Shown here piece after piece: positions 1 to 32,637 of a stretch of 32,637 nt of DNA. Where the stretch lies: positions 1 to 32,637 of the forward strand of contig PMYN01000023.1 in NCBI GenBank assembly GCA_003171215.1. Direction: 5' to 3'. The DNA comes from Gemmatimonadota bacterium. Lineage in GTDB: Bacteria > Gemmatimonadota > Gemmatimonadetes > Gemmatimonadales > Gemmatimonadaceae. Within the stretch, counting starts at the first letter, position 1. Every line of letters begins with the position of its first letter. The notes beneath the pieces were generated by a model that was not told the origin of the DNA, made no database searches, and saw only the letters and a program-made list of their open reading frames with translations. Made by a program: the position numbers and the translations under genes.

Positions 1-47
<47 letters not shown>

Positions 48-95
48 GACTCACCAAAGTTACCCGTCGGCCCTGCTTCAGGACAAGACGCTGGG

Positions 96-1913
96 CTATC
101 TGCGCGCCACGAACTTCGGTGGATCCATCATCATCCACGTGTTCGGGTCGAGCAGGACATCCTTGGGCGCCCTGTCCGCTGCGATCTCGAATCGCTGCTT
201 CGCCTGGTTCAACTCGATCTTCTCCATCCGGACCGCCGGCGGACCTTGCGCGCCTCCACGACCCGCGCCTCCCGCGCGGCCCGCACCGCCGGCTGGAGTG
301 GGAGGAGCAGGCTGAGCGGCCGCGGACGTATCCGCCACGATCGCGATCTCGAGCGGTAGGCGGAACGGCTTGCCATTCTGTGTCTGTGCAAGCTCGATGA
401 CGATCTTCTTCGCGGCGGCATCGTACGACCAGCCGCCCGCGAGCGCGGGCGTCGTGGTTCCGTGCAGCCACTGGTCGAAGAACCATTTCAGATCCTGGCC
501 GGAAGTCTCCTCGAACGCGCGGCGCAGGTCGTCGCTCGACGCGTTGCCGTTCTGGTGTCTCCGATAGTACTCGCGGATCGCCGTCCAGAAGTTCTCCGTC
601 CCGACCTGGCCACGCAGCATCTGGAGCACGGAGCCGCCCTTCTGGTACACGAGCTGCGGGATCACGCCGGCGAGGTCGTCGATGTTCTCGTGCACGAGGG
701 GCATGTGGCTCTGCTCCTCGGCGGCGCGCGCCCGCTGGAACATCGCCTTCACGCCGACGATGAACTCGTCGTGCCCGACATAATGCTCGTCGTAGAGCAG
801 CGTGAAGTACGTGGCGAACCCCTCGCTCAGCCACGCGTCGTCCCAGTCGCTCTCGGTGACGGCATCGCCGAACCATTGATGGGCGATCTCGTGCGCGATC
901 ACGCCGCCCGCGCCTGCGCCGCCGATCGCCGCGGCCGCCGCGCCTCCCCGCCTTCCCGCGCGCCCGCCCGCTCCCGCTGCGCGGCCGCCGGCGCCGCCGG
1001 CGCGCGCTGCGGCAGGCGCGGGCGCGAGGTTCCACGTGCCGCCGTCGCCGTAGAACACCTCGCTCGCGTGCTCCGTGGCTCCGCGGTCGAATGGCGCGGA
1101 CACGCTGGCCATCTTCTCGTAGCTGTACGGCCCGATGTTCTCGCTGTAGAACTCGATCGATCGCCGCGCGGTCGGCTCGAAGCGCGCGATGCCCGCGTCG
1201 AGGTCCTGGTGCGAGACCCACGTCTGCAGCTCGACGCCCTTCACCATCCCGCCGTGGTGCACGGCGAACTCCTCCACGCCGAGCGCGTTGAGCCACGAGG
1301 CGATCGGCACGGACTGCTTCCAGTGCGTGAGCTTGCGGCCGTCGCCGAGCACGGTCTCCTCCTGCAGCAACCCGTTCGCGACGACCGAATACTTCTGCGG
1401 CGCGGTGATCACGAACTCGCTCGTCGCTTTCGCGGAGGGATGGTCGATCATCGGGAGCCATTCGCGCGCCTTGTCCGGCCAGTTCCACGAGAAGAAGCAG
1501 CGCTCGCCGTACTTGTTCACTCCTGTGCGCAGGCCGTTTGCCGGAACGCCGTGATAGCGGACGGTGAAGCGGCGCCATTCGCCCGAGTGCGAGGGCGCGC
1601 CGAGCCTGATGGTGAGCCGGTTCTTCTCGTGCGTGTAACCGGCCGCCTTGCCGTCGCTCGTCACGCCCACGACGGTCATCCCCTTCCCGTTCGCCGCGGA
1701 GGCGAGATCGAGGAAGAACGAGGTGAGCCCGTCCTTCATGAAGTGGATCGTCACCGTCGCCTCGCCCGCGATCTCGTCGGTCGAGTCGCTCAATGTGAGG
1801 GCGAAGACGTAGTGCTGCACCTTCACGCCGGGCTGGCGCGGATACGTGTCCCTCGCGCCGAGCGGGGCGACGGCCGCGGCGAGTCCGATCACGATCGAAA
1901 ACAACTTGCGCAT
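96..1913 (-). CDS. Exported M1 family metallopeptidase (second gene of tandem pair)
   Basis: Zinc aminopeptidase-like protein of 605 aa, expected in the periplasm or outside the cell. The start at 1913 has a Shine-Dalgarno-like GGGAGA just upstream and opens a signal peptide (MRKLFSIVIGLAAAVAPLGA). An upstream in-frame ATG at 1964 would add 17 unlikely residues. The gluzincin zinc site is complete: HEIAH at about 341-345, 18 residues, then Glu at about 364 in WLSEGFATYF. A Y-x-K-G-G follows near 423. The usual exopeptidase motif GAMEN appears as GATEH. The protein has two Gly/Ala/Arg-rich stretches that its upstream paralog lacks, at about 296-337 (just before HEIAH) and 530-560. It starts 14 nt after the paralog's stop, so the two are probably one operon. 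Substrate is unknown. Confidence 0.9.
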   Translation of the reverse strand: MRKLFSIVIGLAAAVAPLGARDTYPRQPGVKVQHYVFALTLSDSTDEIAGEATVTIHFMKDGLTSFFLDLASAANGKGMTVVGVTSDGKAAGYTHEKNRLTIRLGAPSHSGEWRRFTVRYHGVPANGLRTGVNKYGERCFFSWNWPDKAREWLPMIDHPSAKATSEFVITAPQKYSVVANGLLQEETVLGDGRKLTHWKQSVPIASWLNALGVEEFAVHHGGMVKGVELQTWVSHQDLDAGIARFEPTARRSIEFYSENIGPYSYEKMASVSAPFDRGATEHASEVFYGDGGTWNLAPAPAAARAGGAGGRAAGAGGRAGRRGGAAAAAIGGAGAGGVIAHEIAHQWFGDAVTESDWDDAWLSEGFATYFTLLYDEHYVGHDEFIVGVKAMFQRARAAEEQSHMPLVHENIDDLAGVIPQLVYQKGGSVLQMLRGQVGTENFWTAIREYYRRHQNGNASSDDLRRAFEETSGQDLKWFFDQWLHGTTTPALAGGWSYDAAAKKIVIELAQTQNGKPFRLPLEIAIVADTSAAAQPAPPTPAGGAGRAGGAGRGGAQGPPAVRMEKIELNQAKQRFEIAADRAPKDVLLDPNTWMMMDPPKFVARR

Positions 1914-1927
1914 GGCGTTCTCCCGGA

Positions 1928-3547
1928 TCATCGCTTCACGAACTTCGCTTCCATCAGCATCCACACGTTCGGATCGAGTGCCACATCGCGCGGGGCGCGG
2001 TCCGCCGGAATTTCAAAGCGCTGGGTCGTCCGGGTCATTTCAATCTTTTCGATCTGCACGGGGGCGCCCGCGCTGTCCGCGGTCACGCCGATCTCCATCG
2101 GCATGCGGTACGGCTGTCCGGGCTGTGTCTGTGCGAGATCGACGATGATCTTCTTCGCGTTCGCATCGTAGCTCCACCCGCCGTCGATCACCGGCGCGTC
2201 CACGCGTGTGAGCCACTGGTCGAAGAACCACTTCAGATCCTGGCCCGAGGTCTCCTCCATCGCGTGGCGCAGATCGTCGGTCGTCGCGCTGCCGTCGCGA
2301 TAGCGCTTGTAGTAGGTCTGGATTCCCTTCCAGAAGTTGTCCGTGCCGACCTGGCCGCGGAGCACGTGGAGGATCCAGCCGCCCTTCGCGTACTGCACCT
2401 GCGTGAGATCGGGGCCGGTTCCCTTCGCATTCTGGTGCGCCACCGCCGTCTTCTGCTGGCGTTCCGCGCGGAACGCCCCGATGCGTCCGCGCTTCAACGC
2501 ATCCACGAACGCTTCCCGGCCGCTGAAATGCTCGGTGAACAGATTCGCGAAGTACGTCGCGAAGCCTTCGCTGAGCCAGACGTCGTCCCACTCGTCCTCG
2601 GTCACCGCGTCACCGAACCACTGATGCGCGATTTCGTGCGCGACGACGCCCGAACTCTGGCGGTCGACGGTGTTCTCGCCGTAGAAGATCGCGCTCGCAT
2701 GCTCCATTCCGCCGCCGCCCCCGCCGATCGCGACGTTCGCGAGCTTCTCGTAGCTGTACGGCCCCACGTTCTCACTGAAGAACTCGAGCGCCTGGCGACC
2801 CGGTTCGTCGAAGGCGGCGAATTTGCCGGCATCCTGATGCGCGACCCACGATGTCAGCTCGACGCCCTTCACCATTCCGGCGTGGTGCACGGCGAACTGT
2901 TCGACCGCGATGTTGTACAGCCATACCGCCGTCGGAACCGACTGCTTCCAGTGCGTCATCTTGCGGCCGTCGCCGAGCAGCGTCTCCTCCTGCAGGAGGC
3001 CATTCGACACGACCAGATACTTCTCCGGTGCAGTGACGATGAACTCGGCGGTCGCCTTGTCCGATGGATGGTCGATGGTCGGGAGCCAGAGATGGGCCTT
3101 GTCCGGCCAGTTCCTCGAGGAGAAGAACCGCTCCTGGTAACGGTTCTTGCCGATCGCGAGCCCGCCCGACGCGACGCCGTGATAGCGGATCGTGAATCTC
3201 CGCAGCTCGCCTGCCGTCGTCGGACGGCCGAGCGTGATGTTCAGGCGATCGCCGGCATGTGCATAGCGCAGGGCGCTGTTGTCCGATTCGACCGCGGTGA
3301 CGGTCATCCCCTTGCCGTTCGATGCGGTCGCGAGATCGAGGAAGAAGGCGCCGAGGCCATCTCGCGTGAAGCGGATGGTGACGTTCGTCTCGCCGGCGAT
3401 TTCGTCGGTCGAGTCGTTGAGCGCCACCGCGAAGCTGTAATGCTGGACATCGACGCCGGCCTGTCTCTCATAGTGCTTCTGCTGCGCGGAGAGCGACGCG
3501 CCGAGCAGCGTGACGGCCAGGGCACTCTGCAACAGCCTGCGCATCAT
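1928..3547 (-). CDS. Exported M1 family metallopeptidase (first gene of tandem pair)
   Basis: Zinc metallopeptidase of 539 aa, a clear paralog of the downstream gene along its full length. The start at 3547 has a strong Shine-Dalgarno (GGGAGG, about 7 nt upstream) and opens a signal peptide (MMRRLLQSALAVTLLGASLSAQ). A second ATG follows at 3544. Zinc ligands are HEIAH at about 304-308 and Glu at about 327 (WLSEGFATYF), with the standard 18-residue gap. The GAMEN-like motif reads GGMEHAS after a run of six Gly. It lacks the long Gly/Ala/Arg insert that the paralog carries before HEIAH. It is divergent from the ADOP permease pair. The 159-nt gap holds an operator-like palindrome (3672-3691) that could also affect this gene. 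Peptidase class is secure; substrate is unknown. Confidence 0.9.
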   Translation of the reverse strand: MMRRLLQSALAVTLLGASLSAQQKHYERQAGVDVQHYSFAVALNDSTDEIAGETNVTIRFTRDGLGAFFLDLATASNGKGMTVTAVESDNSALRYAHAGDRLNITLGRPTTAGELRRFTIRYHGVASGGLAIGKNRYQERFFSSRNWPDKAHLWLPTIDHPSDKATAEFIVTAPEKYLVVSNGLLQEETLLGDGRKMTHWKQSVPTAVWLYNIAVEQFAVHHAGMVKGVELTSWVAHQDAGKFAAFDEPGRQALEFFSENVGPYSYEKLANVAIGGGGGGMEHASAIFYGENTVDRQSSGVVAHEIAHQWFGDAVTEDEWDDVWLSEGFATYFANLFTEHFSGREAFVDALKRGRIGAFRAERQQKTAVAHQNAKGTGPDLTQVQYAKGGWILHVLRGQVGTDNFWKGIQTYYKRYRDGSATTDDLRHAMEETSGQDLKWFFDQWLTRVDAPVIDGGWSYDANAKKIIVDLAQTQPGQPYRMPMEIGVTADSAGAPVQIEKIEMTRTTQRFEIPADRAPRDVALDPNVWMLMEAKFVKR

Positions 3548-3645
3548 GCCTTCTCCTCCCTGCACCGGGTTTGAGGCCGAGGCTGAGCTGCCTCGACTCA
3601 CGCGAACCTACCGCGCCCGCGGCGCGCGCGCCAAGCCGGCGGTGC

Positions 3646-3691
3646 TTGACGCGGCGCGCGCGGCAATGCACTGTATCGGCGTACCGATACA
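3646..3691 (+). promoter_or_regulatory. Promoter/operator before the ADOP permease pair; YtrA-type palindrome
   Basis: A -35-like TTGACG (3646-3651) is followed after 18 nt (counted from TTGAC) by CACTGTATCG-GCGTA-CCGATACACCA. The inner palindrome TGTATCGG-CGTA-CCGATACA spans 3672-3691 and ends 15 nt before the GTG start at 3707. The same arrangement with the same spacing occurs before the gntR gene at 10462. The -10 element probably lies within the palindrome, so a bound repressor would block RNA polymerase. Operator assignment is inferred from the shared motif and the location of the GntR gene. Confidence 0.75.
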
Positions 3692-3706
3692 CCACCCGAG
3701 GCCAAC

Positions 3707-6166
3707 GTGAGCACGATCAGAGAACGCGGCAGGGAGTTGGTGCTGGCGGCGCGCGATTTCGGTCGCGCCCTTCCGGTCGCCGTGCGATCGATGCGGCGGA
3801 ATCCCGGCTTCTTCCTGATCGCCGTGAGTTCGCTCGCCATCGCGCTCGGTCTCTCCACGACCGTGCTCGCGCACATCGATTCGCTCACGCATCCGTACGT
3901 GCCCGTGCGCGACGTGGATCGCCTCTATAGCGTCTGGATTCCCGGTGAGGGCGCGGTCTCGCAGCCGACCGGGGATGAGATCGCGCAGCTCGTTTCAGCG
4001 GTGCCGTCGTTCGAGGGCGTCGCGATGGGCGCCGAGTTGAGCGGAACGCTCTCGGTGGCCGACAAGGGCGGCATGGGCGGAGGCGTGGCCGCGCAGCCCG
4101 ATTACTTCAAGGTCCTCGGCGTCACTCCCCGGCTCGGGCGATTGTTCAGTCCCGCCGAGACCGATGAGTCGGGGGTCGCAGTCGTGAGCGATGCCACCTG
4201 GAGACTGTTCTTCAACAATAGAAGTGAGATCGGCGACGCCGTCATCACGTTCGAGGAACGGCCGTACGCCGTGGTCGGCGTGCTCCCCGAAGGTCTCGAT
4301 CAGATCGTGGGCGCGAACTTCTGGATTCCGCGCCCTCGTCACATGCCGCGATACACGTGGTTCATCGCGCGCCTCAAGCCCAGCGCCACCGAGGCGCAGG
4401 CGAAATCCGACCTCCATGTGATGACCAACCGGCTCATCTCGGAGTACGGGACGAAACGCCAGCCGTTCGTTGCGCGCTTTCGTTCGAAGAAACCCGACCC
4501 GCTCCGCCTTCGGGAGTATCACGGCGCGATGATCGGTGCGGCGGTGTGCATCCTGCTGATCGCCTGCGCGAACGTCGCCGCGCTGATGCTGGCGCGCGGC
4601 GTGGTGAAGCGCCGCGATCAAGCGCTGCGGCTTTCGCTCGGAGCCACGCGAGTGAATCTGCTCACGACCGTTGCCGCGGAAGTCTCCGTACTCGCGATCG
4701 CCGGCGGCGTCGCGGGCATCCTGATCGCGAACTGGACCATGCATCTGCTCGCGGGAGCCGTACCGATAGAATCGGGATGGATCGAGGGCAGCGGCATCGA
4801 GCCGCACTGGAACTGGCGCGTGTTCGCCGAATCGTTCGCCGCGATGATCACCGCCGTCGCGATCGCGGCCAGCCTGCCCGCGTGGTACTCGAGCCGCATC
4901 GCGCCCAATGAACCGCTGAAGGAAAGTTCCGGCACGACGACCGGGCGCGCGGGTTCGCGATTCAAGGTTCTCGTGGTGGCCGAGATCGCGCTCTCGATGG
5001 TGCTGCTGATCGGATCGAGTTTGATCGCGAAGGCAACACGGAATGTCTCGCAGTTCGATTTCGGATACGATGCCAGGCCACTGCTCGTGGGCTTCGCGAA
5101 CGTGAGCATCAAGGCCGACAGCCTCGCAGCGAGCGTGGCCGCGAACAACGCGGCGGACAGACGTCCGTGGGTGACAGCCACGCAGTTCAACACCGCGGTC
5201 GAACGGGTGAGGGCAATCAAGGGCGTGGTCTCCGCCGCAGCGGTCACGTACGGAATACCGGAAAAGAATCTGGTGATTTCCGATCAAGTGGCGAGCCGCC
5301 ATGCGAGCCCGCTGAACCTCCGGCGCTACATGAACGTGGGCGACGATTTCATGAAGACACTCGGCGTACGGATTGTGGAGGGACGAGATTTCGTCGCCGG
5401 CGATCGCCCGGGACGCGGCGCCGTGATTCTCGACCAACTCGCCGCCAAGCAGCTGTTCCCCGGAGGCGGTGCCGTCGGACAGCTCGTGAAGCTCGGCGAC
5501 GCGATGTCGATGCAACCGTGGGTACCGGTGGTCGGCATTGCGCACACGGCGCGGCTCACCTTTCCTGTTGAGGCGGAGCTCGAGCCCGAGCCGGCCGTCT
5601 ACGTGTCGCTTCCGGTCGGCTCGAGCTTCAGCTCGAGTATCGTGATTCGTCCGAGCGGCGGAGCGGTTGGCACCGCGCTCGCGGTGCAGCGCGTGCTCAA
5701 GGATCAGTTCCCGCCCAAGACCTACGTGTGGACGAATCGCTGGCTCGAGAACTACGACGAGATGCTCGGCGCGCGCGAGTTCACGTCGAAGATATTCGTC
5801 GGGCTCGGCCTGGCCTCGCTCTTGCTCGCGGCGGCCGGACTGTTCAGCGTGCTCTCGTATTCCGTCGGCCAGCGCATGCGCGAGTTCGCGGTACGCGTCG
5901 CGCTCGGCGCGGATCGCAAGGACGTCATGCGCCTCGTGATGCGCGACGGCGTGGTGATGGCGCTCGGCGGCACCGCCATCGGCGCGATGTTCGGGATGTG
6001 GGCGGGATTCTTGCTCAACAGTTTCCTGTGGGGCGTGTACCCACTCGACGCGCAGGCGCTGGTGGTTGCCGAGGCGATTCTGTTCGCGGTGACGATGGGA
6101 AGTTGTATCGCGCCGGCGCTGCGCGCGACGCGCGCGGATCCGCTCGAGATTCTGCGGGCGACATAG
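3707..6166 (+). CDS. ADOP/MacB-FtsX-type permease, first of tandem pair
   Basis: Large inner-membrane permease of 819 aa with the duplicated FtsX/MacB-core layout of the ADOP (Acidobacterial duplicated orphan permease) family. One membrane segment near 35-57 (after RRNPGFF) is followed by a MacB-like periplasmic core, then three or four segments from about 275 to 440. A second periplasmic core and three C-terminal segments (about 695-810) follow, with the FtsX-like motif REFAVRVALGADRKDV. The start is GTG at 3707 with GAGG about 5 nt upstream. No ATPase is adjacent, as usual for the family. Related FtsX/MacB permeases act in mechanotransmission or export, but substrate here is unknown. The next gene starts directly after its stop codon. 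Confidence 0.88.
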   Translation: MSTIRERGRELVLAARDFGRALPVAVRSMRRNPGFFLIAVSSLAIALGLSTTVLAHIDSLTHPYVPVRDVDRLYSVWIPGEGAVSQPTGDEIAQLVSAVPSFEGVAMGAELSGTLSVADKGGMGGGVAAQPDYFKVLGVTPRLGRLFSPAETDESGVAVVSDATWRLFFNNRSEIGDAVITFEERPYAVVGVLPEGLDQIVGANFWIPRPRHMPRYTWFIARLKPSATEAQAKSDLHVMTNRLISEYGTKRQPFVARFRSKKPDPLRLREYHGAMIGAAVCILLIACANVAALMLARGVVKRRDQALRLSLGATRVNLLTTVAAEVSVLAIAGGVAGILIANWTMHLLAGAVPIESGWIEGSGIEPHWNWRVFAESFAAMITAVAIAASLPAWYSSRIAPNEPLKESSGTTTGRAGSRFKVLVVAEIALSMVLLIGSSLIAKATRNVSQFDFGYDARPLLVGFANVSIKADSLAASVAANNAADRRPWVTATQFNTAVERVRAIKGVVSAAAVTYGIPEKNLVISDQVASRHASPLNLRRYMNVGDDFMKTLGVRIVEGRDFVAGDRPGRGAVILDQLAAKQLFPGGGAVGQLVKLGDAMSMQPWVPVVGIAHTARLTFPVEAELEPEPAVYVSLPVGSSFSSSIVIRPSGGAVGTALAVQRVLKDQFPPKTYVWTNRWLENYDEMLGAREFTSKIFVGLGLASLLLAAAGLFSVLSYSVGQRMREFAVRVALGADRKDVMRLVMRDGVVMALGGTAIGAMFGMWAGFLLNSFLWGVYPLDAQALVVAEAILFAVTMGSCIAPALRATRADPLEILRAT

Positions 6167-8632
6167 ATGAACTCGCGGCTCACGCGTGCTTGGGCGGTCG
6201 CAAGGCGGGAATTCCTCGCAATGCCCACGACGGCGCGAAGCGCATCGCGCTCGCTGCGCCGCGCTCCCGGCTTCGTAGCGATCGCGACGCTCTCGCTGGG
6301 CGCCGCGCTTGGCCTCTCGACGTCGGTGTTCGCGCTCATCGACTCGATGCGGCATCCCCAGTCGCCGTTCGCCAAGGTGGATCAGCTTTACGGAATCCTG
6401 CTCTCCGTGGGCACGACGAATCCGAGCCGCCGCGACGTAGAGGAGGCGCTCGCCGGCCTGCGCGGCGTGACCGCTCGCTCGAGCTGGCGATACGAATACG
6501 GACCGATCGAGTTCAACGACGGCGGCGAACGGCGCGGCGTCGCCTACACGCGCCCGGGATTCTTCGAAGTGCTCGGCGCGCGTCCGCGACTCGGTCGGCT
6601 CTGGAACGCCGACGACGTGGCGCACGGCGACGTCGCGGTCGTGACGGATGGGCTGTGGCGCCGGCGGTTCAACAATCGCGCGCGAGTCGATGGCGCGACG
6701 CTCGCGGTCGGCGACCATCAGTACAAGATCATCGGCGTGATGCCCGCGAGGACGGAATTCCAGCATGGCTTCGGCCAGGACATCTGGATCCCCGATCCCG
6801 CGCCGGATACCACCGGAGCGGGAATGCCCGTCATCAGGATCGCGGGCGGCGCGGCCGACACGGTGCTCGTGCAAAAGCAGTTGAACGAACTGTGCCGGCG
6901 ATGGACGAAGCAGTATCTCACGCCGCTGCAGCGTCCGTATGCGTCGCGCCTGTTCTCACTGAGCCCTGATCCGCTCGCGCTTCAGGACTACCATCGCGCG
7001 ATGATCGGCGCGGCGATCTGCGTGCTGTTGATCGCGTGCGCGAACGTCGCGGCGCTGATGCTCGCCCGCGGCATGGTGCGCACGCGCGACTACGCGCTGC
7101 GTCTCGCGCTCGGGGCGGGCCGCGCCGAAATCGCGCGGGAAGTGATCGTCGAGGTCGCCGTGCTCGCGCTCGTCGGCTGCATCGCCGGGGCGCTCATCGC
7201 CTCATGGGCCGTGGGGCTCATCACGCGCGCTACGCCCGAGGCCCTGCATTGGCAGGGGTTCGTGCAGCCGCAGTGGAGCGTGCGCGTCTTTGCGACCAGC
7301 GCGCTCGCCGTGCTCGTGTCCATCGCGATCGCCGGTGGATTCCCGGCATGGCACGCGAGCCGCACGGATCCGATGGGACCACTCAAGGAGAGCGGCGGCG
7401 GCACCACCGGCAAGGCGGGAACGCGATTCCGCTGGCTCGTGATGGCGGAACTGGCCCTCTCGATGACGCTCGTGATGGGAGCGAGCCTGATGGTGAAGTC
7501 GGCCACGCGCATGGCCGCATACGATTTCGGCTATGACGCGCGCATCCTGATCTCGGCCGATGCCTCTTTCCCGCAGCGCTTCTTCTACAACGGAAACAGG
7601 CGCGAGTTCTACAAGGACACCTTGGCAGACAGCAGCAAGGCCCGCTTGAACACCGACCTCCTCGCGCGCCTCAGGGCAATTCCCGGCGTCCGGAGCATCG
7701 CGAAGTTCACCGGCTGTTCGCTGAAGAACGGCGTCGTGACGTCGGATCGCACGATCGAGGGCGGAGCCGCGGGCTACGTCCCGAACCACTGCCACGTCAC
7801 GAGCGCCGGTCTTTTCTCGACGCTGGGAATCCCCATGGCGGATGGCCGAGATTTCATCGAGGGCGACGACGCGACCGGTGCGATCATCCTGAGCGAGCGA
7901 ACGGCGCGGCAGCTGTATCCTCACGAGCGCGCCGTGGGCCGCACCATGAAACTCGGCGACCTCGCGTCGGACAAGCCGTGGCTTCCGATCATCGGCGTCG
8001 TGCGCGATCGCGAACTGTATTTCAATTCGTTCCCCGAAGCCGGGCCTGATACGTCGTCACAACTCTACGCGATGCTGGCCAGCAGCAAGGCCGACCTCGG
8101 CAGCGTCATCATTCATCCGGAGCCGGGCGCGCGAGGCGTCGAACTCGCCGTGTGGAAGACGCTGCGCGTGATGCTGCCGCCGCACAGCATCTGGCACGTG
8201 GCGCCGTGGGTGCAGAGTTACCAGGAGGGCGTCGTCGCCGAAGAGTTCGTTTCACTCCTGTTCGTGCTGCTGGGAGTAGCGTCGCTCGTGCTGGGCGCCG
8301 CGGGCTTGTTCAGCGTGATCTCATACATCGCCGGCCAGCGGAACCGGGAGTTCGCGGTGCGCATCGCCCTTGGCGCGACCAGGCAGAACGTGCTCACCCT
8401 CGTGATGAAGGAAGCGCTCGTCATGGCGCTCGGCGGCACGGCGGTCGGCGCCGGGCTCGGGATGTGGGCGGGGTTCCTGCTCTGGAACAAGATGTGGGGA
8501 GTGTATCCGGTGGATGCACAGGCGCTGATCGCCGGTGAGACGACGCTGCTGCTCGTCACCATGCTGGCGTGCCTCGCCCCGGCCCTTCGGGCCACGAAGG
8601 CCAATCCGGTCGACGTCCTCCGCGCAGCCTAG
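6167..8632 (+). CDS. ADOP/MacB-FtsX-type permease, second of tandem pair
   Basis: Permease of 821 aa and a paralog of the preceding gene. Shared landmarks are RR-x-PGF before the first membrane segment, MIGAAICVLLIACANVAAL, PLKESGGGTTGKAG at the domain junction, and the C-terminal REFAVRIALGATRQNV. The ATG at 6167 directly abuts the TAG of the upstream gene, so translation is probably coupled and both depend on the promoter at 3646-3691. It has the same two-core arrangement with no nucleotide-binding domain. The pair may form a heterodimer, which is inference. The stop is followed by a long inverted repeat (8685-8908). Confidence 0.87.
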   Translation: MNSRLTRAWAVARREFLAMPTTARSASRSLRRAPGFVAIATLSLGAALGLSTSVFALIDSMRHPQSPFAKVDQLYGILLSVGTTNPSRRDVEEALAGLRGVTARSSWRYEYGPIEFNDGGERRGVAYTRPGFFEVLGARPRLGRLWNADDVAHGDVAVVTDGLWRRRFNNRARVDGATLAVGDHQYKIIGVMPARTEFQHGFGQDIWIPDPAPDTTGAGMPVIRIAGGAADTVLVQKQLNELCRRWTKQYLTPLQRPYASRLFSLSPDPLALQDYHRAMIGAAICVLLIACANVAALMLARGMVRTRDYALRLALGAGRAEIAREVIVEVAVLALVGCIAGALIASWAVGLITRATPEALHWQGFVQPQWSVRVFATSALAVLVSIAIAGGFPAWHASRTDPMGPLKESGGGTTGKAGTRFRWLVMAELALSMTLVMGASLMVKSATRMAAYDFGYDARILISADASFPQRFFYNGNRREFYKDTLADSSKARLNTDLLARLRAIPGVRSIAKFTGCSLKNGVVTSDRTIEGGAAGYVPNHCHVTSAGLFSTLGIPMADGRDFIEGDDATGAIILSERTARQLYPHERAVGRTMKLGDLASDKPWLPIIGVVRDRELYFNSFPEAGPDTSSQLYAMLASSKADLGSVIIHPEPGARGVELAVWKTLRVMLPPHSIWHVAPWVQSYQEGVVAEEFVSLLFVLLGVASLVLGAAGLFSVISYIAGQRNREFAVRIALGATRQNVLTLVMKEALVMALGGTAVGAGLGMWAGFLLWNKMWGVYPVDAQALIAGETTLLLVTMLACLAPALRATKANPVDVLRAA

Positions 8633-8684
8633 AGGCCATCTCGCAAACCCGGCGCTATTGAGTGGAAGAGTGGGGAGAGGCGAA

Positions 8685-8908
8685 ATGAATGCGGGATGCG
8701 GAATTTCGACCCGATGCGGGATACGCGGCTGGAGGGCGGGAATCGGGAAAGGGCTGATGCGGAATGCGAGAGGGATGCCGAATACGGATGCCGCCCGGGT
8801 CGTGCCCGCATCGCGGGTCCCTTCCGCATCTTGCATCCTGCCTTTCCCGATTCCCGCCCTCCAACCCCGCATCCTGCATCGGAGCAAACTTCCGCATCCC
8901 GCATCCAT
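8685..8908. repeat. Long imperfect inverted repeat built of about 7-nt units, between convergent genes
   Basis: This fills most of the 332-nt gap between the converging permease and Nramp genes. The outer arms ATGAATGCGGGATGCGGA (8685-8702) and its near complement (8891-8908, one mismatch) frame a perfect 22-bp match, 8731-8752 with 8841-8862. The left arm is a run of degenerate units such as GCGGGAT, GCGGAAT, GATGCGG and GATACGC. The transcript could form a hairpin of about 100 bp and terminate transcription from both sides. No gene is seen in this gap. Confidence 0.85.
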
Positions 8909-8964
8909 CTCGCCCCTCTGCACTCCCTCACCACACCCTTCAGCATTGGTTTGTGAGACGTGCT

Positions 8965-10224
8965 CTAAACCACAAACATCGCGATCCCCGCCGCGAACAT
9001 CGCCACCGTCGTCGCGCCGACCACCACGCGCCCCAGCAACGAGCTCGGCTGGCCGTTCATCAGCTTGCGATCCGTCGCGGCGTGCAGGATGCCGATCAAC
9101 AGGAACGGCGCCAGCAGACCATTGATCACGGCGGTCCAGTAGAGCGCCTTCACCGCGCCGATTCCCGCGAAATCCATCGCCACACCGATCGCGATCGATA
9201 CGCCGATGACGGCGTAAAAGGCGTGCGCACGGCCGAACCGCTCGTCGATACCCTGCTTCCAATCGAACGTCTCGGCGAACGCATATGCGGCGGAACCGGC
9301 GAGAGTGGGAATGGCGAGCAGTCCGGTTCCAACGATTCCGATCGTATAGAGCAACATCGCTGATCGGCCGGCAAGCGGACGCAGCGCGGCGGCCACGTCC
9401 GCCGACGTCTCGAGGTGAGTCTGCCCATGGGCGTGCAGTGTGCTCGCCGTCGTCACGATGATGAAGAACATCGCGACGTTCGAGAAGAACGTACCCAACC
9501 CGATGTCGATCTTCCGGTCGCCGATTTGCGCGGCGGTCGCGCCCATCCGCGCCCTGAGTGTGAGCTGGCCGGCCGCTTTTTCCTCTTCGACTTCCTGCGA
9601 TGCCTGCCAGAAGAACAGGTATGGGCTGATCGTCGTTCCAAGAATCGCGACGAGCGTCGCCCAGCCCTCGCGGCTGTGCGGGAGCCGCGGCACGACGGTT
9701 GCGCGCAGCACGGCCCCCCAGTCGGGATGCACGTCGATGGCCGCTATCACATAGACGAGGAGAATCAGCGCCAGCCACTTGAGCGTATTGGCGATCACCG
9801 CGTACCGCAGCCGAATCGTCGCGACCGTGATCCCGATGCCGAACGCCAGCACCCAGACGAAGGCCCGCACACCGGTGAGCACGTGCGCCGCGTCCGCCAT
9901 GCCACCCAAGTCCGCGCCGACGTTGATCGTGTTGGCGATGAACAGCGCGCCGGCGGCCGTGGCGAGAAGCCATCGCGGATACTTCGTACGGAGCGCGCCG
10001 GTGAGCCCCTTTCCCGTGACCATCCCGATGCGCGCGCACATCGTCTGCACCGCCGCCATCAGCGGCCAGAGCAGCGGCGCGGTCCAGAGGAACTGCGTGC
10101 CGAACTGCGCGCCGGTGATGGAATACGTCGCGATCCCCGAAGGATCGTCGTCGGCGGCACCGGTGATGACGCCGGGGCCCAAGGCAGCCAGGACGCGACG
10201 GAGGGGGGACGGCTTGAGAACCAT
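8965..10224 (-). CDS. Nramp-family (SLC11-like) transporter with divergent metal-site motifs
   Basis: Inner-membrane protein of 419 aa with about 11 hydrophobic segments; N-terminal ALGPGVITGAADDDPSGIATYS is typical of Nramp homologs. In classical Mn/Fe importers the first unwound helix reads DPGN and helix 6 reads MPH. Here the matching stretches are DPSG (about 27-30) and GTTISPYLFFWQ (about 196-207). This places it in a divergent subgroup whose substrate cannot be inferred; Mg2+, another divalent ion or a non-metal solute are all possible. An EVEEEK stretch follows helix 6. It is transcribed alone, convergent to the ADOP pair and divergent from the gntR operon. The start at 10224 lacks an obvious Shine-Dalgarno but fits the family N-terminus. 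Confidence 0.85.
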   Translation of the reverse strand: MVLKPSPLRRVLAALGPGVITGAADDDPSGIATYSITGAQFGTQFLWTAPLLWPLMAAVQTMCARIGMVTGKGLTGALRTKYPRWLLATAAGALFIANTINVGADLGGMADAAHVLTGVRAFVWVLAFGIGITVATIRLRYAVIANTLKWLALILLVYVIAAIDVHPDWGAVLRATVVPRLPHSREGWATLVAILGTTISPYLFFWQASQEVEEEKAAGQLTLRARMGATAAQIGDRKIDIGLGTFFSNVAMFFIIVTTASTLHAHGQTHLETSADVAAALRPLAGRSAMLLYTIGIVGTGLLAIPTLAGSAAYAFAETFDWKQGIDERFGRAHAFYAVIGVSIAIGVAMDFAGIGAVKALYWTAVINGLLAPFLLIGILHAATDRKLMNGQPSSLLGRVVVGATTVAMFAAGIAMFVV

Positions 10225-10256
10225 GGAGCGGAGAGTAGCGCGTGGGAGGGTGTACG

Positions 10257-10396
10257 ACGAGTTAACTCGTTCTTGGTTGGTTGGTTAACCGAAGTTGAGT
10301 AATTCGCCCTGACATCGAGCCCCGCGACGCGCCTCGCAGTCCGGGCCAATTCTTTCACCTCAGTTAACCAACCAACTAGAAACCAGTTCACCCGCA
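10257..10396. repeat. Inverted repeat with GGTT-rich arms in a divergent intergenic region
   Basis: A perfect 14-bp palindrome ACGAGTTAACTCGT (10257-10270) leads into GTTGGTTGGTTAAC (10276-10289). Its exact complement is GTTAACCAACCAAC (10363-10376), and flanking bases pair imperfectly to about 10396. It is much richer in A/T than its surroundings. It lies between the starts of the Nramp gene and the gntR operon, so a terminator role is unlikely. It ends just before the gntR promoter. No gene is seen in 10225-10461. Confidence 0.75.
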
Positions 10397-10404
10397 GTTT
10401 CCTC

Positions 10405-10450
10405 TTGACTTTATCCTCCCACCTCATCACTGTATCGTGACACCGATACA
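10405..10450 (+). promoter_or_regulatory. Promoter/operator of the gntR-ABC operon; YtrA-type palindrome
   Basis: A -35-like TTGACT (10405-10410) and, 18 nt after TTGAC, CACTGTATCG-TGACA-CCGATACACCA. The palindrome TGTATCG-N6-CGATACA covers 10431-10450 and ends 11 nt before the gntR ATG. It matches the element at 3646-3691 at 21 of 26 positions across the CACTG...CACCA block, with equal spacing to TTGAC. Autoregulation by the first gene of the operon is the simplest reading. Confidence 0.78.
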
Positions 10451-10461
10451 CCAGGCGCCCA

Positions 10462-10842
10462 ATGTTCGAACGCATCGACCCCCGAAGTCCCACGCCCATC
10501 TACGCGCAGATCGCGGAGCGCGTGCGCGTGGCCGTCGCCGCCGGCGAACTCGCGAAGGGCGACAGCCTCCCCTCCGTGCGCGCGCTGGCGACCCGCTTGC
10601 GCGTGAACCCCGCGACCGTCGTGCAAGCCTATCGCGAGCTCGAACAGGAGAAACTCTTGGAAATGCGCCAGGGAGCGGGAACGTTCATCCTCGAAATGCC
10701 GGTGGAGTCGCGCGCCCGCGAGCGACAGGCCGCGGCGAAGCGGCTCGTCCGCGGTCTAATGGAAGAGGCCGCGCGGCTGGGCATCCAGAAGGACGACATC
10801 AAGAAGGCGCTCAACGGCGAACTCTACGAGGGCGGACGATGA
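10462..10842 (+). CDS. GntR-family repressor, YtrA subfamily
   Basis: Small regulator of 126 aa. Residues about 10-75 form the GntR winged helix (PIYAQIAERVRVAVAAGEL, then SLPSVRALATRLRVNPATVV and a wing at RQGAGTF). The C-terminal part is a short helical region of about 50 residues instead of a large ligand-binding domain, the hallmark of the YtrA subfamily. These usually sit first in an ABC transporter operon and repress it, as here. The likely binding site is the palindrome at 10431-10450, and by identity also 3672-3691. The stop overlaps the ATPase start (ATGA). Confidence 0.9.
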   Translation: MFERIDPRSPTPIYAQIAERVRVAVAAGELAKGDSLPSVRALATRLRVNPATVVQAYRELEQEKLLEMRQGAGTFILEMPVESRARERQAAAKRLVRGLMEEAARLGIQKDDIKKALNGELYEGGR

Positions 10843-11753
10843 GCGACGCCATCATTGTGCGAAACGTGACGTATCGCGCCGGCAAGGAGTTCGCGATCCG
10901 CGATCTCGCCATGACCGTGCCGACCGGATCCGTCTACGGATTTCTCGGACCGAACGGCTCCGGCAAGACGACCACGCTGCGCCTGCTGCTCGGCATGCTG
11001 CCCGTGGACGACGGCACCATCAACCTGCTCGGACACGATGTGCCCGCCGGCGTGCACAAGGCGCTCGCCAAGATCGGCTACGTGCCGGAGCGGCTGCATC
11101 TCTATCCGCAGCTCACCGTCGAGGAGACGCTGCGCTATCACGCGGCGTTCTACCCCGACTGGGACAACGCGCGTGCCGAGCAGCTGCGGCGCGGGTTTTC
11201 GCTGCGCGCCGAGCAGCATGTCGACCGTCTCTCGAAGGGCGAGAGCGGCAAGCTGATGATGCTGATCGCACTGGCGCACAATCCGGACTTGCTCGTGCTC
11301 GACGAGCCGACGGACGGTCTCGATCCGGTGGTGCGCCGTGACGTGCTCGCGGCCCTGCTCGAATACGTCTCGTCGCGAGGCGCGACGGTGCTCATCTCGA
11401 GTCACCTGATTCACGAGCAGGAGCGCATCTGCGACCACGTGGGCGTGATGGACGACGGGCGGCTGCTCGCCGAGATGCCGATGGCGGCGTTCCGCGGCGG
11501 CATCAAGCGGCTGCGCGTGTCCAGGGCCCCGCTGGATCGCGGCGACCTTCCCTTCACGCTTCTCTCGCGCGGCGTCTCCGCGGGGCGCGAGGAAGAGTGG
11601 GTGGTGCGCGGGTGGCAGCCTGCGATGAAGGAATACTTCGTGACGGCGGAGAGCGAGCTGCGCGAAGTGATCGATCTCGATCTCGAGGAGAGTTTCGTGG
11701 AGCTGCTGCGCTCGGCGCGTGTACCGGTCGTCGTTGCCGGGGAGGAGATCTGA
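10839..11753 (+). CDS. ABC transporter ATP-binding protein (YtrB/CcmA-like)
   Basis: Cytoplasmic ATPase of 304 aa that energises the next-encoded permease. Walker A GPNGSGKT is at 37-44. The signature motif is a variant, LSKGE at 131-135. Walker B LLVLDEP is at 151-157, followed by TDGLDP, and the switch His is at 189 in ISSHL. The C-terminal region after about 210 is an accessory domain seen in many drug- or lipid-export ATPases. The ATG at 10839 overlaps the gntR stop by 4 nt, and the stop overlaps the permease start (TGATG), so translation is coupled at both ends. Substrate is unknown. Confidence 0.92.
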   Translation: MSDAIIVRNVTYRAGKEFAIRDLAMTVPTGSVYGFLGPNGSGKTTTLRLLLGMLPVDDGTINLLGHDVPAGVHKALAKIGYVPERLHLYPQLTVEETLRYHAAFYPDWDNARAEQLRRGFSLRAEQHVDRLSKGESGKLMMLIALAHNPDLLVLDEPTDGLDPVVRRDVLAALLEYVSSRGATVLISSHLIHEQERICDHVGVMDDGRLLAEMPMAAFRGGIKRLRVSRAPLDRGDLPFTLLSRGVSAGREEEWVVRGWQPAMKEYFVTAESELREVIDLDLEESFVELLRSARVPVVVAGEEI

Positions 11754-12406
11754 TGTTCGGAGAAATGCTGTACACGCAATGGAAGTGGGCGCGCACCGAG
11801 CTGTTCCTGTACGTGCTCGCCGCATTCCTGATTCCGACGATCATGATTCGCATCGGGTTCTCGTATATCGATGCATATTCGATCCGGTCGGTACTCAATA
11901 TGGGAGCGTACGCGGGCATTTTCTTCTGCGCGCTCGCCATCGCCTGTGCGTTCGGGCTCGCCTGGCGGCCCTATATCAACGACGCGTCGCTCAAGCACGT
12001 CGGGCCGCTCTCGCTTCCGATCTCGTGGCCGAGATTCGTTCAGATGCGATTCCTGGCGGGAGTCGTGCTGCTGCTCGTGCCGACCGTCGCAGTCTGGATC
12101 GGCGGGGTGATCGCCACCGCATCGGCGCCCATTCCCCCGACGCTGCATACGTACCCGGGAGGGATCGCCATCCGCTTCTTTTTCGCGGCGTTGATCGCGT
12201 ACGCGGCGGGCTTTCTCCTGCAATACGCGGGCGGGAAGCACGCCGTGAGGATCGCGATCTTTCTCTTCCTTACCGTCGTCGGCGTCGAGCTCGCCGGCCA
12301 GTTGCTCGGATACGACAGCATCGTAGGAAGCACCTGGAACGCTCTCACGAGCTGGCCCGGTCCGTTCTCGATCTTCGGCGCGCGGTGGATGCTGATCGAT
12401 GTCTGA
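11753..12406 (+). CDS. ABC transporter permease, about six membrane segments
   Basis: Hydrophobic protein of 217 aa with about six segments, for example ELFLYVLAAFLIPTIMI, AYAGIFFCALAIACAFGLA, FLAGVVLLLVPTVAVWIGG and IAIFLFLTVVGVELAG. Size and position after an ATPase fit an ABC-2-like or YtrC-like half-transporter. No similarity to a named subfamily is obvious by eye. The ATG at 11753 overlaps the ATPase stop. The 3' end overlaps the next gene by 8 nt. It probably works with the ATPase as a dimeric complex. Confidence 0.82.
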   Translation: MFGEMLYTQWKWARTELFLYVLAAFLIPTIMIRIGFSYIDAYSIRSVLNMGAYAGIFFCALAIACAFGLAWRPYINDASLKHVGPLSLPISWPRFVQMRFLAGVVLLLVPTVAVWIGGVIATASAPIPPTLHTYPGGIAIRFFFAALIAYAAGFLLQYAGGKHAVRIAIFLFLTVVGVELAGQLLGYDSIVGSTWNALTSWPGPFSIFGARWMLIDV

Positions 12407-13544
12407 TCGCCTGAGTTCCCGGATGTTCGCACTCGGGTGCGTGGCCGTTTTGCTCGCGCTCGGTTCGACCGCCGCGCGCACGGCGGAGGCGCAATCCGCA
12501 TCGCAGATTGCGGGGCGCGTATTCTCGGCGATACACACCACCAAGGTCGTGAAGGATTCGATCGAGCTGTTCCACGCGAGTCACACTATCGACTTGCCGC
12601 CCGACTCCGCGACGGCGGGAGGGATCCGCCTGCGCTTCGACCGGAGCAATCTCGGCGCCGAGATGGAAGCGGCGATGAAAGCGGCGGCGGAGCGCGCCTG
12701 GATCGTCGCGGAATCGCAATTCGGGGAGGAGGCGCGAGCAACCGCGGGCTCGGAACCGATTCTCGTGAACCGGGTGCGGCGGCAGTTCGCGCCGCTCGTC
12801 TGGATCGAGTACCTGGAACTCCAGCTGCCCGAACGGAGTTCGCGCATCACGATGGTCCGCGTGCCGATGACCCAGCAGAAGCTCACGGACGCCGTGCTCG
12901 ACATCGCCGGGACTCTCGCGACGAGCCGCGTCCCGCACGACATGATCCGGTGGCTGGGCTTCTGGACGCCGACGCGTCCGATGAGCGAAGAGGAATGGCA
13001 GGATGCCTCCCTCGACCTCGCGACGTCGGTCTCGACGGTCACCAAGAGCTGCTACGCGGGCTCCCTGGAGGGCTGCGAATCGGCGCTGGGCCTGACCGAA
13101 GTGAAGGATCCGCTTCACGAGTGGTACTCGCCCGACGGCTGGCGCGTGCTCGTCAGCGAATGGAACCCGCCGAAAGCGGATTTCGAACTCGTCGCCGCGC
13201 ACGACGAGTGCGTCGTCAAGAAAGTGGCCGCCACCTGTGAACGGCTCGCCCGCACACGGGTGGTTCCGATTCCCCTCAACATGTCCACCCGCGCGACGCT
13301 GTACGCGCTCTCGATCGAACGCGGCGGCCCTGCCGCCTTCTCGAAGATCCTGCAGGGGACGGGAACGCCGCTGCAGATTCTCGCGAATGCTTCCGGCGCA
13401 TCGCCGAATGATCTCGTGAGCGCCTGGAGATCACGCGTGCTCCGCGCCGCGCCACGTTCGGACGCGGCGACGCCGGGCCATGTCGCGATCGTGCTGGCCT
13501 GGACGCTGTTGTTCGGCGTGGCTGCTTCGCGGAGGCGGCCGTGA
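12399..13544 (+). CDS. Exported protein of unknown function; degenerate gluzincin-like, C-terminal anchor
   Basis: 381 aa with a signal peptide (about 1-32, cleavage near AEAQS) and a C-terminal hydrophobic segment followed by SRRRP (about 360-381). The bulk should therefore be periplasmic and anchored at its C-terminus. No known domain is certain. Residues about 160-230 have the rhythm of a zinc-peptidase core: LDIAGTLATS sits where HExxH would be, then RWLGFW where WLxEG would be. The region 300-345 (AAFSKILQG...NASGASPNDLVSAW) resembles the C-terminal helices of M1/MA-clan peptidases. No zinc ligands remain, so a binding or structural role is more likely than catalysis. A C-x7-C motif (Cys218, Cys226) recurs in the next gene. 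It overlaps the permease gene by 8 nt. Confidence 0.75.
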   Translation: MSDRLSSRMFALGCVAVLLALGSTAARTAEAQSASQIAGRVFSAIHTTKVVKDSIELFHASHTIDLPPDSATAGGIRLRFDRSNLGAEMEAAMKAAAERAWIVAESQFGEEARATAGSEPILVNRVRRQFAPLVWIEYLELQLPERSSRITMVRVPMTQQKLTDAVLDIAGTLATSRVPHDMIRWLGFWTPTRPMSEEEWQDASLDLATSVSTVTKSCYAGSLEGCESALGLTEVKDPLHEWYSPDGWRVLVSEWNPPKADFELVAAHDECVVKKVAATCERLARTRVVPIPLNMSTRATLYALSIERGGPAAFSKILQGTGTPLQILANASGASPNDLVSAWRSRVLRAAPRSDAATPGHVAIVLAWTLLFGVAASRRRP

Positions 13545-14707
13545 AGATGACGTTCGGACGCTGGATCGCGGCGTGCGTGTTCGGAATCGCGCTCGTCGCG
13601 GTGACGTTGCTCCCACCCGGGCTCTCGGATGGAGACCCGTACTTCTTTTGGCGGCCGCCGTCGAGGAACACCGAGTTCGTGATGTCGAGACGCGCCCGGA
13701 TCAGGGCGCAGCACGGACAGAGTCTCTGGTACGCATATCAGTCCGCGCGCGACGTGGAGACCGCGATGAGAGTCTTCGGAGCCCAATCCGCCAAGAGCTC
13801 CGGGCCTCAGGATCCGGTCGTCTGGTTCGATTCGGACGTGCCGGCCTTGGCGCGCCTCCAAGTCAACAACGCCATCGCCGCCGAACGTGCCGCGCGCGGA
13901 GCGTGGCGCGGGCATGGAGCCGTCGGAGTCCTCGTGTTCACCGACACGGCGACGACTATAGGCGGCGTGCCGATGTCGTGGGGTACCTACGCGGGAAACA
14001 CAGTGATGACGCAGTTGATACCGCCGAGCAAGTCCACGGGTGATCGCTGCGTGACCGTGATCAAGCTTGGGCGCCATGCCGCACACGGCGAGGCGTTTCC
14101 AGACGGGCGCCTGCTCGACGGCTGCGCCTTCTACGACGCGTTCGGAGCGCCGGGTCCGGCCATAGCAGCATGGCTCGCGCAGGAGAACTTCCGCGTCGCG
14201 CGATCACTCTCGTTCGCGCCACCCGACATGGTGCGCAACCTGGTTCGGCCCACCGACTACGAGGCGATTTTCGACAACGCGAGCCTGGTGCGATGCGCCG
14301 GCGGCGATCTCGCCGCCTGTCCTTCCCTGATGCATCGAGATCAGTCAAGACCCATCTACTACTCCGACTGGTACGGCGGGCCGGATCGGAGCATTCCGCC
14401 CTCCGATGAATCATCGAGACGCTTCAATAGTCTGGGCGGGAGCTCGTACCTGGAGGCGCTCATGCGCGACCTTGGGCCGGGACGCTTCCAGCACATGTGG
14501 CAGTCGACGAAATCGCTCGAAGACGGCTATTTCGAAGCGACCGGTGAGCCGTTGGCCGCATGGCTGCATCGCCAAACGGTGATGTACGACGGCGCATACC
14601 ACATCGGCCCGCTCCCAACGCCGACCTCGGCGCTGCTGACGATGATCGCGGTGCTCGCGCTGGCGGCGGCTTCGGTGCGATGGGCGGTGCGGCCGTACGC
14701 TGCGTGA
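13541..14707 (+). CDS. Exported or membrane-anchored protein of unknown function, distant relative of the preceding gene
   Basis: 388 aa. An N-terminal hydrophobic segment (about 7-26) and a C-terminal one (about 363-383) suggest a mostly periplasmic protein anchored at both ends. The start is GTG at 13541, overlapping the upstream stop (GTGA) with GGAGG 5 nt upstream; ATG at 13547 is an alternative. Cys252-x7-Cys260 (CAGGDLAAC) matches CYAGSLEGC of the preceding protein. Residues about 301-345 (YLEALMRDLGPGRFQHMW...ATGEPLAAW) resemble the C-terminal helical part of M1/MA-clan peptidases, but no HExxH exists. It is last in the five-gene operon and is followed by an inverted repeat. Confidence 0.74.
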   Translation: MKMTFGRWIAACVFGIALVAVTLLPPGLSDGDPYFFWRPPSRNTEFVMSRRARIRAQHGQSLWYAYQSARDVETAMRVFGAQSAKSSGPQDPVVWFDSDVPALARLQVNNAIAAERAARGAWRGHGAVGVLVFTDTATTIGGVPMSWGTYAGNTVMTQLIPPSKSTGDRCVTVIKLGRHAAHGEAFPDGRLLDGCAFYDAFGAPGPAIAAWLAQENFRVARSLSFAPPDMVRNLVRPTDYEAIFDNASLVRCAGGDLAACPSLMHRDQSRPIYYSDWYGGPDRSIPPSDESSRRFNSLGGSSYLEALMRDLGPGRFQHMWQSTKSLEDGYFEATGEPLAAWLHRQTVMYDGAYHIGPLPTPTSALLTMIAVLALAAASVRWAVRPYAA

Positions 14708-14750
14708 AATCCAGCCGGGATTATCGAGTTGGAATGAGATAAGAGTGGCA

Positions 14751-14910
14751 AGATGGATGCGGGATACGGAATTTCGACCCGATGCAGAGTGCGGAAGAGG
14801 AATCCGGAAGGTGGGACAAGAGCAGCGTGGGGAGATCTCCCCTCTCACCCCTTATTTCCTCCACGCGCATTCCTCTTCCGCACCCTGCATCGGGCCGAAT
14901 CTCGCCACTC
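14751..14910. repeat. Long imperfect inverted repeat related to the one at 8685-8908
   Basis: The centre is the perfect 14-bp palindrome GGGGAGATCTCCCC (14829-14842). Farther out, 14778-14803 pairs with 14869-14894 at 25 of 26 positions. The left arm contains GGAATTTCGACCCGATGC (14768-14785), identical to 8700-8717, and runs in roughly 7-nt units (GCGGGAT, ACGGAAT, GATGCAG, AGTGCGG). It lies between the end of the ABC operon and the RND operon and could act as a terminator. No gene is seen in 14708-15040. Confidence 0.85.
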
Positions 14911-14955
14911 CCATCTGCCGTCCCCCGAGATTAGAGATTCATGACGTCTCCTGAC

Positions 14956-14978
14956 CGCTGAATTACCGTTCTTCAGCG
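14956..14978. promoter_or_regulatory. Operator-like inverted repeat upstream of the RND operon
   Basis: The exact 7-bp arms CGCTGAA and TTCAGCG are separated by 9 nt (TTACCGTTC). The element lies 62 nt before the GTG start of the adaptor gene. Size and place fit a binding site for a dimeric repressor, as is common for efflux operons, but no regulator gene is adjacent. A transcript hairpin is the alternative. Confidence 0.4.
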
Positions 14979-15040
14979 TTTGTTCGGCAGACGAATTCTC
15001 TCGCTGCGCCGCGGCAGCCACCAGTAATCGACGGGGAACA

Positions 15041-16162
15041 GTGATCTCGAACAGCTTCGTTCGCGCGCGGCGCGCTTCCGCGTGCGTCACCGCCACTTCG
15101 CTCCTGCTCTGCGCCGCCTGCGGTCGCGGAGCCACGACGCAGCGCGCGTTCCCGCCGGCCGACGTCGGCATCGTCACCGTAGAACCGCAGACGCTGCCGC
15201 AGTCCTACGATCTCGTCGGGCAGGTCGAGCCGTCGCGACGCACCGACGTTCGTGCTCGCGTCGAGGGCGTCATCCTCGAGCGGCCGTTCACCGAGGGCGC
15301 CGCGGTGAGTGCCGGCCAGGTGCTCTTCCGCCTCGATCGCGTCAAGACCGAAGCGGCGTACGCGAGCGCGCTCGCCCACTACAACAACGCCAAGAGCACG
15401 TTCGGCAGGCTCGAGCCGCTCCTCGCCAGGCACGCCGTCGCACAGCAGGACGTCGACAATTCGCGCGCGGAGCTCGACGCCGCGAAAGCCGCGCTCGACC
15501 AAGCGAAGAAAGACCTCGACGATTCCGTCGTGCGGGCAGAGGCCGCCGGAAGAGTCGGACGGGCCCGCCTCGAGATCGGCGCGCGCGTCACCGGCCCCGC
15601 CGACCTGCTCACCACGATCGATGAGCTCGATCCGGCGTACGTCGTCTTCCGGCCCTCCTCGCAGCAGGTGCTCGACTGGAAAGCGGACCCCCGCTCCGCT
15701 CCGCTCCTCGAGCCGGGCAGCAAACTCGAGGTGCGCGTGGTGCTCCCGAACGGCGCGCTCCTTCCGCGCGTCGGACGCCTGACTTTCGTATCGCCCTCCC
15801 TCGATTCCGCGACGGGCACACAGGAGTTTCGCGCGACGTTCGAGAATCACGACCGCATCCTGCTGCCGGGCCAGTTCGTGAACGTCCGTCTCTCGGGCTT
15901 CTCGCGCGCGAACGCGCTGGCCGTTCCCCAGCGTGCTATTCAAACGGGACTCGGCCGCATGTTCGTCTATGTCGTGAGCGCCGGCGACACCGTCGTCGCG
16001 CGCGACGTGAAGACCGGCCCCTGGAGCGGCACGCTCTGGATCGTCGATGACGGGCTCAAGCCGGGCGATCGCGTGATCGTCGACGGCGTGCAAAAGGTGG
16101 CGCCCGGACGCGTGGTGAAGCCGTCGGCGATCGCGACAGATTCGGCGGGGGCGCGTAAGTGA
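15041..16162 (+). CDS. RND efflux periplasmic adaptor (membrane fusion protein, AcrA/MexA-like)
   Basis: 373 aa. It links the inner-membrane pump to the outer-membrane channel. N-terminal signal with Cys27 in LLLCAACGRG as probable lipidation site; a Cys instead of Leu at -3 is unusual. Order of regions: a barrel-sandwich half (SYDLVGQVEPSRRTDVRARVEG, then AAVSAGQVLFRLD), a coiled-coil hairpin (about 105-170, TEAAYASALAHYNNAK...AKKDLDDSVV), the second lipoyl half, a beta-barrel and a membrane-proximal domain near the C-terminus. The start is GTG at 15041 after GGGGA at close spacing; no ATG fits the signal peptide. Its stop overlaps the pump start (GTGA). It is first of three genes in the operon. 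Confidence 0.92.
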   Translation: MISNSFVRARRASACVTATSLLLCAACGRGATTQRAFPPADVGIVTVEPQTLPQSYDLVGQVEPSRRTDVRARVEGVILERPFTEGAAVSAGQVLFRLDRVKTEAAYASALAHYNNAKSTFGRLEPLLARHAVAQQDVDNSRAELDAAKAALDQAKKDLDDSVVRAEAAGRVGRARLEIGARVTGPADLLTTIDELDPAYVVFRPSSQQVLDWKADPRSAPLLEPGSKLEVRVVLPNGALLPRVGRLTFVSPSLDSATGTQEFRATFENHDRILLPGQFVNVRLSGFSRANALAVPQRAIQTGLGRMFVYVVSAGDTVVARDVKTGPWSGTLWIVDDGLKPGDRVIVDGVQKVAPGRVVKPSAIATDSAGARK

Positions 16163-19100
16163 CCGAAGACCGAGGACCGAAGACCGAAACTTCGCCGGAA
16201 GCCGGAAGCCGGAAGCCGGAGGCACCCACCACCGCGGACGAGGCGAAGTACTTCTTCATCCGGCGCCCGGTCATGGCGTCGGTGATCTCGATCGTCATCG
16301 TCCTGCTCGGGTCGTTCGCGATCAGGCTCCTGCCCGTCGCGCGCTACCCGCAGATCACGCCGCCGGCGGTCAGCATCTCCGCGAACTACCCGGGCGCCTC
16401 GGCCGAGGACGCCGCGCAAGCCGTGGCCGCGCCGATCGAGCAACAGCTCGCCAGCCTGCAGGGGATGCTCTACTACTCGTCCACCAGCGCCAGCGACGGC
16501 ACGACCTCCATCACCGTGACGTTCGACGTCTCGCGCAACCAGGACCTGGCCGCCGTGGACGTGCAGAACGCGGTGAATCTCGCCGCGCCGCAGCTCCCGG
16601 CCGCGGTGCGCACCAACGGCATCACCGTCATCAAGGCGAACACCGACATCCTCGGCGTGGTCGCCCTCAAATCGACCGACCCGCGCTACGACGCGACGTA
16701 TCTCGCCAACTACATGAAGCTCTATGTGGTCGACGAGCTGAAGCGCGTCACCGGGATGGGCGACGCCACGCCGTTCCCGCTCCGGGACTTCTCGATGCTG
16801 CTCCAGCTCGATCCCGAGAAGATGGCGCAGCTCGGCGTCACGGTCGGCGACGTTTCCGCGGCGGTGCAGGAACAGAACGCGACGAATCCGGCGGGGCGGC
16901 TCGGGCGCGAGCCCTCGCCGCCGGGCACGCAGTTCACGCTGCCGATCACGACGCTTGGCCGGCTCGAGACCACCGACCAGTTCAGCGACATCATCGTGCG
17001 CGCGAGTCCGAACGGCGGGCTGGTGCGCGTCCGCGACATCGGGAAGGTGGTGCTCGGTGCGGTCAGCTACGACCTCGAGGGGCGGCTCAATGGCTCGCCG
17101 GCCGCGATGGCCCTGATGTACACCCGGCCCGCCGCGAACGCGCTCGCGGTGAAGCAGGCCGTCGTCGCGAGGATGAACGAACTGCAGAAGACGTTCCCGA
17201 AGGGGATCACGTGGGCGATCCCGTTCGACACGACGCCGTTCGTGACGGCGTCCATCAAGGAAGTGCTCATCACGCTGGCCGAGGCGATGCTGCTCGTGAC
17301 GGCGGTGGTGTTCCTGTTCCTCCAGAGCTGGCGCGCCACGCTCATCCCGATGCTCGCGGTGCCGGTGAGCGTGATCGGCACCTTCCTCGGGCTGTACGCG
17401 CTGGGCATGTCCATCAACGTGCTCACACTGTTCGGCCTCGTGCTGGCGATCGGCATCGTGGTGGACGACGCGATCGTCGTGATCGAGAACGTTGAGCGCA
17501 TCATGGCGCTCGAACAGATATCGGCGCGGCTCGCGGCCGACCGCGCCATCCGGCAGGTGGCGAGCGCGCTCGTGGCGATCGTGCTGGTGCTCTGCGCCGT
17601 GTTCGTGCCGGTGGCGTTCATCGGCGGCGTGAAGGGCGAGCTGTTCAAGCAGTTCGCCGTGACCATCGTGATCTCGGTGCTCCTCTCGGGAATGGTGGCG
17701 CTCACGCTCACGCCGGCGCTCTGCGGCATGCTGCTCAAGGAGTCCGTCGAGGCGAACACGACCGGCTTCTTCGGGTGGTTCAACCGCACGTTCGACCGCG
17801 CGCGGGGCCGCTACGTGCGCTCGGTGGACGGCGTGCTGCGCCGCCCGAGCGTGTGGTTCGCGGTGTTCCTCGTCGTCGTCGCGCTGGCCGGGCTGCTCTG
17901 GGTCCGCACGCCGACCGCCTTCATCCCCACCGAGGACAAGGGGTACATGGCGCTCTCCGTGCAGCTGCCCGACGCGGCGAGCCTGCAGCGCACGAAGGCG
18001 GTGGTCCAGCACGTCGAGGAGATCCTGCGCGCCGAACCCGCCGTGGTGAACATGGTGGTGCTCGTCGGGCTCGACATCCTCAGCGGGCGCGCGAGCGCGA
18101 CGAACGGCGCGACGATCTTCGTGAACCTCAAGGACTGGGGCGACAGGCCGGAGAAGGACGCGCTCGACGCGATCGCGGGACGCATCAACGCCAAGCTGTT
18201 CGCGATGCGCGACGCGAACGCGTTCGGGTTCAACCTGCCGGAAGTGCCGGGACTCGGCGCGACGGCCGGCGTCGAGATCAATCTCCAGAACCGCAGCGGG
18301 ATGGACATCCGCGAATTTGCGCAGCGCGTGCAGGAGTTCCGCCAGGGCGCGGCGCAGCTCCCCGCGTCGGCGGGACTCAACTCGAGTTTCCGCTCGAGCG
18401 TTCCGCAGGTCTACGTGACGGTCAATCGCGAGAGCGCCAAGGCGCACGGCGTGAACCTCGCCGATCTCTTCGGCACCATGCAGACGTTTCTCTCGGATCT
18501 CTACATCAACGACTTCAACCTGTTCGGCAAGACATACCGCGTGCAGGCGGAGGCGCAGCAGCAGTTCCGGCAACAGCCGTCGGACATCGGCCGGCTGTAC
18601 GTCCGCGGCAACGGCGGCGCGATGATCCCGCTCTCGGCGCTCACCACGCAGTCGTTCCGCAGCGCGCCGACCATCCTCCAGCGATTCAACGGCTTCACGT
18701 CGGCGCAGTTCACCGGCGCCCCCAAGCCGGGGCGCAGCACGGGCGAGCTGCTCGGCCAGGTCGAACAGATGGTGCAGACGCAGTTCGCCTCGGCGGGGAT
18801 CGGCGTGTCGTACTCGGGGCAGTCCTACCAGGAACGCGTGTCGAGCAGCGATGCGGCGCTGGTGTTCGTCCTCGGGCTGATCCTCGTGTTCCTCGTGCTC
18901 GCGGCGCAGTACGAGAGCTGGTCCGTGCCGTTCGCCGTGATCCTCGGCGTGCCGTTCGGCGTGCTCGGCGCGCTGCTCGGCATCTGGATCCGCGGCACGC
19001 CCAACGACGTGTACTTCCAGGTGGGGATGATCGCGGTGGTGGGGCTCGCGGCGAAGAACGCGATCCTGATCGTCGAGTTCGCGAACGAGCTGCACGGTAA

Positions 19101-19398
19101 CGGCATGCCGTTGCACGAGGCCGCGGTGGAAGCGGCGCGCGAGCGGCTTCGTCCCATCCTCATGACGTCGTTCGCGTTCATCCTCGGCGTGCTGCCGCTC
19201 ATGCTCGCGAGCGGCGCGGGCGCGGCGAGCCGCCACTCGATCGGCACGGGCGTGTTCGCCGGCATGCTCTTCGCGACGACCATCGGCATCTTCTTCATTC
19301 CGCTCTTCTTCCAGATCATTCGCGGAGCGGTGGATCGCCGCATCACGAAGAAGGCATCGGCGGCGCCGACGCCCGCGCTCGCGCCGGAGCGCACATGA
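16159..19398 (+). CDS. RND multidrug efflux pump, HAE1 type (AcrB/MexB-like)
   Basis: Proton-driven inner-membrane exporter of 1079 aa with twelve expected membrane helices. Family landmarks: FFIRRPV (32-38), the proton-relay aspartates in GIVVDDAIVVIENVERI (Asp436/437, matching AcrB 407/408) and the helix-10 Lys in AAKNAILIVEFA (about 966). The start is GTG at 16159, overlapping the adaptor stop. The protein has about 29 extra N-terminal residues (MTEDRGPKTETSPEAGSRK...) before the usual start, encoded by a heptanucleotide repeat tract (16161-16222). No other in-frame ATG, GTG or TTG lies between the tract and FFIRRPV, so the extension is probably translated. The stop overlaps the channel gene start. 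Substrates are likely hydrophobic or amphiphilic drugs; exact range unknown. Confidence 0.95.
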   Translation: MTEDRGPKTETSPEAGSRKPEAPTTADEAKYFFIRRPVMASVISIVIVLLGSFAIRLLPVARYPQITPPAVSISANYPGASAEDAAQAVAAPIEQQLASLQGMLYYSSTSASDGTTSITVTFDVSRNQDLAAVDVQNAVNLAAPQLPAAVRTNGITVIKANTDILGVVALKSTDPRYDATYLANYMKLYVVDELKRVTGMGDATPFPLRDFSMLLQLDPEKMAQLGVTVGDVSAAVQEQNATNPAGRLGREPSPPGTQFTLPITTLGRLETTDQFSDIIVRASPNGGLVRVRDIGKVVLGAVSYDLEGRLNGSPAAMALMYTRPAANALAVKQAVVARMNELQKTFPKGITWAIPFDTTPFVTASIKEVLITLAEAMLLVTAVVFLFLQSWRATLIPMLAVPVSVIGTFLGLYALGMSINVLTLFGLVLAIGIVVDDAIVVIENVERIMALEQISARLAADRAIRQVASALVAIVLVLCAVFVPVAFIGGVKGELFKQFAVTIVISVLLSGMVALTLTPALCGMLLKESVEANTTGFFGWFNRTFDRARGRYVRSVDGVLRRPSVWFAVFLVVVALAGLLWVRTPTAFIPTEDKGYMALSVQLPDAASLQRTKAVVQHVEEILRAEPAVVNMVVLVGLDILSGRASATNGATIFVNLKDWGDRPEKDALDAIAGRINAKLFAMRDANAFGFNLPEVPGLGATAGVEINLQNRSGMDIREFAQRVQEFRQGAAQLPASAGLNSSFRSSVPQVYVTVNRESAKAHGVNLADLFGTMQTFLSDLYINDFNLFGKTYRVQAEAQQQFRQQPSDIGRLYVRGNGGAMIPLSALTTQSFRSAPTILQRFNGFTSAQFTGAPKPGRSTGELLGQVEQMVQTQFASAGIGVSYSGQSYQERVSSSDAALVFVLGLILVFLVLAAQYESWSVPFAVILGVPFGVLGALLGIWIRGTPNDVYFQVGMIAVVGLAAKNAILIVEFANELHGNGMPLHEAAVEAARERLRPILMTSFAFILGVLPLMLASGAGAASRHSIGTGVFAGMLFATTIGIFFIPLFFQIIRGAVDRRITKKASAAPTPALAPERT
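16161..16222 (+). repeat. Heptanucleotide direct repeats within the RND pump 5' coding end
   Basis: Four units of GACCGAA/G (16161-16188), a 6-nt joint ACTTCG, then four units of CCGGAAG/CCGGAGG (16195-16222). The tract lies directly after the GTG start codon and encodes the N-terminal extension of the pump. Seven is not a multiple of three, so gain or loss of one unit would change the reading frame. Confidence 0.9.
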
Positions 19399-20873
19399 GC
19401 GGGCGTCGCGTCGGACAGCTGTTCTTCCCGTTCGCGCTCGCCGTGCTCACCTCGTGCGCGCAGGGACCGTCGTATCATGCCACGCCGGCGGTGGCACCGG
19501 ACGTGCAACTCAGGACGTCACGGGGCAGCGATTCGAACCGCGCGTTCTTCGACTCGCTCGCCAGGGCGCGATCACGCGACAGCCTGACACTGGCCAATCC
19601 GCCGGCGGCCGAGCGTGTGCTGCGCTACGACACGCTCGCGGGAGTCGCGTGGCTCGAGATCCTTCACGACACGACGCTCGAACGCCTCGTACGGATCGCG
19701 ATCGCGCAGAACCGCAGCGTTCAATCGGCCGTCGCACGAATTCGCGAGTATCGCGCCGAGGCGGCGAGCGCCCATACGCAGTACCTCCCGAACATCGCGA
19801 TCAACGGGAGCGAGAGCACGAACCAGGTCGCGTTCGGATCGAGCCTCGTGGGATATCGCGCGGCGCGGCTCACGGGCGACATGGCGTGGGAGCTCGATTT
19901 CTGGGGGAAGTTTCGCAGGGGGTACGAGGCGGCGAGCGCCGATGCGGCCTCGCAGGAAGCGGCCGAGCGCGCCGTGCTGCTTTCACTCGTCAGCGATGTC
20001 GCGACCGGATACCTCCAGCTGCTCGAGCTCGACCAGGAGCGCGCGATCGCCGAGCGTACGCTTGTCTCGCGGCGCGCGACGCTCGATCTCGCCAGGCAGC
20101 GCTTCGCGCAGGGCGTAATTTCGGAACTCGACGTGCGGCAGTTCGAGGCTCAGGTTGCGGCGCCCGCGGTCACGATCGCGCAGGTCGAGCGGCAGACGGC
20201 GCTCACGGAGCACAGCCTCAGCGTGCTGCTCGGCCAGTCGCCCGGAATGATCGAGCGCCGCGGCTCGCTCGCGGCCGCGGTGAGCGCGCTGCGCGTGCCC
20301 GACACGCTCAGTGCATCGCTGCTCGTCCACCGGCCCGACGTGCAGCAGGCGGAGCGTGCCTTCGCGGCGGCCACCGCGCGCATCGGCGCGACGATGGCGT
20401 CGAACCTGCCGGCGATTTCGGTCACGGGATCATACGGCAGCCAGAGCCAGGATCCGTCGTCGCTCTTTTCGCCGGGGACAACGGTGTACGCGCTCTCGGC
20501 GGGATTCTCGTTTCCGCTCTTGGCGTTCTCGCGCGGCGCGGATGAGACGGCGGCCGCGCGTGCGCGCGCCGACCAGGCAAGGGCGGCGTACGAGAACGCG
20601 GCGCTCAGCGCGCTGCGCGACGCGAGTGACGCGCTCGTGAGCGTGCGCACCTCACGCGACCAGATGGCCGCGCAGGCGACGCAGGCCGACGCGCTGCGCC
20701 ACGCGCTCGAGCTCGCCGAGCTGCGCTACTCGTCGGGAATCGCCAGTTATCTCGACGTGCTCGACGCGCAGCGAAATCTTTTCGCGGCGGAACTCGGGCT
20801 GAGCCAGGCGCAGCTTCAGCAGCTGACAGCGGCGGTGTCGCTCTACAAAGCTCTGGGGGGAAGCTGGCGCTGA
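19395..20873 (+). CDS. Outer-membrane efflux channel, TolC/NodT-type lipoprotein
   Basis: 492 aa. A lipoprotein signal ends in LTSC with Cys21 as lipid site. Two outer-membrane-efflux repeats follow, visible in helical stretches such as RIAIAQNRSVQSAVARIREYRAEAA and LELAELRYSSGIASYLDVLDAQR, and in GDMAWELDFWGKF, which is typical of NodT-type channels. It forms the trimeric exit duct for the upstream pump and adaptor. The ATG at 19395 overlaps the pump stop (ATGA), so the three genes form one coupled operon. The stop is followed within 7 nt by the inverted repeat 20880-21006. Confidence 0.93.
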   Translation: MSGRRVGQLFFPFALAVLTSCAQGPSYHATPAVAPDVQLRTSRGSDSNRAFFDSLARARSRDSLTLANPPAAERVLRYDTLAGVAWLEILHDTTLERLVRIAIAQNRSVQSAVARIREYRAEAASAHTQYLPNIAINGSESTNQVAFGSSLVGYRAARLTGDMAWELDFWGKFRRGYEAASADAASQEAAERAVLLSLVSDVATGYLQLLELDQERAIAERTLVSRRATLDLARQRFAQGVISELDVRQFEAQVAAPAVTIAQVERQTALTEHSLSVLLGQSPGMIERRGSLAAAVSALRVPDTLSASLLVHRPDVQQAERAFAAATARIGATMASNLPAISVTGSYGSQSQDPSSLFSPGTTVYALSAGFSFPLLAFSRGADETAAARARADQARAAYENAALSALRDASDALVSVRTSRDQMAAQATQADALRHALELAELRYSSGIASYLDVLDAQRNLFAAELGLSQAQLQQLTAAVSLYKALGGSWR

Positions 20874-20879
20874 TGCACT

Positions 20880-21006
20880 GGACGGCAGACGACAGACGGC
20901 GGACGGCGGCTGGGACGACAGAAGACAGACGGCGGATGGCACTGAACGAGCTGCCATCTGCCGTCTGACTTCCCAGCTGCCGTCCGCCCTCTGCCGTCTG
21001 CCGTCC
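20880..21006. repeat. Heptamer-built inverted repeat between convergent genes
   Basis: The left arm reads as successive 7-nt units GACGGCA, GACGACA, GACGGCG, GACGGCG, then GCTGG, GACGACA, GAAGACA, GACGGCG, GATGGCA. The right arm is the complement of a similar series (TGCCATC near the centre, then GCCGTCC at the end). GGACGGCAGAC at 20880-20890 pairs exactly with 20996-21006. The stem is about 60 bp with a small loop near 20943. It fills the gap between the efflux channel gene and the converging propeller gene and may terminate both. Confidence 0.88.
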
Positions 21007-21009
21007 GCG

Positions 21010-24000
21010 TTAAGGCACGAACGTCCTCGCCGGCGCCACGATCATCACGTGCGGCGTCCCCTTCAAGAGATCGTTGATCTTCATCACGTGATCCTGCATG
21101 ATCCCGTCGAAGCGCGCCTGCGCCTGATTGCCCTCGGTCGAGAGCTCGCCGGAGCGCAGCAGCTCTCCCGCCGTGGGCGGCATCATCGGGCGCGAGACCA
21201 TTCCCGATATCGTCTGCACCTCCTCGCGGAGACGCGGATACTGACGATAGCCAAGTCCGGGGAGCGGTCGCGCGAGCACGGAGTCCTTGAACTGCTTGAG
21301 CTGCGCGAGCGAGATGCCGACTTCGGCCAGCGCCTGCTGCGCGTTCGCGGATGAGCTATCACGCGGCGCGGCGCGCAGCGTGACCTGCAGCGCGGTCAGC
21401 TGACGCGTGACGTCATCGACCGAGTTCACGATGCGATTCACCCGCGACGTGAGATCCTGCATCGCCAATGCAGCGGTGTATTGCGCGGCCTGCTGCGCCA
21501 GCGTCATGTCGGAGCGCGGATCGAGCGAGACGTCCACCGTTTTCGTGTAGCGCTTCCCTTCCACCACGAGCGTGACGGTGTACGTGCCCGGAAGCGCGAG
21601 GATCCCGCCGGCTCCGCCGAATCCACCACCGCCGCCGCGCCCGCCCTGCGGAGGTGCTTCGTCCGCCGCCGCGGCGCGACGCTGAGCGCGGAAAGCCGCG
21701 AGCGCGGAATCAGGAGCGGCAGCCGCGGCCGCGGCCCCTGCGGCAACCGCTGCCGCCGACGTGTCGATGCCTGCCCCGCCAGCGCGTCCGCCCCGCCCGC
21801 CGCCGGCGCCACCCCGGCCGCCCGCGTCGGCCGGCGGATCGTACTGGAAGTTCCACGCGATGCGGTTGATGCCGGGCTCGTCGAGCACGCGCGTGAGCCG
21901 GCGGACCGTGCGTCCGTCCTTGTCGGTGATGGTGACGTTCACCGCGCGGGGCGGCTGCGACTTCAGATAGTAGGTGATCAGCGCGCCCTCGGGCGGGTTC
22001 GCTCCCGCCCACTGCTTCTGTCCGTTGTTGCCGTCCTTGTTCCACATGTTCCATCTGACCGCAGGTCGTATATCAAACAAGACGGCCTCCTCACCCCTCG
22101 CCGCCGCCAGCTGCTGGAGCGCCGTGATGTCGTCGAGGATGTACAGGCCGCGGCCGTGGGTCGCGAGCAGCAAGTCGTTGTCGCGCGGATGCACCTGGAT
22201 GTCGCGGACCGGAACGATCGGGAGATCGCCGCGCAGCGAGGTCCAGTGAGCGCCGCGGTCCCACGACGCGTACACGCCCATCTCGGTGCCGATGTAGAGC
22301 AGGTTCTTGTTTCTGGGATCTTCGCGGACGACATGCACCCACGCGGCCTTCACCGGCAGGTCGCCGATCACCGACTTCCACGTCTTGCCGTAATCGGTCG
22401 TCACGTACGCGTACGGCGAGTAGTCGTCGTCCTGATGGTGATCGGCGGCGACCCACGCGGTTCCCGCGTCGGAATGCGACGCATCGACCGTCGGGATCCA
22501 CGCATTCGGCTTCAGCCCCGGCACGTTCTTGAACACGTTCGACCACGTTTTCCCGCCGTCGCGCGTGACCTGCACGTTGCCGTCGTCGGTGCCGACCCAG
22601 ATCACGTTCGAGTCGAGCGGCGACGGCGCGATCGAGATGATCGTGCAATGGAACTCGGCGGCCGTGTTGTCGACCACGATCGGCCCCCCGGAGTCACCCA
22701 ACTTCGCGGGATCGTTCGTCGAGAGATCCGGCGAGATCACCTCCCAGCTCATGCCGTGATTCTTCGACTTGAAGAGCACGTTGCCGCCGAAGTAGACCAC
22801 GGCCGGATTCTGCGGCGAGAGCGCGATGGGCGAATTCCAATTGAAGCGATACTTGTGGTTCGCCATCTTGTCGCCCACCGAGCCCACACGATTGGGATAC
22901 GGATAAATGGTCTTCTGCGTGCCCGTGCGCGTGTCGGTGATGTTGAGCATCCCGCCCTGCGCGTCGGAGTAGATCATCCACGGCTGCGCGATGTCCGGCA
23001 CGGTGAAGAACCCGTCGCCGCCGGAGACGGTGAACCAGTCCGACTTGTGGATCGCGCCGGTGAGGCTCAGGCTCGTGCCGCACCAGTTGCCGTTGTCCTG
23101 CAGTCCGCCGCACACCGCGTACGGCTTCTGCATGTCGTAGTTGATATGGTAGAACTGCGTGAACGCGAAGGTGTTCACCACCTCGAAGGTCTTGCCGCCG
23201 TCGAAGCTGAGCTGCCAGCCGCCGTCGGAGCCGCTCAGGATGCGCTTGGGGTTCAGCGGGTCTATCCAAAGGGCTTGATGGTCACCGTGTACCGCAGCGC
23301 CAATTGTACGGAAGTTCTGGCCGCCGTCCTCCGATTCGTACAGTGAACCCGAAAGCGCGAACACGCGGTTCTCGTTGGCCGGATCGACGCGAATGTCGGC
23401 GTAGTAGAACGGACGGAAGTTGATGTTCGGATCGCGATTCACGGTTCGCCAGTGCGCGCCGGCGTCGTCACTGCGCCAGAGTTCGCCCTCGGTCTTCGTC
23501 TCGCTGATCACGTACACGACATTCGGCTCGTTCGTCGCGACCGCGATGCCGATGCGATCCATTTCGGTCTTGGGCAGCCCATTCTCGCGGTCCTTCCCGG
23601 AAAGCCGGTCCCAGGTCTCGCCCCCGTTCGTCGATTTGAACACGGCCGTATTCCCGCCGCCCGACTCGAGGTGCCACGCCCATCGGCGATACGTGTACAT
23701 GCCGGCGTAGACGATGTTCGAGTTGGTCGGATCGGTCGCGATATCGGAGCAGGCCGTCTGCGGATCGATGTAGAGCACCTTCTTCCAGTTCTTTCCGCCG
23801 TCCGCGGTCTTGAACACGCCGCGTTCCTCGTTGGGCCCCCACTCGCGGCCGAGTCCGCAGGCGTAGACGAGGTCCGGATTCCTCGCGTCGATGACGATGC
23901 GCGCGATCTTGTCGGAGTTCACGAGCCCGATGTGCGTCCAGTGCTCGCCGGCGTCCACCGATTTGTACATGCCGTCGCCGACCGAGGCGTTGTTGCGCGG

Positions 24001-24450
24001 ATTCTCCTCGCCCGTGCCGACGTAGATGATGTTCGGATCGCTCGGTGCTATTGCGATTGCTCCGATCGAGCCGATGTCCTGTTTGTCGAAGAGCGCCTTG
24101 AACGTCACGCCGCCGTTGGTGGTCTTGATGATTCCGCCGTTGGCGCCGGCGACATAGTAGGTGTACGGATCGCCCGGAACGCCGGTGATCACGGAAATGC
24201 GCCCGGCATTGTTGGCGGGTCCGACCGAGCGCCACTTCAAACCCTTGAGAGCGTCGGCATCCTTATCGGAGGTCGCAGAGTTTGTGGATGCGAGCTGGAC
24301 GGGAGTCTGCGACCGCGGCGGTTCCGGTCTGCGGGCGACCGGCGACGCGGCGGTTCCCTGCGCGTGAAGCGAGGCAACGCCGATGGCGGCGAGCGAGGCG
24401 GCGCCGACGGCGACCACGGAAAGTATCGACAGCTTTGAGATGCGCGTCAT
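21010..24450 (-). CDS. Exported VPS10/BNR-type beta-propeller protein
   Basis: 1146 aa. The start at 24450 opens a signal peptide (MTRISKLSILSVVAVGAASLAAIGVASLHAQ), with AGGA 8 nt upstream. An in-frame ATG farther up at 24630 is unlikely. Most of the protein (about 60-720) is a series of sortilin/VPS10-like or BNR repeats with Asp-box-like signatures, for example GIIKTTNGG, GMYKSVDAGEHW, GVFKTADGGKNW, VQVTRDGGKTW and YVTTDYGKTW. A predicted Ig-like stretch follows, then a Gly/Ala-rich region (about 871-945) and a helical C-terminus. Often annotated as glycosyl hydrolase because of the propeller, but I see no proof of catalysis; ligand binding at the cell surface is equally likely. It is divergent from the SusC/SusD pair. 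Confidence 0.88.
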   Translation of the reverse strand: MTRISKLSILSVVAVGAASLAAIGVASLHAQGTAASPVARRPEPPRSQTPVQLASTNSATSDKDADALKGLKWRSVGPANNAGRISVITGVPGDPYTYYVAGANGGIIKTTNGGVTFKALFDKQDIGSIGAIAIAPSDPNIIYVGTGEENPRNNASVGDGMYKSVDAGEHWTHIGLVNSDKIARIVIDARNPDLVYACGLGREWGPNEERGVFKTADGGKNWKKVLYIDPQTACSDIATDPTNSNIVYAGMYTYRRWAWHLESGGGNTAVFKSTNGGETWDRLSGKDRENGLPKTEMDRIGIAVATNEPNVVYVISETKTEGELWRSDDAGAHWRTVNRDPNINFRPFYYADIRVDPANENRVFALSGSLYESEDGGQNFRTIGAAVHGDHQALWIDPLNPKRILSGSDGGWQLSFDGGKTFEVVNTFAFTQFYHINYDMQKPYAVCGGLQDNGNWCGTSLSLTGAIHKSDWFTVSGGDGFFTVPDIAQPWMIYSDAQGGMLNITDTRTGTQKTIYPYPNRVGSVGDKMANHKYRFNWNSPIALSPQNPAVVYFGGNVLFKSKNHGMSWEVISPDLSTNDPAKLGDSGGPIVVDNTAAEFHCTIISIAPSPLDSNVIWVGTDDGNVQVTRDGGKTWSNVFKNVPGLKPNAWIPTVDASHSDAGTAWVAADHHQDDDYSPYAYVTTDYGKTWKSVIGDLPVKAAWVHVVREDPRNKNLLYIGTEMGVYASWDRGAHWTSLRGDLPIVPVRDIQVHPRDNDLLLATHGRGLYILDDITALQQLAAARGEEAVLFDIRPAVRWNMWNKDGNNGQKQWAGANPPEGALITYYLKSQPPRAVNVTITDKDGRTVRRLTRVLDEPGINRIAWNFQYDPPADAGGRGGAGGGRGGRAGGAGIDTSAAAVAAGAAAAAAAPDSALAAFRAQRRAAAADEAPPQGGRGGGGGFGGAGGILALPGTYTVTLVVEGKRYTKTVDVSLDPRSDMTLAQQAAQYTAALAMQDLTSRVNRIVNSVDDVTRQLTALQVTLRAAPRDSSSANAQQALAEVGISLAQLKQFKDSVLARPLPGLGYRQYPRLREEVQTISGMVSRPMMPPTAGELLRSGELSTEGNQAQARFDGIMQDHVMKINDLLKGTPHVMIVAPARTFVP

Positions 24451-24579
24451 GACGCGATCCTGACGGGGGGGGAAAGGATGTTCGTCGTTGAAGCTGATCC
24501 GGGACGAAGCCGCTCGCAATGATCGCGGCCGACGGGTGGTAACCGGTGGTGACGCGCGGGCACATGGAGAGGTACTTGG

Positions 24580-24608
24580 ATTATGACCGGTCCAGCAAAG
24601 CGCCGTAA
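24580..24608 (-). promoter_or_regulatory. Possible promoter of the propeller gene
   Basis: On the minus strand, TTACGG (24608-24603), a 17-nt spacer and CATAAT (24585-24580) form a sigma70-like pair about 130 nt before the start at 24450. The -35 match is only moderate. Confidence 0.4.
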
Positions 24609-24658
24609 CGCATTTCAGCATCGGGACCATGATGCGGAAACGTCGTTCCAGCCAACCC

Positions 24659-24687
24659 TTGCCGCTCCATAGCTTCCGTCTTACTAT
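24659..24687 (+). promoter_or_regulatory. Probable promoter of the SusC/SusD operon
   Basis: TTGCCG (24659-24664), a 17-nt spacer and TACTAT (24682-24687) match a sigma70-like promoter well. Transcription would start near 24694 and leave a leader of about 90 nt before the ATG at 24785. The rest of the 334-nt divergent gap (24451-24784) shows no gene; it includes a run of eight G at 24465-24472. Confidence 0.55.
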
Positions 24688-24784
24688 CCCCCTGCTCCTC
24701 AGCCGATCCGATCGGGGTCACTCCCGTTCGGTTCGAGTCTGGCGCGAGTCCCCCACCCCCCCACTCACAGCACAGGAGACGTTG

Positions 24785-27700
24785 ATGTCTCACCGAGCGA
24801 GTATGCTCCGCTTGGCCCAGTTGGTTGCCGTCCTGCTTTTGGTGCTTCCGTCTCGCGCGCTGTTTGCGCAGACCGGCACCATTACTGGAAAGGTGACTGA
24901 CGCGGCCTCCAGCCAAGCCATCGCCGATGCCCGCGTGGTCGTACGCGGAACCACCCTCGAGGCGCTGACGAACCGTGACGGCGAGTTCCGCCTCGTCAAT
25001 GTTCGCGCCGGCTCCACGGTGGTCGGCGTCTTCCGCCTTGGATACAAGGCCACAACCGACACGGTGCGCGTCACTGCGGGTCAGACCACGACCATGACTG
25101 TGCAAATGGCGGCGTCGACCGTCAACCTGTCGCAGATCGTCGTAACGGGTACCGCCGGCAACCAGGAACGAAAGGCGCAGGCCGCCGTCGTCGCCTCGGT
25201 TTCGGCTGCGGACATCATCGCGTCCGCGCCGGTCAGCAACGTGGCCGGCACGCTCCAGTCGCAGGTTCCGGGCATCGCGCTGAGCGCACAGTCAGGCACG
25301 GTGGGTTCCGCCACCACGATCCGCATCCGCGGTGCGTCGTCGATCAACCTGTCGAACGACCCACTGCTGTTCGTCGACGGTATCCGGATCAACGAAGGCC
25401 AGATTGCCAGCGGCCAGAGCGGTCAGGTGTACGACCGCCTCAACGACATCAATCCGGATGACATCGAGAGCATCGAAGTCGTGAAGGGACCGGCGGCGGC
25501 AACGCTGTACGGTGCCGATGCCAGCGCCGGCGTGATCCAGATCATCACCAAGAAGGGGCACGCCGGTACGACCAGCTTCACGCAGTCGCTTCGTATCGAA
25601 GGCGGCAACCTGGTGAACAAGTGGACCCCGCCCGACAACTACGGTCTCTGCACGGCTGCGACGGTCGCCTCGACGAGCACCAATCCGCTCTGCGTGGGTC
25701 AGGCCGTCGGCACGCTGGTGCACGACAACCCGCTGCTCCGCGTGGGCGCATTTCGGAACGGCGGCTCCAGCGTCATCGACTATGGCGCGCGCGGCGGCGG
25801 ACAGAACTACGGCTACAATCTCAGCTACGGCCAGGACAAGGAAAATGGCGTCCTGCCGAACAACAATTACAACCGCTACAGCGTCCGTTCGAACTTCAAC
25901 TACGTTCCGAATTCGACGCTCACGATCGATGCCGGTCTCGGCCTGACGCAAAGCGATGCGAAGCTGCCGGACAACGACAACAACACGCTGGGCTGGCTGG
26001 GCGGCGGGCTCCTCGGTAGCCCGACAAACCGCACCACTGCTCCTGGGGCGCAGTACGACGGCTGGTACGGCTTCAACCGTCATTACAACGCGATCAACTC
26101 GATCGATCACGACCTGCTCACGCACCGTGTCATCACGAACCTGACGGCGAACTACCTGCCGAAGCCCTGGTTCTCGAACCGCTTCACGGTCGGCATGGAC
26201 TTCGTGCAGGACCAGCAGACCTCGGCTTTCCTGAAGAACGACAGCACCTGGTACGGCGGTTTGACGGACGGCGGGAGTAACGCGCAGATCGAGCGCACCG
26301 CCGAGCGCTACACGTTCGACTACCTCGGCAACATGAGGAAGGAGTGGGGCAGCTCCTGGGAAACAAATCTCTCGTTCGGACTACAGGTGATTTCGACGCG
26401 CAACACCAGCCTGAACGCGACCGGCATTGGCTTCATCACGAACGCCAACAACAGCGTGAGCTCGGCGTCGACGATCACCGGCGGCGGCAGCTACACCGAG
26501 CAGCGCCAGTTCGGGTACCTCGGCCAGCTGCAGATCGGAAACGAGAACAAGCGATTCCTCCAGCTCGGTCTTCGTATCGACAAGAACTCCTCGTTCGGTG
26601 GGGAAGCTCCGGCATTCGTCCTGCCGAAGATTGGCGGCAGCTGGGCGATCTCGGAAGAAAAGTTCTTCGATAAGTTCGCGAAGTACGTCAATACGCTCCG
26701 CCTGCGCGCCGCATGGGGCACCACGGGCCGTTCGCCCACCCCTGGCGCCGCACTCACGACCCTGTCGGCCCAGCCGTATTACATCGGCACCACGGAAAAC
26801 GCCGGCGCCGTTCTCGGCAACCCCGGCAACGGGAACCTGAAGCCGGAAAGAGGCGTGGAGTTTGAGGCCGGCCTCGACGCCGGATTCTTCAAGAACCGCG
26901 TCTCGGCCGAACTCACCTACTTCAACAAGGTCACGAACGACCTGATCCTCGCGGAGCCGATTCCGCCGTCGCTCGGCTACGCTTCGTTCCCGCTCGCCAA
27001 CATCGGTTCCGTGGTGAACAGCGGGATTGAACTCGCGCTGAACATCGCGGCGGTCGACCAGCGCAACGTCCGGTGGGACATCCGCGCCGGTGTGAACACG
27101 CTCCACAACGAGCTCACGAGCCTTGGCGGCCTCGCGCCGTTCGCGCTCGGCGCCGCGGGCCGCACACTCGTCGGCCAGCAGCTGGGAGTGTACGTCTCGA
27201 AGAAGATTCAGTCGATCGACGTCGCCAACAAGAAGGTGATCGTCGCCGATACGCTCACGCCGATGGGCAACCTGTTCCCGACGCTCGAGTGGAACCTCAC
27301 CAATACGATCACAGTCGCCAAGAATTGGCGTTTCTCGGCACTGCTCGACGCGAAGAAGAACTTCCTGGTGGAGAACTACACGGCGTACTTCCGTGAAACG
27401 CAGCTCGTCCGCTCGAATCTCCGCCTCGATACGCTGGCGCTTTCACCCTACGAGCGCCTGCGCCGATTCGGCGATCTCACGCCGGGCCATCCGGCGTTCG
27501 TAACCATCACGGGCAAGCCCGAGACGGTCAGCAACGTGATCGACGCGTACCTCGAGCCGGGCGATTTCGTGAAGCTGCGCGAGCTCTCGGCCACGTACAC
27601 GCTGCCTGGGTCACTGCTCCACGGTTTCGGACAGACCGTGCAGAGTGCATCCGTGACGCTGGCGATGCAGAACATCAAGGTCTGGACGAAATACTCCGGC

Positions 27701-27805
27701 GCTGATCCGGAACTCAACGCACAGGCCGGCGCCTTCTCGCGCCAGGATTTCCTGACTCTTCCCAACGCGCAGAAGACCGTTCTTCGCGTCAACCTCACCT
27801 TCTGA
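24785..27805 (+). CDS. SusC/RagA-type TonB-dependent outer-membrane transporter
   Basis: 1006 aa. The ATG at 24785 has AGGAG 6 nt upstream and opens a signal peptide (about 1-29, ending ALFAQ). An in-frame ATG at 24629 would precede the promoter and is rejected. The order is typical: carboxypeptidase-regulatory domain (GTITGKVTDAASSQAIADA), plug domain (about 120-260, with VAGTLQSQVPGIALS, TIRIRGASSINLSNDPLLFVDG, SIEVVKGPAAATLYGADA and GVIQIITKKG), then a 22-strand barrel ending in VLRVNLTF with the terminal Phe needed for Bam-dependent insertion. It forms a transport complex with the SusD-like lipoprotein encoded 8 nt downstream. Substrate (glycan, peptide or other) cannot be read from the sequence. 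Confidence 0.94.
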   Translation: MSHRASMLRLAQLVAVLLLVLPSRALFAQTGTITGKVTDAASSQAIADARVVVRGTTLEALTNRDGEFRLVNVRAGSTVVGVFRLGYKATTDTVRVTAGQTTTMTVQMAASTVNLSQIVVTGTAGNQERKAQAAVVASVSAADIIASAPVSNVAGTLQSQVPGIALSAQSGTVGSATTIRIRGASSINLSNDPLLFVDGIRINEGQIASGQSGQVYDRLNDINPDDIESIEVVKGPAAATLYGADASAGVIQIITKKGHAGTTSFTQSLRIEGGNLVNKWTPPDNYGLCTAATVASTSTNPLCVGQAVGTLVHDNPLLRVGAFRNGGSSVIDYGARGGGQNYGYNLSYGQDKENGVLPNNNYNRYSVRSNFNYVPNSTLTIDAGLGLTQSDAKLPDNDNNTLGWLGGGLLGSPTNRTTAPGAQYDGWYGFNRHYNAINSIDHDLLTHRVITNLTANYLPKPWFSNRFTVGMDFVQDQQTSAFLKNDSTWYGGLTDGGSNAQIERTAERYTFDYLGNMRKEWGSSWETNLSFGLQVISTRNTSLNATGIGFITNANNSVSSASTITGGGSYTEQRQFGYLGQLQIGNENKRFLQLGLRIDKNSSFGGEAPAFVLPKIGGSWAISEEKFFDKFAKYVNTLRLRAAWGTTGRSPTPGAALTTLSAQPYYIGTTENAGAVLGNPGNGNLKPERGVEFEAGLDAGFFKNRVSAELTYFNKVTNDLILAEPIPPSLGYASFPLANIGSVVNSGIELALNIAAVDQRNVRWDIRAGVNTLHNELTSLGGLAPFALGAAGRTLVGQQLGVYVSKKIQSIDVANKKVIVADTLTPMGNLFPTLEWNLTNTITVAKNWRFSALLDAKKNFLVENYTAYFRETQLVRSNLRLDTLALSPYERLRRFGDLTPGHPAFVTITGKPETVSNVIDAYLEPGDFVKLRELSATYTLPGSLLHGFGQTVQSASVTLAMQNIKVWTKYSGADPELNAQAGAFSRQDFLTLPNAQKTVLRVNLTF

Positions 27806-27813
27806 GCCGCGAG

Positions 27814-29082
27814 ATGATCATGATCAATACGATCCAACGCGCGGTGACGCGCACCATCGCAGTCTCGGTGCTGATGTGCGGCGCCGCGGCCTGCTCCAAC
27901 AAGTTCGTCGACGTGACGAACCCGAACGTGATCGTCGCATCGACGGTCGATACGACGTCCTCATCGACAGTGACGCTGCTCGCCAACTCCGCGCAGCAGA
28001 ACTTCGCGGCGGCCTATGGCTGGCTGGCGGTGTACAGCTCCTGGTTCTCGGGCGAAGCCGATGTCGCCGACACCTTCCCGACCCGAAATGAATTCGGGTT
28101 CAGGCAGATCGCGGACGTGAACGGCTCGCTCCTGTCCGACGTCTGGACGCCGATCCAGCTCGCGGCGCAATCCACGAAGCAACTGGTCGATCTCGCCCTT
28201 CCGAACCCGACCACGAACATCAACCTCGCCCGCGCGGCGACGTTCCGGGGCTATGCAGTCCTTCACATGGCCACCGACTTCTGCAACGGGGACCTCTCAG
28301 CGGGCCCGAAACTGACGACGGCGCAGATGCTCGATACGGCGACGTACTGGTTCAACGTGGGCAGGACGGTCGGCCTGGCGAACGCCACGGCGGATGGGAT
28401 CAACCTGGCCAACGCGTCGACCGTCGGCACGGCGCGTGCCCGGCTCCAGCGAGGCGACAACGCGGGTGCGCTGGCGGCCGCGGCACTCGTGCCGGCCGGG
28501 TTCGTCTACAACATGGTCTACTTTGCGGACCTGAACAACTCGAACCGCATGTACAACAGGGTCTATCAATACACGTTCGACCGCAGCGCGGTCAGCGTCG
28601 CGGCGGGCTATCAAACGGGCGATCCGCGCGTGCCGTTCTTCACGCCGGCGCAGACTTCAATTCGGGGGCAGGACGCCCTGCCGAACGGGTTCTTCCCGCA
28701 GAATAAGTTCACGGGCTATGCGTCATCGATGCGTCTCGCCTCGCGCCTCGAGGCGGACTACATCGCCGCCGAGGCCTCGGCCAGCTCCGCGCAGGAGCTG
28801 ACGCTGATCGCGGCGCGCCGCACGGCGAACAACCAGCCGGCGTACGCGGGCGCGACCGACGCGGCGAGCGTGCTGACCGAACTCATGTACCAGAAGAGCC
28901 TCGATTTCTATCTGGAAGATCGCAAGCTGGCCGACTACCGCCGCAATCCGGCGGCGACGCTGAACATCAAGGCTGCCGGCGCAGTGTATTACAAGCCCGG
29001 CTACGCGAACGTCGGCACGCAGACGTGCTTTCCGGTTCCTTACCAGGAATACAGCACCAACACGAACTACGGCGCACCGTAA
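27814..29082 (+). CDS. SusD/RagB-like surface lipoprotein
   Basis: 422 aa. A lipoprotein signal leads to Cys27 (CGAAACSNKFVDVTNP); the start is ATG 27814 or ATG 27820. The NPN stretch after the lipid anchor and the helical repeats (AARATFRGYAVLHMATDFCNG, ARARLQRGDNAGALAAAALVP, then RLEADYIAAEASA) fit a SusD-like TPR fold. It is somewhat shorter than many Bacteroidetes members. The C-terminal part SLDFYLEDRKLADYRR is the usual SusD ending motif region. It likely acts as the lid that delivers ligand to the SusC partner. A hairpin terminator follows at 29105-29138. Confidence 0.9.
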   Translation: MIMINTIQRAVTRTIAVSVLMCGAAACSNKFVDVTNPNVIVASTVDTTSSSTVTLLANSAQQNFAAAYGWLAVYSSWFSGEADVADTFPTRNEFGFRQIADVNGSLLSDVWTPIQLAAQSTKQLVDLALPNPTTNINLARAATFRGYAVLHMATDFCNGDLSAGPKLTTAQMLDTATYWFNVGRTVGLANATADGINLANASTVGTARARLQRGDNAGALAAAALVPAGFVYNMVYFADLNNSNRMYNRVYQYTFDRSAVSVAAGYQTGDPRVPFFTPAQTSIRGQDALPNGFFPQNKFTGYASSMRLASRLEADYIAAEASASSAQELTLIAARRTANNQPAYAGATDAASVLTELMYQKSLDFYLEDRKLADYRRNPAATLNIKAAGAVYYKPGYANVGTQTCFPVPYQEYSTNTNYGAP

Positions 29083-29104
29083 GCCTTGGTGAAGATTTCG
29101 TAGG

Positions 29105-29138
29105 CGACGGGCGCAGGAGATCTCTCCTGCGCCCGTCG
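29105..29138 (+). terminator. Hairpin terminator after the SusC/SusD pair
   Basis: CGACGGGCGCAGGAGA (29105-29120) and TCTCCTGCGCCCGTCG (29123-29138) are perfect complements, giving a very stable stem 22 nt after the SusD-like stop. The following T-stretch is short (TCGTTTCGG), so termination may be only partly intrinsic. Confidence 0.7.
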
Positions 29139-29227
29139 TCGTTTCGGCGCCGGGTCGTAGCGTGCCCTCTTGTAGCACTGCGGTGCGGCACCGATGTTTG
29201 AAACGTGAAGGGCCACTGGAGATGCCG

Positions 29228-30286
29228 ATGAAGTCGTTGAGTCGATTGGCGATCGCCACATTCTGTGTGGCCGCACTGGGCGTGGCCGCCGCGTCGCGGG
29301 CCGGCGCCCAGCAGCCCGCGGTCGCGATTCCGCCGCTCAGGGGGCACGTCCAGTCGCCGGAAGGCCGCCCGCTCGCCGACGCAGAGGTGAAGGTGGAAGG
29401 CGTCAAGGGGAGCGCGCGCAGCGATGTACAGGGTCTGTTCTCGCTGCCCAACGTTCCGAAAGGGATCCAGACGATCAGCGTCCGGCGCATCGGCTACCTG
29501 CCGGCGGTCGCGATCATCGACGTCTTGCCGGCCAACGACTCGCTGATCGTGATACTGGTGCCGATGCACACCGTGCTCGACACGGTGAAGGTGGTAGCAG
29601 AGATGAACGTGCTCGCGGGCATCGTCGTGGATGAAAACAATCACCCGATTCCCGGCGCGTCGGTCGACCTGATCGGCAATCGCCGCGGCTCCGCGACCAC
29701 CGGGGCCGACGGCTGGTTCACCTTCACCTCCGTGCGCAACGGTCCGACCATCCTCCACGTCGTGAAGTCGGGTTACGTCGGTACGATGCAAAGTGTGCAA
29801 CTGACCGACTGGCGCGGCGTCGTCGTCCACCTGTCGTTGATCGACACGACGCTCTCCAAGGCCAAGCAGGAGATCCTCTCCGGCACCGGGAACTCGGCGA
29901 CGTTCATCTGGCACGAAACGCAGACGCGGCTGGCCCAGCGCTACATGAACGCGGTCGTCGTCACGCGCGAAGAACTCGCGCCGCTCAGCGACCTCACCCT
30001 CGGCGAGGCGATCCGGCGTGCGCCCAGCGCCTCCAGCCTCTCGAGCGACCTGCAGGTAATCAACAACACCGTCTGCATACTGTTGAATGGCAACCGGGCG
30101 GTCGGCCAACAATCGCTCGACGTGTACGACACCGACGACGTCGAGTTCGTGGAGCTGTATCCGCCGGGCGCGGAGCCATCCGGATCGGTGGCGGCGTACC
30201 TGCGGTTCGCCACCTGCCCGACGACGCGCACCCGGGCCAACGGCAAGACCGGCATCTACTACGCCGTGATCTGGTTCAGGAACTGA
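29228..30286 (+). CDS. Exported protein with two carboxypeptidase-regulatory-like domains and a plug-like end, no barrel
   Basis: 352 aa. The ATG at 29228 has GGAG 6 nt upstream and opens a signal peptide (MKSLSRLAIATFCVAALGVAAASRAGAQ); ATG 29222 is an alternative. Two regulatory-like beta-sandwich domains follow: LRGHVQSPEGRPLADAEVKV to about 115, then LAGIVVDENNHPIPGASVDL to about 210. The C-terminal part (about 255-352, TLGEAIRRAPSASSL, CILLNGNRAVG, DVEFVELYPPGAEPSG, ending YYAVIWFRN) resembles the plug region of TonB-dependent receptors. The protein ends there, so no barrel is encoded. Two Cys (about 289 and 329) may pair. Role unknown; it may serve the upstream SusC/SusD complex or act alone. 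Confidence 0.78.
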   Translation: MKSLSRLAIATFCVAALGVAAASRAGAQQPAVAIPPLRGHVQSPEGRPLADAEVKVEGVKGSARSDVQGLFSLPNVPKGIQTISVRRIGYLPAVAIIDVLPANDSLIVILVPMHTVLDTVKVVAEMNVLAGIVVDENNHPIPGASVDLIGNRRGSATTGADGWFTFTSVRNGPTILHVVKSGYVGTMQSVQLTDWRGVVVHLSLIDTTLSKAKQEILSGTGNSATFIWHETQTRLAQRYMNAVVVTREELAPLSDLTLGEAIRRAPSASSLSSDLQVINNTVCILLNGNRAVGQQSLDVYDTDDVEFVELYPPGAEPSGSVAAYLRFATCPTTRTRANGKTGIYYAVIWFRN

Positions 30287-30319
30287 GCCGCGGACCTCCT
30301 CTCACTCAGGATTCACCGG

Positions 30320-31513
30320 ATGTCTCCCACTCGCCGCACCTTCATCAAGTCGGTCACCGCCGCCGGTGGCGCCATCGGTCTGGCCGGTCTTCCCACGCTT
30401 GCGTTCGGAGCGACGCCGACTACCGAGCCGAAGTCGCCGGCCAAGCGCGCCGGGCGCGCCCCCGCCGCGCTCGACATCCTCATCCTCGGCGGCACCGGTT
30501 TCACCGGACCGGAGCAAGTCGAATACGCCACCGCGCGCGGGCATCGCGTGACGCTGTTCAATCGCAACAAGACGCGTCCCGACTTCTTCAAGGGACGCGT
30601 GGAACAGCTCATCGGCGATTTGAACGGCGACGTCGCCGCGCTTGCCGGGCGCTCGTTCGACGTCGTCATCGACAACCCGACGACGCTCCCCGCCTGGGTG
30701 CGGAACGCCGCGCAGCAGCTCGCCGGGCACACGAAGCACTACATGTTCATCTCGACTCTGTCGGTGTACGCGGACAACAGCCACCCCGGCGCCGACGAGA
30801 CAGACGGGCTCACGCCGCTCCCCGCCGGGCTCGACGCCTATGCCGTCTCGCCCGAGGACGCGCGCAAATACTATGGCGCGCTGAAGACGCAGTCCGAGAA
30901 GGAAGTCGAAACGCAGTATCCGGGGATCAACACGATCATCCGCCCCGGACTGATCGTCGGGCCGCTCGACAAGTCGGATCGCTTCACGTACTGGCCCGTG
31001 CGGATCGACAAGGGCGGCGAGGTGCTCTCTCCGGGAACTCCTGCGGATCCGGTGCAGTTCATCGACTCGCGCGACCTCGCAGAGTGGATGATCCGGATGG
31101 CGGAAGGGCGCGTCTTCGGCACCTACAACGCGACGGGTCCGGCAAAGCCGTTCACGATCGGCGAAATGCTCAACGGAATCCGGGCGGTGACGAATCCAAG
31201 CGCGCAGTTCACGTTCGTGCCCGCGGACTTCCTCAAGGCCCACGGCGTCAACGGCTGGAGGCACATGCCCGTGTGGATGCCGCCCATGGGTGCCACCGCT
31301 GGATTCTGCCAGCGGAACACGGCGAAGGCACTCGCGAAGGGGCTTACCTTCCGCCCGCTCGGCGTAACGGCGAAGGACACGCTCGACTGGCACAAGACGC
31401 GGACGCCGGAAGAGCGGAAGGCGATGGATGACGGTGCGATCGCGGGGATCCCGGCGTCGAAAGAGACCGAGGTGCTCGCTGCGTGGCATGCGCAGCAGAA
31501 GAACGGCTCCTGA
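30320..31513 (+). CDS. Tat-exported NAD-dependent epimerase/dehydratase-like (extended SDR) protein
   Basis: 397 aa. The N-terminus has a twin-arginine signal (TRRTFIKS at 4-11, then hydrophobic AAGGAIGLAGLPTLAFG). The mature part begins with a Rossmann fold: ILGGTGFTG (about 55-63) for the dinucleotide, SVY near 148-150, and the catalytic pair Tyr185-x3-Lys189 in YYGALK. These residues fit an active extended SDR. Tat export would carry the folded protein with bound cofactor across the membrane. The substrate is unknown; sugar nucleotides are typical for the family but improbable outside the cytoplasm. Start ATG 30320 has CAGGA 8 nt upstream. The next gene starts 38 nt after its stop. Confidence 0.87.
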   Translation: MSPTRRTFIKSVTAAGGAIGLAGLPTLAFGATPTTEPKSPAKRAGRAPAALDILILGGTGFTGPEQVEYATARGHRVTLFNRNKTRPDFFKGRVEQLIGDLNGDVAALAGRSFDVVIDNPTTLPAWVRNAAQQLAGHTKHYMFISTLSVYADNSHPGADETDGLTPLPAGLDAYAVSPEDARKYYGALKTQSEKEVETQYPGINTIIRPGLIVGPLDKSDRFTYWPVRIDKGGEVLSPGTPADPVQFIDSRDLAEWMIRMAEGRVFGTYNATGPAKPFTIGEMLNGIRAVTNPSAQFTFVPADFLKAHGVNGWRHMPVWMPPMGATAGFCQRNTAKALAKGLTFRPLGVTAKDTLDWHKTRTPEERKAMDDGAIAGIPASKETEVLAAWHAQQKNGS

Positions 31514-31551
31514 ACCAGCCGGCTGAACGGACGCGCGCGGAGCACGGCGCG

Positions 31552-32637
31552 GTGCATTCCCTGCTCCGCCGCGTCGTGGACGTCGAACCGCATGAAGTGC
31601 GCGCGATGCTTGCGTCGGCGGTGTTTTTCTTCTGTGCACTGGCGAGCTGGTTCGTGCTGCGCCCGCTGCGCGACGCCGTCGCGGCCGGCACGACGCCGAC
31701 GCAGCTCAGCTGGCTGTTCGTCGGCACGCTGACCACGACGCTCGTCGCGAATCCGCTGTTCTGGGCGCTCGTCGTGCGCTTTCCACCGCGCAAGTTCATT
31801 CCCTACGCCTATCAGGCGATCGTCGCGAGCCTGCTCGTGTTCTACGTGCTCCTCCGCCTCGGCCGCGGACACGACGGCGGCGCGCTCGACGTCTGGACCG
31901 GCCGCGCGTTCTTCGTGTGGACGAGCATGTTCACCCTCTTCGTGACGTCGCTGTTCTGGTGCTTCATGGCGGATGTCTTCCGGAGCGAGCAGGCCAAGCG
32001 GCTGTTCGGGTTCATCGGCGTCGGCGGAACGCTCGGGTCCGTGGCCGGGAGCGCGGCGACCGCCGTGCTCGCGAAGAGCATCGGCGACGTGAACCTGCTG
32101 CTCGTGAGTTGCGTGCTGCTCGAGCTCGCGGTGGTCGCGGTGGCGCGCTTCCCGCTGCCCGGGACCGCACCCGAGCGCGCGGGGGACCCCGATCGCCGGG
32201 CGCAGTTGTCGCAGGTGGCGCAGCTTCAGGGGCGCGCGGTCGGCGGTAATCTGTGGGCCGGCTTCACGCACACCGTCAAGTCGCCGTACCTGCTCGGGAT
32301 CGCGGTCTTCCTCGTGCTCTTCACGATCGGATCGACCTTCCTGTACTTCGAGCAGTCGTCGATCGTCGGCGCCACGTTCACCGACCGCGCGACGCGCACG
32401 GCGGTGCTCGCACGGGTCGAGTTGCTCGTGCAGGTGCTGACGGTGCTCACACAGATTTTCCTCACCGGACGGATCATCCGCTGGTTCGGCCTCGTGTCGG
32501 CGCTCGCCTTTCTTCCCGTTGTATCGATGCTCGGTTTCGGTGCACTGGCGAGCGTTCCCGTGTTCGGCGCGCTCGCGGCGTTCGTGGTGCTGCGCCGGGC
32601 CGGGAACTTCGCCCTGACGAACCCGGGAATGGAAGTG
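31552..32637 (+). CDS. NTP/NDP-exchange-type (ATP:ADP antiporter-like) membrane carrier, 3' end cut off
   Basis: 362 codons are present and the frame stays open to the window edge. Start GTG 31552 has GGAG 9 nt upstream; the frame is also open upstream into the preceding gene. Membrane segments include LASAVFFFCALASWFVL, QLSWLFVGTLTTTLVAN, FIPYAYQAIVASLLVFYVLL and YLLGIAVFLVLFTIGSTFLYF. LRPLRDAVA after the first segment and the stretch FWCFMADVFRSEQAKRLFGF followed by a Gly-rich GVGGTLGSVAG are hallmarks of the TLC-type/MFS-like carriers. Founding members in intracellular parasites exchange ATP for ADP; free-living homologs have uncertain substrates. Confidence 0.85.
   Translation, partial: MHSLLRRVVDVEPHEVRAMLASAVFFFCALASWFVLRPLRDAVAAGTTPTQLSWLFVGTLTTTLVANPLFWALVVRFPPRKFIPYAYQAIVASLLVFYVLLRLGRGHDGGALDVWTGRAFFVWTSMFTLFVTSLFWCFMADVFRSEQAKRLFGFIGVGGTLGSVAGSAATAVLAKSIGDVNLLLVSCVLLELAVVAVARFPLPGTAPERAGDPDRRAQLSQVAQLQGRAVGGNLWAGFTHTVKSPYLLGIAVFLVLFTIGSTFLYFEQSSIVGATFTDRATRTAVLARVELLVQVLTVLTQIFLTGRIIRWFGLVSALAFLPVVSMLGFGALASVPVFGALAAFVVLRRAGNFALTNPGMEV

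Follow-up and report, generated by a model that had tools for sequence, protein, structure and literature searches.

A conserved YtrA-type promoter-operator shared by an ADOP-like permease pair and a gntR-ABC operon in a Gemmatimonadota genome

The window analysed here is a stretch of 32,637 nucleotides from a Gemmatimonadota bacterium (assembly GCA_003171215.1, contig PMYN01000023.1), in which two large permease genes and an operon combining a GntR-family regulator with an ABC transporter lie on the same strand, separated by a transporter gene of opposite orientation. The principal features are as follows.

3646..3651, + strand: -35-like TTGACG of the permease promoter; TTGAC stands 21 nt before TGT in all ten ADOP-like promoters (10/10)
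3669..3674, + strand: putative -10-like CACTGT of the permease promoter, 17 nt past the -35 and overlapped by the left operator arm
3672..3691, + strand: operator copy 1, TGTATCG-N6-CGATACA, 25.1 bits with a matrix from other genomes' gntR promoters
3707..6166, + strand: ADOP-like permease 1, 819 aa, duplicated MacB_PCD and FtsX (Pfam), TIGR03434 over its full length
6167..8632, + strand: ADOP-like permease 2, 821 aa, TIGR03434 505 bits, start codon abutting the stop of permease 1
8965..10224, - strand: Nramp-family transporter between the two loci; kept in genome G014, not between the loci in genome G002
10405..10410, + strand: -35-like TTGACT of the gntR promoter
10428..10433, + strand: putative -10-like CACTGT of the gntR promoter
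10431..10450, + strand: operator copy 2, TGTATCG-N6-CGATACA, 31.9 bits, the top-scoring site in the window
10462..10842, + strand: YtrA-type GntR regulator, 126 aa, PF00392, with short GntR regulators among its best solved-structure matches
10839..11753, + strand: ABC ATPase, PF00005, overlapping gntR by ATGA
11753..12406, + strand: membrane protein, probable ABC transporter permease by position and hydrophobic sequence only, with no family match
12399..13544, + strand: exported protein of the gntR operon, conserved in G014 and G002
13541..14707, + strand: exported protein of the gntR operon, conserved in G014, its gene start also found at a contig end in G002

The palindrome TGTATCG-N6-CGATACA has two exact matches in the 4,138,602-base genome, both inside the window, and a scan of all these bases returned no copy with one mismatch; about 0.004 copies per genome would be expected by chance from base composition. 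The two copies belong to a 26-nt block, CACTGTATCG-N5-CCGATACACCA, in which the five central bases differ and the rest is identical. TTGAC starts at 3646 and 10405, in both cases 21 nt before TGT, and the palindromes end 15 nt before the GTG at 3707 (permease 1, with GAGG ahead of this start codon) and 11 nt before the ATG at 10462. Identity between the two loci is only 21% in the 100 nt of upstream flank and 22% in the spacer; the resemblance is thus limited to the promoter-operator and does not reflect a recent duplication. The initial annotation had described the palindromes at these positions, the wider block identical outside its centre, the fixed distance behind TTGAC and the placement 11-15 nt before start codons, all of which hold for both copies; the many unrelated copies that it had named as a refutation of its reading did not appear, the full-genome scan giving two exact sites. 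A relaxed promoter-operator pattern adds one copy, preceding an ADOP-like gene (G000:C33:360-403), which brings the pattern-level copies in this 4.1 Mb genome to three.

The -10 element is weak and a generic sigma-70 scan found no promoter; its assignment therefore rests on spacing and conservation, the distance from TTGAC to CACTGT at 3669..3674 being that of the gntR promoter and orthologues carrying TACTGT or CACTGT at this position. The left arm of the operator would lie over this presumed hexamer, the placing expected of a repressor.

In YtrA-subfamily regulators, which are about 120-130 aa long, the GntR winged-helix domain is followed by only a very short C-terminal region. The protein encoded at 10462 has 126 aa with PF00392 at 14-76, its best solved relatives are regulators of 113-134 aa, its gene is joined to that of an ABC ATPase by an ATGA overlap, and its promoter carries a long palindromic site of the ACTGTAT-N10-ATACAGT type; it has every YtrA feature that could be checked from sequence. 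Orthologues were found in 59 of 161 sampled genomes of the order (E up to 1e-30), and its named relatives come from Gemmatimonadota assemblies. An ACTGTAT-N10-ATACA(GT) site stands directly before the start codon in 21 of 21 aligned gntR loci (register set by eye in four, by automatic dyad search in the rest), with TTGAC nearly always 20-22 nt before TGT; the promoters of G031 and G037 deviate from this spacing. Because all 21 loci share it, we take TGTA-N12-TACA to be the regulator's own YtrA-type site. The arms covary, TGTATCG pairing with CGATACA and TGTATTA with TAATACA. Sites before gntR (L107-L149 and the window) tend to retain an extra central (T)ACA that permease sites mostly do not have, a difference that might correspond to different affinities.

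The two permeases align with the ADOP profile TIGR03434 over their full length, scoring 513.8 and 504.8 bits against a curated cut-off of 622.3. Both have the internal duplication of ADOPs, with two stretches each of MacB_PCD and FtsX, and, as in ADOPs, no ATPase gene lies directly adjacent, the nearest ABC ATPase belonging to the separate gntR operon. Since the cut-off is missed, we describe them as a sister branch of ADOP; the designation as ADOP permeases in the initial annotation thus needs to be softened to ADOP-like. Its remark that such genes often stand next to PadR regulators is true of canonical ADOPs of this genome, several of which have a TIGR03433 PadR just upstream, and does not extend to this branch: C152, the contig of the permease pair, gave no TIGR03433 hit. 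In a tree of 63 permeases, obtained by a rapid search with no bootstrapping, all operator-bearing permeases and their tandem partners form one 18-member branch (SH-aLRT 99; one member, L179, is long-branched), separate from the canonical, often PadR-linked ADOPs. Most ADOPs of the same genomes exceed the TIGR03434 cut-off, part of them with a TIGR03433 PadR just upstream, and none of the canonical ADOPs examined has a YtrA-type operator.

The prefix domain NF038403 occurs in several PadR-linked ADOPs and in branch members L095 and L097, from genomes that lack the regulator, and was absent from all operator-bearing permeases tested. It is not a strict marker, being missing as well from several canonical ADOPs that have no PadR. 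In the present genome, several canonical ADOPs (C84, C7, C50, C119, C20 and C151) follow a TIGR03433 PadR gene at a distance of a few hundred nt, and these PadR-adjacent ones mostly show an N-terminal prefix-like segment.

Conservation was assessed with a matrix trained on gntR promoters alone, with no permease site and with no sequence from this genome, G014 or G002. Within the window it ranked the gntR site first (31.9 bits) and the permease site, at 3670-3693, second (25.1 bits), the next and unrelated position reaching 6.6 bits; the maximum in 30 random sequences was 16.1 bits. G014 keeps the cluster ADOP1-ADOP2-Nramp-gntR-ABC, with operators ahead of ADOP1 and gntR, and in G002 ADOP2 lies directly upstream of gntR, each with a separate operator. 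Outside the cluster, the promoter-operator precedes ADOP-like genes in this genome (C33), G014 (C30), G002 (C61), G026, G046, G040 and G125, and operator-bearing branch members extend to other genera and families. Such conservation supports the initial annotation in assigning one common module to the permease pair and the gntR-ABC operon: the operator type recurs ahead of every aligned gntR orthologue, of the G014 orthologue of ADOP1, of ADOP2 in G002 and of branch permeases from other genera and families.

Across the 161 genomes the relaxed pattern yielded 49 distinct sites: 30 before gntR, eight before ADOP-like genes, three before a single type of small exported protein, two before CarboxypepD_reg outer-membrane proteins and six without dyad symmetry that appear chance-like, with about 12 hits for a reversed-pattern control. 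Lead permease genes carry the operator in nine of ten cases with the regulator and one of six without it (Fisher p = 0.008, a hand count uncorrected for relatedness). No operator was found at branch members in G022, G029, G036 and G038, all lacking a close regulator orthologue, nor at the G002 branch member on C139. The permease of G125 bears an operator in a genome with no close regulator orthologue and with YtrA paralogues up to 42% identical. What the sequences show is a shared, conserved and positionally fixed promoter-operator, associated both with the regulator and with a single branch of permeases.

On this sequence evidence the two loci, permease pair and gntR-ABC operon, very probably belong to a single regulon. 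The best model, to which we assign a probability of roughly 0.85, is an autoregulated YtrA-like repressor that would also silence the ADOP-like permeases. As a dimer, the protein encoded at 10462 would cover the -10/start region of both transcription units and keep them silent until released by a signal of envelope or antibiotic type; that the protein binds directly, that it represses and does not activate, and that an inducer acts on it are what we infer. The regulon here would comprise the gntR-ABC operon, the permease pair, the third ADOP-like gene (C33) and possibly an operon for HlyD, MacB and an outer-membrane factor on C70. The latter is preceded by a strong YtrA-type site (4529-4552, L099; 32.4/29.1 bits), as are the equivalent loci in G014 (C15) and G002 (C40), and possibly belongs to the regulon of the 10462 protein or to that of a second YtrA-type protein of this genome, encoded on C65, which is 40% identical and has a related yet different site of its own. 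As a correction to the initial annotation, the permease and gntR loci are chromosomal neighbours, which makes their co-regulation less surprising.

That another regulator, the C65 protein or else a PadR, acts on the permease promoter, with operators alike because the families involved would bind palindromes of a similar kind, is unlikely. In its favour, the same genomes encode YtrA paralogues with GTGTACTA-type sites, the related site of the C65 paralogue makes cross-regulation possible and G125 has the operator without a close orthologue. Against it, the arms of the two window sites are identical, whereas the site of the C65 paralogue differs (GTGTACTAGTATAACTAGAACAC); across genomes, operator presence mostly tracks the close orthologue, and no TIGR03433-type PadR lies beside the operator-bearing permeases. 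More doubtful still is a two-locus transporter, assembled through the shared operator, in which the gntR-operon ATPase (10839-11753) would also power the permeases. The best NCBIfam matches of this ATPase are of the PmtA/DrrA type, under their cut-offs, and with its own probable membrane partner it is not the obvious engine for MacB-like permeases. An obligate partnership is further disfavoured by many genomes with gntR and no branch permeases and several with the reverse, and the evidence supports no tie of the permeases to the ABC transporter other than co-regulation.

The palindrome overlaps the promoter and follows TTGAC at a fixed spacing, as a common promoter part or general element might, but the 4.1 Mb contain no more than two exact copies and three at pattern level, and the covariation of the arms also speaks against it, making this reading very improbable. 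Identical arms only 6.7 kb apart could also stem from the recent duplication of one promoter with a single functional copy; with flanks and spacer about 21% identical and each site separately conserved in G014 and G002, we give this almost no credence.

The autoregulated YtrA-like repressor favoured here has close counterparts. In Bacillus subtilis, YtrA is likewise a short GntR repressor encoded in an ABC-transporter operon (ytrGABCDEF), and it also represses one further membrane-protein operon, ywoBCD (PMC8060467, PMC12772383), as proposed here for the permease pair. Its site, AGTGTA-13-TACACT (PMC8060467), closely resembles the present one (TGTA-N13-TACA vs TGTA-N12-TACA), and its regulon contains the MacB/FtsX-like YtrF; unlike the duplicated ADOP-like permeases, which form a separate unit with no adjacent ATPase gene, YtrF shares an operon with the ATPase YtrE. 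YtrA-Sa of Sulfolobus acidocaldarius confines its repression to the operon that encodes it and a single membrane-protein locus elsewhere, through a motif that covers the transcription start much as the present operator overlaps the promoter, but it is archaeal, its motif core is 14 bp and its target is a putative membrane protein not described as ADOP-like (PMC6746942). PmtR of Staphylococcus aureus is a YtrA-type repressor of the pmtR-ABC operon with a site over the transcription start; it differs in having no described ADOP-like target and in its effectors, phenol-soluble modulins (PMC5080381). YtrA-type proteins are thought to offer little space for a ligand pocket (PMC5080381, PMC6746942). 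Our leading guess for the release signal, drawn from the B. subtilis and S. aureus systems, is an antibiotic or peptide that acts on the envelope. The canonical PadR-linked ADOPs (TIGR03434/TIGR03433) share with the window proteins two MacB_PCD and two FtsX stretches, a length of about 800 aa and full-length profile coverage, whereas the latter fall short of the cut-off, are without the NF038403 domain seen in several of the PadR-linked ones tested, and are accompanied by a YtrA-type operator and by no PadR gene.

A YtrA regulon made up of its own operon and one membrane-protein locus is thus of a known kind; the papers searched, an incomplete set, described none that extends to ADOP-like permeases, and a search on ADOP biology returned nothing relevant. 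To our knowledge, the ADOP permeases, numerous in this lineage, have no assigned function. The conserved operator gives one ADOP-like branch a named candidate regulator and a small regulon and, by analogy with YtrA, a candidate class of inducers in cell-envelope antibiotics and peptides, and the type of regulator distinguishes this branch from PadR-linked ADOPs.

Several minor features accompany these loci. An M1-family peptidase gene (1928-3547) is divergent from the permease pair, an arrangement seen again around the operator and permease in G002 (C61); no M1 gene was found beside the cluster in G014. Operator copy 1 may also regulate this peptidase. The small exported proteins with a YtrA-type operator (G026:C4:157944, G146:C6:110310 and G165:C14:39334) have (M/L)K(S/N)DLRNLV in common and gave one weak Pilin_GH match, under the cut-off. 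A dispersed imperfect inverted-repeat element with 108-nt arms (81% complementary) occurs at 8668-8925 and 14742-14899, the related copy beyond the gntR operon sharing a 43-nt direct repeat (88%). A 67-nt imperfect inverted repeat (73%) occupies 10258-10394, in the intergenic region from which Nramp and gntR diverge and immediately ahead of the gntR promoter. A portion of this repeat, GGTTAACCAACCAAC, also precedes gntR in G002, where the Nramp gene is missing.

Follow-up and report, generated by a model that had tools for sequence, protein, structure and literature searches.

The closest known system to the repeats described here is the single-word GGGAATC heptads of Xanthomonas, which stand with GGGGA(C/T)T of Nostoc among the G-rich heptameric repeats (PMC4692102). 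Xanthomonas is given 70 and 75 heptad pairs in convergent orientation, which we read as inverted pairs with the G-rich arm first. An initial annotation of our sequence, which took known heptamer repeats to be direct, was therefore incomplete. The shared features are a 7-nt unit with a G run, a genome-wide and intergenic distribution with many copies at gene ends, arrays that mostly keep to the same genes from one sister genome to the next and vary in length, and inverted pairs with facing G-rich arms. The differences are that Xanthomonas and Nostoc have one word type per genome and ours has several, and that the run of three or four Gs (G-quadruplex) of the Xanthomonas type is lacking here, where GG occurs in 42/45 intergenic arrays and GGG in 1/45. 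The accessible part of that source describes no orthologous sites with differing words. Geobacter metallireducens has a 49-element family with four GGACCGG heptads, also dispersed within and between genes, but these are described as tandem direct repeats, and the accessible part of the source states no palindromic form (PMC2700814). The TAACTGA repeats of Beggiatoaceae are likewise heptamer arrays of scattered phylogenetic distribution, but they are direct and upstream of start codons, with one inverted case only in the part of the source at hand (PMC4679880). A literature search, with most subscription papers outside its coverage, found no account of such repeats from Gemmatimonadota.

The window is the whole 32,637-nucleotide stretch analysed from a Gemmatimonadota bacterium, which belongs to a soil lineage of Gemmatimonadaceae with many palindromes of seven-base words, most of them at the ends of genes. 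Long imperfect hairpins had been annotated in three of its intergenic gaps, and we recovered inverted repeats at all three. The features are as follows.

8629-8968, no strand: gap-1 MITE-like element, 340 bp, CTAG/CTAA-ended, with an F1 (GATGCGG) heptad palindrome inside
8629-8649, plus strand: left terminal inverted repeat (TIR) of the gap-1 element, CTAGAGGCCATCTCGCAAACC, from the TIR search
8668-8925, no strand: arms and centre of the F1 palindrome inside the gap-1 element, from arms and RNA fold
8948-8968, minus strand: right terminal inverted repeat of the gap-1 element, TTAGAGCACGTCTCACAAACC (minus strand), from the TIR search
10258-10394, no strand: fourth palindrome, GGTTGGT/F4-like, in the divergent gap that follows the start of the Nramp gene
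14737-14916, no strand: gap 2 F1 (GATGCGG) palindrome, core 14773-14899, outer arms 14737-14754 and 14899-14916
16161-16188, plus strand: direct heptad array GACCGAA within the N-terminus of an AcrB-like gene
16194-16220, plus strand: direct heptad array GCCGGAA in the same N-terminus
20880-21006, no strand: gap 3 F2 (GACGGCA) palindrome, from arms and RNA fold

The arms are 108 nt and 81% complementary in gap 1 (8668-8775/8818-8925), 34 nt and 91% complementary in the core of gap 2 (14773-14806/14866-14899), which has outer 18-nt arms as well, and 54 nt and 85% complementary in gap 3 (20880-20933/20953-21006). RNA folding gives z-scores of -13.2, -6.7 and -15.1, respectively, and 0/200 shuffles were equally stable at each gap. 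As annotated, two of the gaps are convergent (1 and 3); gap 2 is codirectional. The words were also said to differ between loci, which holds for GACGGCA in gap 3, but gaps 1 and 2 both belong to the GATGCGG family and have GATGCGGGATRCGGAATTTCGACCCGATGC in common. An Rfam search of the window gave no structured-RNA match for the palindromes, the sole match being a partial tRNA at 1-47. The fourth palindrome and the direct arrays at 16161-16220 had been overlooked. The AcrB-like N-terminus holding these arrays has an in-frame 75-nt difference, counted by eye, relative to the sister genome G010.

To place these loci in their genome (G000), 1.20 Mb of its 4.14 Mb was sampled, and genes, hairpins and arrays were called and scored with in-house scripts. 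The contigs were picked from match lists, so densities may be somewhat high. Heptad-type inverted repeats occur in 107/493 intergenic regions: 43/73 convergent, 52/321 codirectional and 12/99 divergent (convergent versus divergent, Fisher p 8e-11). Their median length is 127.5 nt (n=60), and 34 of the 43 codirectional heptad palindromes lie nearer the upstream stop. The annotated 7-nt periodicity is borne out: at lag 7, 6-mer identity reaches 79.6e-4 in intergenic DNA, while dinucleotide shuffles give 13.7e-4 and coding DNA 14.4e-4. Period-7 arrays number 28.2 per 100 kb of intergenic DNA versus 1.34 in coding DNA. There are 45 intergenic arrays of period 7 and none of period 5, 8, 10 or 11; leaving aside periods divisible by three, tandem arrays are essentially all of period 7. 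About seven word families exist side by side, including GATGCGG, GACGGCA, GATGGAA and GGTCATT. A reversed-pattern control for GACGGCA was invalid because the word is identical once reversed and rotated. Direct heptad arrays also occur without a palindrome, including within genes. The palindromes put the G-rich arm first in 56/60 cases here and 30/31 in G010, an order found in nearly all word families. It is not a mere consequence of sense-strand arrays at gene ends, since single codirectional arrays have no strand bias (10 vs 10; 4 vs 5).

For each window palindrome, the genome holds relatives of full or nearly full length at other loci. Those of gap 2 are 77-84% identical, with 83-84% over 144-149 bp on contig C4; those of gap 3 are 74-82% identical over nearly the whole length, with full-length copies on C33, C7, C4 and C137; and the fourth palindrome has copies of about 79% identity on C95 and C83. 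At 74-84% identity, the gap 2 and gap 3 palindromes are members of dispersed families. The copies also have non-heptad sequence in common, such as TTCGACCCGATGC. The idea of a genome-wide family with one design and differing units is thus upheld: further copies are present, periodicity exceeds that of shuffles, and the gaps are not conserved as ordinary terminators. A scan of genome contigs with an 18-base F1 tag returned 41 stretches, five of them Gemmatimonadota (L152, L153, L169, L185, L186). The other 36, single exact hits in other taxa of which two were inspected (L154, L159), were taken as chance.

A non-autonomous mobile element had been among the suggested roles. This is supported for gap 1, with its terminal inverted repeats and near-identical second copy, and likely for the other families. 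The second copy, on C26, has 97.5% identity over 284 of the 340 bp, centre included, its far edge falling in an N gap; a further relative has 93.6% identity over 218 bp. The 21-bp terminal inverted repeats find matches in G000, G010 and G016, with 0 for the control in these three. Several copies of this type have CTAG at both ends. At C53:24420, a filled and an empty form can be compared, the flank differing by 4 nt, and G010 has a short CTAG-ended copy. Facing TIR-like ends also lie 770 bp apart in G010 (C212:976 and 1745). Bacterial MITEs resemble the gap-1 element in size, terminal repeats, a second copy with the same centre and the CTAG ends; they differ in that its interior is a heptad palindrome. 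In most families besides that of gap 1, inspection by eye reveals neither clear terminal repeats nor duplications, and the centres vary between loci, which is unusual for plain MITEs. No transposase in this genome could be tied to the gap-1 repeats: PF01797 is absent, PF13340 (IS5-type) matches only one broken fragment, at C22:1044-1154, and no intact transposase was recognisable among the reading frames near a TIR-like end at C22:20.

Another candidate is mobilisation by a RAYT tyrosine transposase, as in REP/REPIN elements. In its favour, the repeats are extragenic inverted doublets whose centre varies, and the genome has several families of them in many copies. REP, BIME and REPIN are likewise non-autonomous, extragenic inverted doublets that form hairpins and fall into several families, but here no RAYT was found, the arms are tandem heptads, and the whole is much longer (PMC3116915, PMC3733652). 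The RAYT family (Y1 transposase, PF01797) has 0 matches in this genome, which is 98.76% complete, and matches in 5/14 control genomes; the median length compares with 20-40 bp for REPs in the accessible part of PMC3733652. We consider this origin very improbable and, save for a RAYT gene in the missing stretch, effectively refuted for this genome.

The sister genome G010 allows orthologous sites to be compared. Its contigs came from sequence-match hits, some matching palindrome ends, plus two others; of 73 adjacent gene pairs, the analysis retained the 60 whose spacing was 40 nt or more in either genome. The gap 2 palindrome (C152:14707) is missing at the orthologous site in G010, and a palindrome at C127:5773 is present in G010 only. 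The gap 3 site has a GACGGCA palindrome in our genome versus a GATGGAA palindrome in G010; the sites with this word difference are C152:20873, C22:38632 and C83:22174. Array sites common to both have the same word in 11 cases and a different word in 3. Genome-wide, GACGGCA counts 99 in ours and 14 in G010 (outgroups G014 11, G002 5), and GATGGAA 43 and 148 (0 in both outgroups). It is clear that words differ at some orthologous sites while the genes and the array position stay; therefore, the repeats turn over faster than the adjoining genes. In a sample of 80 kb from each of five relatives, four other genus mates had no 7-nt periodicity, with short ordinary hairpins instead. Heptad-rich genomes are G000, G010, G029, G069, G142 and G143.

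One could suppose that these are plain simple-sequence repeats, expanded by 7-nt polymerase slippage in tolerant DNA, with palindromes arising where arrays face each other by chance. Expansion is indeed limited to period 7, words are mixed inside one array (L304), and the accessible parts of PMC4692102 and PMC4679880 hold heptamers to be over-represented among bacterial repeats, with slippage proposed as the cause. However, a small word dictionary recurs across many loci, the same word difference appears at three independent sites, full-length copies share TTCGACCCGATGC, and the palindromes are G-first although single arrays show no strand bias. We judge slippage by itself unlikely.

Bidirectional termination had also been suggested. 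On this view, the palindromes would work as terminators in both directions or stabilise mRNA 3' ends; in this lineage they would have taken the place of ordinary intrinsic terminators and be kept by hairpin selection. The convergent and stop-proximal bias fits, as does the ordinary hairpin that follows the gap-3 gene's orthologue in G006 and G008, and some palindromes contain a terminator-like core (C18:36741, C22:20449; L292, L307). A looser T-tailed scan matches 8/22 convergent heptad gaps in our genome vs 2.0 in shuffles, but only 2/11 vs 0.8 in G010, and strict T-tailed hairpins show no excess (7/60 vs 7/60 shuffled). Growth of the palindromes round an intrinsic terminator core thus holds for some examples and not in general. 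The T-tailed scan had no match at gaps 1-3. Compensatory evolution of the arms is unsupported, with 3 compensated pairs versus 26 broken in one genome (orthologous sites, similarity at least 0.55), and such repeats occur in 12/99 divergent gaps too. The suggestion keeps the 3'-end position and the looser-scan excess in its favour; we find it doubtful, if the least so of the alternatives.

The explanation we prefer, and hold to be probable, is that several families of non-autonomous dispersed palindromic repeats coexist, with arms of tandem 7-nt words that turn over in place. Elements would be copied into gaps at the 3' ends of genes, where an insertion does no harm, and a transposase acting in trans at CTAG sites would move at least one of the families. 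Once inserted, arrays would alter through 7-nt slippage and through copies exchanging with or replacing one another, and a new word such as GATGGAA could in this way take over older GACGGCA sites. As RNA, the hairpin may terminate or protect transcripts from either direction as a by-product; the data do not show that it is maintained for this. Some observations sit poorly with this explanation: the only sign of target-site duplication is the shared CTAG ends, array sites mostly keep their word, no transposase is linked to the terminal repeats, centres are variable, and palindrome-free direct arrays occur, also in genes. Alternatively, sites might persist while a shared-template system writes their words in trans. 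GATGGAA would be sweeping former GACGGCA sites, palindromes and direct arrays alike, and would have gone further in G010; such repeat writing, by a template-switching polymerase or by a reverse transcriptase that has a word template, would stand in place of local slippage and ordinary transposition. We regard such rewriting as improbable.

This pair of genomes allows an oddity noted long ago, that 7-nt repeats are in excess among bacteria, to be dated and dissected; the useful features are multiple words, palindromes, arms in a strict orientation, and words that differ between orthologous sites. It permits direct tests of whether heptads originate by slippage, transposition or templated copying, and of whether heptads terminate transcription between convergent genes.

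Heptad palindromes and 7-nt periodicity exceed chance in the genome that holds the window (4,138,602 bases in 162 contigs, the window being one complete contig). An inverted-repeat search finds imperfect palindromes in all three gaps for which the initial annotation had claimed them, two of them between convergent genes as it had stated. A fourth palindrome and an AcrB-like gene with heptads (7-nt words) in tandem arrays present the same picture:

8668-8925: gap 1 palindrome, between convergent MacB/FtsX permease and Nramp genes
14737-14916: gap 2 palindrome, between codirectional genes
20880-21006: gap 3 palindrome, between convergent OEP and Sortilin/BNR genes
10258-10394: fourth palindrome
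16161-16220: heptads in direct arrays within the AcrB-like gene

The predicted RNA folding of the three gap palindromes is far more stable than that of shuffles. In the AcrB-like efflux pump the arrays are in frame (GACCGAA x4 and GCCGGAA x4) and make its N-terminus longer than in G010, a sister genome of the same genus. The Sortilin/BNR protein (21010-24630) is one of a very large group of paralogues, with 42 matches in its own genome. Left of gap 2, two neighbouring proteins (12399-13544 and 13541-14707) have no Pfam match at E 0.001; DNA identity to G010 around this gap is 73% on the left and 92% on the right. The window also contains a small near-perfect hairpin of ordinary size in a codirectional gap (29105-29138) and a partial tRNA at the contig edge (1-47, minus strand).

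By 6-mer identity in a 0.82 Mb sample of the genome, the intergenic rate at lag 7 is 79.6e-4, whereas dinucleotide shuffles give 13.7e-4 and coding DNA 14.4e-4. This bears out the suspected periodicity; lag 14 is likewise elevated. The further copies that had been anticipated are there too, with inverted-repeat scores of at least 25 in 79/314 intergenic regions vs. 0/314 shuffles. With the sample enlarged to 1.20 Mb, inverted repeats occur in 107/493 regions. Intergenic arrays number 45 at period 7; 1, 3 and 5 at periods 6, 9 and 12; and 0 at 5, 8, 10 and 11. The counts for G010 are 15 at period 7, 2 at 11, 5 at 12 and 0 at the other periods tested. The lag 7 rate is 57.5e-4 once all regions with F1 or F2 words are dropped (360/493 kept) and 20.3e-4 once six more words are also dropped (316 kept), so a handful of words accounts for most of the signal.

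The hairpins group into families by word, using word lists (F1-F8) drawn up in this analysis:

F1: GATGCGG
F2: GACGGCA
F3: AACAAAGGG-type
F4: GGTCATT/GGTTGGT
F5: GACGGGT/GAGGGGC
F7: GCCGGAA
F8: GATGGAA

These lists assign 79/107 repeats in the own genome and 33/49 in G010, the remainder being "other". The idea that the unit differs between loci holds for gap 3, which has its own word family, but not for gaps 1 and 2, which share one. Among palindromes with clear 7-nt units, the G-rich arm precedes its complement (G-first) in 56/60 (one opposite, three neutral) and, in G010, in 30/31 (one opposite). Inverted repeats without heptads have a weaker G-first bias (24 vs. 8, n = 47; G010, 7 vs. 2, n = 18). 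Unpaired single arrays in codirectional gaps have no strand bias (10 vs. 10; G010, 4 vs. 5), and the G-first rule is therefore a property of the palindrome, not of the gene.

Position relative to genes favors the explanation that the palindromes are selected transcription terminators, a role the initial annotation had entertained. Inverted repeats occupy 43/73 convergent, 52/321 codirectional and 12/99 divergent gaps (convergent vs. divergent, p = 8e-11), and 21/38, 21/131 and 7/50 in G010. In codirectional gaps, the heptad palindrome is closer to the upstream stop in 22/30 cases and, in G010, in 12/13. Some palindromes also have terminator-like cores, and a looser T-tail rule gives a modest excess in the own convergent gaps (8/22 vs. 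2.0 in shuffles), but little in those of G010 (2/11 vs. 0.8); the relatives' convergent gaps have 10/24 vs. 2.0. Against termination, the strict rule gives no excess (7/60 vs. 7/60 shuffled; G010, 5/31 vs. 2), and the three window gaps have no terminator match. At comparable orthologous sites, just 3 arm pairs are compensated vs. 26 broken in one genome; others are of G-U type (18), broken in both (6) or unchanged (359), with 24 pairs put aside because of gaps. From these sequences, the arms look to have been matched at birth and to have been decaying since. On the terminator scans and this decay, we therefore rank dispersal above selected termination.

Dispersed copies are found for each gap. 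The gap 1 palindrome lies inside a 340-bp element (8629-8968) with 21-bp terminal inverted repeats at 8629-8649 and 8948-8968. The stop codons of both flanking genes (TAG, either strand; 8630-8632 and 8965-8967) fall within its CTAG/CTAA ends. CTAG is a preferred target of some IS families. A second copy on contig C26, in opposite orientation, is 97.5% identical over 284 bp, centre included, its far end falling in an N gap. Terminal-repeat ends number 7 in the own genome, 10 in G010 and 3 in the relative G016 (reversed control 0 in all three), vs. 0 in G002, G014 and G009, and 0 in G005 with 2 control matches. At C53:24420, G010 has a short CTAG-ended copy and the own genome none. Facing TIR-like ends at G010:C212:976-1745 (770 bp apart) and G016:C38:127294-131381 (4.1 kb apart) are possible autonomous or composite elements. 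The own genome has a TIR-like end at C22:20 and, about 1 kb away, a broken fragment of an IS5-type transposase (C22:1044-1154; L074, L289). Gap 2 matches contig C4 at 83-84% identity over 144-149 bp, and gap 3 matches C33, C7, C4, C137 and C53 at 74-82% over almost its full length.

The repeats turn over between the own genome and G010. At 60 orthologous intergenic regions whose coding flanks are ~94% identical, inverted repeats (score at least 22) are shared at 10, confined to the own genome at 5 and to G010 at 2, and absent from both at 43. Arrays have the same word at 11, a different word at 3, are in G010 only at 4, own only at 2, and absent at 40. All three word differences are GACGGCA-type in the own genome and GATGGAA in G010; the sites are the gap 3 palindrome and a pair of direct arrays flanked by conserved sequence. 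At a fourth site (C137:17422; F2 vs. GCTGGAT), the own array is below threshold. Genome-wide counts are in line with this (GACGGCA, own 99, G010 14; GATGGAA, 43 and 148). GATGGAA is probably the newer word, because the outgroups G014 and G002 have GACGGCA (11 and 5) and no GATGGAA.

Distribution among relatives is patchy. GATGCGG-type matches, with one mismatch allowed, occur in 46/149; matches to GACGGCA, GATGGAA and GGTCATT occur in 15, 4 and 4 of 149 genomes, the own genome counted in. In 80 kb sampled per genome, G006, G015, G003 and G009 lack a 7-nt signal (2.1-3.3e-4), their hairpins being mostly short and ordinary; G014 is in between (14.5e-4). The relatives' arrays that were read are part palindromic, part direct only. 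GATGCGG loci were read in eight further members of the order, one in each. Of these, L102, L105, L107 and L108 are palindromes that lack the F1 tag, judged G-first by eye; L101, L103, L104 and L106 have no strong palindrome within the stretch read. The own genome is 4.1 Mb, vs. 2.2-3.6 Mb for its genus mates.

The gap 1 element partly answers to a MITE. Members of F2 and F8 have centres that vary between loci, in which they differ from plain MITEs. REPIN identity is very unlikely, as no RAYT was found in the own genome. The heptameric G-rich repeats of Xanthomonas, as described in the available text of PMC4692102, come closer than REPINs or MITEs. That text also counts pairs in convergent orientation, read here as inverted (70 and 75 cases), which shows the view of known heptamer repeats as direct repeats to be incomplete. 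Slippage has been proposed as the cause of heptamers, as reported second-hand in the available text of PMC4692102 and PMC4679880. Relative to the literature consulted, what is new is the presence of several words per genome together with word differences at orthologous sites.
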